Source: Advenella kashmirensis W13003 (GTDB taxonomy: Bacteria > Pseudomonadota > Gammaproteobacteria > Burkholderiales > Burkholderiaceae_B). From it: a stretch of DNA of 64,000 nt. Positions 1-64,000 of the stretch are shown piece by piece. The stretch spans positions 62,001 to 126,000 of the forward strand of contig NZ_KI650980.1 in assembly GCF_000506985.1 (NCBI RefSeq). The letters are read 5' to 3'. The stretch's first letter is position 1. The number at the start of each line of letters is the position of its first letter. The notes under the pieces are model-generated. The model made no database searches and was not told the DNA's origin. It worked only from the letters and a program-made list of their open reading frames with translations. A program made the position numbers and the translations under genes.

Positions 1-116
1 CCTGGCGTAAAAGAGGGTAAATATTGCTCTCCAACGGGCCAGAGTTCGAATGAAGCTGTTGCTTCACTTTCCAGTCGTATTTGACGAATTTGCGTGCGAA
101 TGATGTCAGCAGTCAT
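1..116 (-). CDS. Partial phthalate-dioxygenase-reductase-like protein (N-terminus only)
   Basis: The first 38 codons of a protein on the minus strand; the rest lies beyond the left edge. It starts at an ATG (bases 116-114) behind an AAGGA ribosome site. The translation begins MTADIIRTQIRQIRLE and reaches LPSFTP, where reductases of the phthalate dioxygenase/vanillate demethylase type have their first beta-strands (compare QPLPAFTPGSHI in the full-length reductase at 35401). It diverges from the Rieske oxygenase gene at 267, which encodes no electron-transfer protein in its own operon. I infer that this is that oxygenase's NAD(P)H reductase. The family call rests on a short stretch, but the context is strong. 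Confidence 0.6.
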   Translation of the reverse strand, partial: MTADIIRTQIRQIRLESEATASFELWPVGEQYLPSFTP

Positions 117-266
117 CGTGTTTTTCCTTGTCCATGTGGCGGCCTGTTTTGATTCAGGTGCTGCCTGCTTCAAATTGATTTCTCAAATCTTTATAGACAG
201 AATATCACAACCATGATAGATTGATTGAATGGTTGAACCTAATTTTCAAAAAAAGGAAACACGCTG
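117..266. promoter_or_regulatory. Divergent promoter region between reductase and Rieske oxygenase
   Basis: 150 bp between two divergent genes, AT-rich toward the oxygenase. It holds an inverted repeat, AACCAT at 209-214 and ATGGTT at 229-234, with centres 20 bp apart. The second arm overlaps a smaller dyad, GGTT-G-AACC (231-239). A purine-rich AAAGGAAA before 267 serves as ribosome site. The spacing suits a dimeric regulator, but no regulator gene in the window is next to it. Confidence 0.3.
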
Positions 267-1589
267 ATGCTTACAAAGGAAGATAATGAGCGCTTAGTGC
301 GCGTGGGGCAGGGGACAGAGATGGGCCGGCTGATGCGGCTTTACTGGATTCCCTTTTTGCGCTCTTCAGATGTATTAACCAATGGACAACCTTATCGTGT
401 CCGTCTTCTTGGAGAAGATCTGGTTGCGTTTCGTGACAGCCAGGGTCAGGTTGGTCTCATTGATCATGCCTGTCCACATCGTGGTGCGCCGTTGGTTTTC
501 GGAAGAAACGAGCAGGAAGGTATTCGCTGCATTTATCACGGCTGGAAATTCGACGTAACCGGCAAGTGCAGGGAAATCCCGACAGAACCGTCCGAATCAC
601 CGATGGTAAACAAGGTGCGGGTGACTGCCTATCCGGTTCGGGAACGCAATGGCATTCTTTGGACATACATGGGACCGGACGTCGACGCATTGCCGCCCTT
701 GCCGAATATTGAATGGAATCTGGTTCCCGAAGACCAGGTGGTCGTAACATTACGTGTCCAGGAATGCAATTGGCTTCAGGCACTGGAAGGAGAAATTGAT
801 TCAGCTCACGCAGCAATTCTGCATGGCAGGGTAGACAATTCAGGGACGATTAACCAGTGGAAGCAGGGCCAGGACAAGGCCCCGACGTTCGAATGTGCCC
901 AGCATGATTCCGGTTTAAGTATTGCCTCCCGCAGAAAAATAGGGGAAAACCGAAATTACATACGTGTCAACCAATACATGATGCCTTTCTGGACACTTGT
1001 ACCGCCCCAGTCCCAATATCCTGAACTCAGCGGCCATGCCTGGGTTCCGATAGATGATGAACATACACTTTGTCTGATGTTCTCGTATCACCCTTCAGAA
1101 CCCTTCTACGAAAAAACCAAAAAACTATTCCGCGATGGTCATGCCGGCAGAGAAACCGGGCACGCATCAGAGGATTCATTCGAGCTACGGGCAATCACAG
1201 AACCTTATCACACTTGCTGGAGTAAATTTAATCGCGGCAATGCCTATCTGTTCGATTATCAAATCCAGGTCGAGAAATATAACGCGGGCCTGCCCGGGCT
1301 CTGGGTGCAGGACGCGGCATGCCAGTCTGGTGTCTCACCTATTTATGACCGTACGAAAGAGCATTTGGGAACGAGCGATAGCGGCATCGTGCGGGTTCGC
1401 AGACTACTGCTGAATACGCTGAAAGCGATTACGGCAGATGAACAGGTTAGACCCCGCTCGGTGGTGGATCCTGATCAGCTCATGCACCGTGCTGTTTCCA
1501 TCACGATTCCTGCCGATACTGATTGGATGGTCGCCGGCAAAGAGTATATGCATGCACGCCTGGGAGACAGTTTCGGTTACGAGCCGTGA
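267..1589 (+). CDS. Rieske mononuclear-iron oxygenase, large subunit
   Basis: A 440-residue oxygenase component of the phthalate 4,5-dioxygenase/carbazole-type alpha-subunit group. The Rieske [2Fe-2S] ligands are Cys69, His71, Cys88 and His91 (CPHR and CIYH). The catalytic iron site has the D-x2-H-x4-H pattern at Asp178, His181 and His186. Ligand positions and general sequence resemble the phthalate oxygenase at 32872, so the two look paralogous. It is followed by genes for CoA activation and thiolytic or aldol cleavage, which is not the setting of a classical phthalate operon. The product is probably a dihydroxylated or monohydroxylated ring acid. The substrate is unknown. The electron donor is probably the divergent reductase at the left edge. 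Confidence 0.85.
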   Translation: MLTKEDNERLVRVGQGTEMGRLMRLYWIPFLRSSDVLTNGQPYRVRLLGEDLVAFRDSQGQVGLIDHACPHRGAPLVFGRNEQEGIRCIYHGWKFDVTGKCREIPTEPSESPMVNKVRVTAYPVRERNGILWTYMGPDVDALPPLPNIEWNLVPEDQVVVTLRVQECNWLQALEGEIDSAHAAILHGRVDNSGTINQWKQGQDKAPTFECAQHDSGLSIASRRKIGENRNYIRVNQYMMPFWTLVPPQSQYPELSGHAWVPIDDEHTLCLMFSYHPSEPFYEKTKKLFRDGHAGRETGHASEDSFELRAITEPYHTCWSKFNRGNAYLFDYQIQVEKYNAGLPGLWVQDAACQSGVSPIYDRTKEHLGTSDSGIVRVRRLLLNTLKAITADEQVRPRSVVDPDQLMHRAVSITIPADTDWMVAGKEYMHARLGDSFGYEP

Positions 1590-1671
1590 CGGCCCGCAAG
1601 CAGCACGAGTTTTGATCAATGTCGTTATTAATGTTTACTGATACCTGAAAAACACAACGAGGAGACTGAAT

Positions 1672-2637
1672 ATGTCCTGTTTTAACATTGGATGGCGCTA
1701 TGCGGTGTGCGCTATCGGCTTGTCAATCGCAGTAACCGCTGGTGCCGAAGACTTCCCTTCCAGGCAAATTCAAATTATCGTGCCCTATGCGGCGGGCGGT
1801 TCTACCGATCAACTGGCGCGATCAATCCAGGAGCCAATGAGCCAGGATCTCGGCCAGCCTGTCATCATTATCAACAAACCCGGTGCGGCCGGTACTATCG
1901 GTGTCGATTACGTAGCCCGGGCCAAGCCTGATGGCTACACATTGGTGTTCGGCAATACCGGGCCAAACGCGATCGTGCAACTGACGCGGGAGATACCCTA
2001 CGATCCTCTGACAGACTTGCGTCCGATTTCTACGGTTGCATTGACACCCATGATCTTGGCGGTGCCTGCCAAGAGTCCCGCAAAAACACTCAAAGAATTT
2101 ATCGCCTACGCAAAAAAGGAAGGCAATTCACTGAGTTTTGGCTCCACAGGGAACGGCGGCATTTCTCATTTTTCCGGGATATCTTTCAACAATATGGCTC
2201 ACGTGAAGATGGTCCATATTCCCTATAACGGCGGTGCGCCAATGCTGCCTGCATTTGGTGGCGGACAACTGGATGCAGCGTTTCTGACCGGTCTTGACGG
2301 TACCACCATGTTGTCCTCCGGGTTGATACGCTATCTGGCGGTGGCGACAGAGAAACCGACAGACGTCGCCCCCGGACTGCAAACCATCGATAAGGATGTT
2401 CCCGGTTTTAAAAGTGTGGCATGGTTTGGCGTGCTTGCGCCAAAAGGCACTCCCGATAATGTCGTCGACCGAATCAATCAGGCAATAAAAAAGGCTGTCG
2501 CAACGCCGGAAGTCAAAAAACTGTTCACCAGCAGGTGGGTGGAACCTCACAGCAGTACGCCGCAAGAAATGGCTGACATTATAAAAAAGGAGGTGGCGCA
2601 ATGGCAGCCGGTAGCCAAGGAAGTGCGCGGCCAATGA
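1672..2637 (+). CDS. Bug/TctC-family periplasmic solute-binding protein
   Basis: A 321-residue secreted binding protein with an N-terminal signal peptide that probably ends after the hydrophobic stretch around residues 10-25 (VTAGA). It carries the family hallmarks NKPGAAG and KPDGYT and the two-lobed length of about 300 residues. Bug proteins bind carboxylates through water-mediated contacts and either feed a TctAB permease or act as sensors. No permease is nearby. It sits between the Rieske oxygenase and a CoA-transferase in an apparent operon, so its ligand is probably the starting acid of this module. Confidence 0.9.
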   Translation: MSCFNIGWRYAVCAIGLSIAVTAGAEDFPSRQIQIIVPYAAGGSTDQLARSIQEPMSQDLGQPVIIINKPGAAGTIGVDYVARAKPDGYTLVFGNTGPNAIVQLTREIPYDPLTDLRPISTVALTPMILAVPAKSPAKTLKEFIAYAKKEGNSLSFGSTGNGGISHFSGISFNNMAHVKMVHIPYNGGAPMLPAFGGGQLDAAFLTGLDGTTMLSSGLIRYLAVATEKPTDVAPGLQTIDKDVPGFKSVAWFGVLAPKGTPDNVVDRINQAIKKAVATPEVKKLFTSRWVEPHSSTPQEMADIIKKEVAQWQPVAKEVRGQ

Positions 2638-2681
2638 GGAATCAAATGTGCAATATAGTAAAACAATGAAGGAATATCCTG

Positions 2682-3971
2682 ATGCTTGACAATCTGGAAA
2701 CTGATTTTCCGCAGTACGAGCCCCGGCCCGACGCAGCACCGCTTGCTTTGGGAGGAATACGCGTCGTGGACTTTACGCATTTCATCGCCGGTCCATTTGC
2801 AACAATGATCCTGGCCGATATGGGGGCAGACGTCATCAAAATCGAAGCTCCCGAACGCGGAGATGATTTTCGGCAATACCCGCCATTTAATAAGGAACTG
2901 GGTTTGGCCGCACCGTTTTTATGGAGTAATCGGAATAAGCGTAGTTTGGCGATTGACCTGAAATCGGCTGAAGGGCTTGCGATTGTACGTGAACTCATCG
3001 CCTCGGCCGACGTTGTCGTCGAAAATTTTTCTACCGGGGTGATGAAGCGTCTTGGCCTGGATTATCAAACCTGCAGTCAGAACAATCCGAAGTTGATCTA
3101 TTGTTCTATTTCCGCTTACGGGCGCGAAGGATCTTTTTCGGATCGTCTGGGTTTCGATCCGATTGCACAAGCTGAAAGCGGTTTTATTTCCATGAATGGC
3201 TATGCGGATCGCGAAGGAGTCAGGGCTTTGTCTCCGGTCATGGATATCAGTACGGCCATGATGGCCTGCAATGCCATTTTAGGTGCACTGGTGGCCCGGT
3301 CCCGGCTTGGCAAAGGCCAGGAAGTGGAAGTGTCTTTATTTGACAATGCGATCCTGATGACCGGATACGCCACGCTGCAGCACTTGTTTACAGGTACGGA
3401 ACATAGCCGTCATGGCAACATCAGTCCTGATACCTGCCCGTCCGGGGCGTTTCGGGCAAAAGACCGGACGTTCTATATCAACTGTGGAAGCAATAAAATA
3501 TTCCAGCGCTTGATGACACAAGTGATAGAGCGCCCCGAGGTCGCCGACGATCCGGACTATGCGACAGGAACACAGCGATCCAAACGGCGCGAAGCATTAT
3601 TTTCTCTGCTGAATGATGCCTTTTCCCGGCAGCCGTGGTCATATTGGCAAAACCGCATGCGCCAGGCCGGCGTGCCATGTGGTCTGGTTCGGACGGTAGG
3701 CGAGGCGATACGTTCCGATGAAGCACTGGAGCGCAAGATTGTTACCCGGATACAGGATAAGGATGGGAAATGGCGTCCCAATGTGGCGATGCCAATTCGC
3801 TATGCCGACACCCCGTTGGCCGATCCGGTAACCGCGCCCACCGTCGGCGAGCACACAAGACAAATTCTGCATGACGTATTGGGCTACGATGAAGATCGCA
3901 TAATGGCGCTCGTTGAAAAAGGCATCTTTGGTAGTTCAGGCAACCTCTTTGCAGCTGAAGTGTCATCATGA
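2682..3971 (+). CDS. Class III (CaiB/BaiF) CoA-transferase
   Basis: A 429-residue family III acyl-CoA transferase. After a short leader the canonical opening follows (GGIRVVDFTHFIAGPF), with ADMGADVIKIE and NRNKRSLAIDL. The position that holds the racemase histidine in AMACR-type relatives reads GFDPIAQAESG here, so the histidine is absent. A later aspartate (VMDISTAM) is the likely nucleophile. This favours CoA transfer over racemisation. It would move CoA from a donor such as succinyl-CoA to the acid of this pathway. Its stop overlaps the start of the thiolase-like gene by 4 bp. Confidence 0.85.
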   Translation: MLDNLETDFPQYEPRPDAAPLALGGIRVVDFTHFIAGPFATMILADMGADVIKIEAPERGDDFRQYPPFNKELGLAAPFLWSNRNKRSLAIDLKSAEGLAIVRELIASADVVVENFSTGVMKRLGLDYQTCSQNNPKLIYCSISAYGREGSFSDRLGFDPIAQAESGFISMNGYADREGVRALSPVMDISTAMMACNAILGALVARSRLGKGQEVEVSLFDNAILMTGYATLQHLFTGTEHSRHGNISPDTCPSGAFRAKDRTFYINCGSNKIFQRLMTQVIERPEVADDPDYATGTQRSKRREALFSLLNDAFSRQPWSYWQNRMRQAGVPCGLVRTVGEAIRSDEALERKIVTRIQDKDGKWRPNVAMPIRYADTPLADPVTAPTVGEHTRQILHDVLGYDEDRIMALVEKGIFGSSGNLFAAEVSS

Positions 3972-5149
3972 AATCAAAAACGTTGAGAGGTCAAGTCGCG
4001 GTTGCCGGCATCGGGGAGTCTGACTATTACCGTCATGGTCAATCACCGGATTCTGAATTCAAACTCGCATTACAGGCCATTCTGGCTGCATGCGACGATG
4101 CGGGGATACCGCCGGCACAAATAGACGGATTTGCCTCGTTTAGCGACGATCGGAATGATGCGTCACGGCTGGCTGCAGCGCTTGGCATTCGTCAATTGCG
4201 GTCAGCCACCATGCAGTGGGGCGGCGGCGGCGGGGGATGTTGTGCTGCCGTTGCCAACGGAGCGGCCGCCATTCACGCCGGAATGGCAGAGTGTGTGGTT
4301 GTGTTCCGTTCTCTCGCGCAAGGACAGTTCGGACGTTTCGGGCGAACAACGGGGATCAATACGATATCAGGAGAGAAAGCGTATCTCATGCCTTATGGTG
4401 TGCTGGCGCCGCCACAACGATTTGCGATGCGCGTACGCCGTTTCATGCACGAACATGGTGTCAGACAAGAGGCGATGCGTGCCATTGCAATGGCCTCTTA
4501 CTATCATGCACAGGCAAATCCGCGGGCGGTGATGCACGGCAAACCCTTGGATGAGGAGCGTTATGATCAGTCCCGCTGGGTTGTCGAACCTTTTCATTTG
4601 TATGATTGCTGTATGGAGAACGATGGCGCAGCGGCGATTATCCTGGTTAGTCAGGAACGTGCCAGGGATTTCAAAAGTAAACCGGTCTACGTTCTGGGGG
4701 CAGCAGCGGGCTCCGGTTTCCGAGCGGGCGCAGATCCTCACAATTCTCCCGACTATGCCAGTGCAAACTTCGGGACACTGGCGCCGGATCTGTTTCGCAT
4801 GGCGGGTATTGGACCTCGGGATGTCGGCGTAGTCCAAAGTTATGAAAATTTCACCGGAGGTGTACTCATGACGCTGGTGGAGCATGGACTTGTCGACGCG
4901 CAGGACATAAATCAATTCTTTACATTGGACAATCTGATAGCCCCATCTGGAAAACTTCCTCTTAACACCAGTGGAGGAAATTTGGCGGAATGTTATGTAC
5001 ACGGCATGGAACTGGTCATCGAAGCGGTACGACAGGTACGCGGTACGTCCAGCAGTCAGGCGGACAAAAGTGATATTGCACTGGTGGCCGGCGGGCCCAT
5101 GGTCACGCCGGCAAGCAACTTGTTATTGGGATCGGAGAGTGTACTGTGA
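3968..5149 (+). CDS. Thiolase-like protein of the lipid-transfer/SCP2 type
   Basis: A 393-residue thiolase-fold protein of the subgroup that works as a complex with a Zn-ribbon/OB-fold partner. A glycine-rich run followed by CCAAVANGAAAI (about residues 83-100) occupies the place of the thiolase nucleophile loop. Toward the C-terminus NTSGGNLAECYVHG replaces the GHP motif of biosynthetic thiolases. Characterised relatives with such partners include the steroid side-chain retro-aldolase Ltp2 and the BbsAB thiolase of toluene degradation. The protein is therefore either a beta-ketothiolase or a CoA-dependent retro-aldolase. The adjacent overlapping gene encodes the expected partner. The substrate is unknown. 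Confidence 0.8.
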   Translation: MKSKTLRGQVAVAGIGESDYYRHGQSPDSEFKLALQAILAACDDAGIPPAQIDGFASFSDDRNDASRLAAALGIRQLRSATMQWGGGGGGCCAAVANGAAAIHAGMAECVVVFRSLAQGQFGRFGRTTGINTISGEKAYLMPYGVLAPPQRFAMRVRRFMHEHGVRQEAMRAIAMASYYHAQANPRAVMHGKPLDEERYDQSRWVVEPFHLYDCCMENDGAAAIILVSQERARDFKSKPVYVLGAAAGSGFRAGADPHNSPDYASANFGTLAPDLFRMAGIGPRDVGVVQSYENFTGGVLMTLVEHGLVDAQDINQFFTLDNLIAPSGKLPLNTSGGNLAECYVHGMELVIEAVRQVRGTSSSQADKSDIALVAGGPMVTPASNLLLGSESVL

Positions 5150-5607
5150 GCATAAAAGTCGCAAATAATTATTACCTGCCTGCCGGCCTTCCCATACCGG
5201 TGCCGGAATCAGACGGGTTATCAGAACCGTTCTGGTCCGGACTCAAAATGCAGCGGCTGCGAGTCCAACATTGTTCATATTGCCAAACCTGGCAATTTGG
5301 GCCAGAGTGGCTGTGTCATCATTGTCACCGCTTCGACCCCGAATGGGAAGAGATCGAGCCAAAAGGGATAATCTACAGTTGGGAGCGGGTATGGCACCCG
5401 TCTCATGATGCCCTGAAAGGTCACGGCCCCTATATTGCTGTGTTGGTTGAATTGCCGCATGCGGGAAACGTTCGTGTCGTCGGAAATCTGCTAGGCGATC
5501 CAATGCAGGAAGTCATTATTGGCGCTGAAGTTGCAGGTATATTTGAACATCATTTGGATGCCGAATCGCCCTATACGCTTTTGCAATGGCAACTTAAGGC
5601 GGATTAG
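5146..5607 (+). CDS. Zn-ribbon/OB-fold (DUF35) partner of the thiolase-like protein
   Basis: A 153-residue protein with a rubredoxin-like zinc ribbon of two CxxC pairs (CSYC and CHHC, around residues 43-61), followed by an OB-fold in which a beta-rich region (IIYSWERVWHP, GPYIAVLVELP) would contact CoA. It starts at a GTG whose last two bases and the next base form the upstream stop, so the two genes are translationally coupled. DUF35 proteins form stable complexes with thiolase-like partners and are needed for their activity in Ltp2-ChsH2 and BbsAB. The pairing here is textbook, although the reaction is not known. Confidence 0.85.
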   Translation: MSIKVANNYYLPAGLPIPVPESDGLSEPFWSGLKMQRLRVQHCSYCQTWQFGPEWLCHHCHRFDPEWEEIEPKGIIYSWERVWHPSHDALKGHGPYIAVLVELPHAGNVRVVGNLLGDPMQEVIIGAEVAGIFEHHLDAESPYTLLQWQLKAD

Positions 5608-5611
5608 CCCT

Positions 5612-7366
5612 ATGGTCGTCAACAGGAGTGTGCAGACAGAGAAAAAAGATGTCTCTGATCTCATTGTTATCGGTGCCGGAGCCGGGGGAATGACAACCGC
5701 ATTGGTTGCTGCGCTGCAAGGCTTAAGCGTTACGCTGTGCGAAGCGACTGAGCAGGTTGGTGGCACCACGGCAACGTCTGCCGGTACGATCTGGATTCCA
5801 GGCAATCATCAGAGTAAGGAAATCGGGCTGGATGATTCCCTTGAAAACGGGCGCGTGTATCTGGACGCGATACTCGGCAAAGAGGACCCGCATGGACGAC
5901 GCAGTGCTTACCTGGGTACGGCTGACGAAGCGATTGCTTTTCTCGAATCACGCTCGGAGATCAAGTTTGTGCCTGCAGGGATCCATCCTGATTATCTTCA
6001 ATTCCCTGGAGCTGCAGTATCCGGTCGAGCGCTCGGACCTGCCGAGTTCGACGGCCGGCGTCTGGGGAGTGAGTTCAGGCGCATCAGACCACCTTTGCAG
6101 GATTTGATGATTCTGGGCGGGATGATGGCCGGAAAAGCCGACGTCAAGGCGCTTATAGGGCGCTATCGCAATTGGAATAATTTCTTTCATTCCGCAAAAA
6201 TTCTGGCCCGGTACGGGCAGGATCGTTTGAGTTACAGACGAGGCACCCGGTTAGTCCTGGGCAACGCCCTGATTGCCCGTCTGTATTACAGCCTGCGTCA
6301 GGCAGGTGTGATCGTTCGGTTCAACACCGAATTATGCGATCTTGTGCGCGACAGAGGCAGGGTGACCGGCGCGCTCGTAAATGAAGGCGGCACGCGTCTG
6401 CTGTTGCATACCCGCCTGGGCGTAGTGCTGGCTACGGGCGGAATCGGTCATAATCGCACATTGCGCAGCAGCCTCTGGTCAAATAATGCGTCTTTTCCTT
6501 CACTTGCATTTGAAAGAAATCGTGGCGATGGCATTGTCGCCGCGCAAAGGGCGGGAGCAGTCCTGGATCGGCACAAGGACAGTTTTTTCTGGCAACCGGT
6601 ATCCCGGATACCGGAAAAAGGAGGCAGTGAGAGGCTGTTTCCTCATCTTTATCTGGACCGGACCAAACCGGGTATCATCGCCGTGGACGGTACAGGTAAC
6701 AGGTTCGCCAATGAGGCAGCGTCCTATCATCATTTTGTTGAAGCGATGTGGGCCCGCAATGGCTCGGACAACGCAATTCCTTGTTACTTCATTTGTGATT
6801 CGCTGTTCGTTCGTTCCTACGGCCTGGGTATCATTGCACCAGGCACTCGATTTTTTCAGAGATACGAGGAGTCTGGCTATATTAAGACAGATCCTACTCT
6901 TGCTGGTTTGGCAAAGAAAATTGGCGTTGAGCCCCAGAGTCTTCTACTGAGCGTCAAAAAAAATAATCAATACGCGCTGACAGGGCATGATGCGGACTTT
7001 GGACAGGGCAGTACATTGCTGAATACTTTTAACGGTGACCCGGGTCATAAACCTAATCCGTGCCTGGGCCAGATTTCGGCTCCCCCTTTTTTCGCGCTGG
7101 CAATCTGGCCCGCCGATGCAGCCAGCAGCACCGGGCTGGCCACCGATGCGGATGGCGTCGTCCTGGATGAAAATGGGTCCCGGATATGCGGATTGTATGC
7201 CTGTGGCAATGATATGGCTTCAATAATGAATGGGGCGTATCCTGGGCCCGGTATCACTATCGGCCCTGCGATGGTTTTTGGTTACAGAATAGCACTTCAC
7301 GCCAAAAGGATGTTAAGCCGGTCCCAAGAACACTTAGCCATGAGGAATTTTCATGAATCAAAATAA
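5612..7366 (+). CDS. 3-ketosteroid delta1-dehydrogenase-like FAD flavoprotein
   Basis: 584 residues from the ATG at 5612; a longer upstream extension would overlap the DUF35 gene in another frame and is not needed. The dinucleotide-binding motif GAGAGG is at residues 21-26, followed by EATEQVGGTTATSAGT. The C-terminal signature YPGPG starts at Tyr543 and the next residues are ITIGPAMVFG. The Tyr and the second Gly of this motif match the catalytic Tyr487/Gly491 of Rhodococcus KstD1. NEAASYHHF (Tyr372) is at the place of the second catalytic tyrosine. The family abstracts hydride from C1 or C2 of 3-oxo rings. In this operon it probably desaturates an alicyclic keto acid or its CoA ester. Confidence 0.8.
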   Translation: MVVNRSVQTEKKDVSDLIVIGAGAGGMTTALVAALQGLSVTLCEATEQVGGTTATSAGTIWIPGNHQSKEIGLDDSLENGRVYLDAILGKEDPHGRRSAYLGTADEAIAFLESRSEIKFVPAGIHPDYLQFPGAAVSGRALGPAEFDGRRLGSEFRRIRPPLQDLMILGGMMAGKADVKALIGRYRNWNNFFHSAKILARYGQDRLSYRRGTRLVLGNALIARLYYSLRQAGVIVRFNTELCDLVRDRGRVTGALVNEGGTRLLLHTRLGVVLATGGIGHNRTLRSSLWSNNASFPSLAFERNRGDGIVAAQRAGAVLDRHKDSFFWQPVSRIPEKGGSERLFPHLYLDRTKPGIIAVDGTGNRFANEAASYHHFVEAMWARNGSDNAIPCYFICDSLFVRSYGLGIIAPGTRFFQRYEESGYIKTDPTLAGLAKKIGVEPQSLLLSVKKNNQYALTGHDADFGQGSTLLNTFNGDPGHKPNPCLGQISAPPFFALAIWPADAASSTGLATDADGVVLDENGSRICGLYACGNDMASIMNGAYPGPGITIGPAMVFGYRIALHAKRMLSRSQEHLAMRNFHESK

Positions 7367-8474
7367 CCGGAAAGCCAATAAAACGGACGGACATTCTGGG
7401 CCGCTAAGCGGACTCAGAGTCGTCGAATTTGCGGGTTTGGGCCCAGGACCATTCGCATGCATGCTGCTATCGGATATGGGCGCCGATGTGGTGACAGTCG
7501 ACCGAATCGGAAACCAGTTCGGCGACAAGAATAACATTGTGAATCGTGGACGTACGCTTGTTCATGCAAATCTGAAGGATCCTGCTTCCCGTGAGCAAAT
7601 TCTGGGTTTAATAAGGAATGCAGATGTTCTGGTAGAGGGATTTCGCCCAGGTATCATGGAACGCCTGGGGTTTGGCCCGGAAACGGTTTGGGAGGTCAAT
7701 CGGAAGCTGATCTACGCCCGCATGACAGGGTGGGGGCAGAGCGGGCCATCGGCTAAAACTGCAGGCCACGATATCAATTATATTTCACTCACGGGTGCGC
7801 TGGATGCTATCGGACCAGCTGGCGGTCCCCCTGTGCCGCCGCTGAATCTTCTTGGCGATTATGGTGGAGGAGCGCTGTATCTGGTCGTGGGCATCCTTGC
7901 TGCCTTGCATGAGGTAAGAAATTCTGGCGCCGGCCAGGTGATAGACGCAGCCATTACCGATGGTACGCTATCAATGATGACGCATTTCGTGGCGGCTTCA
8001 CTGAAAGGCACATTCGTTGAGCAACGAGGAAGTAACATGCTCGATGGCGGCGCACCGTATTATGGCGTATACGAAACAGCGGATAAGCGCCATATCAGCG
8101 TTGGGGCGATAGAGCCGCAATTTTTTGCAGAGTTGTGCAATCGTCTGGAATTAAAGGGCGATTGGCTCAGCGCCCAGAACGATCAGTCGCAATGGCCAGC
8201 CCTGCGAGCCGAACTTGCGCATATATTCAGTTCTCGCACCAGGGATGAATGGGCAGGAATTTTTGCAGAATCCGATGCGTGTGTTACGCCTGTCCTTTCG
8301 TTGAGCGAAGCGGCTTTACACTCACATAATACGGCACGGCAATCGTTTGTCACTATAAACGGCGTAACGCAGCCTGCGCCGGCGCCACGATTTTCCCGAA
8401 CACCGTCAAAAATACAGGGGCCACCAGCGTCGCAACTTGCTTCTGTTGAAACAATCGTTGCCCGCTGGGGGTAA
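7353..8474 (+). CDS. Alpha-methylacyl-CoA racemase-like protein (CaiB/BaiF fold)
   Basis: A 373-residue member of the CaiB/BaiF family with the racemase rather than the transferase signature. His139 lies in GHDINY and Asp169 in GDYGGG. Their separation of 30 residues equals that of the catalytic His126/Asp156 of mycobacterial AMACR. It would invert the alpha-carbon of a 2-branched acyl-CoA so that a stereospecific dehydrogenase or the thiolase can act. The start overlaps the flavoprotein gene by 14 bp, and a GAGG-like site lies inside it. This is the last gene of the first operon. Confidence 0.8.
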   Translation: MNQNNRKANKTDGHSGPLSGLRVVEFAGLGPGPFACMLLSDMGADVVTVDRIGNQFGDKNNIVNRGRTLVHANLKDPASREQILGLIRNADVLVEGFRPGIMERLGFGPETVWEVNRKLIYARMTGWGQSGPSAKTAGHDINYISLTGALDAIGPAGGPPVPPLNLLGDYGGGALYLVVGILAALHEVRNSGAGQVIDAAITDGTLSMMTHFVAASLKGTFVEQRGSNMLDGGAPYYGVYETADKRHISVGAIEPQFFAELCNRLELKGDWLSAQNDQSQWPALRAELAHIFSSRTRDEWAGIFAESDACVTPVLSLSEAALHSHNTARQSFVTINGVTQPAPAPRFSRTPSKIQGPPASQLASVETIVARWG

Positions 8475-8549
8475 CGGCTCTCCTTGGGATCATTCCTGAC
8501 TAATCAGAAATGGCTCCAATGTCGAGATTGAACCGGCAGAATCCAACAC

Positions 8550-9383
8550 TCAGATGACGGCACGAATTTCGCGTGCTGTATCTTGCAAGAGCGGCAATAT
8601 GTGCTGGATTAAATATTTTTTCTTTGTTTTCGTTGTAGAAGAAACAATATTCAACGCCGCAATGACTTTCGCCGATTGCCCGTAAATAGGCACGGCCAGC
8701 GCGTGGACGCCCAATTCATGTTCTTCGCTTGAATAACACCAATCCTGCTCTTTGATATCATGCAGCTGCGCCAGAAAGGATGCATTGTCTACTTGGGTGA
8801 ATTTGGTCATGCGCTGGAGCGGATAATGTTCCAGCCATTGGCGCTGCTCGTCGGCGCTCAAATGGGCAAGGAGGATTTTGCCTGCTGATGTCGTATGGGC
8901 TGGAAGACGATTGCCCAGTGTCAGGCCGTATGGGTTAACCCGATCAGTCTGTTGCGGTGCAGCGCTTCTGGCAATCGTGATTGCCTCGTACCCATCCAGC
9001 ACCATCACAGAATAAATCAATGCGCTTTGATTTGTGAGCAGGTTCAGTAGGGGCTGCGATACTTTAGGCAGCGTTGCTCCCCCCATATACGAGCCCGAAA
9101 ATCTCAATACTTTTGGGGTCAGATAGAAATAGTGCCCATCAGAGTCCAGATACCCCAAATATTCCAGCGTAAGTAAATGCCGCCTGGCCGCAGCGCGGGT
9201 CATACCGGTTTTTTCCGCTGCCATTGAGATATTCAGCCGGTGGCGATCAGATCCGAAACTATCGAGCACGGCCAGCCCTTTGGCCAGGCCCGCAATAAAG
9301 TCTTCATGCCGGATAGTTCTTTTATTCTGCGGGTTTTTAATCTGCTTTTTTTTGTCGGTGACGATTTCAGTTGTGATAGTCAT
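8550..9383 (-). CDS. IclR-family regulator of the PcaU/PcaR/PobR type
   Basis: 277 residues with an N-terminal winged helix (FIAGLAKGLAVLDSF, then MTRAAARRHLLTLEYLGYL) and an IclR effector domain. The AARRHL recognition helix and the overall form are those of aromatic-acid IclR regulators. It is transcribed away from pcaB and shares a 177-bp intergenic region containing a three-half-site operator. By analogy with PcaU/PcaR it activates pcaBDCHG in response to protocatechuate or 3-oxoadipate and represses itself. Family assignment is firm; the effector is inferred. Confidence 0.85.
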   Translation of the reverse strand: MTITTEIVTDKKKQIKNPQNKRTIRHEDFIAGLAKGLAVLDSFGSDRHRLNISMAAEKTGMTRAAARRHLLTLEYLGYLDSDGHYFYLTPKVLRFSGSYMGGATLPKVSQPLLNLLTNQSALIYSVMVLDGYEAITIARSAAPQQTDRVNPYGLTLGNRLPAHTTSAGKILLAHLSADEQRQWLEHYPLQRMTKFTQVDNASFLAQLHDIKEQDWCYSSEEHELGVHALAVPIYGQSAKVIAALNIVSSTTKTKKKYLIQHILPLLQDTAREIRAVI

Positions 9384-9410
9384 AGTGGCTTTGCCAGAAA
9401 CTCTTTATTT

Positions 9411-9447
9411 TGTTCGATATTACTACATGTTGTTCGATTATCGAACA
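9411..9447. promoter_or_regulatory. Three-half-site IclR (PcaU-type) operator
   Basis: TGTTCGAT at 9411-9418 is repeated directly at 9431-9438 (20 bp apart, two helical turns), and the latter forms a perfect palindrome TGTTCGAT-T-ATCGAACA at 9431-9447. A palindrome plus a third direct repeat 10 bp away is the published architecture of the Acinetobacter PcaU site. It lies between the IclR gene and pcaB, so it can serve both promoters. Confidence 0.8.
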
Positions 9448-9560
9448 AAAAGTGAAATATACCAGTAGATATTTCAATTGAAACAGCGACAATAATGGGT
9501 AAAGCATTTCAAATAGTATTTTCCGCCAGATGCTTATCGCGGTTGTGAGGAACTGAAATC

Positions 9561-10922
9561 ATGAGTCAAATCTATGCAGGTTTGTTTTATCAGCGCCAGG
9601 TAACTGATATTTTCAGCGACCGATCGCTATTGCGATATTTGACGCGCGTGGAAGTGGCGCTTGCGAAGGCACAGGCCTCTGCAGGCGTCATTCCGCAGGC
9701 CGCAGCGATCGGCATCGAGAACAACTGCACTGAACAGGCCGTTGCGCAGATCGATCTGGAGGGACTGGCTGCTGAAAGCGGTTCCGCAGGCAATGTTGCC
9801 ATTCCTTTTGTGAAGCGTCTGACCGCCATTGTCAGAGAGCAGGATGAGACTGCGTCGCGTTATGTTCACTGGGGTGCGACAAGCCAGGACGTGCTGGATA
9901 CGGCGTGTATTCTGCAATGTCGTGACGCATTGGCGATTATCCAGGCGTTGCTCGAGCAGGCATACCAGACGGCACTGGTGCAGGCGCAGAACTACCGTGG
10001 GCATATCATGATGGGACGAACCTGGCTGCAACAGGCGTTACCCATTACCCTGGGTCATAAGTTCGCCCGGTGGGCAGCTGTCCTTCAACGTGATCTGGCT
10101 CGGCTGGAAAGCATGCAGTCAAGGTCTCTGACAGCGCAACTGGGGGGTGCGACGGGGTCACTCGCGTCGATGCAGAACGAAGGCTCGGCCGTGGTTCTGG
10201 CTTTTTCGCGCGAGCTGGATCTGGCTGCGCCGACATGCACCTGGCACGGAGAGCGTGACCGTATCGTGGAAATGGCTGGCGTGCTGGCGCTTGTTGTCGG
10301 CAATCTGGGCAACATGGCGCGGGACTGGTCACTTATGATGCAGACCGAAATTGGCGAGTTGTTCGAGCCAGCGGGCAAGGGGCGGGGAGGGTCTTCTACC
10401 ATGCCTCATAAACGCAATCCTGTGGCCGCCGCCGCGGTGCTTGCGGCTGCCAATCGGGTGCCAGGCCTCATGGCCAGCCTGTACCATGGAATGGTGCTGG
10501 AGCATGAACGGGGTCTGGGCGGATGGCAAGCCGAGTGGCTATCGCTGCCCGAGATTTTTCAATTATGCGCGGGCGCTTTGGAGCGCACGGTGGACGTATT
10601 ACAAGGCATGCAGGTCGATCCTGACGCCATGCGACGTAATATTGAATGCACAAATGGGCTGATCATGGCCGAAGCTGTGATGATGGCGCTGGCTCCGACA
10701 ACAGGACGTCTCAATGCACATCATCTGGTGGAATCTGCATGCAAAATAGCTGTGCAAGAGAATCGACATCTGAAAGCGGTCATCAGCGACATGGATGAGA
10801 TCAAACAAAAGTTTAGTGCCATGCAACTCGACAATATATTCCGGCCGGAAACCTATATCGGCAATATTCACGATCAGATTGATGCGGTGCTTGGCCAAGC
10901 CAGAAAAAGAGGGAAGCAATGA
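9561..10922 (+). CDS. pcaB: 3-carboxy-cis,cis-muconate cycloisomerase
   Basis: A 453-residue member of the fumarase/aspartase superfamily. The superfamily signature appears as GSSTMPHKRNPV around residues 277-288, and HWGATSQDVLDT (about 99-110) carries the first active-site block. It converts 3-carboxy-cis,cis-muconate, the product of PcaHG, into 4-carboxymuconolactone. It is the first gene of pcaBDCHG behind the IclR operator, and its stop overlaps pcaD by 4 bp. A weak GAGG precedes the ATG at 9561. Confidence 0.95.
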   Translation: MSQIYAGLFYQRQVTDIFSDRSLLRYLTRVEVALAKAQASAGVIPQAAAIGIENNCTEQAVAQIDLEGLAAESGSAGNVAIPFVKRLTAIVREQDETASRYVHWGATSQDVLDTACILQCRDALAIIQALLEQAYQTALVQAQNYRGHIMMGRTWLQQALPITLGHKFARWAAVLQRDLARLESMQSRSLTAQLGGATGSLASMQNEGSAVVLAFSRELDLAAPTCTWHGERDRIVEMAGVLALVVGNLGNMARDWSLMMQTEIGELFEPAGKGRGGSSTMPHKRNPVAAAAVLAAANRVPGLMASLYHGMVLEHERGLGGWQAEWLSLPEIFQLCAGALERTVDVLQGMQVDPDAMRRNIECTNGLIMAEAVMMALAPTTGRLNAHHLVESACKIAVQENRHLKAVISDMDEIKQKFSAMQLDNIFRPETYIGNIHDQIDAVLGQARKRGKQ

Positions 10923-11707
10923 CTATTGTGATTAGAAACCGCCAGGGTAAAAAACTGTCGGTAGAGATAACCGGTCCGGATGAGGCGCCGGTCGTCCTGT
11001 TTTCTAATTCCCTCGGGACAGACAAGGGAATGTGGGAGCCGCAGGTCAATGCCCTGAAAGCAGACTACCGGATTGTGACTTATGACGCGCGCGGGCATGG
11101 CGCCAGCCAGATTGTTGAAAATGCCAGCCTGGAGAATCTTGGCGCCGATGCAATCGATATTCTGGATGGTCTTTCAATCGCAAAAGCCCATTTCTGTGGT
11201 ATTTCGATGGGTGGTCTGACCGGGCTCTGGCTGGGCATTCACCACCCGGACCGGTTCCATAGCGTAACAATCGCCAATGCGGCAGCCAGAATCGGCGTTC
11301 CGGTCGCGTGGCAGGAGCGCGCTGAAACGGTGACCGGCCATGGCCTTGCTCCCGTGGTATCGGGCACGCCCGCACGCTGGTTCAGTGACGATTTTGATTA
11401 CAAGCAAGATGCGCTCGCGATGCGCACTATCCAGTCGCTGGCCGATACGTCGCCCCAGGGGTATGCCGCTGCCTGCCGGGCGCTGGCAGGCGCCGATTTG
11501 CGTGAACAGATAAGACAGATTCCCATTCCTGTCCTGATAATCGTGGGTACGCGCGATCCGGTGACGACTGTTGCTGACGGTCAGTTCATGCAGGCGCATA
11601 TTCCAGACAGCAAACTTTCAGAGCTGGCGGCTTCTCATTTGTCCAACATCGAACAGCCAGCGGCGTTTAGTCAGGAGCTAAGGCATTTTATCGAATCGCT
11701 GGTATAG
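10919..11707 (+). CDS. pcaD: 3-oxoadipate enol-lactonase
   Basis: A 262-residue alpha/beta hydrolase. The nucleophile elbow is GISMGG (Ser at about residue 96). The oxyanion region reads FSNSLGTDKGMW, and the catalytic histidine is in SHLSNIEQP near the C-terminus. It hydrolyses 3-oxoadipate enol-lactone to 3-oxoadipate in the cytoplasm. The start codon overlaps the pcaB stop. In some bacteria pcaD and pcaC are fused (pcaL); here they are separate, with about 120 bp between them. Confidence 0.95.
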   Translation: MTIVIRNRQGKKLSVEITGPDEAPVVLFSNSLGTDKGMWEPQVNALKADYRIVTYDARGHGASQIVENASLENLGADAIDILDGLSIAKAHFCGISMGGLTGLWLGIHHPDRFHSVTIANAAARIGVPVAWQERAETVTGHGLAPVVSGTPARWFSDDFDYKQDALAMRTIQSLADTSPQGYAAACRALAGADLREQIRQIPIPVLIIVGTRDPVTTVADGQFMQAHIPDSKLSELAASHLSNIEQPAAFSQELRHFIESLV

Positions 11708-11831
11708 GCTGTGCGTCGGCAGACGATGCATTTTTCAGTGGCGCGAGCGCGCTTTGCAGGATGAAGTAATTTTACCTTCGGGTATTTGTCCATTCGTCGC
11801 GAGCGCCATGCAATTTAAACGAGGTTTTATT

Positions 11832-12985
<1,154 letters not shown>

Positions 12986-13002
12986 TGAGGGAAGAACAGG
13001 CT

Positions 13003-13632
13003 ATGAAAAACCAGGCATTTGATGAATGGCGCGAAACCCCGTCGCAGACAGGGGGACCTTATGTCCATATCGGGCTCTTGCCGAAGCAGGCGGATATCGA
13101 TGTATTTGAACACAATTTTGGCAACTCGCTGGTCGACGACAAAACCGAAGGCCAACGGATCCGCCTGGAAGGTCAGGTATTTGACGGACTAGGCATACCG
13201 CTGCGCGATGTGTTGATCGAAATATGGCAGGCCGACGCCAATGGCGTCTATGCAGGCAATGCAGATCCACAAGGCACAAGCGCAGATTCCGGGTTTTCGG
13301 GATGGGGCCGGGCAGCGGCGGATTTTGGCACTGGATTCTGGCATTTCGATACGATCAAGCCAGGCTGCGTCCCGGGCCGAAAAGGTAGCACACAGGCACC
13401 GCATATCGCATTGGTCGTCTTTGCCAGAGGCGTGAATATCGGTCTGAATACGCGCGTTTACTTCGATGACGAAACCGATGCGAATGCGAAAGATCCCGTC
13501 CTGAACAGCATTGAATGGGTAAAGCGGCGGGAAACACTGATCGCCAGACGGGAAGATCGCGATGGGGAACGGATATATCGATTCGATATTCGTATTCAGG
13601 GGGAGGACGAAACGGTATTCTTTGATATTTAA
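13003..13632 (+). CDS. pcaG: Protocatechuate 3,4-dioxygenase alpha subunit
   Basis: 209 residues from the ATG at 13003; an ATG at 12985 overlapping the pcaH stop is possible but lacks a ribosome site. The beta-sandwich fold shared with PcaH is visible (EIWQADANGVY, GWGRAAADFGTGFWHFDTIKPG), but the subunit lacks the HxH iron pair, having APHIALVVFARG where PcaH has PAHIHFS. This is normal for the alpha subunit. It is the last gene of the pca operon and is followed by a strong hairpin before the convergent tph operon. Confidence 0.95.
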   Translation: MKNQAFDEWRETPSQTGGPYVHIGLLPKQADIDVFEHNFGNSLVDDKTEGQRIRLEGQVFDGLGIPLRDVLIEIWQADANGVYAGNADPQGTSADSGFSGWGRAAADFGTGFWHFDTIKPGCVPGRKGSTQAPHIALVVFARGVNIGLNTRVYFDDETDANAKDPVLNSIEWVKRRETLIARREDRDGERIYRFDIRIQGEDETVFFDI

Positions 13633-13646
13633 TAATGCACGATGCC

Positions 13647-13676
13647 ACGGTAACGATCTGTCTTGATCGTTGCCGT
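13647..13676. terminator. Bidirectional hairpin between pcaG and tphA1
   Basis: A 12-bp stem with one G-T wobble and a 6-base loop: ACGGTAACGATC (13647-13658) pairs with GATCGTTGCCGT (13665-13676). There is no U-run on either side, so it is not a canonical intrinsic terminator. Its place between two convergent operons suggests transcript-end protection or a transcription barrier. Confidence 0.55.
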
Positions 13677-13763
13677 CGGCCTTGCGAATACCGATTCTGC
13701 CTGGATATCTTGTTTCATCGGTGTGACATGCACGCAGTGATGGGCAAGTTCAAATGTCGATTG

Positions 13764-14816
13764 CTATGTCGATTCGGATGTTGCTGCAGGCTCGGCGTTG
13801 AGCCCGATTTCAGCAGTGGAAACGAAGGCATCGCAATAAAACGCGTCACGATCCAGGCCGCGCTCGTATACAAAATCCTGACGGGCGGCACTGATCATGC
13901 CGGGCGCGCCACAGGCATAAACTTCAAAATGTGCGAGCGTGGGTATGTCGTCCATTGCGGCCTGATGTACAAAACCAGTACGTCCTTGCCATTGTTCCGC
14001 AGATCCCGGTTCCGACAATACGGGTACAAAACTGAACCAGGGCAGTTGGGCTTCCCACTTGCGTGGCAGTTCAATCCGATACAAGTCCTCGGCGCGTCGC
14101 GCGCCCCAATACAAAACCATCGGTCGGGCGAGCTTGCGCCTGACGGCGTCTTCCACAATCGACTTGATCGGAGCAAACCCGGTTCCGCTGGCCAGCAGCA
14201 CGATAGGCTTATCGTGCTCTTCGCGCAGGTAGAATTCACCGAAAGGCATGGAAAGCTCAAGAAAATCGCCCTCAGCAAGCGCGCCGACAACCTCTTGCGA
14301 AAAACGACCTCCGGGAACCTGGCGTATATGCAACTCGACACCGTCGTTCTGATGGGGTGGATTCGCCATGGAAAAATGACGCAGGCTGCCGTCTGCCAAG
14401 CGGATACTCAGGTACTGTCCTGCCTTGAATTTCACTCTGGTGCCAGCCGGGAAACGCAATTGCAGCACCGTTACGTCTTCTGCGGCCTGCAGCTTGCGGT
14501 AGACTCTGGCCATGACAGTCTTGATTGCGCTGCGATCTATGGGTTTGATTTCACGGACGGCAATCATCAAGTCCGAACGGGGTTTTGCCTGGCACAGCAA
14601 TACATGGCCCTCCCGCCGCTCCTGTTCGGATAAGCCTGCGCCAGTATCGCCCTGTACTTCACCGGAAACAAGGCGGCAGCGGCAACTGCCGCAAATGCCG
14701 GTGCGGCAGGAATAGGGAAGCTCGTAGCCGGCCGCAATTGCACTGTCGAGTACTGTCCTGCCGGCTTCGCCGTTAAATGCGACGTCGTGGTCCATGACCT
14801 GAATAGTATGAGACAT
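13764..14816 (-). CDS. tphA1: Terephthalate 1,2-dioxygenase reductase component
   Basis: 350 residues: an N-terminal plant-type [2Fe-2S] ferredoxin domain (CRTGICGSCRCRL, with the fourth Cys in LLCQAKP, residues about 36-80), then an FAD domain (FKAGQYLSIRLADGSLRHFSMA) and an NAD domain (IVLLASGTGFAPIKSIVED). This order matches TphA1 of Comamonas (336 residues) and the benzoate-dioxygenase reductase class. It passes electrons from NAD(P)H to the TphA2A3 oxygenase. As in Comamonas sp. E6 it is the last gene of the operon. Confidence 0.9.
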   Translation of the reverse strand: MSHTIQVMDHDVAFNGEAGRTVLDSAIAAGYELPYSCRTGICGSCRCRLVSGEVQGDTGAGLSEQERREGHVLLCQAKPRSDLMIAVREIKPIDRSAIKTVMARVYRKLQAAEDVTVLQLRFPAGTRVKFKAGQYLSIRLADGSLRHFSMANPPHQNDGVELHIRQVPGGRFSQEVVGALAEGDFLELSMPFGEFYLREEHDKPIVLLASGTGFAPIKSIVEDAVRRKLARPMVLYWGARRAEDLYRIELPRKWEAQLPWFSFVPVLSEPGSAEQWQGRTGFVHQAAMDDIPTLAHFEVYACGAPGMISAARQDFVYERGLDRDAFYCDAFVSTAEIGLNAEPAATSEST

Positions 14817-14844
14817 CTTCTCTGTGATCCTTTATCTTGCTTGT

Positions 14845-15828
14845 TTATGCAGATATGCCTGCCAGCATCCTGACGGTACGGATTGTTGCAGCCGGGTCGG
14901 CCACGTTGCTGCCCGCGATATCGTATGCACACCCATGCCCCACGCTGCTGAACAGAACGGGGGAGCCGACCGAAAGTGCGCTGGCCGTCAGGGGACTCAG
15001 CAATTTGATGGGAATATGTCCCTGATCGTGGTACATGGCAAGATAGACGTCATTCCCGCGTTGCGACAGCATGACATCGGCGCCGGCGGGGCCCTCGACG
15101 CGATAACCCATGGCGCGCAAACGTGCTACGGCCGGCATGGTAATGCGCTGGTCATCATCACCGAACAGACCATTTTCCCCGGCATGCGGATTAATTCCGA
15201 ATACGCCAAGCTGCGGCTGGGCAATGCCCAGCGCCCGCGTGGCTTCGATGACCGCCACGGCAGCATTAACGACACGCTCTGGCGTAATACGATCCAGCGC
15301 ATCATGCAGTCGCTCGTGCAAAGTCACGTGACCGATGCGCAATTCCGGCGAGACGAGCAAAAGGAATACATTCGCCGCAGGTATGCCCGTGAGGGTTGCG
15401 ATCAGGCCTGGATATCCTGAAAATTCGATCCCTGCCAGATGAATCGATGTTTCGGAGTGCGGGCAGCCAATAACGGCGTCGACGATCGCCTGATCTGCCA
15501 GTTCGACAGCGGCACGTACATATGCGATGGTTGCCGCACCCGCCGGCGCTCGCGTCTCGCCTGGTCGAAATTGGTCGACGGGTAGCGCCGGCACATCGAC
15601 AAACCGGATATCGTTCGGCAGTTTCGCTGTATCCGGACTGAATGGCCGCAATCGCGACCGGGGCGCAATGCGTTCGAGATAGTGCTCCAGGACGAACCGG
15701 TCGCCCACCAGAACCAGGTCGACATTGCTATCCTGCAATGCGATTGAGGCTTTGATGGCAATCTCGGGTCCGATTCCGTTGGGTTCGCCAATGGCCACTG
15801 CAATTCGTTTTGCAACACCTTCAGTCAT
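14845..15828 (-). CDS. tphB: 1,2-dihydroxy-3,5-cyclohexadiene-1,4-dicarboxylate dehydrogenase
   Basis: A 327-residue PdxA-family protein (GEPNGIGPEIAIKA at the N-terminus; the metal and substrate motif MYHDQGHIPIKLL near the C-terminus). PdxA relatives oxidise and decarboxylate; TphB turns the cis-dihydrodiol of terephthalate into protocatechuate. The position between tphA3 and tphA1, with a 4-bp overlap to tphA3, decides the function against a vitamin B6 role. The length fits TphB (about 315 residues) and PdxA. Confidence 0.9.
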   Translation of the reverse strand: MTEGVAKRIAVAIGEPNGIGPEIAIKASIALQDSNVDLVLVGDRFVLEHYLERIAPRSRLRPFSPDTAKLPNDIRFVDVPALPVDQFRPGETRAPAGAATIAYVRAAVELADQAIVDAVIGCPHSETSIHLAGIEFSGYPGLIATLTGIPAANVFLLLVSPELRIGHVTLHERLHDALDRITPERVVNAAVAVIEATRALGIAQPQLGVFGINPHAGENGLFGDDDQRITMPAVARLRAMGYRVEGPAGADVMLSQRGNDVYLAMYHDQGHIPIKLLSPLTASALSVGSPVLFSSVGHGCAYDIAGSNVADPAATIRTVRMLAGISA

Positions 15829-16298
15829 AACGGAATCACTAGTAATGTATCGATATTGCAGCTGTCGCAGACTACGACCCGTTCGGCAAACTTAAGCGGG
15901 TGGTCGGGTTGTGCGACGATGCAATCAATATAGCGTCCCGTGGCAAACACTTCTGTGCCGCCGTCGCGCATGATCCGCGCCACAATGAACGGGCTTTCTG
16001 CTTTTGCGGTATCGCCTTTCTGTTCCAGCAGCACCGGCGCACCGATAATATGACGGTAGCGCTGTTCTTCATAGATGTTGGCATCGCGCATGGCCATAAC
16101 GCGATCCTGAAGCATTGCACGGGTATCTGCGTAAACGATGCCGGCTTGCAGGGCAGCTGCGTAATTGTCAGCGGTAGTCACCAAATAAAGACATTGGTCA
16201 AGGAAGAAATCGCCCAGTTGCTCCAGCTCATCATTGTCGATACACCGGGCATAGGCTGCATTCAGGGCAATCAGGCGCTCTTGGGTAAACACGCTCAT
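15825..16298 (-). CDS. tphA3: Terephthalate 1,2-dioxygenase small (beta) subunit
   Basis: 157 residues from the ATG at 16298, preceded by GGAG; a TTG three codons upstream lies too close to that site. It belongs to the ring-hydroxylating dioxygenase beta-subunit family (SnoaL/NTF2-like cone fold; LGDFFLDQCLYLVTTADNY, then IVARIMRDGGTEVFATGRYID). It is structural, pairing with TphA2 in an alpha-beta oxygenase. The length matches the 154-residue Comamonas protein. Confidence 0.9.
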   Translation of the reverse strand: MSVFTQERLIALNAAYARCIDNDELEQLGDFFLDQCLYLVTTADNYAAALQAGIVYADTRAMLQDRVMAMRDANIYEEQRYRHIIGAPVLLEQKGDTAKAESPFIVARIMRDGGTEVFATGRYIDCIVAQPDHPLKFAERVVVCDSCNIDTLLVIPL

Positions 16299-16303
16299 CT
16301 TTT

Positions 16304-17554
16304 TCAAATCTCCATGTAGCTGCGATAGGCATTCCAGAAACCCCGCACCGACGCTTCAGTCGTGCGGTTATCCTGCGTTTCGATACTGTCTCCTCCCATC
16401 TCCAGAATGGCATTTTCATTCTTCGCGCCCGCAATTCCGCGCTGAACAAAACCGCCGACTGCGCCGTCTTCCATGGATATGAAGCCCGCCGGACCGGTCA
16501 GGTTCAATTGCTTGAGTCGCATCCGGCGCAATTGCGGGGAGTCATCTGCGAAGCCGATATACGTCCAGTTCAAAACCGTCTTGTCGGTACCCACGGGCAG
16601 GATTTGCCGGATTGCGAGTGTGTTCTGGATCTGCGCAATGACGAATCCGGGAAACACTGACAGAATTTGCAGTGTAATACCGTCTCCGAACTCATCGCAG
16701 CCATCAAGCAGGGTCGGATCGGCCAGCGCATATCCTTCTTTGTCGGAGCGCAGTTTTTCCGCGTTGTACTCGCTGCTTTCCTGTGCCTGATGATCGACTT
16801 TGGACCAGCTGATATGGTGAGCCCCTGTTTCGCTGATGATCACGCCACCTTTCTGCGACAGGCGGTTGATTCGGAATGTCGTGAAGAACACATGCAGCAG
16901 GCTGGCGTGATAACTGTCCTTCACATTCTCCATGTACAGCTTCCAGTTATTCGGAATGGTTTGCTTGAAGCGTCCCAGGACCTCTACAGGTTTGGGTAGT
17001 ACGCGTTCGATTTTTTCCAGTACCGCATCTCCAAGGTATTCTTCGATTGACGGCACGTCTTCATCGAAGCTGCCGAACACCAGGCCGGCTACCGTTGCGG
17101 TACGCAATTTGCGCGGGCCGTGGTGTTCCTTGCAGAAGTCGGGTGGCATGCCGCCCATGCCGTTCACGCCTTGCTCGAATGCGACGCCTTTCAGATTGCC
17201 TTGCAAATCATAGCGCCATGCATGATAGACACAGGTAAAGTCCTGCGCCTTGCCGCTGTCTTTCAATGCGATCAGCGAGCCGCGGTGCGCGCAGCGATTT
17301 TCGAACGACTGCACCTGGTCTTCATCGTCTCGCACAACGATGACCGGCGTCTCTCCAACAAACGTGGTGCGATAGTCCCCGGGCTCGGGGATGTCCGCTT
17401 CCAGACACAGATAGTTCCAGGTCGGGCCCTGAAATAAACGCTGTTGTTCCGTGCGATAGATCGGCTGGTCGCTATATAACCAGTATGGGACCTGAGTCAG
17501 CCCGGGTTCCCACGTGCGTTCGATGCCGCGCATATCGTTAAGTTTCATTTCCAC
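16304..17554 (-). CDS. tphA2: Terephthalate 1,2-dioxygenase large (alpha) subunit
   Basis: 416 residues. Rieske ligands are Cys88, His90, Cys108 and His111 (CAHR, CVYH); the catalytic iron is held by Asp213, His216 and His221 (D-x2-H-x4-H in [10 protein letters not shown]). The GTG at 17554 sits six bases after AGGAG; the ATG two codons later is an alternative. It dihydroxylates terephthalate at carbons 1 and 2. Neighbours tphC and tphA3 are in the Comamonas order, which makes this assignment secure. Confidence 0.9.
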
Positions 17555-17585
17555 AATTTACTCCTCTTGCAGACAAGATCTGTTT

Positions 17586-18566
17586 TTAATTCGGCTGGAC
17601 GCCAGCCTGCTCGATCACTTTTTTCCAGCGGACACGCTCGGCGGCAATGAACTCACCCGTTTCCTTTGGTGATTGGCCGACGACTTCAGCTCCCTGGCCA
17701 AGAAATTGCTTCTTCACATCCGGCATGTTCAGGATGTCGACGATAGCGGTATTGAGCTTCTGGATGATTTCGTCAGCTGTCCCGGGTGGGGCCGCTGCGG
17801 CAAACCATGTCGTGGCGCTGAAACCGGGCAAGCCGCTTTCCGAAATGGTCGGCACATCAGGTAGCAATGGGCTGCGATTGGTCCCGGCGACGGCCAGTAT
17901 TTTGGTCTTGCCTGCGCTGTGATAGGAGTGCATGGAACTGATGTTGTCAAAGAACACATCCACTTGGCCACCTACCAGATCCGTGAGCGCGGGTGCGGTG
18001 CCGCGATAGGGCACAAAAGTAAACTTCGCGCCTGCCTGCTCGGCAAACATGGCGGCGGTCAGGTGTGATGTGGTGCCATTGCCCTGCGTCGCCACATTGA
18101 CGCTTCCGCCTTTCTCCCGGGCATATTTGATGAACGCCTGGGTTGATGCCACAGGCAGGCTGCTTTTTACAGCCAGGACGTTTGGTACAGACGCCAGCAC
18201 TGTGATCAACTCGAAATCTTCAGGGTCGAATGGCAGGTCTTTGTAAAGCTTTTTATTGATAGCCAACGGCGCCGGTGGTGTCACAAGCAGGGTGTAGCCG
18301 TCAGGCGTCGCTTTCGCAACATAATCGGTGCCGATATTGCCGCCGGCGCCGGTCCGATTTTGAATGACCACAGGCTGCCCCCATTTCTCGGACAACTTCT
18401 GCGCAACGATGCGGGGCAGCACGTCGGCAGTGCCGCCGGCAGGAAATGGGACGACGATTGTGATCGGCTTGCTGGGATAGCTGTCCGCCGGACTGGCTAT
18501 CCCGGCACTACAGGTGCCGATAAGCACGCTCGCCAGCAATGGGCGGCAAAAAATACGAGGGTTCAT
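17586..18566 (-). CDS. tphC: Terephthalate-binding Bug/TctC periplasmic protein
   Basis: 326 residues from the ATG at 18566. The frame is open another 43 codons upstream, but that part would run into the operator region and hide the signal peptide (MNPRIFCRPLLASVLIGTCSAGIASP). It has NRTGAGGNIG and TPDGYTLL typical of the family. In Comamonas TphC binds terephthalate and delivers it to a TctA/TctB-type permease encoded elsewhere. It is the first gene of the tph operon, divergent from tphR. Confidence 0.9.
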   Translation of the reverse strand: MNPRIFCRPLLASVLIGTCSAGIASPADSYPSKPITIVVPFPAGGTADVLPRIVAQKLSEKWGQPVVIQNRTGAGGNIGTDYVAKATPDGYTLLVTPPAPLAINKKLYKDLPFDPEDFELITVLASVPNVLAVKSSLPVASTQAFIKYAREKGGSVNVATQGNGTTSHLTAAMFAEQAGAKFTFVPYRGTAPALTDLVGGQVDVFFDNISSMHSYHSAGKTKILAVAGTNRSPLLPDVPTISESGLPGFSATTWFAAAAPPGTADEIIQKLNTAIVDILNMPDVKKQFLGQGAEVVGQSPKETGEFIAAERVRWKKVIEQAGVQPN

Positions 18567-18677
18567 TTCAATATCTCTTACTTGGTATGGAAGGGGCTTC
18601 TGTCGATACGCCTGGAAGAAGGACTGGACAGGAATCCTAGGTTTAACTTTGACCTTCGTCAACAAAATACGATAATA

Positions 18678-18694
18678 TGTGCGCATATCGCACA
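18678..18694. promoter_or_regulatory. IclR-type operator between tphC and tphR
   Basis: A 17-bp palindrome, TGTGCG-CATAT-CGCACA, has exact 6-bp arms. It has the same length and symmetry as the pca operator (TGTTCG...CGAACA at 9431-9447) with a changed recognition core. It lies 30 bp before the tphR start and 112 bp before tphC, as expected for TphR control of both. I found no third half-site. Confidence 0.7.
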
Positions 18695-18723
18695 AATAAA
18701 TCCAATGTTTTCAGAGAGTGACT

Positions 18724-19485
18724 ATGACTGTCCCTATAGATAAAGACTATGTTGCCGGCCTGGAAAAAGGCCTCGCAATCATCGAAGCTTTTGGTCTTCG
18801 CCATGGTCCTCTGACCCTCAGCGAGGCAGCCGACATCACCGGCCACTCGCGCGCTGCAGCACGTCGCTCAATGCTGACTTTGCAAAAACTGGGATATGTA
18901 GAATCCGATGGGCGCTATTTCCGGCTTGCGCCGCGAACGCTAAGATTGGGACATGCGTATGTGACTTCCAATTCGCTGTCGAAACAGGTTCAACCGATTC
19001 TCGAATCGCTGAGCGAACGTACTCAGGAATCCAGTTCGTTCGCAGTGCAGGACAACACAGATGTGGTATTTGTCGCGCGTGCCGCTACGCGTCGCAGCTT
19101 GTCGAATGGTCTGGGCCAGGGTTCACGCTTGCCTGCTCATTGCGCAGCGACCGGCCGCGTCATGCTGGCAGCGCTGCCCGCACAAGAGGCTGAATTATTA
19201 TTGAATCGAATGCAACGCCAGAAATTGACGCCGCATACGCGTACCGAGATCCCGGCGCTGATGGCGCTGCTTGACGAAGTAAGTGCTTTAGGCTATGCGA
19301 TCAGTAATGAAGAAATCGAGCTCGGGGTACGTTCGATTGCGATACCGATCCGCGATAGCACGGGCAAAACCGTCGCTGCCATGAGTCTGGTGGCGTCAAC
19401 CTCACGCCACTCTTTGGAAAGCATGATTGCCGATTTGCTGCCTGAGCTGGGAAGCGCCCGGCAAAGACTTGGTACATTTTTGTAA
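18724..19485 (+). CDS. tphR: IclR-family regulator of the terephthalate operon
   Basis: 253 residues from the ATG at 18724 (a GTG two codons earlier is in frame). It has an N-terminal winged helix (YVAGLEKGLAIIEAF; HSRAAARRSMLTLQKLGYV) and a C-terminal effector domain (SNEEIELGVRSIAIPIRD). It resembles the pca IclR protein at 8550 along its length, with conserved AARR helix, so the two appear to be paralogues with related operators. In Comamonas TphR activates tphC-A2-A3-B-A1 with terephthalate as inducer. The divergent arrangement is the same here. Confidence 0.88.
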   Translation: MTVPIDKDYVAGLEKGLAIIEAFGLRHGPLTLSEAADITGHSRAAARRSMLTLQKLGYVESDGRYFRLAPRTLRLGHAYVTSNSLSKQVQPILESLSERTQESSSFAVQDNTDVVFVARAATRRSLSNGLGQGSRLPAHCAATGRVMLAALPAQEAELLLNRMQRQKLTPHTRTEIPALMALLDEVSALGYAISNEEIELGVRSIAIPIRDSTGKTVAAMSLVASTSRHSLESMIADLLPELGSARQRLGTFL

Positions 19486-19496
19486 ACCTGCCGAAT

Positions 19497-20384
19497 TCAC
19501 ATTTCCAGAAACAACTCGGCCAGGGTAGAGCGCAGCCAGCGGTTTCCCGGATCCTGATGATATCGTTCATGCCAATGCTGCTTGATTGAAAAATCGGGAA
19601 AGCGATAGGGTGGAATGAGTATCTTGACATGTGCTATTTTGGCCAGTGTTTGAGCCACCCGTTCAGGAACTGTCGCGATGAGGTCCGTATTGGCGAGCAG
19701 GTTGCCGACGCCGGGCAGCGTAGGCAACGAAAGCGCGACTTTACGTTGCATTCCCTGGCGTTTGAGCTCATGCTCGACGATCTCGTTTCCTGTGCCGGGA
19801 GCGATGAGCACAACATGCCTTTCACTTTTGAATCTGTTCTCCGTCAGTTTTCTGTCGATGCGCGGATGATCACGCCGTATTACACAGGCAAATCCGTCCT
19901 TGAATAATTTCTGTTGATAAAAGCCCGCTTCGAGTTCCGGCATATACCCGATTGCAAGGTCGGCGTCTCCCGATTCCAGAAGTTTGCCTGTCTCGGACGT
20001 GATGCGCAGCACCTTGATTTGAGTATTGGGCGCTGTTTTCGCCAATTTGTTCATCATGGCAGGAAGAAACTCAAGATGGCTGATATCTGTCATCGCGATA
20101 CGGAAAATACGGAATGAAGAGGCAGGATCGAACTTGACCTGTTGCTGTGTGGCCGATTGCAAGAGTTGCAGGGCCTGACGTAGCTGGGGGACGAGCAATG
20201 CCGCTCGCGGTGTCGGGACCATGCCATTGGCGGTTCGCACGAACAGCTGATCGTCGAATTGTCGACGGAGCCGCGCGAGCGCAAGGCTGACGGATGTCTG
20301 TGGAAGGCCCAGGTTTTCGCCGGCACGACTGACGCTGCGCGTTTTGTAGATCTCGTCAAATACGGCGAGAAGTTTCATGTCCAT
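19497..20384 (-). CDS. LysR-family transcriptional regulator
   Basis: 295 residues: N-terminal winged helix (LLAVFDEIYKTRSVSRAGENLGLPQ; VSLALARLRRQFDDQLF) and a two-subdomain effector region. It is of the NahR/LinR/NodD-like subgroup (FVRTANGMVPTPRA). It converges with tphR (12 bp apart) and diverges from the Bug gene at 20512, with about 127 bp between starts. I infer that it controls that Bug gene and the FAD oxidoreductase behind it. Confidence 0.85.
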   Translation of the reverse strand: MDMKLLAVFDEIYKTRSVSRAGENLGLPQTSVSLALARLRRQFDDQLFVRTANGMVPTPRAALLVPQLRQALQLLQSATQQQVKFDPASSFRIFRIAMTDISHLEFLPAMMNKLAKTAPNTQIKVLRITSETGKLLESGDADLAIGYMPELEAGFYQQKLFKDGFACVIRRDHPRIDRKLTENRFKSERHVVLIAPGTGNEIVEHELKRQGMQRKVALSLPTLPGVGNLLANTDLIATVPERVAQTLAKIAHVKILIPPYRFPDFSIKQHWHERYHQDPGNRWLRSTLAELFLEM

Positions 20385-20511
20385 TATTCGATTTCCCGTT
20401 AGCGTGTATTGCCCATCATCGATCGACGCAATGATACTCCCTCCCTAAAATAGGTACAAGAACCAGAAAAAAAACACGCTGGGACTTATATAAAACACCG
20501 GAGACTTGATT

Positions 20512-21480
20512 GTGAAATTGCTGCTGATTCGAATTTTTTGTATCGCCAGTCTGACCTTGACTGGCGCTAACGCCAGCGCTCAGGCATGGCCGACAGAGCC
20601 CGTAAAACTGGTCGTTCCTTTTGATGCCGGCTCTACGCCAGACCTTGTTGCACGCCTGATAGGCGGGGGTCTGGCCGAGAAACTGCGTCAACCCTTTGTC
20701 GTTGAAAATAGCAGTGGTGCGGCCGGCAATATCGGCACCAACGCCATCGCCAGAGCGCAGGCAGACGGACGTACGATTGGCGTCAGCATTGCCGGTCCGC
20801 TAGGCGTCAATTCACTTCTATTCAGAAAAATGCCATATGACGTGGATAAAGATATCGCTCTGGTGACGATCGCTGTGTCACAGCCCTCCGTCCTGGTGGT
20901 CGGCTCGACGCTGACGGCAACGACTGCAAAGCAGTTGGTCACTTCCATGAAAGGGGACTCGAAACTCAGCTTCGCTTCAATCGGGGCCGGCTCGATCTCG
21001 CATCTGGCGATGGCAGCACTGGTCGCGCAGACCGGCGGCGATGCGGTTCATATTCCGTACCGTGGATCGGGTGCTGCGGTAACGGCGATTTTGTCGGGCG
21101 ACGTGGACATGGGGTTACTGCCTGCTGCGGCCGTCATGCCGCATGTGAAAGCCGGGAAGCTCCGGGCGCTGGCGGTCGCCTCGCCCAACAGGTCACCGTC
21201 GCTTCCGGATATACCGACCTTGAGCGAAAGCGGCTTGCCAGACATCAAGGGAGATGCCTGGATCGGCTTCATTGCGCCAGCGAAAACGCCTGATACTGTC
21301 ATTAAAAGCCTCCATGACAATATTGTGCAAATCCTTGAAGAGCCTGCAGTGAAAGATAAGCTGCGTATGCAATACATGGATCCGGTCGGAAATTCGCCCG
21401 ATGAATTTCGTACGCTTCTGCAGGCCGACCTGGCACGCTGGAAGGCAGTAGTGGAAAAAAACCAGATTAACAAGGATTAA
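20512..21480 (+). CDS. Bug/TctC-family periplasmic solute-binding protein
   Basis: 322 residues from a GTG at 20512, eight bases after GGAG; an in-frame TTG at 20506 is too near that site. Signal peptide: KLLLIRIFCIASLTLTG followed by ASA. The family loop reads NSSGAAGNIG with DGRTIG in place of the usual PDGYT, a mild departure. Next gene: an FAD oxidoreductase five bases downstream, suggesting that both serve the same acid. Confidence 0.88.
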   Translation: MKLLLIRIFCIASLTLTGANASAQAWPTEPVKLVVPFDAGSTPDLVARLIGGGLAEKLRQPFVVENSSGAAGNIGTNAIARAQADGRTIGVSIAGPLGVNSLLFRKMPYDVDKDIALVTIAVSQPSVLVVGSTLTATTAKQLVTSMKGDSKLSFASIGAGSISHLAMAALVAQTGGDAVHIPYRGSGAAVTAILSGDVDMGLLPAAAVMPHVKAGKLRALAVASPNRSPSLPDIPTLSESGLPDIKGDAWIGFIAPAKTPDTVIKSLHDNIVQILEEPAVKDKLRMQYMDPVGNSPDEFRTLLQADLARWKAVVEKNQINKD

Positions 21481-21484
21481 AGCT

Positions 21485-22861
21485 TTGACAAAAATAGCGC
21501 ACAATACGATTTCTTCGCAGCCGACGCTCATGGAGCCGGCACGTCACTTGCCGATTCGAGGCGAATATGACGTGGTCGTCATCGGCGGCGGCCCTGCAGG
21601 ACTGGCGGCCGCGGCCAGCGCTTCCCGTCGTGGCGCCAGCACCTTGCTTGTGGAAGCCTATGGTTTTCTGGGCGGTATGGGAACTGCGGGAGGGGTAACG
21701 AATTTTGCAGGCTTGTATGGACGACATCAGGGCGAGATGCGACAGCTGGTGCGCGGTGCCGCCGACGAGCTGCTTGCACGTATTGGGGCCCTGGATGGGT
21801 TGAATGAACCTCAAGACGGCATGCAGGGACGTATTCGAGTTCGTTCTTATGATACGTCGGTTTATAAGTGCGCAGCTGATCAATGGATGCTGGCCGAGGG
21901 GGTCAATTTGTTGTTTCACGCTCGCGCCTGCTCGGTGCTCATGGATGGCTCGCGCGTGACGGCACTGATCGTGGAAACAAAATCGGGTCGCCAGGCGATC
22001 CGAGCGAACGTCTTTATCGATTGCTCGGGCGATGCCGACGTCGCAGTCTTTGCAGGTGTCCCCTATGAGGTGGGGGACGGTCATGGCAGCGGACTGTTTC
22101 CAACGACGATGTTCCGCGTCGGTCACGTCGACGCATCGAAAGCACTTCCGGCGGTAGGCGAGTTCAGGGCGATCAATGATGTTATGGAGCGTGTGCAACG
22201 TGAGCACCCCGGCCGGTATCGGTTCCCAAGGGACGGAGCAATTTTGAGACCGCAGATTCATTCGTCGGAATGGAGAGCGAACGTCACGCAAATCGCCAAT
22301 GCCGATGGTAACGCAATGAACGCAGTGGACGCGACCGAGTTGAGTGCCGGCGAAGTGGAAGGGCGGCGTCAGATTATCGAATACTTCCAGTTTCTGCGCG
22401 AGCAAGTCCCCGGGTTCTCGGAAGCCCGCATTGTAGAGATTGCGCCACAGATCGGTATTCGTGAGACACGCCGCGTTCAAGGACTTTACGCATTGACAGG
22501 GGATGATATTTTGAATTCCGGGACATTTGACGATACGATCGGCATCAATGCCTGGCCAATGGAGTTGCATCGGTCTGGCGGCATCTCGTGGGGATTTCCA
22601 TCTGATCCTGACAGAGCCTATAATGATCTGCCATGGCGGATGCTTGTTCCTGTTCATGTACAAAATTTGCTGATTGCCGGCAGATGTGCTTCGATGACCC
22701 ACGAAGGTCAATCCGCAGCACGGGCCAGCGGTGGTTGTTTCGTGATGGGGCAGGCTGCGGGCACAGCCGCTGCGCTAGCGGGCAACACGCCGATGCAGGA
22801 ACTGGATGTGGGACGTCTGCAGCGGGCTCTGGTGGAAGACGGTGGGCTCTTGAGGCCTTGA
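21485..22861 (+). CDS. FAD-dependent oxidoreductase (FAD_oxidored/GidA-like fold)
   Basis: 458 residues from a TTG at 21485 behind AAGGA; an ATG at 21530 is the alternative and would give 443. The Rossmann motif VVIGGGPAGLAAAASASRRG is at about residues 31-50, followed by LLVEAYGFLGGMGTAGGV, typical of the PF12831 flavoproteins. Later blocks are VFIDCSGDADVAVFAGVPYE and LLIAGRCASMTHEGQSAARA (second FAD contact). Substrates of this family are mostly unassigned. Directly follows the Bug gene and converges with the class II aldolase gene. Confidence 0.8.
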   Translation: MTKIAHNTISSQPTLMEPARHLPIRGEYDVVVIGGGPAGLAAAASASRRGASTLLVEAYGFLGGMGTAGGVTNFAGLYGRHQGEMRQLVRGAADELLARIGALDGLNEPQDGMQGRIRVRSYDTSVYKCAADQWMLAEGVNLLFHARACSVLMDGSRVTALIVETKSGRQAIRANVFIDCSGDADVAVFAGVPYEVGDGHGSGLFPTTMFRVGHVDASKALPAVGEFRAINDVMERVQREHPGRYRFPRDGAILRPQIHSSEWRANVTQIANADGNAMNAVDATELSAGEVEGRRQIIEYFQFLREQVPGFSEARIVEIAPQIGIRETRRVQGLYALTGDDILNSGTFDDTIGINAWPMELHRSGGISWGFPSDPDRAYNDLPWRMLVPVHVQNLLIAGRCASMTHEGQSAARASGGCFVMGQAAGTAAALAGNTPMQELDVGRLQRALVEDGGLLRP

Positions 22862-22871
22862 GAAGTAGAAT

Positions 22872-23591
22872 CTATTGGTCTAGTCGTTCTTCTACTTTTT
22901 GTTTCCATAACTCCCAGGGGCGATGCATAACACCACAAATAGAGGCATCCGCCTTCTCTCCTTCCTCATCTTCCAAATAAATAATTTCGCCGCCCAGGTT
23001 AATCGCTTTCTCTTGCAACGATGCATTCAATTCCGTATAGATGGCACGATAAACGGCTACCGCCAGGCTGCTGCCGACCGCAACAAAGCCATGTCCCCGC
23101 ATTAGAGAGATATTGGCGTCCCCGAGGATCCTGGATAGCTCCGCGCCGTGATCGCAGCACGTCACCAGTAAATCGGTGTTGCCGAACATTTTCCTGATAT
23201 CGAATATGGGTGCGCCACCCGTCAGAAATCCTGCCATGTGATAAATGGGGCGCAGGCGTACGCTGGATGCTGCGAACGGTATGACAGAAGGGGAATGACT
23301 ATGAACGATGGCCTGAACGTCAGGGCGCTGTTTATAGATTTCGCCGTGAATGTAGCGTTCCAGGTAGAGCCTCCTGGTATCTCCATGAAGGGGCTCCGAG
23401 TCAAGATTGAACTCGATGATGTCGTCTTGAGTGACCAGTTCCGGAGCCAGTGAGCGCGATAGAAAGTAATGTTCGGAATGGTCGGGATTGCGCATGCTGA
23501 CGTGTCCAAAACCATCCAGGACGCCATGCTGTGCCAGAATCCGATTGGCCAGGACCAGGTCGAATTTGTCGAATTTCAACTCGTTGCTCAT
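22872..23591 (-). CDS. Class II aldolase/adducin-family protein
   Basis: 239 residues. The zinc ligands are visible as AIVHSHS (two histidines, about residues 92-94) and RGHGFVAVG (third histidine, near residue 155). Members cleave or decarboxylate 2-hydroxy or 2-oxo acids; several relatives in aromatic pathways are decarboxylases. Downstream partner of the Bug gene at 23621, from which it is separated by 29 bp. Substrate unknown. Confidence 0.82.
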   Translation of the reverse strand: MSNELKFDKFDLVLANRILAQHGVLDGFGHVSMRNPDHSEHYFLSRSLAPELVTQDDIIEFNLDSEPLHGDTRRLYLERYIHGEIYKQRPDVQAIVHSHSPSVIPFAASSVRLRPIYHMAGFLTGGAPIFDIRKMFGNTDLLVTCCDHGAELSRILGDANISLMRGHGFVAVGSSLAVAVYRAIYTELNASLQEKAINLGGEIIYLEDEEGEKADASICGVMHRPWELWKQKVEERLDQ

Positions 23592-23620
23592 AAGTACATT
23601 TCCTTAGATTGTCGTTCTGC

Positions 23621-24610
23621 TTAATTGAGTGTGATATTGGATTGTTGGGCGAGTTTCTTGTATGTGGCCAGATCGTGGTCTACAAGCTGACTCATATTTT
23701 TCGAGTCCCTAATGTCGATTTCATAAAAGCGGCTTTTAAAATCATTTTGCAATGACGGTTCTTTCATGGTCAGCAGGACGGCAGCCTCGATTTTTTTCTG
23801 GATCGCCAGGGGAACGCCAGACGGTGCAAACAGTCCGAACCAAACGCTGATATCCATATCACCGAAAGGTTCTGTTTCCGATATGGACGGAACATCCGGC
23901 ATAAAAGACAGGCGGTTTTTTGAGGCAATGCCCAGCATGCGCAACGTTCCCTCTTGTACATGAGGACCTGCATTGGGAATGGTGCTAAAGAGAATGGGGA
24001 CCTGATTGCCTACACCGTCATTCACGGCGGGCGCGCATCCTTTGTAAGGCACATGCACGATATCAAGCTTTGTCAGCAAGTTAAATTTGGCTCCGGCAAA
24101 ATGCTGTGGGGTGCCGGTGCCGCAAGACGAATAGCTGAGCTTGTCCTGATTTTTTCTTGCATAGGCCACTAACTCATCAACGTTGTTGACGGGCATTTTA
24201 CTGTTGACTGCGAGCGCGATAGGAGTCGACACGAGGTTCGCTACAGGACTAAGTTCTTTCTTGATGTCCAGCCCTTTTGTCAGGCCCACACTGGCATTGA
24301 TTGTCAGAGTGCTATTGGTCAGCAGCAGCGTATAGCCGTCGGGTTTTGAGCGGGAAACGTAGCTGGCTCCGATGTTGCCGGAGGCGCCCGCTTTGTTTTC
24401 TATCACTATCGGAGCATGGTCCAGATTTTTGGATAGTTCTTTTCCCAGCATCCGCGCGACCAGATCCGCACCGCCACCAGCAGAGAAGGGAACGACAATA
24501 GTGATGGGCTTGTCGGGAAAGGTTTGCGCGTAACTGCTCGCAGAAACCAGTGCCAGAGTGCAGATAAGTGCCGGCGCACTGAGCTTAAGAACGCATTTTC
24601 TACTGATCAT
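23621..24610 (-). CDS. Bug/TctC-family periplasmic solute-binding protein
   Basis: 329 residues from the ATG at 24610, seven bases after GGAG. Earlier in-frame ATG and GTG codons overlap that ribosome site. Signal peptide KLSAPALICTLALVSASSYAQ ends at about residue 28. Hallmarks NKAGASGNIG and KPDGYTLL are intact. It is the first gene of a minus-strand pair with the class II aldolase, and diverges from the HTH-citrate-synthase genes across a dyad-containing region. Confidence 0.9.
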   Translation of the reverse strand: MISRKCVLKLSAPALICTLALVSASSYAQTFPDKPITIVVPFSAGGGADLVARMLGKELSKNLDHAPIVIENKAGASGNIGASYVSRSKPDGYTLLLTNSTLTINASVGLTKGLDIKKELSPVANLVSTPIALAVNSKMPVNNVDELVAYARKNQDKLSYSSCGTGTPQHFAGAKFNLLTKLDIVHVPYKGCAPAVNDGVGNQVPILFSTIPNAGPHVQEGTLRMLGIASKNRLSFMPDVPSISETEPFGDMDISVWFGLFAPSGVPLAIQKKIEAAVLLTMKEPSLQNDFKSRFYEIDIRDSKNMSQLVDHDLATYKKLAQQSNITLN

Positions 24611-24666
24611 TGTCATCTCCACATTGACTTATACTTTAATTTCAGTAAAGATTACTCGTAGCTTGT

Positions 24667-24691
24667 AAGTTGATCAATCTTGATTCAACTT
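24667..24691. promoter_or_regulatory. 25-bp dyad between Bug gene and HTH-citrate-synthase pair
   Basis: AAGTTGA (24667-24673) and TCAACTT (24685-24691) are exact inverted arms, and inside them ATCAA and TTGAT form a second inverted pair. The size and symmetry resemble operators of MerR-type dimers. It is 56 bp before the Bug start on one side and 61 bp before the citrate-synthase-like start on the other. Candidate binding site for the HTH domains of the two adjacent proteins. Confidence 0.45.
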
Positions 24692-24752
24692 TCAATGTTC
24701 AATATGCCACTTTCCAACCATCGAAGTTTTTTGCGCATTGCAAACAGAGACT

Positions 24753-26018
24753 ATGGAAAAAGAAGAATCTCCAACAGACATCGGAAAACAAAGCTATCTG
24801 ACAGCCAAAGAGGTGATAGGCATACTTGATATCAAGCCACAGACTCTATACGCATATGTCAGTCGGGGCTGGGTACGCACGATCGGACAGCAAGGCACGC
24901 GAGTGAAGCTTTATGTACGGGAAGATGTCGAAAAGCTGCAGGCGCGAAGCCAGGCCAGAGCCGGCCACGGCCCCAACGCCGCAGCGGCGCTGCGCTGGGG
25001 GGAGCCGGTCATCAACTCTGCCATTACGGAGTTGACACCGTTCGGACCACGCTACCGCGGCATGCTGGCGACGGAGCTTGCGCGAATGGAGTGCGCCTTC
25101 GAGGCTACTGCAGATTTGCTTTGGAGCGGGCTCTGGAATGAAAAGACTGCATCCTGGCCCAGCAATCGTCCCGGGCTGGAATTTATTAGACTTGCCCGCC
25201 CTTATTTCCAAAAAACATCAGTAGATTTGATACAGGGCAGATTGGCAATACTGGTGCAGTTTCTATCTGAAACACAGGAGGGTAATCCGGAGTTTGCCCT
25301 GGGCTCCATGCTCGCCGCCGGGCGTCAGATCATACATGTGGTTGCCGGCGCATTTGGCATGTTGTGCGGCAAACCGTTAGTTCTGGCCAATTCCGATGAG
25401 GCAGTGGCTGATCTTCTGATGCGGGCGATGGACTTGAGTGCAGAAGACAGAATACGGCGCGGACTGAACGCTGCATTGACGCTGGCTGCCGATCATGAAC
25501 TCGCAGTACCCACGTTCACGACCCGGGTCGCAGCTTCAACCGGCGCTAACCTGAATGCCTGCGTTATGACCGGGCTGGTTACTTTTGACGGCCCCCTGAC
25601 AGGGAACAGGGGTAATGGTATCGAAGAATTGGTATTAATCTGTAAAACAAAGGCTGATCTTAAGGAGAACGTGCTGCGCGCTTATAAGCAAGGGCGGCAG
25701 TTGGGCGGATTCAACCATCCGATGTATCCCGCGGGCGATGTGAGGGCTCAGGTCTTGATCGAGTATGCACGTTCGTTGCCGGCGATTCCGGCGAACGCGC
25801 ATGCTTTGCTCGAAACGCTGGAAGAAGTTGCGAGGGACTGCCACCTTATGCCGTCGTTTCCTGCCGGTCTGGTTGCCCTGCAATTGGCATTGGGGCTTCC
25901 TCCGCGCTGTGGCAGCACATTGTTCTTTCTCGGGCGGATTGCCGGCCTGGTTGCGCATGTGCAGGAGCAGCGCATGGCCGCTTTTCTTATCCGTCCCAGG
26001 GCGAGATATGTCGGATGA
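24753..26018 (+). CDS. Citrate-synthase-like protein with N-terminal helix-turn-helix
   Basis: 421 residues from the ATG at 24753. Residues about 15-62 form an excisionase/MerR-like DNA-binding helix-turn-helix (LTAKEVIGILDIKPQTLYAYVSRG). The rest has the citrate synthase fold: YRGMLATELA, AADHELAVPTFTTRVAASTGAN, GFNHPMYP and LGRIAGLVAHVQEQ align with E. coli GltA blocks. By eye only one catalytic residue survives. GltA His264 aligns with Thr283 (GPLTGN), His305 is kept as His322 (GFNHP), and Asp362 aligns with Ser368. It is probably not a citrate synthase; a ligand-sensing regulator or a CoA-ester lyase or hydrolase is possible. Overlaps the next gene, a paralogue, by 11 bp. Confidence 0.8.
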   Translation: MEKEESPTDIGKQSYLTAKEVIGILDIKPQTLYAYVSRGWVRTIGQQGTRVKLYVREDVEKLQARSQARAGHGPNAAAALRWGEPVINSAITELTPFGPRYRGMLATELARMECAFEATADLLWSGLWNEKTASWPSNRPGLEFIRLARPYFQKTSVDLIQGRLAILVQFLSETQEGNPEFALGSMLAAGRQIIHVVAGAFGMLCGKPLVLANSDEAVADLLMRAMDLSAEDRIRRGLNAALTLAADHELAVPTFTTRVAASTGANLNACVMTGLVTFDGPLTGNRGNGIEELVLICKTKADLKENVLRAYKQGRQLGGFNHPMYPAGDVRAQVLIEYARSLPAIPANAHALLETLEEVARDCHLMPSFPAGLVALQLALGLPPRCGSTLFFLGRIAGLVAHVQEQRMAAFLIRPRARYVG

Positions 26019-27264
26019 CGATATGCATTTAGACTACGCAACGGCAGAAGAAGCAATATCGCTGCTGAAAATCCGAGCGGAAACACTTTACACCTATGTA
26101 AGCCGCGGGCTTATCAGAAGCATCCCTCAGCCTGGTCTGAAAACAAAGCTTTACTTGAAAGAAGACCTGGAGCGATTGCTTGCCCGTTCGACAGCCCGCA
26201 ATGGCCATGGCCCATCAGCCGCCTCGGCCATGAACTGGGGCGAACCCATTATCCCGACGTCAATCACTGAAATTACCCCGGATGGCCCCAAATATCGAGG
26301 GAAGAACGTGATTGAACTCGCACAGTCAGGCGCTTCTTTCGAAACAGTGGCAGATCTTTTGTGGACCGGGATCAGTACCGCAAGTCATTCTGCCTGGCCC
26401 GGCACAAGAAATCATCAAAACATTATCGCGTTGACAGAATTAATAGAAACCGAAATCAGTAATGAATTTCTGGAAGTGATGGCGTCTATCACATTACATT
26501 TAGGTTTGTTAGGCGGTTCGACTTCAGAACGCCTTCCTGGCGAAAACACCATATCCGCCGGGCGGGAAATAATCCAAATACTTACGGGATGCTTTGGATA
26601 TATGACTCCAAAGCGCAGATACATTCCCTTGCGCGAAGGCCAGTCAATTGCGGCAGGCTTAATTCAGGCCTTAGGTCTGGAGGATACCGCCGAAAATTAT
26701 GAAATATTTCAATCTATCCTGGTCATTCTGGCGGATCATGAGTTATCGCCGGGCACGTTTGCTACCCGGGTAGCAGCGTCCAGCGGCTGCACGCTGCATA
26801 GCTGTATTGCGTCTGCAATTTGCACTAGTTCAGGGGGCAGAATCGGCAGACTATATGAACAGGTGGATATTTTTCTGGCGAGAAACAGAACCGTAAAAAA
26901 AATGATCGAAAGCGCCAATCTTTTACAAAACAGAGGGGTAGTGGTACCGGGGTTCAATCACCCGCTCTACCCGCGCGGAGATCCGCGCGGACGCTATTTA
27001 ATGGACCTGCTTCGGCGACTCAGGAAAGGCTATAAAGAAATCGACAGAGTATGTCTGTTTTCCGAATTTATGAATACAGAACATCAAAGTCATCCACGTC
27101 ACGAACTTGCCATTGTCGCACTCACGCGGTCGATGTCGTTGCCGCCGCAAACGCCGGCCGCGCTATTTGTACTTTCACGAATTGCCGGGTGGGTAGCCCA
27201 CGTGCAGGAACAAAGACTTTCGAGTATGCTGCTTCGGCCAAGAGCGAAGTTCAACAATGCTTAG
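26008..27264 (+). CDS. Second citrate-synthase-like protein with N-terminal helix-turn-helix
   Basis: 418 residues from the ATG at 26008, inside the end of the preceding paralogue; the frame stays open upstream but that part is antisense-like sequence. HTH at about residues 10-55 (TAEEAISLLKIRAETLYTYVSRG). The GltA active site is lost here too, apart from one histidine. The His264 position is Ile279 in a GGRIGR segment, His305 is kept as His318 (GFNHPLYP) and the Asp362 position is Arg364. ADHELSPGTFATRVAASSG keeps the CoA/oxaloacetate region. Two overlapping, differently decayed copies suggest an obligate heteromer. Downstream is a Bug gene with its own leader. Confidence 0.8.
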   Translation: MSDDDMHLDYATAEEAISLLKIRAETLYTYVSRGLIRSIPQPGLKTKLYLKEDLERLLARSTARNGHGPSAASAMNWGEPIIPTSITEITPDGPKYRGKNVIELAQSGASFETVADLLWTGISTASHSAWPGTRNHQNIIALTELIETEISNEFLEVMASITLHLGLLGGSTSERLPGENTISAGREIIQILTGCFGYMTPKRRYIPLREGQSIAAGLIQALGLEDTAENYEIFQSILVILADHELSPGTFATRVAASSGCTLHSCIASAICTSSGGRIGRLYEQVDIFLARNRTVKKMIESANLLQNRGVVVPGFNHPLYPRGDPRGRYLMDLLRRLRKGYKEIDRVCLFSEFMNTEHQSHPRHELAIVALTRSMSLPPQTPAALFVLSRIAGWVAHVQEQRLSSMLLRPRAKFNNA

Positions 27265-27429
27265 GTTTCCAATACAGTGAAAAAAAGGCGCCGTACCAAC
27301 CGGGCACGAAGCGTCCGAAGCTGACTCATGATGTCGCTTTTTCTACACACGTCGATTGAATATTCGTGATTGAAGAGGTAAAAAGTTCTCCGTAGAATGG
27401 GCTGGCCATAAAAAATAACGGAGACAAAA

Positions 27430-28407
27430 ATGAAATACGACCGCCGTACAGTGCTCAAACTACTTTGTTCTACTACCGCCGTTGTCACTCTTCCTGAACT
27501 GGCGTATGCGCAAGAATTTCCAGCCAGGCCAATCCAGATAATCGTCCCGTTGCCACCAGGCGGATCCAATGATGTTCTGGCCAGGCTCCTGGGTCAGAAA
27601 ATGTCCGAAGCATTTGGTCAGCCCGTGGTGGTAGAGAACCGACCGGGGGCAGCGGGCAACATTGCCACGAACGATCTGGCCAAATCCAAGCCCGACGGCT
27701 ACACAATTGCAATTGCGCCGAATCAGACCGTTGCGGTCAATCCGGTGCTGTATCCGGATCTTCCTTATGATGTGCTGAAAGATATACAAGGTATCAGCAT
27801 GCTGGGCCGTGTTCCAATGGTGCTCGTCGACTCGCCAAGCGTATCCGCCGCATCTGTTAGTGAACTCATTGCACTGGCCAAGTCCCGGCCTGCAGAGTTG
27901 ACCTACGCTTCTGCGGGCTCGGGCAGCCCTCAACATATGGCAGCAGAGGTGTTCCAGTCGATGACAGGTGTGACCTTGACGCACATTCCATATAAGGGGT
28001 CGGTCCCTGCACTGGTTGATGTGGTTGCCGGCAGGGTCGACATGATGTTCTGTCCACTTAACTCGGCGCTGCCGCACATCGGCAGCGGCAAGCTGCGAGC
28101 CCTGGGAACAACCGGGTTAAAGCGGGTTGAATTATTGCCGGACGTGCCCACGATCGGCGAGACGGTTCCTGGCTTTGAAAGCGACATCTGGATAGGTATG
28201 GTGGCGCCGGCCAAGACGCCTTCATCGGTGATAAACAAACTTAATGCCGAATTGCGCAAGGCCCTGGACTTGCCCGATGTCCGCAAGACATTGGCTGAAC
28301 AGGGAATTATGTCCGAGAGCAGTACTGCAGCCGATTTTAACAAACTGATCGCGGATGATCAGAAGCGCTGGGCTGCGGTCGTCAAGGACGCAAAAATCAA
28401 GCCTTAG
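27430..28407 (+). CDS. Bug/TctC solute-binding protein with Tat-like signal
   Basis: 325 residues. The N-terminus MKYDRRTVLKLL carries a twin-arginine-type motif (DRRTVLK) before a hydrophobic stretch and PELAYAQ, unlike the plain Sec signals of most neighbours. The ligand loop NRPGAAGNIA and KPDGYTIA is intact. It precedes a ThDP enzyme and an aldehyde dehydrogenase, with a hairpin in the 85-bp gap. Its ligand may be the 2-oxo acid used by those enzymes. Confidence 0.9.
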   Translation: MKYDRRTVLKLLCSTTAVVTLPELAYAQEFPARPIQIIVPLPPGGSNDVLARLLGQKMSEAFGQPVVVENRPGAAGNIATNDLAKSKPDGYTIAIAPNQTVAVNPVLYPDLPYDVLKDIQGISMLGRVPMVLVDSPSVSAASVSELIALAKSRPAELTYASAGSGSPQHMAAEVFQSMTGVTLTHIPYKGSVPALVDVVAGRVDMMFCPLNSALPHIGSGKLRALGTTGLKRVELLPDVPTIGETVPGFESDIWIGMVAPAKTPSSVINKLNAELRKALDLPDVRKTLAEQGIMSESSTAADFNKLIADDQKRWAAVVKDAKIKP

Positions 28408-28439
28408 TACACGCGCATCACCGTTTCAACATCTGTTTA

Positions 28440-28459
28440 CAGCTGGTAGTTGCCAGCTG
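28440..28459 (+). other. Intercistronic hairpin between Bug and ThDP enzyme genes
   Basis: CAGCTGG (28440-28446) and CCAGCTG (28453-28459) form a perfect 7-bp stem with a six-base loop, followed by a T-rich leader. Such stems after binding-protein genes often shield the 3' end of the upstream message and lower downstream expression. This role is inferred. Confidence 0.5.
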
Positions 28460-28492
28460 CCTATTTCAATTATTCTTGTTTTGGAGAAATCA

Positions 28493-30277
28493 ATGACAGC
28501 TTCTTCCGTCGCCTCGGTGCGTCGCGATATTCCTTTGTCCTCCCCGGCGGATAAAACCGCCTGGTGCAGTGACGCGATTGCAGATACTCTGCGGGCCATG
28601 GATATTCCCTACGTGTTGTTGAATCCCGGCGCAAGTTTTCGCGGACTGCACGATAGCATCGTCAATCATCTTGGCAACGAAAGGCCGCAAATGATTGTCG
28701 TGCTACATGAAGAGCATGCTGTGGCAATCGCTCATGGCTACGCCAAAGTGGCGGGCAGGCCGCTGGCAGCAATTCTGCATAGCAACGTCGGATTAATGCA
28801 CGGCTCGATGGCCATATTCGATGCGTGGGTGGATAGGGTACCGGTCATCGTACTTGGAGCGACGGGCCCGGTCGACGCAGCCAAGCGCCGGCCCTGGATT
28901 GACTGGATTCATACCGCACAGGACCAGGCCGCGCTGGTGCGCCATTTCATCAAGTGGGATGCGCAACCCGCATCTATCGGTGCTGCACAGGAAGCCATGC
29001 TACGTGCAAACCAAATTGCGACCACTGCGCCGCAAGGGCCTGTATATATTTGTTTTGACGCCGCGCTTCAGGAGTCCAGGTTAACAGAGAAGGCTTTCAT
29101 GCCCGAGCTGTCACGCTACCGCGCGCCACCTTCGGCACGACCCGCCGACAAGTTGATTCTTCAGGCCGCAGCACTGCTCTCGAAAGCGCAGCGACCCGTT
29201 ATCCTGGCGGGTCGGGTCAGCCGGGATGAGATGGGATGGCGTCAGCGCATCCAACTGGCTGAAACATTGAACGCTGAAGTGCTGACTGATCTGAAAGTAG
29301 GGTGTGCGTTTCCGACCGACCATGCGCTGCATGCGGCGCCGGCAGGGCATTTCCTGAATCCCGCGGCAAAGCAGGTCCTGCGCAGTGCCGACGTGGTGCT
29401 GAGCCTTGATTGGCTGGATTTGGCAGGCACGCTGAAGCAAGCCTGGGAAGGTGAGGTGGTCGGCAGCACGATCATCCAGGTTTCGGTAGATCACTATAGT
29501 CATAACGGCTGGAGCATGGATCATCAAGGCCTGCCGCCGGTTGACCTCTTTCTGCTGAGCGAGCCGGAGCCGGCAGTCGAGTTGCTTAATCTGCATGTCA
29601 AGCCTCGTTCCTCCAGGGTGCAAAACCGTCTGCCGAAGCCGGCTATGGATGTGCCGGCGCACGGAGCGTTGACGGTTCCCATATTGGCTGGTGTTTTGCG
29701 GCGCGCTATCGGCGGACAGAAGACCTGCCTGATGCGTCTTCCGCTGAGCTGGAGCGGTGATCTGTGGGACTTCCGGCATCCGCTTGATTTCCTTGGATAT
29801 GACGGCGGTGGCGGCATCGGTTCCGGGCCGGGCATGGCAATCGGGTCGGCGTTGGCGCTAAAAGGCACTGATCGCCTGCCTGTGGCAGTAATCGGCGACG
29901 GCGATTATCTGATGGGTGTCAATGCGCTCTGGACTGCGGCGAATGCGCAAATTCCCATGCTCATGATCGTATGCAACAACCGTTCTTTCTTCAACGATGA
30001 AGTTCATCAGGAACGCGTTGCCGGCCAACGCAATCGCCCCACGGAAAATCGCTGGATAGGTCAACGTATTACCAATCCTGCCCCAGATCTGGCATCAATG
30101 GCGCGGGCGCAGGGCTGGACGGCATTTGGACCGATCGAAGATGCCGGCGAGTTCGCGCAGCTGCTTCCGGGTGCAATCGCGGCCGTCAAAAACGGGTCCA
30201 TGGTCGTGATCGACGTGGTGGTGCAAGCCGGATACAGCCCGTCAATGACCGCGGGCCTGACCCGTTCGGACGACTAG
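28493..30277 (+). CDS. ThDP-dependent enzyme, benzoylformate decarboxylase/acetolactate synthase-like
   Basis: 594 residues from the ATG at 28493, which has TTGGAG upstream. N-terminal PYR domain with LHEEHAVAIAHGYAK, where the Glu activates the cofactor, then a central domain and a PP domain with the metal/diphosphate motif GDGDYLMG...NN (from about residue 467). ILHSNVG aligns with the segment that holds His70 of benzoylformate decarboxylase. With the following aldehyde dehydrogenase it makes a plausible 2-oxo acid to aldehyde to acid route, as in mandelate catabolism. The acetolactate synthase or oxalyl-CoA type cannot be excluded. Confidence 0.78.
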   Translation: MTASSVASVRRDIPLSSPADKTAWCSDAIADTLRAMDIPYVLLNPGASFRGLHDSIVNHLGNERPQMIVVLHEEHAVAIAHGYAKVAGRPLAAILHSNVGLMHGSMAIFDAWVDRVPVIVLGATGPVDAAKRRPWIDWIHTAQDQAALVRHFIKWDAQPASIGAAQEAMLRANQIATTAPQGPVYICFDAALQESRLTEKAFMPELSRYRAPPSARPADKLILQAAALLSKAQRPVILAGRVSRDEMGWRQRIQLAETLNAEVLTDLKVGCAFPTDHALHAAPAGHFLNPAAKQVLRSADVVLSLDWLDLAGTLKQAWEGEVVGSTIIQVSVDHYSHNGWSMDHQGLPPVDLFLLSEPEPAVELLNLHVKPRSSRVQNRLPKPAMDVPAHGALTVPILAGVLRRAIGGQKTCLMRLPLSWSGDLWDFRHPLDFLGYDGGGGIGSGPGMAIGSALALKGTDRLPVAVIGDGDYLMGVNALWTAANAQIPMLMIVCNNRSFFNDEVHQERVAGQRNRPTENRWIGQRITNPAPDLASMARAQGWTAFGPIEDAGEFAQLLPGAIAAVKNGSMVVIDVVVQAGYSPSMTAGLTRSDD

Positions 30278-30319
30278 CCGCCTCGGTTATCTACTTATCC
30301 ATATCCAAGGAAATGTCAA

Positions 30320-31792
30320 ATGCGAACCCATGAAATCCCTGATGGTATCCTGCCTCGGCAGCGTGGCCTTTACTACGGCGGCGCCTGGCACGAACCTTTA
30401 GCAGGCATGTATGCCGAAACCATTAACCCAAGCTACAATGAGCCCATTGCAAGCGCGCCAGTCGCCGACACGGGTGATGTTGATGCCGCAGTCCAGGCAG
30501 CGCACAAAGCCTTTCCCGGCTGGGCATCGACCCTGCCCGCAGCGCGCGGCCGGTTTCTTCGTGAGGCCGCTGCCGTGTTGCGCAAACATGCCATGCCGCT
30601 TGCGCAGCTGGATGCGTTGAATAATGGCAATCCGGTTTCCGCTCTGGCGAATGACGCTGTGTTTGCCGCCGACTGTCTGGAGTACTTTGCTGGCCTGGCG
30701 ACGGAAATAAAAGGCGAAACCATCCCTATGGGCGATGGCAATCTGAACTACACGCTGCAGGAGCCGCTAGGCGTGATCGCCCGCATCGTTGCGTACAACC
30801 ATCCATTAATGTTCGCGGCCGCGCGCCTGGCGGCACCATTGGCTGCGGGTAATACCGTCGTTGTGAAAGCGCCGGATCAGGCGCCCCTGTCCATTCTGCG
30901 ACTTGCGGAGCTTATCGGTGATGTATTTCCGCCAGGGGTGGTCGCCTTTCTATGTGGTGGGAGCGAATGCGGCGAGGCGATGGGGAAACATCCACTTGTG
31001 AGGAAAATTACCTTGATTGGCGGTGTGCCCACAGGTAAGGCCGTCATGCGCAGCGCCTCTGATGGCCTGAAACCCGTGTTGCTCGAGCTGGGTGGAAAAA
31101 ATGCGCTCATTGCTTATCCCGATGCCGATATAGAGCGCCTGGTCGACGGTATTATTGGCGGCATGAATTTTACCTGGTCAGGGCAGAGTTGCGGGTCCAC
31201 GAGCAGGGTTTTTTTGCATGAATCCATTCATGATCAGGTTTTGAAGAAAGTGGTTGATCTGCTGCCTCGGCGGCACAAGCCGGGTATTCCAACTGATCCG
31301 GCGACCACAATGGGATCACTCGTGAGTCGGGCGCAGCTTGAAAAGGTGGAACGCTATGTCGGGGTTGGCCAGGAAGAGGGGGGACGGCTGGTGTGTGGGG
31401 GTAAACGGCCAGCCGATCCATCACTGAAAGATGGCTTCTTCTATGAGGCCACGGTCTTTGCTGACATGCAGCCACATATGCGTCTGGCCCGGGAAGAGGT
31501 TTTCGGACCCGTCATGTCCGTTTTTAAATGGGAAAATGAAAATACATTATTCGAACAGGTGAACGGCGTGGATTTTGGCCTTACCGGCTCGGTCTGGACG
31601 AAGGACCTCAACACAGCACACCGTGCAGCCAGACGGCTTAATACCGGCTATGTCTGGATCAACAATTCCAGTCAGCACTTCATGGGAGCGCCGTTCGGTG
31701 GTGTGAAACAATCGGGCATTGGACGCGAAGAGTGCTTTGCCGAGTTGCTGGAGTTTACTTACACGAAGAATGTGAATCTGAAGTTCGGTTGA
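30320..31792 (+). CDS. NAD(P)-dependent aldehyde dehydrogenase
   Basis: 490 residues of the ALDH superfamily. The catalytic cysteine is Cys291 (GQSCGS), the general-base glutamate is in LELGGKN (around 256), and the cofactor pocket has AYNHPLMFAAARLAAPLAAGN. The C-terminal FGGVKQSGIGRE is typical of betaine-aldehyde and aromatic-aldehyde dehydrogenases. It follows the ThDP enzyme by about 40 bp with AAGGAAA before the ATG, and probably oxidises the aldehyde that enzyme releases. Confidence 0.9.
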   Translation: MRTHEIPDGILPRQRGLYYGGAWHEPLAGMYAETINPSYNEPIASAPVADTGDVDAAVQAAHKAFPGWASTLPAARGRFLREAAAVLRKHAMPLAQLDALNNGNPVSALANDAVFAADCLEYFAGLATEIKGETIPMGDGNLNYTLQEPLGVIARIVAYNHPLMFAAARLAAPLAAGNTVVVKAPDQAPLSILRLAELIGDVFPPGVVAFLCGGSECGEAMGKHPLVRKITLIGGVPTGKAVMRSASDGLKPVLLELGGKNALIAYPDADIERLVDGIIGGMNFTWSGQSCGSTSRVFLHESIHDQVLKKVVDLLPRRHKPGIPTDPATTMGSLVSRAQLEKVERYVGVGQEEGGRLVCGGKRPADPSLKDGFFYEATVFADMQPHMRLAREEVFGPVMSVFKWENENTLFEQVNGVDFGLTGSVWTKDLNTAHRAARRLNTGYVWINNSSQHFMGAPFGGVKQSGIGREECFAELLEFTYTKNVNLKFG

Positions 31793-31800
31793 TTAATATC

Positions 31801-31831
31801 GGCCCAGTCTTTGTATATCCGGGACTGGGCC
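31801..31831. terminator. Hairpin between convergent aldehyde dehydrogenase and decarboxylase genes
   Basis: GGCCCAGTC (31801-31809) and GACTGGGCC (31823-31831) make a perfect, GC-rich 9-bp stem with a 13-base loop. No U-run follows on either strand. Located in the 73-bp gap between convergent genes, it resembles the hairpins at 13647 and 47332 in function. Confidence 0.55.
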
Positions 31832-31865
31832 CCGGGCAACTTCACACAGGTTCTCTGCGATGGCA

Positions 31866-32855
31866 CTATATCTTCATGGTTTCATAGGTTGCCGGATGAA
31901 ACAGTTCATCTACCCCCATCAGGCGCTTGGACAAACCCTGGCTATGGTGGTGACGTACAAATGTTTCCAGCGTTGAGCGGTTGGGTGACACACCATATGA
32001 CCAGTAGTCCTCGCCCATTAATTGCCTGGCTGCTTTTAACTGTTCCTCTACAAAGGGCAGGGTGACTTTGGTTGCCGACGTATCGGCCAGTTTATCCAGC
32101 GCGTAAGCCTTGGAACTCTCGAAGGCTTTAAGAACGGCTGCCGGCAACCAGGGGTGTTGCTCGGCAAGTCGCTTGCGTACGCCGACAACATGCATGATCG
32201 GAAAAACGCCGGAACGCTTATAGTAGTCTTTTGCTACTATCGTTGGGTCTGGAAACAGCCAGCCTACATTGGGGTTGTGTCTTGCCGCGCCGCCAGGAGG
32301 TCGCGGTCCGATAAATCCCTCTATCTCGCCACGGTCCAGCATGTCCGAAATTGTTACTCCGTCCGGTGCATTTTCAAGTCGAATATCGGATGGCAGTGCA
32401 AGCTTGATTTTTTCGGGCCGGCCGGGTTCGTCGATCCCCCCGCGCACCCAAATCACGTCCGACGGTTTTACGCCATAGTCGTCCTGAAGCAACGCGCGAG
32501 CCCAGACATTGGCAGTCAGCTGGTATTCGGGCAAACCGATACGACAGCCTTTCAAGTCCTCGGGGCGCTTGATTTTGTCAGTGCGTACATATATGGATGT
32601 GTGTCGAAAGGCGCGCGACAAGAACACCGGCACAGCGACATACTCGTTTTGCCCCTGCGATGCTTTGACCAGATAACTGGAAAACGACATTTCCGTGATG
32701 TCGAACTCCGCGTTTCTGAAGGCCCTGAAAAACATTTCTTCCGGCGCCAATGTCATATAAACAGGGTCAACACCATCAATTTGTACTTTTCCATCCAGCA
32801 GGGCGCGGGTACGGTCATAATCACCAACGGCTACGGATAATTGTAATTTGTTCAA
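31866..32855 (-). CDS. pht5: 4,5-dihydroxyphthalate decarboxylase
   Basis: 329 residues, the length of Pht5/OphC. The fold is that of periplasmic binding proteins without a signal peptide (NKLQLSVAVGDYDRTRALLDG at the start), with ITEMSFSSYLVKASQG and GEIEGFIGPRPPG further on. It removes one carboxyl group from 4,5-dihydroxyphthalate to give protocatechuate, which feeds PcaHG. It follows the phthalate oxygenase by 16 bp on the same strand. A metal-binding role for its histidines cannot be judged by eye. Confidence 0.88.
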   Translation of the reverse strand: MNKLQLSVAVGDYDRTRALLDGKVQIDGVDPVYMTLAPEEMFFRAFRNAEFDITEMSFSSYLVKASQGQNEYVAVPVFLSRAFRHTSIYVRTDKIKRPEDLKGCRIGLPEYQLTANVWARALLQDDYGVKPSDVIWVRGGIDEPGRPEKIKLALPSDIRLENAPDGVTISDMLDRGEIEGFIGPRPPGGAARHNPNVGWLFPDPTIVAKDYYKRSGVFPIMHVVGVRKRLAEQHPWLPAAVLKAFESSKAYALDKLADTSATKVTLPFVEEQLKAARQLMGEDYWSYGVSPNRSTLETFVRHHHSQGLSKRLMGVDELFHPATYETMKI

Positions 32856-32871
32856 AATATATTCCTTTTAA

Positions 32872-34188
32872 TTAGCGGTTGTCTACGTTGTAGGAAGGCT
32901 CAAGAGCGGGCTCGTGTTCGTCCCACACATATTTGATGTCGACAGTTTTCCAGTCTGCCGTTTTCGGAATAATGGCCTGAAACGCACACACCTCGGGTGT
33001 TATGCAGGTATCCCCGGTCCCGATAGCCGGTTGCCCTGCCTGAAAGGCCTTGACAGCTTCCAGCATACGCCGGCGAAATTCCACAATTGCCAGGTCGCTG
33101 GCGCCAAGGCGTTCCTCGGCCCGGTTGGCAATCGGCCCCATCGTGACCCACATGGCGATGTCCTGATTCGGAAAGCCGGTAATTCCTGTGAAATTGCCGG
33201 CTTTCATTGCGTCGCGGTTCTGCCAGAATTTGTTTTCCCGGTTGCGCAGTGGTACGTAATTTTCATCCAGGTCAACGCCTACGCGCTGCCCCAGAAACGA
33301 CCTCCAGGACTCTGTATCCGGTGTCGTCGCAGGATGCCCCCAGGCGATGAAGTAGAATGCGGTCGTGGTGTCATCCACAGGCACATTGATGTTCGCCACG
33401 TTATAAAGATTATTGGGCGGAATTAATGCGGTGGAAGGAGCCACGAATACCGTGGAACGAACATAGTCATTCGCCATCGAGTTTGTAATGGGCCGGCGCA
33501 GGGCTGCGTATCTGAATCCGTAAGGTGTATTGTCAATTTGAAGGCGAGGGGCTTTATCTGTTGAAGGACGCAACCAGGTTTTGTCCGTTGCCTTGGCGCT
33601 ATCGACTCGCGCGGGAACCATGTCGGACGAATGCAGGCTTGAGCTATGCGCCGAGTCAATCGCTCCCTCTAAAATCTGGGCCCAGTTGCATGGAATAATC
33701 GCCTTGGCGATCGTGACCGTGACGTTTTCGTTCGGGGCCCAGACCGGCGGCCTGAAGTCCGGCATGGTCTCAATCGGTCCCATATATGCCCAGACAAATC
33801 CTCCCCATTCTTTTGTCGGATAGGCCAGGTGTTTTACCTTATCTTTAAAGCAGCTGGAAGGAGGTTCGGAGACCATTTCCAGCACCTGCCCCTTTGTATT
33901 CATTTTCCAGCCATGATACAGGCAGCGCAATCCGCCTTCTTCGTTACGGCCAAACACTAACGATGCCCGCCGATGTGGGCAGTACTCATCCATAACCCCG
34001 ACCTGACCTTGCGTATCGCGAAAGACAACCAGATCTTCTCCAAATAAACGCGCCTTGACCGGTGCGCCGTCGGGGTCGCTGACTTCTTCAATTAAACAGA
34101 CGGGAGTCCAATGGCGTCGCATTAACTGCCCCATTGGCGCATCCCCGACGACGCGGCATAACAAATCATTGTCTTCTGAGCTAAGCAT
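32872..34188 (-). CDS. pht3: Phthalate 4,5-dioxygenase oxygenase component
   Basis: 438 residues from the ATG at 34188, eight bases after GAGG; eight codons upstream in frame are not needed. Rieske ligands Cys70, His72, Cys89, His92; iron ligands Asp178, His181, His186. It hydroxylates phthalate at carbons 4 and 5. This class works without a beta subunit and takes electrons from an FMN/ferredoxin reductase, encoded here by the divergent gene at 35401. The Rieske protein at 267 is its close relative. Confidence 0.9.
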   Translation of the reverse strand: MLSSEDNDLLCRVVGDAPMGQLMRRHWTPVCLIEEVSDPDGAPVKARLFGEDLVVFRDTQGQVGVMDEYCPHRRASLVFGRNEEGGLRCLYHGWKMNTKGQVLEMVSEPPSSCFKDKVKHLAYPTKEWGGFVWAYMGPIETMPDFRPPVWAPNENVTVTIAKAIIPCNWAQILEGAIDSAHSSSLHSSDMVPARVDSAKATDKTWLRPSTDKAPRLQIDNTPYGFRYAALRRPITNSMANDYVRSTVFVAPSTALIPPNNLYNVANINVPVDDTTTAFYFIAWGHPATTPDTESWRSFLGQRVGVDLDENYVPLRNRENKFWQNRDAMKAGNFTGITGFPNQDIAMWVTMGPIANRAEERLGASDLAIVEFRRRMLEAVKAFQAGQPAIGTGDTCITPEVCAFQAIIPKTADWKTVDIKYVWDEHEPALEPSYNVDNR

Positions 34189-34224
34189 AATATAAACCTC
34201 TGTTAAATCCAAAAATTACATTTG

Positions 34225-35217
34225 CTAATCAATGGAGATTTTTGCATGTTCAATCGCCTTTAAATAACGATCGGATTCTTCTCTGGTATTGGCGCCGTAC
34301 GCCTTCGCGTCGCCGCCCACTGCTTCAATTCCCAGCGTGGCCATGTGCTGTTTAAATGCCGGTACTTTGGCAATCTCAGCAACAGCCGAGCCGATTTTCC
34401 GGACAACGGATTCAGGGCTGCCTGTGCGGGCAAGAATGCCCACGGAGACCGCGAAGCCGTAATTTGGAACCACCTCGGAAATGGTAGGAATGTCTTTGTC
34501 CAGTTCGCTTCTATGTAACGAGTTGGATGCCAGGATTCTGACTTTGCCCTGTTCAACATACCCTTTGAGGGAAGGCAGAGCAGCAAATGCGACCTGAATC
34601 TGGTTACCGACTAATGCCGGAATAGACTGGCTGGATCCACGGTACGGAACATGGGTCAAATTCAGACCCAGCTCTGACTTCAACGCCTCCATGGCTAAAT
34701 GGTGGGTACTTCCGACGCCGGATGAGCCATAACTGTATTTATTCGGATTGGCTTTGACCAGATCTATGAACTGTTGAAGCGTCGTGACGTTCAGCGAGCT
34801 ATGTACCGCCAAAAACAGGGGGGATGTCGCGATCAAAGATACAGGTACAAAGTCTTTGAACGGATCATAAGAAAGATTTTTGTAGATATGTGGATTGATG
34901 GAAATCATCGATCCGTCCGTGACCAGGAAGGTATAACCGTCGGCGGGGTTGTTTTTGATTGTATTGGCAGCGACCACGCCATTGGCCCCGGGCTTGTTTT
35001 CCACCACAACTGATTGATTTAGTTTCTTGCCCAACGCTTCGGCGACCAGGCGGGCAACCGTATCAGGTAAGCCGCCAGGGGAGTACGGTACAACAAACGT
35101 GATTGGCCTGACGGGATATTCCGCAGCGACGCTGGAAGCGGACAAACCCATCGCCAGGCTACCCGCTGCAATGCCGATACAGGACCGAAAAAGCGAATTA
35201 AATATTTTGAAATACAT
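34225..35217 (-). CDS. Bug/TctC-family periplasmic solute-binding protein of the phthalate operon
   Basis: 330 residues with a strong AGGAGG before the ATG at 35217. The Sec signal ends near SSVAA. NKPGANGVV and NPADGYTFLV are the family loops, the latter with an Ala insertion-like change from KPDGYT. First gene of the minus-strand half of the phthalate locus. Phthalate is the obvious ligand candidate, in the way TphC binds terephthalate; this is inference from position. Confidence 0.88.
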   Translation of the reverse strand: MYFKIFNSLFRSCIGIAAGSLAMGLSASSVAAEYPVRPITFVVPYSPGGLPDTVARLVAEALGKKLNQSVVVENKPGANGVVAANTIKNNPADGYTFLVTDGSMISINPHIYKNLSYDPFKDFVPVSLIATSPLFLAVHSSLNVTTLQQFIDLVKANPNKYSYGSSGVGSTHHLAMEALKSELGLNLTHVPYRGSSQSIPALVGNQIQVAFAALPSLKGYVEQGKVRILASNSLHRSELDKDIPTISEVVPNYGFAVSVGILARTGSPESVVRKIGSAVAEIAKVPAFKQHMATLGIEAVGGDAKAYGANTREESDRYLKAIEHAKISID

Positions 35218-35288
35218 TGTATTGCCTCCTTTAATTTAACTTAAATGCAGCCGTTGAAGCTGATTAATCATGGATATAAATCATTTAA

Positions 35289-35338
35289 GTTAGTCATCTA
35301 ACAATTATTGCTTGCCAAAATATTATTAGATATCTAAT
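35289..35338. promoter_or_regulatory. Two palindromes in the divergent phthalate promoter region
   Basis: ATTAGATATCTAAT (35325-35338) is a perfect 14-bp palindrome. GTTAG-TCAT-CTAAC (35289-35302) is a second dyad sharing the TTAG/CTAA arms, 36 bp away. Both lie in the 183-bp AT-rich gap between the binding-protein gene and the reductase gene. They are likely operators of the MarR regulator encoded at 37673, which would control both halves of the pathway. Confidence 0.65.
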
Positions 35339-35400
35339 ATTATTGCAATCTCTTTTTTCTGAAAATCAAAGCAGTATTCATAAATTGTGATAGGACAATC

Positions 35401-36360
35401 ATGAGCACACATGAACTCACGTTGAAGTTGTACGTTGCCGGCAAGCAAGAAATCGCTAATGGGATTTTTGAATTTGAATTGCGCGATTCTGAAAATCAGC
35501 CGCTACCTGCGTTTACTCCAGGATCCCATATTTCAGTGAGAACGCCATCGGGAATAGTCAACAAATATTCACTAAGTAATAGTCCGTTAGAGTCGGATCG
35601 TTATGTCATTGCTGTAAAAAGGGATGAGCATGGCCGGGGAGGATCAGTCAGCATGGCGGACGACGTGGTGCAGGGGATGCAACTGAGCGTGTCGCTGCCT
35701 GAAAATGCGTTTGAACTAACGGACAAGAGGAAAAACTATATTTTTATCGCGGGAGGAATCGGCATAACGCCTATCTTCTCCATGATCCAGTACTTGCTCG
35801 GCACCGGAGTAGAAACATTCCGGCTCTATTATTTGACACGTAACGCGCGATCCACAGCGTACCTGGATAAGTTGAGCGCTCCGACGATGCAAGGTCGTGT
35901 CCTTATCCACCACGACGATGGCGAGCTTGAGAACTGCTACGACCTTTGGCCGGTGCTGGAAAATCCAGGCAATACGCAAATTTATTGCTGCGGACCGCGG
36001 GCTTTGATGGAAGAAGTGAAAGATATGACGGGGCATTGGCCCGCCGGAGGCGTCGTATTTGAAAGCTTCGGGGTGGAAGCCAAACAGGCAAAGAACAATG
36101 TACCTTTTGCTGTCATTTTGCAAAGGAGCGGTAAGACTGTTCAGGTGGATGAAAAAACCACCATTCTGGATGCGCTTGCCAAAAGCGGCGTCATTGTGCC
36201 CAGTTCCTGTGAAAGCGGGACCTGCGGAACCTGTAAAACAGGCCTCATTTCGGGCGATGTGGATCACCGGGACATGGTGTTGGACGAAAGCGAACATACA
36301 TGCAAGATTATGGTGTGTGTCTCGCGTGCCAAAAGTGGCAATCTCGTTTTGGATCTATAA
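35401..36360 (+). CDS. pht2: Phthalate 4,5-dioxygenase reductase
   Basis: 319 residues in the order flavin, NADH, ferredoxin: an FMN domain (FTPGSHISVRTPSGIVNKYSLSN), an NADH domain (YIFIAGGIGITPIFSMI) and a C-terminal plant-type [2Fe-2S] domain (CESGTCGTCKTG and CVSRAKSG). This is the phthalate dioxygenase reductase/VanB architecture, opposite in domain order to TphA1. It reduces the oxygenase encoded at 32872 and starts the plus-strand half of the locus. Confidence 0.9.
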   Translation: MSTHELTLKLYVAGKQEIANGIFEFELRDSENQPLPAFTPGSHISVRTPSGIVNKYSLSNSPLESDRYVIAVKRDEHGRGGSVSMADDVVQGMQLSVSLPENAFELTDKRKNYIFIAGGIGITPIFSMIQYLLGTGVETFRLYYLTRNARSTAYLDKLSAPTMQGRVLIHHDDGELENCYDLWPVLENPGNTQIYCCGPRALMEEVKDMTGHWPAGGVVFESFGVEAKQAKNNVPFAVILQRSGKTVQVDEKTTILDALAKSGVIVPSSCESGTCGTCKTGLISGDVDHRDMVLDESEHTCKIMVCVSRAKSGNLVLDL

Positions 36361-36438
36361 CCTTCGCGTGTCATTCATGTTGAATCTATGCTACCTCGCT
36401 CGAGCATGAGTGGCGAAAAACTATCAGGAGAGAACAAT

Positions 36439-37626
36439 ATGGGCAAAAATGCCATCGGGCTGGGCGTCGTAGGGCTGGGGCGGGCATTCACACTGATGCT
36501 GCCGACGTTTACGCAGGACGAACGTATCAGGCTTGTCGCGGGAACAGATCCTCGCGAGTCTGCACGGTTAATGTTCAGTAAGGATTTCAATGCAAATGCC
36601 TACTCAACGATTGACGAACTATGTGCAGACCCGGCTGTCGAGGTTGTTTACATCGCTTCGCCTCATCAGTTTCACGCCGCGCATGTACGCATCGCAGCCG
36701 CCGCGGGTAAGCATATACTGGTCGAAAAGCCATTAGCCATCGATATTGAGGATTGCACTGCGATCGTCAACGCTATTGATGCCTCATCGGTCGGGTTGAT
36801 TGTGGGTCACTCCCATAGTTTCAATGGTCCTGTCCTGCATGCCAGGCGTCTATTGCAATCGGGAGAGTTTGGCGCCGTGCATATGCTGAACTCATTGAAT
36901 TACACCGATTTTTTATATCGCCCGCGCAGACCCGAAGAGCTGGATACCCGTCTGGGCGGTGGCGTCGTTTTTAGCCAGGCAGCACACCAAATTGATATTA
37001 TCCGTCTGTTGGGAGGCGGATTGGTTCAATCTGTGCGAGCCTGTACAGGGCAATGGGATCCCGGCCGACCGACCGAAAGCGCATATAGCGCATTGCTGAC
37101 TTTCGATAATGGCGCATTCGCCTCCGTTACATACAGTGGCTATGGCCATTACGATAGCGATGAACTCCTGGGCAATATCGGCGAAATGGGTATAGAAAAA
37201 AATGCTGCCGGTTACGGAGCGGCACGAAAAAAGCTGGCGCAAATCAGTTCGCCTGCGGCAGAAGCGACACTTAAGGCGGCTGGCAACTACGGAGGCGCAA
37301 ACTACCAGTTTAAACCTGCAAATCCTGCCCGCTTTCATCAGCATTTCGGGCATTTGGTCGTGTCGGCATCCAACGCCGATCTGCGGCTGACGCCCGAAGG
37401 AGTGGTAATATATAGCGACGAAAAACGCTACCTTCTGCCCACGCCAAAGAGTCGTGTACCTCGTGCTGAAGTGATCGACGAAGTGTGGAATGTCGTTCGC
37501 GATAATGCTGCGCCGACCCATGGCGCTGCCTGGGCGCGGGCCACAACAGAAGTTTGCCTAGCTATATTAAAATCTGCCGAAACCGGGACCGATATAAAAA
37601 TGCAGTTCCAGGTTCGACCATCTTAA
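36439..37626 (+). CDS. pht4: Phthalate 4,5-cis-dihydrodiol dehydrogenase (Gfo/Idh/MocA family)
   Basis: 395 residues from the ATG at 36439 behind CAGGAGAG; a start 17 codons earlier would run through that site. NAD-binding Rossmann motif GLGVVGLGRAF at the N-terminus, EKPLAI (about residues 97-102) and the Gfo/Idh/MocA C-terminal sheet with GGGVVFSQAAHQIDIIRLL. Pht4/OphB is known to belong to this family and to oxidise the 4,5-dihydrodiol to 4,5-dihydroxyphthalate. Its place between reductase and regulator supports the call. Confidence 0.88.
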   Translation: MGKNAIGLGVVGLGRAFTLMLPTFTQDERIRLVAGTDPRESARLMFSKDFNANAYSTIDELCADPAVEVVYIASPHQFHAAHVRIAAAAGKHILVEKPLAIDIEDCTAIVNAIDASSVGLIVGHSHSFNGPVLHARRLLQSGEFGAVHMLNSLNYTDFLYRPRRPEELDTRLGGGVVFSQAAHQIDIIRLLGGGLVQSVRACTGQWDPGRPTESAYSALLTFDNGAFASVTYSGYGHYDSDELLGNIGEMGIEKNAAGYGAARKKLAQISSPAAEATLKAAGNYGGANYQFKPANPARFHQHFGHLVVSASNADLRLTPEGVVIYSDEKRYLLPTPKSRVPRAEVIDEVWNVVRDNAAPTHGAAWARATTEVCLAILKSAETGTDIKMQFQVRPS

Positions 37627-37672
37627 GCTGCCGTGAGTCATAGCCGCCAATATTTATTGAGGTAATATCAAG

Positions 37673-38227
37673 TTGTCCGATAATAGATCCAAACCAAGCA
37701 CTACATTCGACAAGAAAAGCTGGCGTGATATGATCCCCGATGATCGCCTGGCGCATTTAGTTCAAGATGCGCGGCGCGGCATGGAGCGAGCCCTGCAGAT
37801 CAGGCTGATCGAGCATTCCATTGCATTTGGGCATTGGTCGTTTTTGCGAATATTGTGGGAGCATGACGGCCTGACTCAACGCGAGCTTAGCGAAATAGCA
37901 GGGGTAACTGCTCCCACCACGTCGTCGGCCATGAACGCCATTGAATCCCTGGGCTATGTCAAGCGGATGCAAAAGGTGCACAACAAAAAAAACGTCTATG
38001 TCTACCTGACTAAGTCAGGGAAGGCTTTAAAAGAAAAATTGCTGCCGCTGGCTGAAGAAGTCAACGCCATCGCTATTGACGGCCTAGATCCGGAAGAAGT
38101 CAGGATTGCCCGCAAAGTGCTGCTGAAAATCATCGGCAATCTTGTTGTCGACGAACAAAATTTGCTGTTGACAGAAAATAAGCGGCTGCCATCGAAACGT
38201 GAATTAGGGCGTTTGACAAGTGTTTAG
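37673..38227 (+). CDS. MarR-family regulator of the phthalate genes
   Basis: 184 residues from a TTG at 37673 with GAGG upstream; no better ATG occurs before the fold begins. The winged helix shows LRILWEHDGLTQRELSEIAGVTAPTTSSAMNAIESLGYV and the wing VYVYLTKSGKALK. The last gene in the plus-strand set, probably a repressor released by phthalate or a pathway intermediate, acting at the palindromes near 35300. The effector is not known. Confidence 0.85.
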   Translation: MSDNRSKPSTTFDKKSWRDMIPDDRLAHLVQDARRGMERALQIRLIEHSIAFGHWSFLRILWEHDGLTQRELSEIAGVTAPTTSSAMNAIESLGYVKRMQKVHNKKNVYVYLTKSGKALKEKLLPLAEEVNAIAIDGLDPEEVRIARKVLLKIIGNLVVDEQNLLLTENKRLPSKRELGRLTSV

Positions 38228-38338
38228 ATGTATACCTGTGGTGTCTTGCGTCCGCATATTACGAAAGTGCTGCCGCTGATGCGTTTTGCCGAGCCGGTGC
38301 GGCCGCTTGGCGATAGGGTAGGAGGCCTTTATCTGTAA
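38228..38338 (+). pseudogene. C-terminal remnant of a zinc-independent quinone oxidoreductase
   Basis: 36 codons directly after the MarR stop read GVLRPHITKVLPLMRFAEP and end in a stop at 38336-38338. They line up with the C-terminus of the complete oxidoreductase at 61538 ([19 protein letters not shown]). Nothing else of that protein is present, so this is a relic. At the DNA level it is clearly diverged from the 61538 gene and is not a recent copy. Confidence 0.7.
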
Positions 38339-38341
38339 GAC

Positions 38342-39058
38342 TTATTCCCTTTTACGCAGAACTTCTTTAACGGCCTGGTAAGAGGCTTGGAGCAATGCTT
38401 TCGCAGCATTTTCAGCCTGATCTGCAGCGCCTTCGACAATATTAGAGACTACGCGCTCCCAATCGGCCGCAGATTGCTTGCGTCGCTCCTGCGTTAAAAA
38501 GCTGATAGCTTTTTCCCGAATAGCAAAACGCCACAATGCCTGATCGCTCAATGCTTCGTACATTGTGTGCAACCGCTTGATTCCGCTGGCCGACATTAAA
38601 ATACGCTGCATGTTTACCGAAATCTCCATGTAATCCACGGGTTTTGTTTTGCGATCGTTAGCAAGTTGTTTGAGACGATCTACACCTGCTTCCAGTTGTT
38701 CTTTAACCTCTGGGGGGCATCGGGACGCCACTTGGCTTGCGGCCAAGCCTAATAATTGCGCTCGAATCAGAAAAATATGCTCGATTTCACGCGGATCATA
38801 GGCGGTCACTCGAACGCCATATCTCGGAATGCGCTCCACAACGCCCAGTTTTTCCAGAATAGACATTGCTTCGCGAATCGTACTACGGCTGACAGCGAAA
38901 CGCTCCGAATAGGTTTCCTCCTTCATCCGTTCTCCCGGCTCTATGACACCTTCCTGAATGGCTTTCATTAGATGTTCCGCCACCTGTTCTGGCAATGTTT
39001 TGGCATAACGGCCAATTTGAATCGCTTCATTCTGAAAATAGGCTTCTTGGGATTTCAT
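38342..39058 (-). CDS. GntR-family regulator (FadR/FCD subgroup)
   Basis: 238 residues from the ATG at 39058, preceded by AAGGAAA. N-terminal winged helix (PEQVAEHLMKAIQEGVIEPGERM; FAVSRSTIREAMSILEKLGVV) and an all-helical FCD domain (EIEHIFLIRAQLLGLAASQVA). FCD regulators usually sense organic acids. It diverges from the dioxygenase gene at 39224, and the gap holds a TTGTCGACAA site matching the TNGT-N-ACNA pattern of this subgroup. Confidence 0.87.
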   Translation of the reverse strand: MKSQEAYFQNEAIQIGRYAKTLPEQVAEHLMKAIQEGVIEPGERMKEETYSERFAVSRSTIREAMSILEKLGVVERIPRYGVRVTAYDPREIEHIFLIRAQLLGLAASQVASRCPPEVKEQLEAGVDRLKQLANDRKTKPVDYMEISVNMQRILMSASGIKRLHTMYEALSDQALWRFAIREKAISFLTQERRKQSAADWERVVSNIVEGAADQAENAAKALLQASYQAVKEVLRKRE

Positions 39059-39149
39059 AACGGTTTTCCTTCTTCCTGCGCATGTTTGCATTCTACTGTG
39101 TCGAATGGGGTATGCGGAACTTGTTTATCAATTTTTATTACAACATTAA

Positions 39150-39159
39150 TTGTCGACAA
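39150..39159. promoter_or_regulatory. GntR/FCD-type operator
   Basis: TTGTCGACAA is a perfect 10-bp palindrome 74 bp before the dioxygenase start and 92 bp before the GntR start. It conforms to the GT-N-AC core of FadR-subgroup operators. The assignment to the adjacent regulator is inferred. Confidence 0.6.
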
Positions 39160-39223
39160 AATACAAAAAGCAGAATATTATCGGTTTACCGCTACAGCTT
39201 TTTGTTGGTTTATGGAGACTTTA

Positions 39224-40150
39224 ATGAAAAAACTTACAGTGAAAAAGGTTGGTTATTCGCTGGGTGCGGAAGTATCGGGTGTTGATTTATCTGAACCTTT
39301 AAGTGAAGACCAACTGCGCATTATTCGGGACGCCTGGACCGAGCATCAAGTTCTTGTTTTCCCAAAGCAAGAATTAGGTCCCGAGACGTTATTGACTTTT
39401 AGCCGAAATTTTGGCGAGCTAGACAATTTTTCCAGCCAGCCTTTTAATCGCCATCCGGAATACGATGAAATTTTCATGCTCTCAAACAAGCCCATTGATG
39501 GGAAAATCCCTCCGGGTTCTACGGGCGGGCAAAACTGGCATACAGACTTGTCCTATACCACCCGGCCTGCCAAGGCAACGCTAGTCTATTGTGTGGAAAA
39601 GCCATTGGTTGGTGGAGATACGATGTTCGCCAATATGTACGATGCTTATGACACGCTCTCCCCAGTGCTGCAACAGTTTTTAGACAATATCGAGGCAGTG
39701 CATGACGTTAATCTTATTACTGCCAAGCGTCCGCCGGAAATCGTTGCAGAATTTGCGAGGCTGAACCCACCAGTCGTGCACCCTGCCGTACGTGTACATC
39801 CGGAGTCAAAGCGCAAGGCACTTTATGTGAATCCTCGTACGCGTTGCTTCGTTGGTATGACCGAGGCCGAGAGCGCGCCGTTGATTAAGTATCTGTCGGA
39901 TCATTCTATTTCGCCAAAGTTTATTTACAGACACCGCTGGTCGGTAGGCGATCTTGTTATGTGGGACAACCGTTGTTTGACACATTTGGCTGTAGGCGAT
40001 TTTGACCGTTCTGAGATCCGTCATATGTTGCGTACGTCCACCATGGGTGATTATTTTGGTCGTTATGAAGATGAAAATGCAGTTGCTGAGCAAAAGCGTA
40101 CGGCTGGCGATAAAAAATTGGCTGTTGAGCTTTCTACACTTCACGACTAG
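39224..40150 (+). CDS. TauD/TfdA-family 2-oxoglutarate-dependent dioxygenase
   Basis: 308 residues from the ATG at 39224, six bases after GGAG; the open frame upstream overlaps the GntR promoter. The non-haem iron triad is His106, Asp108 (NWHTDLSY) and distal His254 (CLTHLAVGDF), with the oxoglutarate-binding arginine in RSEIRHMLRTSTMG. The family oxidises sulfonates, aryloxyacetates and similar acids. The distinguishing substrate residues cannot be judged by eye. It is followed by a Bug gene and controlled by a divergent GntR regulator. Confidence 0.88.
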   Translation: MKKLTVKKVGYSLGAEVSGVDLSEPLSEDQLRIIRDAWTEHQVLVFPKQELGPETLLTFSRNFGELDNFSSQPFNRHPEYDEIFMLSNKPIDGKIPPGSTGGQNWHTDLSYTTRPAKATLVYCVEKPLVGGDTMFANMYDAYDTLSPVLQQFLDNIEAVHDVNLITAKRPPEIVAEFARLNPPVVHPAVRVHPESKRKALYVNPRTRCFVGMTEAESAPLIKYLSDHSISPKFIYRHRWSVGDLVMWDNRCLTHLAVGDFDRSEIRHMLRTSTMGDYFGRYEDENAVAEQKRTAGDKKLAVELSTLHD

Positions 40151-40161
40151 ATACATGTCTG

Positions 40162-40200
40162 AAGAGCAGAGATTTGTCCTACAGACTGTACTGCTCTTTT
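40162..40200 (+). terminator. Hairpin with short U-tail after the TauD-like gene
   Basis: AAGAGCAG (40162-40169) pairs with CTGCTCTT (40191-40198) as a perfect 8-bp stem around a 21-base loop, then TT before CG. The T-run of the stem end gives four consecutive Ts. A weak terminator or attenuator before the Bug gene at 40249. Confidence 0.4.
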
Positions 40201-40248
40201 CGAATAACAATGCAGAATCACTAATATAAAAATCAAGGCAGGAGACTC

Positions 40249-41226
40249 ATGAAGACTTTACTTTCCCGCACGCTGAGTGTGCTGCGAACAATCGTATGCG
40301 CTGCGCTTACCATTTTCTCCTGTTCAGTTGCACAGGCGCAAAATCCGATCCGGTTAATGGTTGGATTTCCTCCCGGAGGAACCACGGATGTCATTGCGCG
40401 CACTTTAGCAAATGAATTGTCAAAACGTATCAATCGGGAAGTTGTGGTGGAGAACAAACCCGGCGCAAGTGGCAATATCGCCGCCTCTTCGGTTGCCCGT
40501 GCGGCACCGGATGGCAGCACCTTGTTGTTTGTTGCTAGTACCCACGCGACTAATGCATCTCTATATCGTAATTTGAATTTTGATACGCGCGGGGATTTTA
40601 GTGTGGTGTCTATGGTGGCAACATCTCCTTACGTGCTGGTTGTTAATCCAACATTGCCGGTCAAGTCGCTAGATGAACTAACTGAATATTTGAAGAAGCA
40701 TCCAGGTAAGGTAAATTTCGCTTCAGCCAGTCCGGGAACCGGTCAACACCTGGCGGGCGAAATTTACAAAAAGTTGGCCAAGGTTGACATCCTGCATGTG
40801 CCTTACAAAGGAAGTGCAGCGGCGCTGTCCGATCTCATCGCAGGCCGTGTCGAAATGATGTTCGACAATATTGCCGTCATGCTGCCGCATATTAAAAGCG
40901 AGGCATTGCGACCACTTGCGATCACTACACAACAGCGTTTCAATGGCCTGCCACAGTTGCCTACCATGGCAGAAAAAGGCTATGCTGAATTTAATGTCTC
41001 CAGCTGGTTTGCGGTGGTGGCACCAGCAAAGACACGTGGCGATTATCTTGATAAGCTTAACCATAGCATCAATGAAATTATCAAGAGTGATGAGTTCGTC
41101 AAGCAGTTGGCGGATTTCGGTGCGGCTCCAATGCCATCAACGCGCGAGCAATCAAGCGCTTACGTGGAAGCAGAAATTGAACGTTGGCAAAAAGTGATTA
41201 ACGATCTTGGCATTAGGATAAACTGA
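40249..41226 (+). CDS. Bug/TctC-family periplasmic solute-binding protein
   Basis: 325 residues with GGCAGGAG before the ATG. The signal peptide is longer than in the paralogues (cleavage probably after SVAQAQ, about residue 27). NKPGASGNIA is kept, while KPDGYT has become APDGSTLL. Placed behind the TauD-like dioxygenase, it is probably specific for that enzyme's substrate or an analogue. Confidence 0.9.
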   Translation: MKTLLSRTLSVLRTIVCAALTIFSCSVAQAQNPIRLMVGFPPGGTTDVIARTLANELSKRINREVVVENKPGASGNIAASSVARAAPDGSTLLFVASTHATNASLYRNLNFDTRGDFSVVSMVATSPYVLVVNPTLPVKSLDELTEYLKKHPGKVNFASASPGTGQHLAGEIYKKLAKVDILHVPYKGSAAALSDLIAGRVEMMFDNIAVMLPHIKSEALRPLAITTQQRFNGLPQLPTMAEKGYAEFNVSSWFAVVAPAKTRGDYLDKLNHSINEIIKSDEFVKQLADFGAAPMPSTREQSSAYVEAEIERWQKVINDLGIRIN

Positions 41227-41261
41227 TCTTATGTTTAACGTCATGGATACAGAAAAATAGC

Positions 41262-41306
41262 TCAAGACCGATTGTAACTCCGGATTCGTTGTCATCTTGG
41301 TCTTGA
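41262..41306 (+). terminator. Long-loop hairpin downstream of the Bug gene
   Basis: TCAAGACC (41262-41269) and GGTCTTGA (41299-41306) form a perfect 8-bp stem with a 29-base loop, followed by ATATTTT. It is 36 bp after the stop codon. The loop is long for an intrinsic terminator, so the call is cautious. Confidence 0.4.
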
Positions 41307-41438
41307 ATATTTTCGAACGCCGCGAAACATCCATTCTGAATGGTGTGCGCGGCAGCATTCACCCGGGCTTGCGGACCTGCGGTCTACAAGTGTAATAATC
41401 GCAGTCGCAACGGGCGCGTGAATAAAAGCGATATATTG

Positions 41439-41460
41439 TTTATACGATAAAGCGATAAAG
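41439..41460. promoter_or_regulatory. LysR-type box and tandem octamer in the 387-bp gap 41227-41613
   Basis: TTTAT-ACG-ATAAA (41439-41451) is a dyad of T-N11-A form, the LysR consensus. CGATAAAG occurs twice in tandem at 41445-41452 and 41453-41460, the first copy inside the dyad. The rest of the gap is AT-rich and without a gene. It also has a 7-bp inverted repeat AGCATTT/AAATGCT near 41560. Likely promoter and autoregulation region of the LysR gene at 41614. Confidence 0.5.
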
Positions 41461-41613
41461 CACCTAGAAAAAGCGGAATATTATTTAAAATAGCTTTGGC
41501 CATTTTTCATTGCGTAGAATTCAATTGACCATGAGGGTTGCCGATACAGTCGACAGCATTTCATTGAAAATGCTCAGAAATCCTTTAATAAACCTAAAAA
41601 TATAGGTATTTTC

Positions 41614-42609
41614 ATGAATTTGCGGCAGTTAAGATACTTCACTCGCATCGTAGAAACGGGCAATATTACGCGTGCCGCGGAGCAACTTTATGTGGCTCAA
41701 CCCGCACTGGGAATGCAGGTTCGCCAACTGGAGCAGGACTACGGTGTCAGTCTGTTGGTGCGACATCCTCGCGGTGTGCGGACAACACGCGCCGGACAAC
41801 TTCTGTACGAACGGGCTTGTGAGATTCTGCGTCTAGTGGACGATACCGAACGCTTGGTCAAAGCCCAAGGTCGCTTTGAAATGGAAGCGATCATGCTGGG
41901 ATTGACCAATGGTTTCATGAATATAGTGGGAAGGGACCTCATCCTGCTGGCAAAAAAGGAGCTTCAAGGAGTCAAGCTTGGCGTGGTAGAAGAACGAAGC
42001 ATCGTTTTGATCGACGCCCTGGAACGCCATGAAATTGATCTGGCCCTGGCGTACGAAGTTCACGAGCGCCCAGGGATGATCAGAGTACCTCTTCTGGAGG
42101 AGGAAATGCTCTTTGTGTACGGTGCTGAAAACAGTAATGGCCGACTGCACGATAAACCGATCGCATTTTCGGAAATGGCGAAATACGAGCTGGTGCTTCC
42201 GGGGCAGCGAGACGGCGTGCGGGAACAATTATTCACAGCAGCCAAACGACGGGCAATCGAACTGAATGTCATTCTTGACGTCTCGTCTGTTTCCATGATG
42301 AAGCGGATGGTAGCTGCGGGTGATGCTGCTGCTGTAATGCCCTACGGCAATGCGATCGAGCATGTCGAACTGGGCTTGCTAAACGCAAGGCGAATCGCCG
42401 ACCCGGCTTTAAGCAGAACCTTATATCTTGTGCGCTCAATCACCAGGGCATCATTTAAGCACGAAGAGGCTTTGCTCGATCTGCTTGCGCAAATTGTGCA
42501 GGCGTATATTGCGCGCCTTGGCTCACTCGCCAATGGCTGCAGCGTTGCTGAGTCTTCGCTGGCCGGTGTGGTCGCTACCCTCAGGGACGAGTACCGCGCG
42601 CCGCGCTGA
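41614..42609 (+). CDS. LysR-family transcriptional regulator
   Basis: 331 residues, N-terminal helix-turn-helix (LRQLRYFTRIVETGNITRAAEQLYVAQPALGMQVRQLEQ) of the Nac/Cbl-like subgroup, followed by the two effector subdomains (MLGLTNGFMNIVGRD, RMVAAGDAAAVMPYGNA). It lies upstream of and in the same direction as the SDR-Ldh2-TIM barrel-Gfo/Idh set, so control of that set is likely. The 160-bp gap to the next start would hold the target promoter. Confidence 0.85.
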   Translation: MNLRQLRYFTRIVETGNITRAAEQLYVAQPALGMQVRQLEQDYGVSLLVRHPRGVRTTRAGQLLYERACEILRLVDDTERLVKAQGRFEMEAIMLGLTNGFMNIVGRDLILLAKKELQGVKLGVVEERSIVLIDALERHEIDLALAYEVHERPGMIRVPLLEEEMLFVYGAENSNGRLHDKPIAFSEMAKYELVLPGQRDGVREQLFTAAKRRAIELNVILDVSSVSMMKRMVAAGDAAAVMPYGNAIEHVELGLLNARRIADPALSRTLYLVRSITRASFKHEEALLDLLAQIVQAYIARLGSLANGCSVAESSLAGVVATLRDEYRAPR

Positions 42610-42769
42610 TTTCCAATAGCTCAAAGGAAAAAATTAGGTCTGCCATATTTCGATCGTTTTGGACTTTACCGTCCAAATTCGTTGTAATAGTCCTGTGTCC
42701 GCGCTGTATCCGGTTCGTGATAGACCGGAAACACAGCGCTGTCACAGTATCAAACGAGAGGAACTGGCA

Positions 42770-43576
42770 ATGAACAAAATAGAACAAGAGGGACAGGGCC
42801 GTATTGCGGTCGTCCTGGGTGGTGCGAACGGCATCGGTGCAGCCACCTGCCAAAAACTATACGACTATGGCTGGAAGCTGGTTGTTGCGGACATCGATTA
42901 CCAGGCTGCCGAACAGCTGGCCGCGAGTATTGAAGGCGAGCCGATCAAAATAGACATTCTGGATGCGCAATCGATTGCTCAAGCTGCGCAACATATTGAA
43001 TCGCAAATCGGGGCTGTACATGCTCTGGTAAATTCAGCAGCGGTTTTTCAGCCGCAGGTCAGACCTGAAGATCTGCCACTGGAGGTCTGGGAGCGAATTG
43101 TCAATTCCGCTTATCGGGGAACCTATGTCAGTTGTGTCGAGTTCGGCAAGCGTATGGCCTCACGTGGCGAAGGTTCCATTGTCAATATTTCGTCCATGGT
43201 CGGGCAGCGGCCCAATCACGGCCATGCGTATTACTCTGCCAAGGCAGCGGTCAACATGCTTACCGAAGGCATGGCTGGGGAATGGGGGCGCAGCGGTGTC
43301 CGGGTTAACGCGGTCAGCCCCGGATTCGTGGGTGTACCTCGGATGCTGGAGAATATTAAAAAGGGCGAACGATATGCCATCTCGCCGGTCGACGTCAGTG
43401 CGTTGGGCCGACTGGTGGAACCTCGGGAGGTCGCCGAAGCGATTGCTTTTTTGCTATCGGATCGGGCGTCTGCGATCACAGGCACCAATTTGCCTGTCGA
43501 TGCTGGTGTCCTGGCGACGAATGGATGGATTGTCCATGGTGGCGTGCCGGCGGCACGAAAGGCAAGTGCTGTATGA
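42770..43576 (+). CDS. Short-chain dehydrogenase/reductase
   Basis: 268 residues from the ATG at 42770 behind GAGAGGA. Cofactor motif GGANGIGA (about residues 18-25), active-site serine in NISSMVG, Tyr/Lys in YYSAKAA (about residues 152-158) and C-terminal ITGTNLPVDAG. A classical SDR; NAD(H) preference is suggested by the acidic residue in VVADIDY. It overlaps the Ldh2-type gene by 4 bp. Together with the next three genes it looks like a polyol or sugar-acid oxidation set. Confidence 0.87.
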   Translation: MNKIEQEGQGRIAVVLGGANGIGAATCQKLYDYGWKLVVADIDYQAAEQLAASIEGEPIKIDILDAQSIAQAAQHIESQIGAVHALVNSAAVFQPQVRPEDLPLEVWERIVNSAYRGTYVSCVEFGKRMASRGEGSIVNISSMVGQRPNHGHAYYSAKAAVNMLTEGMAGEWGRSGVRVNAVSPGFVGVPRMLENIKKGERYAISPVDVSALGRLVEPREVAEAIAFLLSDRASAITGTNLPVDAGVLATNGWIVHGGVPAARKASAV

Positions 43577-44640
43577 AGGATGATGGCCAATTAAGAGTGG
43601 ATGCTGCCGAACTACAGCGATTTATCGAGTCGATGTTTCAGGCGACCGGTTTAAATTCGGTTCATGCGGGGATGGTCGCCGACAGCCTGGTTATGTCTGA
43701 TCTGAGAGGCACGCATTCGCATGGCGTCGTGCGAGCCCCGTTTCTAATAGAACGGCTCTTGAAAGGTGGAGCCAGCGTCAACCCGCAAATCAAAGTGGTG
43801 CGCGATGCACCTGCTACAGCGCTACTTGACGGTGATAGTGCATTGGGCGCAGTGACTGCAACCCATGCTATGCGTCTTGCAATGGACAAGGCGAAAACCT
43901 CCGGTATTGGGTTTGTTGCTGCGAATAACAGTGATTTTATCGGTGCCTGCGCGCATTATGCGCTTATGGCGATACCTGAAAACATGATCGGCATCGCCTG
44001 GACTAATGGTTACCCGGGAATGACGCCCTGGGGAGGGAGCGCCCACAACATAGGCAATAACCCGATAGCTTTCGCGGCTCCCGGGTTGACGCAGGGGCCC
44101 GTTGTGTTGGATATGGCGTTGAGTGTGGCTGCTGGAGGAAAGGTGCGGCTGGCAGCGAAGAACAATCTTCGTATACCCACAGACTGGATCATTGATCGCC
44201 ATGGGAAACCAACCGATAACCCGGCCGATCTGGCGGCCGGAGGCGCATTGCTGCCTTTGGGCTATAAGGGATATGGATTGGCCGTATTTGGGGAAATCCT
44301 GTGTGGCGTGCTGACCGGATCCCGTATTTTGTCTGAAATACCGGCGTGGTTTATGGATACCCAGCGGGATATTGGCAATGGACATATTCATATGGCAATT
44401 GATATATCGGCATTTATAGAGCCCGATACATTCAAGAACAGAGTCGACCAGCTGGCCCTCATGCTTAAAAAAACCCCCTTGCTCGCCGGTATGCAGGAAA
44501 TCCTGCTGCCTGGAGAGCGTGCATGGCGGGTCCAGAAAGAGCAGTCGGATGCTGGTATACGCATCTCAGATGCTGTATGGAACGATCTGCTGGTATCGGC
44601 AGATCGCCTGAAGATACCCGTACCGGCAGTGTTGCAATAG
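43573..44640 (+). CDS. Malate/L-lactate (Ldh2-type) dehydrogenase
   Basis: 355 residues from the ATG at 43573, overlapping the SDR stop. Family hallmarks: active-site histidine in RGTHSHGVVR (about residue 47), NNSDFIGACAHYALMA, HNIGNNPIAFAAPG and GYKGYGLAVFGEILCG. The fold is unrelated to the Rossmann type and uses NAD(P)H to interconvert 2-hydroxy and 2-oxo acids. Substrates in this family include ureidoglycolate, diketogulonate and delta1-piperideine carboxylate. Here a sugar-derived 2-hydroxy acid is plausible. Confidence 0.87.
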   Translation: MKDDGQLRVDAAELQRFIESMFQATGLNSVHAGMVADSLVMSDLRGTHSHGVVRAPFLIERLLKGGASVNPQIKVVRDAPATALLDGDSALGAVTATHAMRLAMDKAKTSGIGFVAANNSDFIGACAHYALMAIPENMIGIAWTNGYPGMTPWGGSAHNIGNNPIAFAAPGLTQGPVVLDMALSVAAGGKVRLAAKNNLRIPTDWIIDRHGKPTDNPADLAAGGALLPLGYKGYGLAVFGEILCGVLTGSRILSEIPAWFMDTQRDIGNGHIHMAIDISAFIEPDTFKNRVDQLALMLKKTPLLAGMQEILLPGERAWRVQKEQSDAGIRISDAVWNDLLVSADRLKIPVPAVLQ

Positions 44641-44674
44641 TTGCCCCTTTCAACGCTTGGACTGACTGGACACC

Positions 44675-45520
44675 ATGCTGAATATAAAAGACCTTACTCT
44701 TGCCCATTTAACCATTGGCGCCACTCCAGCGCTCACCATTGAAGCCGCGGCTGTTGCTGGTTTTGGCGCCACTGGCATCAGAATTTGCGGCCGGCGCCCG
44801 GGCGATTCGTTTGCAACACCCGTTTTGAACAACCCTACGGCCATTCAAGCACTGCGGACTCAGGCCAGCGACCTGGGCGTCAGGCTATCTAACGTTTCGG
44901 GTTACCAGTTCTATCCTGAAACCCGTCTTGATGAGGTCAAGCCGGTGGTAGAGGCCACGGCAGAACTTGGCGTGCCGATTCTGGTGGCCAATAGTTTTGA
45001 CTCCGATGAATCACGATTTATTGACACGTTTTCTGCCTATTGTGAACTGGCTGAAAAGGCCGGGATTCGGGTGGCGCTGGAATTTCTGCCATACAGCGGA
45101 ATTCGTACGCTTGAAGCTGCAACGCGGGTTATCCAGGCCAGTAACAGCAGCCAGGCCGGACTGTTGCTGGATGCGCTGCATCTGGCCCGTTCCGGTGCTA
45201 CGCCCGAACACATCAGAATTGTTCCTGCAGAGCGGATTGTTTTTGCCCAACTGTGTGATGCATGTGCATGGTCCGGGGATATGACAGACGATGCGCTGTT
45301 ACAGGAGGCCCGAGGCGCACGGCTTCCGGCAGGAGAGGGCGTACTACCCCTGTTTCAGTTTCTCGATGAACTGCCTGCCCATTGTGAAATTGAGTACGAA
45401 GTGGCCCGGCAGGACATGAGAGACAGAACACCTTCGGAAAAGGCAAAAGTTGCGGCTGTCGATGCAGTCCGCTTCATGGTGCGATACAGCCAGTGGTCCG
45501 ATGCAAGGGAGGCGCGTTAA
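44675..45520 (+). CDS. Sugar-phosphate isomerase/epimerase-like TIM-barrel protein
   Basis: 281 residues of the AP-endonuclease-2/xylose-isomerase-like family. Metal-ligand candidates follow the family order: Glu in VALEFLP, Asp in LLLDALHLA, and Glu in CEIEYEVAR. The family includes isomerases, epimerases, the inositol enzymes IolE/IolH and 3-dehydroshikimate dehydratase. The last would be notable here because it makes protocatechuate, but I cannot see specific support for it. It is followed one base later by a Gfo/Idh/MocA gene. Confidence 0.78.
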   Translation: MLNIKDLTLAHLTIGATPALTIEAAAVAGFGATGIRICGRRPGDSFATPVLNNPTAIQALRTQASDLGVRLSNVSGYQFYPETRLDEVKPVVEATAELGVPILVANSFDSDESRFIDTFSAYCELAEKAGIRVALEFLPYSGIRTLEAATRVIQASNSSQAGLLLDALHLARSGATPEHIRIVPAERIVFAQLCDACAWSGDMTDDALLQEARGARLPAGEGVLPLFQFLDELPAHCEIEYEVARQDMRDRTPSEKAKVAAVDAVRFMVRYSQWSDAREAR

Positions 45521-45521
45521 T

Positions 45522-46550
45522 ATGTCGTCATCTGTAAATACGCTCCGTATCGGCATTATTGGCTGCGGCATGATCAGCGCCGATCATTTGACTGCCTGGG
45601 CCAACTGCCCGAGCGCAACGGTGGTTGCGGTATGTGATTCGTCGCCGGAACGGGGACGGGCAAGGGCCGCGCAGTTTGGAATAGAGCAGGTTTATGAGTC
45701 GGCTGAATGCATGTTCGAGTGGGAAAAGCTGGATGCGGTAGATATTATCACACCACGCGAAACCCACGAGGCTCTGGTTCGTATGGCGGCCAGGTACGGT
45801 GTGCACGCTTTATGCGAAAAGCCATTATGCCCCACCTATGACGAGGCATTGGCATTAGTCCAGGAGGTTGGCTCGTCCATTCGCGTTATGGTCAATGAAA
45901 ACTGGCGATATCGCGCTTACTTTCAGCAAATTGGCGAATGGATAGATGCTGGCAAACTCGGTACGGTCACCCATGCACGCATTGCATTGTGGCGCTCCAG
46001 CATGTTGCCGCGCAAGGATGACGGGCAAATACATGCTTTCACACGTCAACCGTTCCTCCAATATGAGCAGCGCGTCCTGATTGCAGAGTCACTGATCCAC
46101 GAGATTGACGTAATGCGGTCCCTATTTGGTGAACTGTCGTTGATAGCCTGCTGTACCGCAAGAGCATGTCCGGCTTTGAAGGGAGAGGATAGTGCAACGC
46201 TGTTGCTTCGTTCCGAATCAGGGTTTCCGGTCACGATTGATGGTGTCATGACGGCCGCCGGCCATGATACCCGTGCGCCTGACCGACTCGAAATAGCCGG
46301 CACGCGATGCAGTGTGATTCTGGAAAATGCAGTGCTTCGGTTGATTGGCCAGGAGTGCGATACGCTGATCTATGATGAGACGGAAATAAGGCAGGGGTGT
46401 TTTGATGCGTCGATCCGCCATTTTGCAGACCGATTAAACGATCATGGTCCGTTCTGGACCAGCGCTCAGGATCAACTTCGCAGTTTGCAGCTCATGGAGA
46501 AGGCGTACCTTACGGCAGGACCGCCGGTAGTAGTGTCAACGGAACTATAA
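45522..46550 (+). CDS. Gfo/Idh/MocA-family oxidoreductase
   Basis: 342 residues from the ATG at 45522, the first usable start after the stop at 45520. Rossmann motif GIIGCGMISADH and the catalytic-lysine segment CEKPLCPTY (Lys at about residue 98). It is a distinct subgroup from the phthalate dihydrodiol dehydrogenase at 36439. Last oxidoreductase in the run SDR, Ldh2, TIM barrel, Gfo/Idh. Substrate unknown, probably a cyclic polyol or sugar acid. Confidence 0.85.
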   Translation: MSSSVNTLRIGIIGCGMISADHLTAWANCPSATVVAVCDSSPERGRARAAQFGIEQVYESAECMFEWEKLDAVDIITPRETHEALVRMAARYGVHALCEKPLCPTYDEALALVQEVGSSIRVMVNENWRYRAYFQQIGEWIDAGKLGTVTHARIALWRSSMLPRKDDGQIHAFTRQPFLQYEQRVLIAESLIHEIDVMRSLFGELSLIACCTARACPALKGEDSATLLLRSESGFPVTIDGVMTAAGHDTRAPDRLEIAGTRCSVILENAVLRLIGQECDTLIYDETEIRQGCFDASIRHFADRLNDHGPFWTSAQDQLRSLQLMEKAYLTAGPPVVVSTEL

Positions 46551-46612
46551 AAGAGCGTTGGCTTATTGCATACCTATATTTACATCGTCAAAAATCTATA
46601 AAGGAATATGAA

Positions 46613-47299
46613 ATGGCACTGGCAGGTGAAGCACTTATAGCGATCTGGAATGATATTACATCCGAAATGCGTGAAGATTTTTTCGAATGGCATCCCCGCG
46701 AGCACATGGTAGAAAGGCTTGGTATCGCTGGCTTTATGAGAGGGCGACGCTATATTGCGGTGGAGGCCGAGGTAGAGTTTTTGACTTTATACGAAGTTTC
46801 CAATGCGGAGGTTCTGGACAGTGATATATACAAGACCCGTCTGACTAACCCAACACCATGGTCGACAAAGACATTACCCGCGTTTCGCAATAATGTTCGC
46901 GGTGGATGCCGAATCCACTACAGCCAGGGTTACGCGATGGGCGGCTTTATAAAAACGATACGCATCAAGGCAAGGGAAGGGGAGCGATCATCGTTGATAA
47001 AAAATATTGTAAATGACATGTTGCCGGGGTTGATTGACTCGCCAAGAGTAACAGGTGTGCATTTTGTAGAAAATGATACTGCATTGACTGGAGGCAACTC
47101 CGGCAATCAGCGCGGGCGTGTCATTCAATTGCCCGATTTAATACTGCTGATCGAAGGGTCAGAGAAAGATGGTCTGTGCAATGCGTGTACTCAATACCTG
47201 CCGGAGCACGCGCTGCTCAGTGCTGGCGCTGAAGATGACATTATCAGCGGTTTGTATCAGTTGGAGTACAGCATACAGAACCTGGTCCAGCGGTCATGA
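46613..47299 (+). CDS. Uncharacterised protein, possible duplicated dimeric alpha/beta-barrel
   Basis: 228 residues, no signal peptide or membrane segment. The opening WNDITSEMREDFFEWHPREHMVERLGIAGFMRGRRY suggests a ferredoxin-like alpha/beta barrel of the EthD/DUF4286 kind, with a second half of similar size (GVHFVENDTALT). I do not recognise a characterised relative. It has AAGGAATATGAA before its ATG, follows the Gfo/Idh gene by 62 bp and converges with a Bug gene. Proteins of this kind in catabolic operons are often small isomerases or oxygenases, but no catalytic residues can be named. Confidence 0.7.
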   Translation: MALAGEALIAIWNDITSEMREDFFEWHPREHMVERLGIAGFMRGRRYIAVEAEVEFLTLYEVSNAEVLDSDIYKTRLTNPTPWSTKTLPAFRNNVRGGCRIHYSQGYAMGGFIKTIRIKAREGERSSLIKNIVNDMLPGLIDSPRVTGVHFVENDTALTGGNSGNQRGRVIQLPDLILLIEGSEKDGLCNACTQYLPEHALLSAGAEDDIISGLYQLEYSIQNLVQRS

Positions 47300-47331
47300 A
47301 GTGAAAACTGTGGCGTAGTCCACATTCGTAA

Positions 47332-47380
47332 AGGAGCCAGTCAAGACGATAACAACATCATTTCGTTTTGACTGGCTCCT
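47332..47380. terminator. Long perfect hairpin between convergent genes
   Basis: AGGAGCCAGTCAA (47332-47344) and TTGACTGGCTCCT (47368-47380) are exact 13-bp arms, extended after one mismatch by ACGA/TCGT. A smaller stem TGTGG/CCACA lies at 47309-47324. There is no U-run on either strand. It is the strongest inverted repeat in the window and sits between convergent genes. Confidence 0.6.
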
Positions 47381-47434
47381 GGACAGTTGATCTGAAGCAT
47401 TTTGGGGCGTATAGGCGATTATTTAATCTCTGAA

Positions 47435-48427
47435 TTAAGCAGAACCTGGCCTGATTTTCGTCAATGCAGCGACCTTTTTGAATGTTTCTGATTCCCGGGC
47501 AATACGCTGGCTGAACGCCTCAGGAGTGCTTCCCCCGGCAGAAATCCCCAAGGTAACCAGGCCTTCCTGCACTTCTTTAGTTTTCAGCGATTCAACCAAC
47601 GCACGATAAATTTTGTCGATAACACTGGTTGGCGTACCTTTGGGTGCATGCAGGCCGAACCAATTACTGGCTGTTTCCAGGTCAGGCAAGCCGGCTTCTC
47701 GCACAGTCGGTACATCGGGGTAGCTGGGATCACGTTTTTTACCAAAAAGCATTATCGGTCGCAGACTGCCGTCTTTGGCATGCGTGTTCATGACAATATT
47801 GCTCAACAGACTCAGTTGCACGCGGTTGGAGATCAAGTCGGGCATGATCTGGCTGCCTCCCTTGAAATGCACTGCGTCGATATCCAGACCGGCCAGCAAT
47901 CTGAAATACTCCAGATAAAGATGCATATTACCTCCCGCTCCGGAGTCGCCATAAAACATCGTATGGGGTTTGCTTTTTACCAGTGAAATAAACTGCTCAA
48001 TATTCATTGCTGGAACCTGTTTGTTGATCGTCAAAAACTGATCGCCTTCGCCAAACATTGAGATGTGTTCAAGATCGTTTTGCGGATTAACCTGCATCGT
48101 CATGGTATGTGGCGAAACGGTAATTTGGCCGATACTTGAGGCAAGTAGCGTATATCCGTCGGGTGCCGATCGTGCGACCAGTGCTGTGGCAATATTGCCA
48201 GCGGCTCCCGGTTTGTTCTCTACCACTATTGTCTGCCCCAGAATCCGGCTCATTTGAGTCGCAAAAAGCCGGGGCAGAGCATCGGTGGTACCACCTGCGG
48301 AAAAACCAACCACGATCTTGATAGGTTTATTGGGGAAGTTGTTTGTGTCGGCATTAGCGGGAAGCGCCGCAACGAGCGGTGCCATAGTGGCATATTGCAA
48401 AAATGTACGTCTATTATTCCTGGGCAT
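47435..48427 (-). CDS. Bug/TctC solute-binding protein with Tat-like signal
   Basis: 330 residues from the ATG at 48427; an ATG five codons earlier is an alternative. The N-terminus carries NRRTFLQ, a twin-arginine-type motif, then a hydrophobic stretch and LPANA. Family loops NKPGAAGNIA and APDGYTLL are intact. It is isolated: convergent with the unknown gene at 46613 and with a Bug remnant behind its promoter. Confidence 0.88.
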   Translation of the reverse strand: MPRNNRRTFLQYATMAPLVAALPANADTNNFPNKPIKIVVGFSAGGTTDALPRLFATQMSRILGQTIVVENKPGAAGNIATALVARSAPDGYTLLASSIGQITVSPHTMTMQVNPQNDLEHISMFGEGDQFLTINKQVPAMNIEQFISLVKSKPHTMFYGDSGAGGNMHLYLEYFRLLAGLDIDAVHFKGGSQIMPDLISNRVQLSLLSNIVMNTHAKDGSLRPIMLFGKKRDPSYPDVPTVREAGLPDLETASNWFGLHAPKGTPTSVIDKIYRALVESLKTKEVQEGLVTLGISAGGSTPEAFSQRIARESETFKKVAALTKIRPGSA

Positions 48428-48678
48428 CGTTTTGTCTCTCATTCCATATGTTTCGATCTAATGTATTTGCGCCTCAGCGTACTCATTCCCATGGGTATTT
48501 CGCCTGGAGACAACTGCATTACAACGGATCGACCCGTTAATGTCCAAAACGATTTTTATATATTAGATATAAGCATTCGCTTAGGGGAAAATAAAAGGGA
48601 CGCAGACTGGTTCGTATCTTACTCCACACGTGCCCAGTGAGCGGACGCTTGCCCTGCTACATTCTTCGGGTGTACTCG
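48428..48678. promoter_or_regulatory. Promoter region of the Bug gene with a MarR-like half-palindrome
   Basis: AT-rich sequence without a gene. ATTAGATATAAG at 48562-48573 repeats one arm and the centre of the palindrome ATTAGATATCTAAT of the phthalate promoter (35325-35338). If it is real, the phthalate MarR protein may also control this Bug gene. Nothing else was seen in this stretch. Confidence 0.3.
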
Positions 48679-48828
48679 ATTGAGCAGGTCGTGAAAACAG
48701 ATGAATTCCGCAGTCGTATGGAGGGCCAGGGGGCGGAGCCGATGGTGGTGGGTGTTGCTGGTTGTTTGCGTACGCTCCTGGAAGAGGACCAGGAGCGCTG
48801 GAAACAGATTATTGACTCGAATGGATAG
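48679..48828 (+). pseudogene. C-terminal remnant of a Bug/TctC gene
   Basis: 50 codons in one frame read IEQVVKTDEFRSRMEGQGAE and end LLEEDQERWKQIIDSNG with a stop. This is the typical last helix pair of Bug proteins (compare INQAIKKAVATPEVKKLF and EVAQWQPVAKE at 1672). No N-terminal part is present upstream. A relic on the strand opposite to the intact Bug gene nearby. Confidence 0.75.
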
Positions 48829-48941
48829 AAGAATCAGTAAATCACGAATTTGCGGTTCGGGACAGCCAGGCGGCTGGAACGTTGATCGCTCCATGCATCT
48901 GGAGTCATTAGAATCGAAATATTTGTGGGGCTTACTTCTTC

Positions 48942-50156
48942 CTAATTTTTAACCAGCGGGCAGGTGCTCTCCGAAAGAGGGCGCCATGCCTTATCCGCAG
49001 GAATGACGGCATTAATCTTGAGCAGATCCCAAGGCCCGGTTGATTCCGACGGTTTTTTCGCCTCTGCCAGATAGATGTCGTACACCATTCGTCCATCTTC
49101 ACGTATTTTTCCATTATGCGTATAAAAATCATTGATGGGGGTTTTCTTCATCTGGTCCGCGACGATCTGGGCATCGTCTGAGTTCGCTGCCTTGACTGCC
49201 TGCAGATAATGCAGGGTGGCCGAATAAGCGCCTGCCTGAACCATTGAGGGCATGGCGTTCTGTACTTCATAGAACCGCTTGGCGAACGCCCGGGTCTCGT
49301 CGTTTCGATCCCAATAAAAGCCCGTCGTAAATTGCAAGCCTTGTGCCGCTTCCAGCCCCATGCCTTTGATGTCGTTCAGAAAGACCAGCAATGTGGCCAG
49401 TTGCTGGCCGCTCTGAGTGATACCGAACTCAGACGCCTGGCGCACGGCGGTCTGGGTGTCGGTTCCGGCGTTGGCAAGCCCGATGACCTTGGCGCCGGAC
49501 GACTGCGCACGTAACAGATAAGAGGAAAAATCGGTCGTGTTCAACGGTGCGCGTACTTTCCCGACAATCGTACCGCCGTGGTCCGTGATGACTTCGCTGG
49601 TATCTTTTTCGAGAGAATGACCAAAAGCATAATCGGCAGTGATAAAGAACCACGATGTGCCGCCGTGCTGGGTGATTGCTGAGCCGGTGCCGTGGGCCAG
49701 GGCGTAGGTATCATATACATAATGAATGCCATACGGAGAGCAATTTTCGTTGGTCAGGCTCGACGATGCCGAACCGGCAAAAATGGTGACTCTCTTTTTT
49801 TCACGTCCAAGTTTCTGCAAGGCCAGCGCAGAAGCGGAATCGGTGGACTCGATAATCATGCTGACATTATCCCGGTCATACCACTCGCGGGCGCGTGCAG
49901 CAGTGATATCGAGTTTGTTCTGGTAATTGGCGGACAGGATTTCGATTTTACGACCCAGAACTTCCCCACCGAAATCTTTTACCGCCATCTCGACTGCCTT
50001 GACGACGCCGGGTCCGCCATGGGCGGAATATACCCCGCTCATGTCTACAATCGCCCCGATGCGAAACGGTTCATTGACCTGGGCGTTGACAGTAGCGCTG
50101 ACAAAGCATGCACTCGCAATGATTGTCTTGAACGCCAACTGTTTTTTGTTTTTCAT
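48942..50156 (-). CDS. Periplasmic branched-chain-type (LivK-like) ABC substrate-binding protein
   Basis: 404 residues with a signal peptide (MKNKKQLAFKTIIASACFVSATVNAQ) and the Peripla_BP_6 fold: FRIGAIVDMSGVYSAHGGPG, WFFITADYAFGHSLEKDTSEV and LPLRPL-free C-terminus. Relatives in catabolic clusters bind aromatic or acyl acids for five-gene ABC importers. None of the membrane or ATPase genes is here. It follows the crotonase gene by about 70 bp, so it is part of the operon driven by the sigma-54 promoter at 51127. Confidence 0.87.
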   Translation of the reverse strand: MKNKKQLAFKTIIASACFVSATVNAQVNEPFRIGAIVDMSGVYSAHGGPGVVKAVEMAVKDFGGEVLGRKIEILSANYQNKLDITAARAREWYDRDNVSMIIESTDSASALALQKLGREKKRVTIFAGSASSSLTNENCSPYGIHYVYDTYALAHGTGSAITQHGGTSWFFITADYAFGHSLEKDTSEVITDHGGTIVGKVRAPLNTTDFSSYLLRAQSSGAKVIGLANAGTDTQTAVRQASEFGITQSGQQLATLLVFLNDIKGMGLEAAQGLQFTTGFYWDRNDETRAFAKRFYEVQNAMPSMVQAGAYSATLHYLQAVKAANSDDAQIVADQMKKTPINDFYTHNGKIREDGRMVYDIYLAEAKKPSESTGPWDLLKINAVIPADKAWRPLSESTCPLVKN

Positions 50157-50227
50157 ATCATGTCTCCTTGTGTATTACGTCTTTTGTTGTGATGACAATA
50201 CTTATTGTGGTTTGCCTGCACGCAGGC

Positions 50228-51037
50228 TCAGAACGGGCAGTCCGGATCAAAGCTGGCGGGGCGCTTTTCCAGGAAGGCGTCAATCCCTTCTTTTCCTTCC
50301 GGACCCGCAAAGCCAGTAAATTCAAATGCCAACGAGGCGTCAAAAATAGGCTGGGCCTGTTTGATCCAGTGGTTCAGCATCATCTTGGTCCAGCGCTGCG
50401 CGGCAGGAGCGCCTTGGGCCAGACGGTTGGCGATCTCCAGCGCGCGGGCTTCCACTTCTTCATCCGGCAAGGCGAGCGATACCAGATTCATCTTCTCGGC
50501 CTCTTCACCGGTGAACGTTTCAGCGGTCAGCAGGTAGTACTTCGCCTTGGACATGCCGCAAAGGATCGGCCAGATAATCGCGGCGTGATCGCCTGCGGCC
50601 ACACCGATTTTGAGGTGACCGTCGGAAAACTTGGCGTCCTTGGCGACGATGGAGACGTCGGCCAGGAGCAAGGTTGCCAGCCCTGCGCCCACCGCCCAGC
50701 CGCGTGCGGCCGTGACAATGGGCTTGCGGCAGTCGAGCATATTGGTGACCAGATCGCGCGATTCCTTCATCGCGCGCATTCTCAGGGCGTAGTCGTCGCA
50801 CACCGTGCGCTCGTGTTTCAGGTCGCCGCCAGCTGAAAATGTCTTGCCGTCGCCGGTGAAAATGACGACGTTCACGCTGTCATCGGCGTCGACGTCGCGC
50901 CAGATTTCAGAAATTTCCCGATGCATGAGCGCATCCATGGCACCCATTTTCAAGGGGGAACGCATGGTGATGCGCAAGACCCGAGGGCTGGGGCGATCAA
51001 ATGATAGTCTTTCATAGCGTGCGTAACGGTCGGTCAT
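50228..51037 (-). CDS. Crotonase-fold protein lacking both hydratase glutamates
   Basis: 269 residues of the enoyl-CoA hydratase/isomerase superfamily, with the oxyanion segments GDGKTFSAGGDL and GWAVGAGLAT. Aligned by eye with rat hydratase, the two catalytic glutamates (144 and 164) are replaced by Ala121 and His141 (FSDGHLKIG). It is therefore probably not a plain hydratase. Decarboxylase, thioesterase or C-C hydrolase activity is more likely. First gene of the minus-strand arm of the sigma-54 regulon. Confidence 0.8.
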   Translation of the reverse strand: MTDRYARYERLSFDRPSPRVLRITMRSPLKMGAMDALMHREISEIWRDVDADDSVNVVIFTGDGKTFSAGGDLKHERTVCDDYALRMRAMKESRDLVTNMLDCRKPIVTAARGWAVGAGLATLLLADVSIVAKDAKFSDGHLKIGVAAGDHAAIIWPILCGMSKAKYYLLTAETFTGEEAEKMNLVSLALPDEEVEARALEIANRLAQGAPAAQRWTKMMLNHWIKQAQPIFDASLAFEFTGFAGPEGKEGIDAFLEKRPASFDPDCPF

Positions 51038-51126
51038 AGTGTCCTTCTTTATGATGTGAAGAGGCCCCGAACAGAAGATGCCTCGTTAAACGGTTAAGGC
51101 GTCTGCGCGCCTCATGCAGGGGTATC

Positions 51127-51142
51127 AGCAAGAACCATGCCA
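51127..51142 (-). promoter_or_regulatory. Sigma-54 (-24/-12) promoter for the crotonase operon
   Basis: Read on the minus strand the site is TGGCATG-GTTC-TTGCT, matching the consensus TGGCACG-N4-TTGCW at all but one base. The GG and GC pairs have the required spacing. Transcription would begin near 51117, about 80 bases before the crotonase start. The activator gene lies directly upstream. Confidence 0.85.
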
Positions 51143-51210
51143 TCTGTTCAGAAAGGAGGGTAGGAGAAGACGCGGTCGACGCGGCCCGCTGTCCTCACGT
51201 CAGCGCGTCA

Positions 51211-51269
51211 GTGTCTTTAGTGTCTTCGGTGTCTTTTTTGAGTTCACTCGCCGCAAGCAAAGCGGCGAG
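51211..51269. repeat. Tandem GTGTCTT repeats and a perfect dyad (candidate enhancer)
   Basis: GTGTCTT occurs at 51211, 51220 and 51229, spaced 9 bp. CTCGCCGC (51247-51254) and GCGGCGAG (51262-51269) form an exact 8-bp dyad with a 7-base spacer. The dyad centre is about 117 bp upstream of the -24 element of the sigma-54 promoter, the usual distance for an activator enhancer. No U-run fits a terminator for the activator gene. Confidence 0.45.
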
Positions 51270-51305
51270 CGGGCAGCCGGGATTTTGTGAGATCGGTGTC
51301 GCTGC

Positions 51306-53006
51306 TCAAAGGCCTGGGTCGAGTTCGCTCAGTTTTTTGTACAGGTGCGAGCGCGAGATACCCAGATACTCGGCTGCCTTTTTTTTATTGCCTTCGAATC
51401 TTCGCAGCGCGTCCAGAATCATGTCTGTTTCAACCTGGGCTTTGGCCTTGCGCACAGCGACAGGTCGTCCTGAAGAGGGTGGCGTGGTGTGATCGTCGGA
51501 AAACGGATCGTCTATACCTTCCAGTACGATTCCCGTTCCCAGTTCCAGCGGCACATCGCAATCGTCACAGCTTATCTCGTTTCGTTCAGAGAAAATGACG
51601 GCCCGTTCAATCGTATGCTGCAATTGGCGGATATTGCCCGGCCAGGGCAGCGATTGCAGGTATTCAATGACGCCCGGCCCGAAATACTTGTCCTGGATCT
51701 GATGGCGACGCATGAACCGTTCCAGAAAGGCGGTCGCCAGCAGTGGGACATCCTCCAGTCGCTCGCGCAGAGGCGGAACGCGTATCGTGACGGCACTTAT
51801 TCGATAAAAGAGGTCCAGGCGAAAGTCATTGCTGGCCAGCATGCGCTGGAAATCCCGGTTGCTGGCGGATATCAGGCGAAAATCCGAGCGACGCTGCGTG
51901 CTGCTGCCGACGCGTTGAAAACTGCCATCCTGTAGCGTGCGTAACACCTTGACCTGAATGTCCAGGGGCATATCGCCGATTTCATCCAGAAACAGGGTGG
52001 TGTGATCTGCTTCTTCGAACTTGCCCGTGCGTCCGCGTTTCTCTGCACCGGTAAATGCGCCGCCATCATAGCCGAACAGCTCTGCTTCGACCAGGTTGCC
52101 CGGGATGGCGGCGGCATTGACCAGCACCATGTCCTTGATTCTGCGACGACTTAGCTGATGTATGGCGTGTGCCACGAGATCCTTGCCAACGCCGCTTTCG
52201 CCCACCAGCAGGACCGAGACGTCCAGTGGCGCCACTTTTTCGATGCGCTCCTTGAGTTTTCTGACGGCTTCACTCTGACCGATAATGAATTCCAGACCGG
52301 GGCCGGCTTCCCGCATGCGGGGCAATTCACGTTCGTAGAAGTTGATTTCCTGACGCAAGCGCTTGATTTCTGCGCTGAGTGTTTCCACAGCAGCCGGGCT
52401 TTTGAACATGACCTGTCCGATGGCGCCGACAATCTGTCCTTCGGGATTGGTAATCGGTGTGCGGCTGACGACCCGGCTTTTTCCCCGCATGGTCTGTATC
52501 TGGCCGACTTCGGTTTTGCCGGAGCGCAGAACCGCCGCAAGCCGGCTGTTTTCAATGATGGTATTGACGTCTGCGCCCGAAGCGTCGCCGCGTTGAATAC
52601 CGAAAAATTTCTCATGAACCGGACTCATGTAGCGAACACGGGCCTCGTGGTCAACGACCGTGATGGCCTCATAGGGGTCCGTCACGAAATGCCGCAGGAT
52701 GTCCGCAGAGAAGTCGACACTGCTGACAAATTCGTACAGCGGATCACCCCCGTCGTGGCGATACAGCACAAAACAGCCGGTTGCCGCCGCAGCAAATGAC
52801 AGTACCGTGATGGGCTCACTGGTTCCTTTGAGAGTGAACATGGCGGGCAGCGGTCGCAAGTCGCGGTTTTTCCACAGCGTGCCGAGTTTTTCCTGCACAT
52901 GGCTATCCTGGCCGGTGCCGGCCGCAAAAACGGCCACCCCATCAATACTGAGAACAAGAACACCGCTGCGGGTGCCGGAGTTTGTTTTTTTGTTAACTGA
53001 ATACAT
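51306..53006 (-). CDS. Sigma-54-dependent transcriptional activator with PAS domain
   Basis: 566 residues. N-terminal sensory part with a PAS domain (about residues 107-205), then a short coiled region (ETLSAEIKRLRQEINFYERELPRM, read in pieces), a AAA+ domain with Walker A GESGVGK (269-275), the sigma-54-contacting GAFTGA loop (316-321), Walker B LFLDEIGD (338-345), and a C-terminal Fis-type helix-turn-helix (NKKKAAEYLGISRSHLYKKL). GAFTGA is intact, so it should activate sigma-54 promoters. It sits between two such promoters pointing away from it. Confidence 0.92.
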   Translation of the reverse strand: MYSVNKKTNSGTRSGVLVLSIDGVAVFAAGTGQDSHVQEKLGTLWKNRDLRPLPAMFTLKGTSEPITVLSFAAAATGCFVLYRHDGGDPLYEFVSSVDFSADILRHFVTDPYEAITVVDHEARVRYMSPVHEKFFGIQRGDASGADVNTIIENSRLAAVLRSGKTEVGQIQTMRGKSRVVSRTPITNPEGQIVGAIGQVMFKSPAAVETLSAEIKRLRQEINFYERELPRMREAGPGLEFIIGQSEAVRKLKERIEKVAPLDVSVLLVGESGVGKDLVAHAIHQLSRRRIKDMVLVNAAAIPGNLVEAELFGYDGGAFTGAEKRGRTGKFEEADHTTLFLDEIGDMPLDIQVKVLRTLQDGSFQRVGSSTQRRSDFRLISASNRDFQRMLASNDFRLDLFYRISAVTIRVPPLRERLEDVPLLATAFLERFMRRHQIQDKYFGPGVIEYLQSLPWPGNIRQLQHTIERAVIFSERNEISCDDCDVPLELGTGIVLEGIDDPFSDDHTTPPSSGRPVAVRKAKAQVETDMILDALRRFEGNKKKAAEYLGISRSHLYKKLSELDPGL

Positions 53007-53082
53007 GTCTTTGCTCTAAACACAGTGCGCCATTTGAGGACACTTTACCACTCCCTCCCCCGGAATCCTAGCAATAAATTTC

Positions 53083-53098
53083 TGGCATGAATCGTGCT
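53083..53098 (+). promoter_or_regulatory. Sigma-54 (-24/-12) promoter for the CoA-transferase operon
   Basis: TGGCATG-AATC-GTGCT matches TGGCACG-N4-TTGCW with two changes outside the invariant GG and GC. Initiation near 53110 would place the ATG at 53100 and GTG at 53094 upstream of the message, which supports the start at 53136 for the first gene. It drives nine genes reading to 62527. Confidence 0.78.
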
Positions 53099-53135
53099 TA
53101 TGCAAGGTTATGAAAATAACGACAAGGTGATATCG

Positions 53136-54383
53136 ATGTTGCAATATCAGGAAGATGCTCCATTCACTAAACTGCTGAAGATGGAAGAGACGGAAGGACA
53201 CGCATTGTTAAAAGGAATGCGTGTCGTTGACTTGAGTACGTCCATTGCGGGGCCATACAGTACGCAGTTGCTTGCGGACCTCGGGGCATCTGTGATTAAA
53301 GTGGAGAAACCGGGAACGGGAGACGATGCACGGCACTGGGGGCCGCCGTTTCTTCATGGGGAATCTCCCTGGTTCCTGAGTGTCAATCGTAATAAACAGA
53401 GCCTGGCGCTGGATCTGACCCGACCGGAAGGCCGGGAGGTGCTGGAGAAATTACTGGCGCAGACAGATGTGCTGGTGCTCAATATGACAGATCGAATACA
53501 GAAAAAACTGGGGCTGGATTACCAGCGTCTGGAAGCACGCTTTCCGCGGTTGATTCATGCTTCGCTTACGGGTTTCGGTTTGCAGGGCAAACGCGGCGAT
53601 CTGCCGTGTTATGACCTGATTGCCGAAGGATATTCCGGCGTAATGGACCTGACTGGAGAAGCAGAGAACGATCCACAGAAAGTGGGGACGCCGGCGGCCG
53701 ACCTGCTTGCCGGCCAGGATGTTGCAATGGCCGTGCTGGCGGCCTACGCGGCACGTTCCAGTACAGGCAAGGGCATGCAGATTGATGTTTCCATGCAGGC
53801 AAGCATGACCCGGTTCATGACGCCGCGCCTGGTTTCCTATCTGAGTTCAAACGAGTTGCCCAGCCGCTCCGGTGGCAAGGATTCGGTGATTGCGATTTAT
53901 CAGGTATTTGAAACCGCGGACAAACAGATTTCTCTTGGCCTGGGTAATGACGGTATTTGGCGTCGCTTTTGGGCCGCAGTCGGCCAGCCCGAGGTGGGCG
54001 CGGATCCCAAGTATGGGTCCAATAAGGATCGTCGGGTTCATCGTGAGGAGATTGTGAAAAAAATTGATGCGCTCTTGCGCAGCAAGTCCAGGGACGAATG
54101 GCTGGCCATTTTCGGCGAGCACAGAATTCCTGCCGGACCGATCAACAGACTGGATGATGTTGCGCAGGATGATGAACTCTTGCAGCAGAAATTTCTTTAC
54201 CAGGCGCCGTCTGCCGGCGGCTTTGTGCCTCAGGTGGGCCTGGGTATTGCGATTGATGGCAAAACAGCGGTACATCGCAAGGCGCCGCCCATGCTGGGTG
54301 AGGACACAGACGCGATTCTGGCCGGTATGCTGCAGTTGTCGTCTGCTGAAATCGGACAGTTAAGAAACACGGGTGTCATATAG
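53136..54383 (+). CDS. Class III (CaiB/BaiF) CoA-transferase
   Basis: 415 residues from the ATG at 53136, seven bases after AAGG; earlier starts would precede the sigma-54 transcription start. KGMRVVDLSTSIAGPYSTQLLADLGASVIKVEKP is the canonical opening. The racemase histidine position reads CYDLIAEGYSG, and ADLLAG supplies the nucleophilic aspartate, so it is of transferase type. It may activate the pathway acid by CoA exchange, in parallel with the ATP-dependent ligase encoded next. Confidence 0.85.
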   Translation: MLQYQEDAPFTKLLKMEETEGHALLKGMRVVDLSTSIAGPYSTQLLADLGASVIKVEKPGTGDDARHWGPPFLHGESPWFLSVNRNKQSLALDLTRPEGREVLEKLLAQTDVLVLNMTDRIQKKLGLDYQRLEARFPRLIHASLTGFGLQGKRGDLPCYDLIAEGYSGVMDLTGEAENDPQKVGTPAADLLAGQDVAMAVLAAYAARSSTGKGMQIDVSMQASMTRFMTPRLVSYLSSNELPSRSGGKDSVIAIYQVFETADKQISLGLGNDGIWRRFWAAVGQPEVGADPKYGSNKDRRVHREEIVKKIDALLRSKSRDEWLAIFGEHRIPAGPINRLDDVAQDDELLQQKFLYQAPSAGGFVPQVGLGIAIDGKTAVHRKAPPMLGEDTDAILAGMLQLSSAEIGQLRNTGVI

Positions 54384-54428
54384 AAAGCGATGAAACCCAT
54401 TTATGAATCATATTGAAGAAGGACAGTC

Positions 54429-56135
54429 ATGAGTACCATCTTGACTTTACATGACCCACAGACCGCAAGGGAAAACTATTTGAGCGGTGTGTGGCACCAG
54501 GATACGCTATACACCCTGACGCGGGAAAACGCCCGCATGCGGCCCAATGTATGTGCCCTGCGCGATCCATACCGGCGCCTGACCTGGCGGGAAGTACTCG
54601 CAAGTGTGGATGCGATTGCGCATACGCTCTATCAGCAAGGTCTGCGCCAGGGTGATCGGGTGGCGATCTGGCTGCCCAATCGCATTGAGGCCGTCCTGAT
54701 TTTTCTGGCATGTTCACGCAATGGCTATGTCTGTTGTCCTTCGCTGCATCAGAATTACACCAATGCCGAGATCGTCAAGTTATTGACGCGGATTCGCTGC
54801 AAGGCGCTGTTTGCCCAGCCCGGCTATGGCGCCGATTCAGACCAGTACTCTATTTTCGAAGAATCCAAAGCTATCCCCACCCTCAAGCAAATATACGCAC
54901 TGCTGCCCCAGGGAGATGACCCGGGCGAGGACGCGATGCCGGTGGGAGCACTGCCTTTTCCGGATCATACCGGTGGTGCGAATATCACCAGCGCCCCGGT
55001 ACTTGACCCGGACAAAATTGTGTATCTGGCTTTCACATCGGGTACGACGGGCGAGCCCAAAGGCGTCATGCACAGTGACAACACCCTGCTGGCCAATGGT
55101 AGAGCGCTGGTGGCCGACTGGAAGTACGACGCGTCTACCATCCTGCTGGCTCTCAGCCCGATGAGCCATCACATCGGTACGGTCGCACTGGAACAGGTCC
55201 TGGTGGCCGGCATGGAGCTGGTTTTGCATAACCCCGCTGCCGGTCGCACGGCCCTGGACTGGGCACTTGAGTGCGGCGCGACCTATATTATGGGTGTACC
55301 CACGCATGGCATGGATATGCTGGGCCAGTTGCGGGAGCGCGGCCTGAGTCGGCTGGGCAATGTCAGTGTTTTCTATATGGCGGGCGCCCCGATTCCCCGG
55401 GAAGTGGCCAAGCGTTTCCTGGACCTGGGCGTCAAGCCGCAAAACGTATATGGCATGACCGAAAACGGCTCACACCAGTACACGCTGCCCACGGACGATA
55501 GCAGCACGATCGTTGCGACTTGCGGACGTGCCTGCAAGGGTTATGAAATCCGGATTTTCAGACAGGATGACCCGGATGTGGAGGTGGCGCCAGGAGAAAC
55601 CGGCGAGATCGGCGGCAGGGGTGGGGTGTTAACGCTTGGTTATTATGACAATCAGGATGCGACCGAAAGTTCGTTCAATGCGTCGGGCTGGTTTCTGAGC
55701 GGCGATCTGGGCAGGCTCGATGAAAATGGCTGTCTGCATGTCATTGGTCGCAAAAAAGATCTGATCATTCGCGGCGGTCATAATATTTATCCGTCACAGA
55801 TTGAAGACCTGGCGCATCGACACCCTAACATTGTAAAGTCGGCCGCCTTCCCGATACCCGATGAGCGTCTGGGCGAGAAAGTATGTCTGGCCATTATCTG
55901 CGCGCCCGGACAACACATGGACGCGAAGGATGTCTTGCAGCATCTGCATGATGCGGGGCTGTCGAAATACGATATGCCGGAATATTTCATTGAAATGGAT
56001 ACATTTCCGTTGACCCCCAGCGGAAAAATTCTCAAGCGTGAATTGATCGTGTGGCAAAAGGAAGGGCGGATCGAGCCGCAAGCCGTACGGTGGAAACGGC
56101 CCGCAACAGCCAATAATACGGGAGCATCAGTATGA
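54429..56135 (+). CDS. AMP-forming acyl-CoA ligase (ANL superfamily)
   Basis: 568 residues. The P-loop of the adenylate-forming family is FTSGTTGEPKGV (around 201-212), and the later signatures are VYGMTENG, SGDLGRLDENG and the catalytic lysine in LTPSGKILKREL. The nearest look is that of cyclohexanecarboxylate or medium-chain fatty-acid ligases. Stop overlaps the next start by 4 bp. Together with the following hydratase, SDR and dehydrogenases it opens a CoA-dependent degradation route. Confidence 0.9.
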   Translation: MSTILTLHDPQTARENYLSGVWHQDTLYTLTRENARMRPNVCALRDPYRRLTWREVLASVDAIAHTLYQQGLRQGDRVAIWLPNRIEAVLIFLACSRNGYVCCPSLHQNYTNAEIVKLLTRIRCKALFAQPGYGADSDQYSIFEESKAIPTLKQIYALLPQGDDPGEDAMPVGALPFPDHTGGANITSAPVLDPDKIVYLAFTSGTTGEPKGVMHSDNTLLANGRALVADWKYDASTILLALSPMSHHIGTVALEQVLVAGMELVLHNPAAGRTALDWALECGATYIMGVPTHGMDMLGQLRERGLSRLGNVSVFYMAGAPIPREVAKRFLDLGVKPQNVYGMTENGSHQYTLPTDDSSTIVATCGRACKGYEIRIFRQDDPDVEVAPGETGEIGGRGGVLTLGYYDNQDATESSFNASGWFLSGDLGRLDENGCLHVIGRKKDLIIRGGHNIYPSQIEDLAHRHPNIVKSAAFPIPDERLGEKVCLAIICAPGQHMDAKDVLQHLHDAGLSKYDMPEYFIEMDTFPLTPSGKILKRELIVWQKEGRIEPQAVRWKRPATANNTGASV

Positions 56136-56902
56136 CAGTCGGACTGGAATTTGAAGGCGAATTTGCCCATCTCACCCTCAATCGCCCGGAGGTGCTCAAT
56201 GCGCTTTCATTCAGCGTATTAAAGGAAGTGAGCGAGGCGTTGGCCAGGGTTGCCGACTCGGATGCCCGGGCGCTGGTCATTACCGGCGCCGGTGAGAAGG
56301 CGTTTTGTGCCGGTGCCGATATTGCAGAATTGATGAATCGCAAGCTGATGGACGAGCTTGATGGCGCAGCCATGGGACAGGCGGTGTTCGATCAAATTGC
56401 AGATCTGAAGATTCCGTCGATTGCGGTGATTCACGGCTATGCATTCGGCGGTGGCCTGGAGCTGGCGCTGTCCTGCACGTTCCGGGTCGCCACCGAACGC
56501 GCCCGCATGGGGCTGCCGGAAGTCAAGCTGGGGCTGATTCCCGGTTACGGCGGGACGCAGCGTTTGCCGCGGCTGGTCGGCGAAGGCCGTGCGCTGGACA
56601 TGATTATGTCTGGCCGGACCGTGGCGGCAGAAGAAGGGTTGCAAACGGGCCTGGTCAACCGGATCGACAGCGAAGGCACGCCTTTTGAAATGGGCAAGCG
56701 TTTCCTTGAGCCGATTCTGAAGCATAGCCTGTGTGCGCTTTATTTTGCGCGTGAAGCGGTGCAACGGGGTGGCCGGGTCAGCCTGGCCGATGGCCTGCGT
56801 CTGGAACGGGATTTATCGACGCTGTCATATCGAACGGATGATGCCGCCGAGGGACTGGATGCCTTTCTAAGTAAACGCACACCCACATTCAAGGATTGTT
56901 AA
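56132..56902 (+). CDS. Enoyl-CoA hydratase
   Basis: 256 residues with both hydratase glutamates in place: GGGLELALSC (first) and LPEVKLGLIPGYGGTQRLPRL (second), the latter a strong family signature. Oxyanion segment GAGEKAFCAGADI. In contrast to the crotonase at 50228 it should hydrate a 2-enoyl-CoA. Overlaps the ligase stop and is followed after 3 bp by the SDR gene. Confidence 0.9.
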   Translation: MTVGLEFEGEFAHLTLNRPEVLNALSFSVLKEVSEALARVADSDARALVITGAGEKAFCAGADIAELMNRKLMDELDGAAMGQAVFDQIADLKIPSIAVIHGYAFGGGLELALSCTFRVATERARMGLPEVKLGLIPGYGGTQRLPRLVGEGRALDMIMSGRTVAAEEGLQTGLVNRIDSEGTPFEMGKRFLEPILKHSLCALYFAREAVQRGGRVSLADGLRLERDLSTLSYRTDDAAEGLDAFLSKRTPTFKDC

Positions 56903-56905
56903 AAC

Positions 56906-57652
56906 ATGAACCGAAAACTTATTTACGTGACCGGTGCGAGTCGCGGCATCGGCGCGGTGATCGCTTACGAATTGGCCAAAAATGGCTTTGAGGTGGGATG
57001 CCTGTCACGGTCCGGCGACAGGCCTTCCGTCCAGGACATGTCTGAGGAGATTGCTGCGCGTCTGCATCCGATCGGCTGCGATGTGACTGATGGCGAGGCG
57101 CTCAAAGCGGCCATGACCAGCCTGCAGGAGAAGATCGGGGTTCCCGTCTGGGGTCTGGTGAATAATGCGGGCCTGCACACCGAGGGACCGACGATCGATT
57201 TGCAGATGGATGAATTTCGCAGATTGATGGACATTAACGCAGTGTCGGTTCTGCGAAGCTGCCAGATTGTGCATCCGCTGCTGGCTGAAAACGGCGGCGG
57301 CCGGATCGTCAATATCGGGTCCTTCTACGACAAAATGGGCGTCAAACGTAACGTCTCGTATTGCGCGTCAAAGGCCGCCGTCGGGGCCATTACCCGGTGT
57401 CTTGCGGTCGAGTGGGCTCGCGATGGAATCCGGGTGATGAATGTGGCGCCCGGCTATATTTCAACCGACCTGAACCGCGAGGCGATGGAAAGCGGGCCGC
57501 TGCGTGCCTATCTCGAAAAACGGATTCCCGGAAAAAATCCGGGAGAGGCCAACGATGTCGCCGCGCTGGTTGCATCGCTTTTCCAGGAAGGCATGGGGTT
57601 CATGAGCGGAGAGACCATCTATATCGACGGCGCTCAAAGCGTGGCGCTATGA
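56906..57652 (+). CDS. Short-chain dehydrogenase/reductase, probably 3-hydroxyacyl-CoA type
   Basis: 248 residues: TGASRGIG near the N-terminus, NNAG at about residue 85, serine in NIGSFYD and Tyr/Lys in YCASKAA. It resembles FabG/BadH-type dehydrogenases acting on ring or chain 3- or 2-hydroxy acyl-CoAs. Located between hydratase and acyl-CoA dehydrogenase in the operon, where BadH would be in cyclohexanecarboxylate degradation; that parallel is tentative. Confidence 0.85.
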   Translation: MNRKLIYVTGASRGIGAVIAYELAKNGFEVGCLSRSGDRPSVQDMSEEIAARLHPIGCDVTDGEALKAAMTSLQEKIGVPVWGLVNNAGLHTEGPTIDLQMDEFRRLMDINAVSVLRSCQIVHPLLAENGGGRIVNIGSFYDKMGVKRNVSYCASKAAVGAITRCLAVEWARDGIRVMNVAPGYISTDLNREAMESGPLRAYLEKRIPGKNPGEANDVAALVASLFQEGMGFMSGETIYIDGAQSVAL

Positions 57653-57695
57653 CCGATTTGGTGGAACTTGAATACGAAAATTCGAAGGAGTTGCT

Positions 57696-58871
57696 GTGAA
57701 TATTTTAGAACGCCTGGATGAAAGTCAAACTTTCCTGGACGAAGAGCGCATGCTGCTCGATTCGGTACGCACACTGGCCACGACCAAAATCGCGCCCCGC
57801 GCGGCTGCTTATGACCGCGAAAGCGCGTTTCCCTGGGACAACATCAAGGAGATCAACGAGCTGGGCCTGAACAGCATGTTCATTCCTGAAGAATACGGCG
57901 GCATGCCTTTGTCATACCGGTGCTATCTGGCGTGTGTACGGGAGATTTCAAAAGCGTGCGCTGCCACCGGCATTATCTGGGCAACCAATTTTCACGCGAT
58001 CAAACCGGTCATTCAGTATGGTTCGGAAGCGCTTAAATCGCGCATTCTGCCCCGCATTGTCGAGGGCGGGCTGGCGTCGCTGGTGATTACCGAAGCGTCG
58101 GCGGGTTCGGATGCGACCGGCATGAGAACGCAGTTTCGCGAAGAGGGCGATGAGATCGTCGTTGATGGTCAAAAGATATTCATCAGTAACGGTGATGTTG
58201 CCGATGTCTATGTGGTATTCGGCAAGTGGGCCGGTACGGAAAATGCCAAGGACGCGATCGGTGCGCTGATTATCGAAAAAGGCACGCCGGGTCTGACCGT
58301 GACCGGCACGGAACACAAAATGGGTACCCGCGCATCCGGTACGGCGTCGCTGTCCTTTGAGGGCTGCCGTGTACCACGTAGCAATGTGCTCGCGACGGCA
58401 GGCAAGGGCCTGCCGGTGCTGCTCGGTTCCCTGAACAAATCGCGTCCGAGCGTTGCCGCGCATGCGCTGGGTATTGCGCGCGCAGCGTTTGAAGACGCCG
58501 TCGCTTATATCAACGACCGGCGTCAGTCCGGCCGTCGCATTCTGGAGTTTCAGGGGATTCAGTTCATGCTGGCCGATCTGGCCTCAGAGCTGGCCGTCTG
58601 CGAAAACTGGCTGTGGCATGTGGCGGGGCTGGTGGATCAGGGCGTGGATGACATGGGTATCGAAGCATCCATATTGAAATTAAAGGCGACAGATCTGGCG
58701 ATGCGGATCACCACCGATGCCGTTCAGTTGCATGGCGGCTATGGATATTGTCAGGATTTTCGTGTCGAACGCCTGATGCGTGACGCGAAGATCACCCAAA
58801 TATGGGAAGGCACCAACCAGATCCACAGACAATTGATCGGCCGCAGCTTTTTGAAAAAGGAAAAAAAATGA
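57696..58871 (+). CDS. Acyl-CoA dehydrogenase
   Basis: 391 residues from a GTG at 57696 behind AAGGAG. FAD-site segments are SLVITEASAGSDATGMRT and ISNGDVADVYVVFGKW; the catalytic glutamate lies in the C-terminal IWEGTNQIHRQ. It introduces a 2,3-double bond into an acyl-CoA, passing electrons to ETF, whose genes are not in the window. The stop overlaps the next start by 4 bp. Confidence 0.9.
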   Translation: MNILERLDESQTFLDEERMLLDSVRTLATTKIAPRAAAYDRESAFPWDNIKEINELGLNSMFIPEEYGGMPLSYRCYLACVREISKACAATGIIWATNFHAIKPVIQYGSEALKSRILPRIVEGGLASLVITEASAGSDATGMRTQFREEGDEIVVDGQKIFISNGDVADVYVVFGKWAGTENAKDAIGALIIEKGTPGLTVTGTEHKMGTRASGTASLSFEGCRVPRSNVLATAGKGLPVLLGSLNKSRPSVAAHALGIARAAFEDAVAYINDRRQSGRRILEFQGIQFMLADLASELAVCENWLWHVAGLVDQGVDDMGIEASILKLKATDLAMRITTDAVQLHGGYGYCQDFRVERLMRDAKITQIWEGTNQIHRQLIGRSFLKKEKK

Positions 58872-59743
58872 GCAACATTAAAACAGTCGGTGTCGTCGGC
58901 AGTGGAACGATGGGCACTGGTATTGCGATTGTGATCGCCCGGGCGGGATTCAAGACAATCGTGCTGGATACGCGAGAAGACGCGCTGGCGCGTGCGCGTG
59001 ATCAGGCCGCCGCTTTCCTGACCAAGTCTGTGGCCAGGGGAAAGCTGAAGGCCGGGCAGGATGAAGCGATCATGGCCAATTGGCATGGGACCACCCAGGT
59101 AGACGATATGGCCGAATGTGATTTGGTCATCGAAGCGGTGTTCGAAGATCTGGCCGTCAAACACACGTTGTTCTCAAAACTGGACAAAGTATGCCCGCCC
59201 CACACGATTTTTGCCACCAACACCTCCACCATTTCCATCACGGAAATCGCCGGTGGCAGCGGTCGTGCCGATCGGGTGGTCGGCATGCATTTTTGCCTGC
59301 CGGCCCAATTGATGAAGTTGGTCGAAATGTCTCCCGGATTGGTGACTTCCGAAGATACTTTCGACACGGCTTGGGCGTTTTGCGAGCAGCTCGGTCAGAA
59401 ACCGGTCAAGACCCGCGACATGCCTGGCTTCATTCTCAATTACTTCCTGATTCCATGGCATAACGATGTCATCAACATGGTGGACCAGGGTGTCGCGGAA
59501 CCTGCGGATATTGATCTGGCGGTCAAGACCGCGCTTGGCTATCCCTTGGGACCATTGGAATTGCTTGATATGGTCGGCATGGATACGCAAAAACTGTTGG
59601 CCGAGGCGATGCACGACCTGACCCATGAGCCACGGGCAGCTTGCCCGCCGCTGGTCAAACGCATGATCGGTGCCGGCAAGCTGGGCCGAAAATCCGGTGC
59701 CGGTTTCCATGTCTATGACAACAACAAAATTTTTGGAGCATGA
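58868..59743 (+). CDS. 3-hydroxyacyl-CoA dehydrogenase
   Basis: 291 residues from the ATG at 58868. GVVGSGTMGTGIAIVIARAG binds NAD, the catalytic His is in GMHFCLPAQLMKLVEM and the Glu in the following motif. HFCLPAQ departs from the usual HFFNPVP. C-terminal helical domain with GYPLGPLELLDMVGMDT. Followed by a shorter, degenerate relative, which together with this protein approximates the length of PaaH-type two-domain dehydrogenases. Confidence 0.9.
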   Translation: MSNIKTVGVVGSGTMGTGIAIVIARAGFKTIVLDTREDALARARDQAAAFLTKSVARGKLKAGQDEAIMANWHGTTQVDDMAECDLVIEAVFEDLAVKHTLFSKLDKVCPPHTIFATNTSTISITEIAGGSGRADRVVGMHFCLPAQLMKLVEMSPGLVTSEDTFDTAWAFCEQLGQKPVKTRDMPGFILNYFLIPWHNDVINMVDQGVAEPADIDLAVKTALGYPLGPLELLDMVGMDTQKLLAEAMHDLTHEPRAACPPLVKRMIGAGKLGRKSGAGFHVYDNNKIFGA

Positions 59744-59745
59744 GC

Positions 59746-60411
59746 ATGAGTTATCAGATCATTGAGCAAGGCCAGAGCCGTTCTTTTCCCGAGCCCGATG
59801 GGTTCGTCAACGCAGCGTCGGGCAAGGGCGCGGAACAGAATGAGGGTCTTTTCCTCATCGGGGACCAGCTCGCGCAGTTGTGGCAGCAGGAAAGGGTGCG
59901 CATAAGCGATAAAGCCTTTGTGGCCATTGAACTCGACACCGAATGTCTGGGTGTATACACGGGTGAGGACACGGGGCCATCGAACGTGGTGGGCTTTGCG
60001 CGCTTTCGACTGGGGGATGACGCGCCCACCAATCTGGTGGAACTGGTCAAAAAACCCTTTACCGATACGACGGCGCTTGATGCCGTTCGTGCGGCATTTG
60101 AAGCGGCTGGTCTGGTTGTGGTGGTATGTAACGACTTTCCGGGACGGATTCTGAATCGACTGCTGCGACCCTACTACAACGCGGTGTTGCGCCGACTGGA
60201 CGAAGGGCTGGCCACGGCATCCGATATGGATCAGACACTTTGTCTGGGCCTCGGGTATCCTGAAGGTCCCCTCTCGTTGCTGAATCGAACCGGTCTGCAT
60301 CATCATTACCGCGTGACCCGACAACTCTATGAAGCACTGGGAGAAGCTCCTTATGCTCCAGCAAGGCGCGCGCAGGTGGCCTGGGCTCGCCATCAACAGG
60401 AACAGCAATGA
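59746..60411 (+). CDS. Degenerate second half of a 3-hydroxyacyl-CoA dehydrogenase
   Basis: 221 residues from the ATG at 59746, seven bases after GGAG; an ATG at 59740 is too close to that site. The N-terminal part lacks a GxGxxG motif. The C-terminal part keeps the helical domain (NDFPGRILNRLLRPYYNAVLRRLDEGLA; LGLGYPEGPLSLLNRTGL). It resembles the C-terminal half of PaaH-type proteins with a second, non-catalytic domain. It probably forms a complex with the preceding protein. A 4-bp overlap joins it to the next gene. Confidence 0.7.
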   Translation: MSYQIIEQGQSRSFPEPDGFVNAASGKGAEQNEGLFLIGDQLAQLWQQERVRISDKAFVAIELDTECLGVYTGEDTGPSNVVGFARFRLGDDAPTNLVELVKKPFTDTTALDAVRAAFEAAGLVVVVCNDFPGRILNRLLRPYYNAVLRRLDEGLATASDMDQTLCLGLGYPEGPLSLLNRTGLHHHYRVTRQLYEALGEAPYAPARRAQVAWARHQQEQQ

Positions 60412-61541
60412 CACAACCTCTTGCAGGTATTCGGGTTCTGGACTTCAGCACGCTGCTGCCCGGACCCATGTGTACCTTGATTCTGGCCGAAGCGGGCGCC
60501 GATGTCATCAAACTGGAGCGCGCCAGCGGTGATGAAATGCGCAGCTATGCCCCCCGTTTTGATGAAGACAGCGTTAATTTCATAATGCTGAACCGGGGCA
60601 AGCGCTCGGTCTGCCTGGATCTGAAAGCGGAGTCCGACAGACAGGCCGTTCTGGCACTGGTCAGGGATGCCGACGTGGTGGTCGAGCAGTTCCGGCCCGG
60701 CGTCATGCAGCGGCTTGGCCTGGATTATGAGACGCTCTCGAAGATCAATCCGAAGCTGATCTATTGCTCCATTACGACGTATGGTCAGCATGGACCCAAG
60801 GCATTACGCGCGTCCCATGATCTGAATTTTCAGGCGGAAACCGGCATGCTGGCGCTGTCTGCCGGCGCCGATGGAGCGCCTCCGGTGCCGCCCGCGCTGA
60901 CGGGTGACTTGGCCGGCGGCACCTATCCTGCCGTTGTCAATATTCTGCTCGCCCTGCGCCAGCGCGATGTTGACGGTAAAGGACAGCATCTTGATATCTC
61001 CATGACGGACAATCTGTTTACCCTGATGTATTGGGGACTGGGCAATGGCTGGAGCCAGGGTCACTGGCCGCAGCCCGGCAAGGAACTGGTGACGGGCGGC
61101 TCTGCACGCTATGCGATCTATCGCACGAGTGACGGACGCTACCTGTCGGCGGCGCCGCTCGAAGACCGGTTCTGGCAGACCTTCCTGACGCTGATCGGGC
61201 TGCCGGCGCTGCTGGATAATACCGATGCAGAACAGGTCAAAAGCGAAATCGCACGTGTGATTGCATCACAACCGGCTTCGCATTGGTTGCAGTGTTTTGA
61301 GGGGCATGACGTATGTGTGTCGGAAGTGGTGAATCTTGAGCAGGCTGTTGAAGACCCGCATTTCAAGGCAAGAGGGTTGTTTGACCGGGAGGTGGAAAAT
61401 CATCTGGGCCGGTCCATGCCGGCGCTGCCCGTGCCGGTCTGCGCAGCCTTCAGGTCAGCACAGACGCGTGTTGCCGCGCCTGCGCTTGGGGAGCATACAC
61501 GCGATATTTTAAATATCACAAAAAAAGGAAATCACAAATGA
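60408..61541 (+). CDS. CaiB/BaiF-family protein with racemase signature
   Basis: 377 residues. His137 (SHDLNF) and Asp167 (TGDLAGG) are 30 residues apart, as the catalytic pair of alpha-methylacyl-CoA racemases; this differs from the transferase at 53136 in the same operon. It should invert a 2-methyl or otherwise alpha-branched acyl-CoA. Its presence suggests a branched or cyclic substrate. It overlaps the next gene by 4 bp. Confidence 0.8.
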
Positions 61542-62527
61542 AAGCCGTCCTTATTCATGAATTTGCCGAACCGGAAGACTTGCCGGTAGAAGAGATCGCG
61601 GAACCGACCCCGGGGGAGGGTGAGGTTCTGATCGATGCAACCCACGCGGGAGTTAATTTTCCAGACATTCTGGTCATGACGGGTAAGTACCAGAACCTGC
61701 CGGCGCGCCCCTTTGTGCCGGGTAAAGACGCGGCCGGCACCGTTATCGCCGTGGGGCCGGGCGTGCAGCAGCCACGTGTCGGCGAACGGGTGGTGGCGCA
61801 GGTTGAATACGGCGCGTTTGCTCAACGCGTGATTGCACCGGCAGCGTCCTGCTCTGTGCTGCCTGACACGCTGTCCGATTGCGATGCTGCGGGCATGGGT
61901 CTTGTTTACCAGACTGCGTACTTTGCACTGGTCGAGCGCGGTCAGTTCAAGTCGGGCGAACTCGTACTGGTTAATGGCGCGGCTGGTGGTGTCGGGGGCG
62001 CTGCCATTCAGCTGGTCAAGGCGTTGGGTGGTATTGCATTGGCCGGTGTGGCTGGTGAAGAACAGGCCGAGGCAGCGCGTGCGCTGGGCGCCGATCACGT
62101 TATCGATCTGACGACGCCCAATCTGCGCGATTCGCTCAGGGAGCAGGTGTTCGCGTGCACGAACGGTCATGGCGCGGACGTGGTACTGGACCCGCTGGGC
62201 GACGATATTTTCGATGCCGCCATCCGGGCTGTCGCGTGGTGCGGGCGGGTGGTGTGTATCGGGTTTGCTGCGGGCCGGATTCCCACGCTGAAAGTGAATT
62301 ATTTGCTGGTGAAAAATATTTCGGTATGCGGGTTGCAATGGAGCGATTATCGTGATCGCCAGCCTGAAAAAGTCAAGGACGTACAACAGCATTTATACGC
62401 TATGCATGCCACCGGTGCGTTGCGACCGCTGATTACCGAAGTCTTGCCATTGGAGCGCTTTGCAGAGCCCTTGCGCGTGCTTGCCAGTGGCAAAGGGCGG
62501 GGGAAGTATGTGCTCAAATTAAATTGA
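61538..62527 (+). CDS. Zinc-independent quinone oxidoreductase (MDR superfamily)
   Basis: 329 residues: N-terminal GroES-like domain ([19 protein letters not shown]) and a Rossmann domain with [20 protein letters not shown]. Zinc ligands are absent. The family reduces quinones or enoyl groups with NADPH. Last gene of the sigma-54-driven operon, followed by a hairpin and T-run. The remnant at 38228 is a relative of its C-terminus. Confidence 0.88.
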
Positions 62528-62587
62528 TACTATGGTACATGAGAGCGCATCGCCAGTTGTGTTTGCGCGCTCTGCTTAAAAGAATAA

Positions 62588-62609
62588 CCGGCCTGCCGGC
62601 AATTTTTTT
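62588..62609 (+). terminator. Intrinsic terminator of the acyl-CoA operon
   Basis: CCGGCCTGCCGG (62588-62599) is a short GC-rich stem followed by AA(T)7 at 62601-62609. It lies 61 bp after the last stop. It is in a 301-bp gap (62528-62828) that holds otherwise only the TetR-type operator and the promoter of the arginase gene. Confidence 0.55.
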
Positions 62610-62750
62610 AATGTCCTAGTAGATGTTGCTATTTTTGTGATGGCAAACGATGGCTTTGATAAAAGCAAATTGTGTTATCTGCTCATACGGACGACGCCGT
62701 TAAGCGCGTGAATGCATAAACCGAATTCATATTCAAGTTTTTTTTGCTAA

Positions 62751-62772
62751 AATGAATGATCGTTCATTCATT
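62751..62772. promoter_or_regulatory. TetR-type operator before the arginase-family gene
   Basis: AATGAATGA and TCATTCATT are exact inverted 9-bp arms (62751-62759 and 62764-62772) around the four bases TCGT. A 22-bp near-palindrome of TGAATGA/TCATTCA form is typical of TetR regulators. It lies 56 bp before the start at 62829. The TetR gene at 63767 is the obvious partner. Confidence 0.72.
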
Positions 62773-62828
62773 AATGCGTTCCAATATGCGTGTGAATGGG
62801 CCTTTCCCCGATATTTAAGAGTGACACT

Positions 62829-63719
62829 ATGACCAAGTTTGACGAAAAAAGTTTGCGGCTAATTTTCCCCTTGTGGCAAGGCGGAGACAATCCTCCTTAT
62901 TATCTGGGTTCCAAATTGCTTGCGTGGCTTGCGCCCGAGCCCACCGGACCGGTGGAAGAAGTGCCCGTCGAACCCTCAGGCAACGTCGCACTGCCAGTGG
63001 AAAACAAGATGCGCGGCCGCAGTGTTCTGGTCAGGCAGACCCAGGCCGCGCAGGATATTGTCCAGCGCCGACAACCTGATTCGGTTGTTGTTCTGGGCGG
63101 AGACTGTCTGGTTTCGCTTGCGCCTTTTGCCTGGCTTAGCGAGCGATATGGCGATAAACTGGGTGTTCTATGGATTGATTCGCATCCGGACGTCCAGAAC
63201 CCGGAGCAGTACAGTAATGCGCATGCGCACGTTCTTGGCACGCTCATGGGGCAGGGCGACCCCGATCTGACCCGATTCGTGAGTCGTCCGATCAGCCCGC
63301 GGAATGTTATGATCGCCGGTATTCACAGCCCGTTGCCACATGAGGCAGCGTTCATCGCTCGTCATGGCATCCGGACATGTGCGCCTGAAGCGGTTCGGGA
63401 GGGAGCAGAGCCAGTGATGCAATGGCTCGATGAAAGCTGCATCGAAGTGCTGGCCATTCACTTTGACCTTGACGTGCTGGATCCTGCTCATTTCCGCTCG
63501 GTTCTGTTCGCCCGTCCAGGCAGGGGGCAGGACGACTTTGGCAATGTGGCAGAAGGTAAACTGGACATCTCCGATGTACTGCAACTTATCCGACAGGTCG
63601 CATCAAAGAAAAAAGTAGTGGGGCTGACCCTCGCCGAGCACCTGCCATGGGATGCGGTCAATCTCAGGACAATGCTTGCACAATTGCCGTTATTGTCTCA
63701 TGAGGGAGAGTCAAGTTGA
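62829..63719 (+). CDS. Arginase/agmatinase-family protein with altered metal site
   Basis: 296 residues from the ATG at 62829. Ureohydrolase motifs are present in order: GGDC (Cys93, where the family has GGDH), DSHPD (for DAHxD) and HFDLDVLDP (for SxDxDxxDP). The first metal-ligand histidine is thus cysteine. Substrate may be an unusual guanidino or amidino compound; some arginase-fold proteins are formimidoylglutamases. A hairpin-T-run follows the stop. Controlled by the TetR-type operator upstream. Confidence 0.78.
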   Translation: MTKFDEKSLRLIFPLWQGGDNPPYYLGSKLLAWLAPEPTGPVEEVPVEPSGNVALPVENKMRGRSVLVRQTQAAQDIVQRRQPDSVVVLGGDCLVSLAPFAWLSERYGDKLGVLWIDSHPDVQNPEQYSNAHAHVLGTLMGQGDPDLTRFVSRPISPRNVMIAGIHSPLPHEAAFIARHGIRTCAPEAVREGAEPVMQWLDESCIEVLAIHFDLDVLDPAHFRSVLFARPGRGQDDFGNVAEGKLDISDVLQLIRQVASKKKVVGLTLAEHLPWDAVNLRTMLAQLPLLSHEGESS

Positions 63720-63729
63720 TAGGTGCACG

Positions 63730-63753
63730 GGCGGCATAAAACCGCCTGTTTTT
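63730..63753 (+). terminator. Intrinsic terminator or attenuator after the arginase gene
   Basis: GGCGG (63730-63734) and CCGCC (63742-63746) form a perfect stem with a CATAAAA loop, followed by TGTTTTT. The structure ends 14 bases before the TetR start, so it could limit read-through into that gene. Confidence 0.6.
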
Positions 63754-63766
63754 ACAGGAATGAATA

Positions 63767-64000
63767 ATGCAGAAGGACACCGAGACATTCCAGAAGCTGA
63801 TTAAGGCTGCTGCCTGCTGTTTCTCGGAAAGAGGATTCAGCGCGACCAGTGTCAAGGAAATCGCTGCCCGCGCTGGGATCAGTCAGGGAGCGATGTATAC
63901 CTACTTCAAAAGCAAGGACGATCTGATTGCCGCCATTGTGTTGGAAGAGCAGCACTCGGCACTGGAAAAACAGGGCCAAGATTATACAACGTCGCACTTT
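63767..64000 (+). CDS. Partial TetR-family regulator
   Basis: The first 78 codons from the ATG at 63767 (AGGA upstream) run past the right edge. The N-terminal helix-turn-helix is complete: FQKLIKAAACCFSERGFSAT, VKEIAARAGISQGAMYTYF and KSKDDLIAAI. The domain is clear; the ligand-binding part is cut. It is a likely repressor at the palindrome 62751-62772 and autoregulates the arginase-TetR unit. Confidence 0.85.
   Translation, partial: MQKDTETFQKLIKAAACCFSERGFSATSVKEIAARAGISQGAMYTYFKSKDDLIAAIVLEEQHSALEKQGQDYTTSHF

Follow-up and report, generated by a model that had tools for sequence, protein, structure and literature searches.

Bacterial regulators pair a DNA-binding head with a variety of sensor domains. 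In classical MerR proteins the helix-turn-helix (HTH) is followed by a dimerising coiled coil and then a small effector domain, whereas BzdR is an HTH fused to a shikimate-kinase-like domain that senses benzoyl-CoA. Enterobacterial PrpR belongs to the sigma54-dependent Fis type, and PutA is a trigger enzyme, an enzyme that is also a transcription regulator. In the citrate synthase GltA, His264 is the base that forms the acetyl-CoA enolate, and an arginine triad grips the carboxylates of oxaloacetate and citrate. MocR/GabR regulators join a GntR-type winged HTH to an aminotransferase fold, an enzyme fold that senses a pathway metabolite (PMC6917764), and Mycobacterium PrpR is of an iron-sulphur/CoA-binding type (PMC6765138).

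Two proteins with an HTH head and a citrate-synthase fold

The window, by which we mean the whole 64,000-nucleotide stretch of DNA analysed, contains two paralogous open reading frames, P1 and P2 (36% identity), called by a custom script rather than a standard caller (Table 1). A sequence-only reading had described them as overlapping tandem paralogues with MerR/excisionase-like heads. They overlap by 11 nt with the P2 start at 26008, while an alternative start at 26023 leaves a 4-nt gap; the tandem arrangement is true of this window but rare, occurring at only 1 of 70 loci encoding an HTH fused to a citrate synthase (HTH-CS). From domain content, residues, gene order and a shared DNA site, we read P1 and P2 as two one-component transcription regulators that probably use the citrate-synthase (CS) fold as their sensor domain (probability roughly 86%).

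Table 1. Features of the P1–P2 locus, in window coordinates
Feature	Position	Strand	Evidence
Class II aldolase/adducin-family protein, behind tctC1	22872..23591	-	PF00596 95.5 bits
tctC1, tripartite tricarboxylate transporter receptor, divergent from P1	23621..24622	-	PF03401 191 bits
O1, putative operator between P1 and tctC1, TTGATCAATCTTGATTCAACTTTCAA	24670..24695	+	leave-one-out score 29.8
P1, HTH + CS fold	24753..26018	+	421 aa
P1 HTH domain, residues 15-63	24795..24941	+	HTH_17 18.8 bits + model
P2, HTH + CS fold	26008..27264	+	418 aa
P2 HTH domain, residues 12-60	26041..26187	+	HTH_17 23.5 bits + model
O2, probable operator between P2 and tctC2	27352..27377	-	P2-clade matrix 23.0
tctC2, tripartite tricarboxylate transporter receptor, downstream of P2	27430..28407	+	PF03401 266 bits
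Thiamine-pyrophosphate (TPP)-dependent enzyme, 2-oxo acid decarboxylase-like	28493..30277	+	PF02776/PF00205/PF02775
Aldehyde dehydrogenase (ALDH)	30320..31792	+	PF00171 478 bits

The C-terminal part of both proteins (residues ~80–416) is a CS domain and not the aminotransferase fold of MocR: Citrate_synt (PF00285) matches P1 with 145 and P2 with 146 bits against a Pfam cut-off of 27, and the top Foldseek match is 3o8j (E 3.8e-13 for P2, 1.5e-11 for P1). NCBIfam citrate-synthase models, by contrast, all miss their cut-offs by far, the best scores being 107 and 108 bits against 332 and 421.

Both HTH_17 scores in the window lie below the Pfam cut-off of 27 (Table 1). Relatives and model topology fit such a head: among 15 aligned family members, HTH_17 is matched at E<=0.01 in 13 (best 8.8e-9) and MerR_1 in 5, and the AlphaFold2 models, in which the sequence-only reading had asked for an HTH, show a helix-turn-helix, two strands and a helix in both P1 (18–69: helices 18–25 and 29–37, strands 43–45 and 52–55, helix 56–69) and P2 (13–67: helices 13–20 and 24–32, strands 38–40 and 47–50, helix 51–67), at a mean pLDDT that is modest for P2 (72.9) and especially for P1 (63.9). 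Searched against the PDB, the HTH profile gives weak matches to SoxR (E 0.083) and MtaN (E 0.53); within the HTH-CS family the recognition-helix residues T-L-Y-x-Y-V-S-R-G are almost invariant. HTH and putative sensor domain thus lie in one chain, as in a one-component ligand-sensing regulator.

Loss of the catalytic base and retention of the arginines

Alignment to GltA confirms that His264 has become Thr283 in P1 and Ile279 in P2, and that the GFNHP histidine (His305) persists as His322 and His318. Asp362, earlier equated by eye with Ser368 and Arg364, was misplaced by two residues: in an ungapped stretch anchored by a shared Pro, it aligns to Pro370 of P1 and Glu366 of P2. The full His264/His305/Asp362 set is absent from both proteins (Thr/His/Pro in P1, Ile/His/Glu in P2), but to say that most catalytic residues are lost overstates the case: the loss of His264 stands, yet His305 is kept in both and the change of Asp362 to Glu in P2 is conservative, such that some residual chemistry could still be possible there. 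The DHE histidine is also present, and R314, R387 and R407 of GltA are all retained (R331/R395/R414 in P1; R327/R391/R410 in P2).

We compared these residues across 71 HTH-CS proteins from 70 loci. A single-protein search of genome contigs had found only 3 loci; the wider genome search used for the survey scored at most 5 candidates per genome and gave a minimum of 34 genomes with the family among 298 others sampled from the phylum. Of the three arginines that anchor carboxylates, the first and third are present in 71/71 HTH-CS proteins and the second in 70/71. His264, which like His305 is kept in 37/37 HTH-less citrate synthases, is lost from 43 of the 71, and these 43 cluster together in the tree; Leu, Thr, Gln, Ile, Phe, Val or Ser takes its place, while the arginines are kept in 43/43 although just 26 of 387 columns are invariant. 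Because the base is lost but the arginines are kept, a carboxylate or 2-oxo acid is the likely ligand; and since 11/43 lack H305 and 9/43 have Asn in place of the DHE histidine, ligands must differ within the group.

The other 28 proteins keep His264, along with H305 in 26/28 and Asp362 in 28/28, and 14 of the 28 lie divergent from an HTH-less CS gene. For these it is plausible that the proteins are trigger enzymes that catalyse a CS-like reaction and also regulate transcription, as PutA does in principle; for P1 and P2, from which His264 is missing, we regard this as quite improbable.

The sequence-only reading had also offered a heteromeric enzyme of a new type. P1 and P2 might on this account be a heteromeric or neofunctionalised enzyme, a Claisen-type condensing enzyme or lyase using another base, with the HTH as a vestige or regulatory add-on; the CS fold retained throughout, His305 in both proteins, the Glu of P2, the overlap or near-overlap of the genes and the possibly catalytic HTH-CS proteins elsewhere would fit. 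However, His264 is replaced in every member of the P1/P2 group, and an enzyme needs neither a conserved recognition helix nor a conserved DNA site. Moreover, P1 and P2 belong to separate subclades, in which the other members stand singly beside catabolic operons, and for this reason we reject the heteromer as first choice; overall we consider such an enzyme unlikely. Local tandem duplication was likewise rejected, as the closest relative of P1 is in another genus (L047, 60% identity) and those of P2 are P2-clade genes. The two are not recent duplicates, and each adjoins the operon type typical of its own relatives.

Neighbouring operons and a site shared by divergent gaps

A divergent upstream gene accompanies 64 of 71 HTH-CS genes, as compared to 4 of 20 ordinary CS genes (p 3e-9) and 224 of 813 other genes, and still 35 of 40 after collapsing at 60% identity. 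The tally of neighbours covered 30 of 37 divergent ones, with near-duplicate loci L003, L050, L066, L072, L082 and L084 and the gene L002 omitted. L047 has tctC and aldolase alongside in the same order as P1, and the divergent TctC of 4/4 P1-clade relatives is closer to tctC1 than to tctC2. A homologue of the TPP enzyme, which no NCBIfam model matched above its cut-off and whose subtype we leave at 2-oxo acid decarboxylase-like, accompanies 10 of the 15 other P2-clade loci but none of the 50 loci that belong to neither the P1 nor the P2 clade. In one subclade, four HTH-CS genes are divergent from methylcitrate-cycle genes, either prpB-prpC(-acnD) or acnD-prpF.

The HTH-CS divergent gaps share a 26-bp site with the core TCAATCTTGAT...ATCA. 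Leave-one-out scoring detected it in 32 of the 35 divergent gaps that remained once redundancy was removed (3 of these clusters lacked it), compared with 12 of 662 other gaps and 3 of 100 other divergent ones. Added loci gave 12 of 16, 2 of the 16 repeating earlier loci, against 0 of 166 windows; it was not found at L016–L018 and L029 among these, nor anywhere near L043 and L130. At 5 of 7 non-divergent HTH-CS loci (L051, L053, L060, L063 and L075) the site precedes the tctC-TPP-ALDH operon, whatever the position of the regulator gene.

Within O1, the exact 14-mer TTGATCAATCTTGA is present in a single copy in the whole genome. It recurs in 12 of 64 HTH-CS gaps but in none of the 662 other gaps, and its 13 exact copies in 11 other genomes, selected for having an HTH-CS gene, all lie upstream of such a gene as judged from coordinates (reversed-pattern control, 0). 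For a P2-clade matrix built from 9 sites, none from the window, O2 is the best match in the 64 kb, with O1 at 22.99 and the next distinct site at 14.7; with the family-wide matrix O2 reaches just 13.2.

The 14-mer lies inside a dyad noted earlier at 24667–24691, which is real (arms 24663–24673 and 24685–24695, 91% complementary) but alone unremarkable, an equally good dyad arising in one of 20 shuffled versions of the gap. We rejected dyad strength as evidence: only 7 of 62 divergent gaps beat all 20 shuffles, and the window's gap did not. The dyad carries weight because it is conserved in relatives. A scan of 24560–24800 for sigma-70 promoters and terminators found none, with 0.6 and 0.2 expected by chance.

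These data also bear on whether P1 and P2 are functionless, as decaying paralogues or a chance of annotation. Catalytic residues are lost and the sequences are divergent, as decay would have it; but the frames are open over 421 and 418 codons, the arginine triad, the HTH recognition helix and the DNA site have all been preserved, and a 60%-identical P1 relative keeps the same neighbours in another genus, so that this account is very hard to credit. The earlier suggestion that the proteins may sense a carboxylate or CoA ester and bind DNA is, as far as sequence can tell, well supported by the HTH, the divergent placement, the shared site including the dyad, and the arginines without His264; divergent placement beside a conserved putative operator is what a one-component regulator would show.

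Proposed mechanism and comparison with known systems

We infer that P1 and P2 bind DNA and respond to a ligand by closing. The most likely ligand of the CS domain is a dicarboxylate, a tricarboxylate or a 2-oxo acid that the adjacent pathway produces or receives; its binding would close the CS dimer, as happens in the enzyme, and so shift the paired HTH heads on DNA. Through O1, P1 and possibly P2 would control tctC1-aldolase and the gene for P1 itself, and through O2, P2 would control tctC2, the TPP enzyme and the aldehyde dehydrogenase. The tandem would then be two regulator-plus-operon modules back to back and not a two-subunit enzyme.

More broadly, we think it fairly probable that HTH-CS proteins are a widespread, unrecognised class of transcription factor with a CS-fold sensor and a single operator code common to genomes of betaproteobacteria, other proteobacteria and Deinococcus, in two branches: a residue-keeping branch beside methylcitrate-cycle or citrate-synthase genes, which may read 2-methylcitrate or citrate, and the P1/P2 branch, which would no longer be catalytic and would only sense carboxylates or 2-oxo acids in the catabolism of aromatic compounds and organic acids. 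If so, enzyme would have turned into sensor stepwise with both stages extant, the catalytic residues kept or lost by clade and the arginines constant. If they are regulators, a family in at least 34/298 genomes carries a wrong functional annotation (many of its genes in plasmid records are labelled 'citrate synthase' or 'citrate/2-methylcitrate synthase'), and the operator predicts its targets. From the content of the operons (TctC receptors, Rieske oxygenases, TPP enzymes, the methylcitrate cycle) ligands can be guessed and then tested, and the proteins might serve as carboxylate biosensors.

A literature search, judged from its results, returned no description of an HTH-fused citrate synthase regulator. 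Suvorova, Ravcheev and Gelfand reportedly described new regulators of propionate pathways in proteobacteria in 2012 (J Bacteriol 194:3234). Because they may name the four methylcitrate-linked members, our claim to novelty is lower for those, though not for the window pair. These four occupy the position of the prp regulator, and known PrpR architectures differ from HTH-CS. P1 and P2 resemble PrpC and type II citrate synthases (TIGR01800; PDB 3o8j, 6s87) in their CS fold, Arg triad, and DHE and GFxHP histidines, but differ in the missing His264, the extra N-terminal HTH, the operator, the divergent placement and far lower NCBIfam scores. With MerR regulators such as SoxR and MtaN they may share, on weak profile matches, an HTH_17/MerR_1-like head with a wing, but carry a CS domain in place of the coiled-coil helix and small effector domain. 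BzdR parallels our reading in its enzyme-fold sensor and its link to aromatic catabolism, although HTH and fold differ. MocR/GabR regulators are alike in placing a whole metabolic-enzyme fold as sensor behind a winged HTH; they differ in HTH family and enzyme fold, and P1 and P2 have no pyridoxal phosphate.

Domains, active-site residues and phylogeny

P1 and P2, the two tandem proteins that join a helix-turn-helix (HTH) to a citrate synthase (CS) fold, share 36% identity. The N-terminal HTH that a sequence-only reading had placed on both fits AlphaFold2 models built on a five-sequence alignment: at modest pLDDT (63.9 for P1, 72.9 for P2), each has an N-terminal helix-turn-helix, a two-stranded wing and a helix, followed by an all-helical domain whose closest PDB structures are methylcitrate and citrate synthases. 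The N-terminal segment resembles HTH_17; it falls under the Pfam cut-off in P1 and P2, and 13 of the 15 relatives in the alignment show a match. Since the genome carries five further PF00285 genes, including one strong gltA-like gene and two that are methylcitrate/citrate-synthase-like, P1 and P2 should be dispensable for the citric acid cycle.

Our alignment comprised 71 such fusions (HTH-CS), 37 CS without an HTH (HTH-less CS) and three CS encoded in the same genome; positions are given in E. coli GltA numbering, with columns placed by the motifs of the genome's own GltA. As first read by eye, His264 is replaced by Thr283 in P1 and Ile279 in P2, and the GFNHP histidine, His305, is retained in both; at Asp362, the earlier assignments (Ser368 and Arg364) gave way to Pro370 and Glu366, respectively. 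Across the family, 28 proteins retain His264, and the other 43 have Leu (16), Thr (10), Gln (6), Ile (4), Phe (3), Val (2) or Ser (2) in its place. R314, R387 and R407 are retained in 71/71, 70/71 and 71/71. All three arginines are invariant in the His264-lost group, in which just 26 of 387 columns are; this group keeps the DHE histidine in 34/43 (Asn in 9/43) and His305 in 32/43, and has Glu (27), Phe (6), Pro (5), Ala (3) or Asp (2) at the Asp362 position. The HTH-less CS keep His264, His305 and the arginines in 37/37. In citrate synthase, R314, R387 and R407 bind the carboxylates of oxaloacetate and citrate, and we infer that they bind carboxylates in HTH-CS proteins too. Their retention in the 43 proteins lacking His264 thus suggests that the acid-gripping part was kept and the chemistry lost, the pattern expected of a sensor. 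Three subgroups (L041/L055/L056/L057/L059; L065/L081/L082/L086; L062/L064) have lost His305 as well, to Leu, Ile or Pro, and so probably bind a different ligand.

A quick maximum-likelihood tree of CS domains grouped the 43 proteins without His264 (support 98), the 28 HTH-CS with it (97) and the HTH-less CS (99); the program flagged long branches and rooting was by midpoint only, so that a single loss of His264 is probable rather than established. P1 falls in a group of 5 (support 97) and P2 in a group of 16 (99); neither is a recent copy of the other. Fourteen HTH-less CS, each divergent from a His264-kept HTH-CS (L076, L133, L044, L124, L125, L127, L136, L128, L131, L129, L118, L122, L135, L132), form their own clade with Glu at the Asp362 position (14/14; Asp in the remaining 23) and may be a distinct enzyme, using for example another acyl-CoA or oxo acid.

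Gene order and a shared candidate operator

With genes called by a custom script, the upstream gene lies on the opposite strand for 64/71 HTH-CS, as compared to 4/20 ordinary CS of the same GTDB family, mostly methylcitrate synthases borne in operons (Fisher p 3e-9), and 224/813 other genes of HTH-CS loci; after collapsing at 60% identity, 35/40 HTH-CS have a divergent upstream gene. Divergent neighbours in the His264-lost group (30/37 scanned) include TctC receptors (11), Rieske-domain proteins (6), short-chain dehydrogenases (4) and thiamine-pyrophosphate-dependent (TPP) enzymes (2), among others; 14/28 His264-kept HTH-CS are divergent from an HTH-less CS. On annotated plasmids, HTH-CS genes are divergent from a citrate/methylcitrate synthase (Agrobacterium pAt), an HMGL-like enzyme (Deinococcus) and a CoA transferase (Ewingella); an Acidovorax plasmid lacks this placement. 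Methylcitrate-cycle genes are the divergent neighbours of four His264-kept HTH-CS, all from one subclade (support 99; see table); these four could be a hitherto undescribed type of regulator for that cycle. Their gaps contain the exact 14-mer TTGATCAATCTTGA.

This 14-mer occurs exactly in 12/64 HTH-CS gaps versus 0/662 other gaps of the same loci, and with at most two mismatches in 28/64 versus 2/662. By leave-one-out, a 26-position matrix scored at least 10 in 32/35 non-redundant divergent gaps, 12/662 other gaps and 3/100 other divergent gaps. Matrix scans found no site in 3/35 clusters, nor upstream of L016-L018, L029, L043 and L130. Built from 27 of these sites, the matrix passed 11 other gaps, eight of them plausible targets by position: between HTH-CS and tctC-TPP-aldehyde dehydrogenase (ALDH) genes (L051, L053, L060, L063), 5' of tctC-TPP-ALDH-HTH-CS (L075), 5' of ALDH-TPP adjoining HTH-CS (L061, L066), and, for the window itself, the gap that precedes tctC2 (O2). 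Since the sites at these eight loci precede tctC, TPP or ALDH operons, the candidate operator tracks the operon promoter, not the regulator gene. Loci outside the matrix had an upstream site in 12/16 cases versus 0/166 control windows, or 11/14 once L020 and L029 are set aside as the same places as L052 and L061, several being close kin of matrix loci. Eleven other genomes, picked for an exact 14-mer in an HTH-CS gap, hold 13 exact copies, each 5' of an HTH-CS match (coordinates read manually), and zero copies of a reversed-pattern control. In the genome that holds the window, the exact 14-mer occurs once, at window position 24670, where a dyad just upstream of P1 had caught the eye earlier.

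Two probable modules in the window

P1 is divergent from tctC1-aldolase, and P2 lies immediately 5' of tctC2-TPP-ALDH. The divergent TctC of P1-clade relatives is closer to tctC1 than to tctC2 in 4/4, and the nearest of these (L047) has a class II aldolase after tctC, as here. Homologues of the window's TPP enzyme occur at 10/15 P2-clade loci, 2/4 P1-clade loci and 0/50 loci outside both; the P2-clade TctC beside them is tctC2-like in 8/9 (exception, L052). A P2-clade matrix of nine sites from other genomes, four of them identical, scored highest in the window at 27352-27374, just before tctC2 (23.0), then at O1, the candidate operator between P1 and tctC1 (22.99 on one strand, 22.5 on the other), with none of the rest above 14.7; sites as good arise at ~1/150,000 positions of other loci, training sites counted. 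By the family-wide matrix O2 reaches only 13.2 and is beaten by unrelated places at 39124 and 41069 (18), so O2 is a probable, not certain, operator. The P1-P2 tandem is best read as two back-to-back modules, each a regulator with its own operon. The weaker matrix matches at 39124 and 41069, away from any HTH-CS gene, are perhaps chance in AT-rich DNA. With at least six TctC-like genes in 64 kb and its Rieske oxygenases, the window looks like a carboxylate/aromatic catabolic island.

Coordinates of features (window positions, except for the L-numbered loci of other genomes)
Feature	Position	Strand	Remarks
P1	24753-26018	+	421 aa; PF00285, 145 bits
P2	26008-27264	+	418 aa; PF00285, 146 bits
O1	24670-24695		candidate operator
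O2	27352-27377	-	probable operator
Weaker matrix matches	39124-39149, 41069-41094		~18
tctC1	23621-24622	-	PF03401
tctC2	27430-28407	+	PF03401
TctC-like	34225-35217		PF03401
TctC-like	17586-18695, 20506-21480, 40249-41226		by translation or similarity
Rieske oxygenase	16304-17554
Rieske oxygenase	32872-34212		LigXa-like
L119 HTH-CS	6376-7608		divergent from prpB-prpC; neighbours above NCBIfam cut-offs
L121 HTH-CS	5684-6913		divergent from prpB-prpC-acnD; neighbours above NCBIfam cut-offs
L126 HTH-CS	5699-6916		divergent from prpB-prpC-acnD; neighbours above NCBIfam cut-offs
L134 HTH-CS	5909-7096		divergent from acnD-prpF; neighbours above NCBIfam cut-offs

Proposed mechanism and known systems

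Citrate synthases close upon oxaloacetate binding. Ligand binding would likewise close the CS dimer of P1 or P2, and closure would reposition its pair of HTH heads over the two half-sites in the 26-bp operator. The ligand of P1 may be a carboxylate from the tctC1-aldolase pathway and that of P2 one from the tctC2-TPP-ALDH pathway, perhaps a 2-oxo acid split by the TPP enzyme. For the methylcitrate-linked kin, 2-methylcitrate would be the natural guess, as it has been reported to act as a coactivator of PrpR in Corynebacterium glutamicum (PMC6765138).

No NCBIfam model scored above its cut-off for P1 or P2, PLSDB gene tables label their relatives citrate synthase, and searches among openly licensed papers turned up none on the family. 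To our knowledge, the CS fold has never been described as part of a one-component regulator. With MocR/GabR as the nearest idea, P1 and P2 would represent a known kind of regulator, the enzyme-fold one-component type, with a fold that is, to present knowledge, new in that role: in MocR/GabR the HTH is fused to an aminotransferase fold (PMC6917764), whereas in P1 and P2 the enzyme fold is that of citrate synthase.
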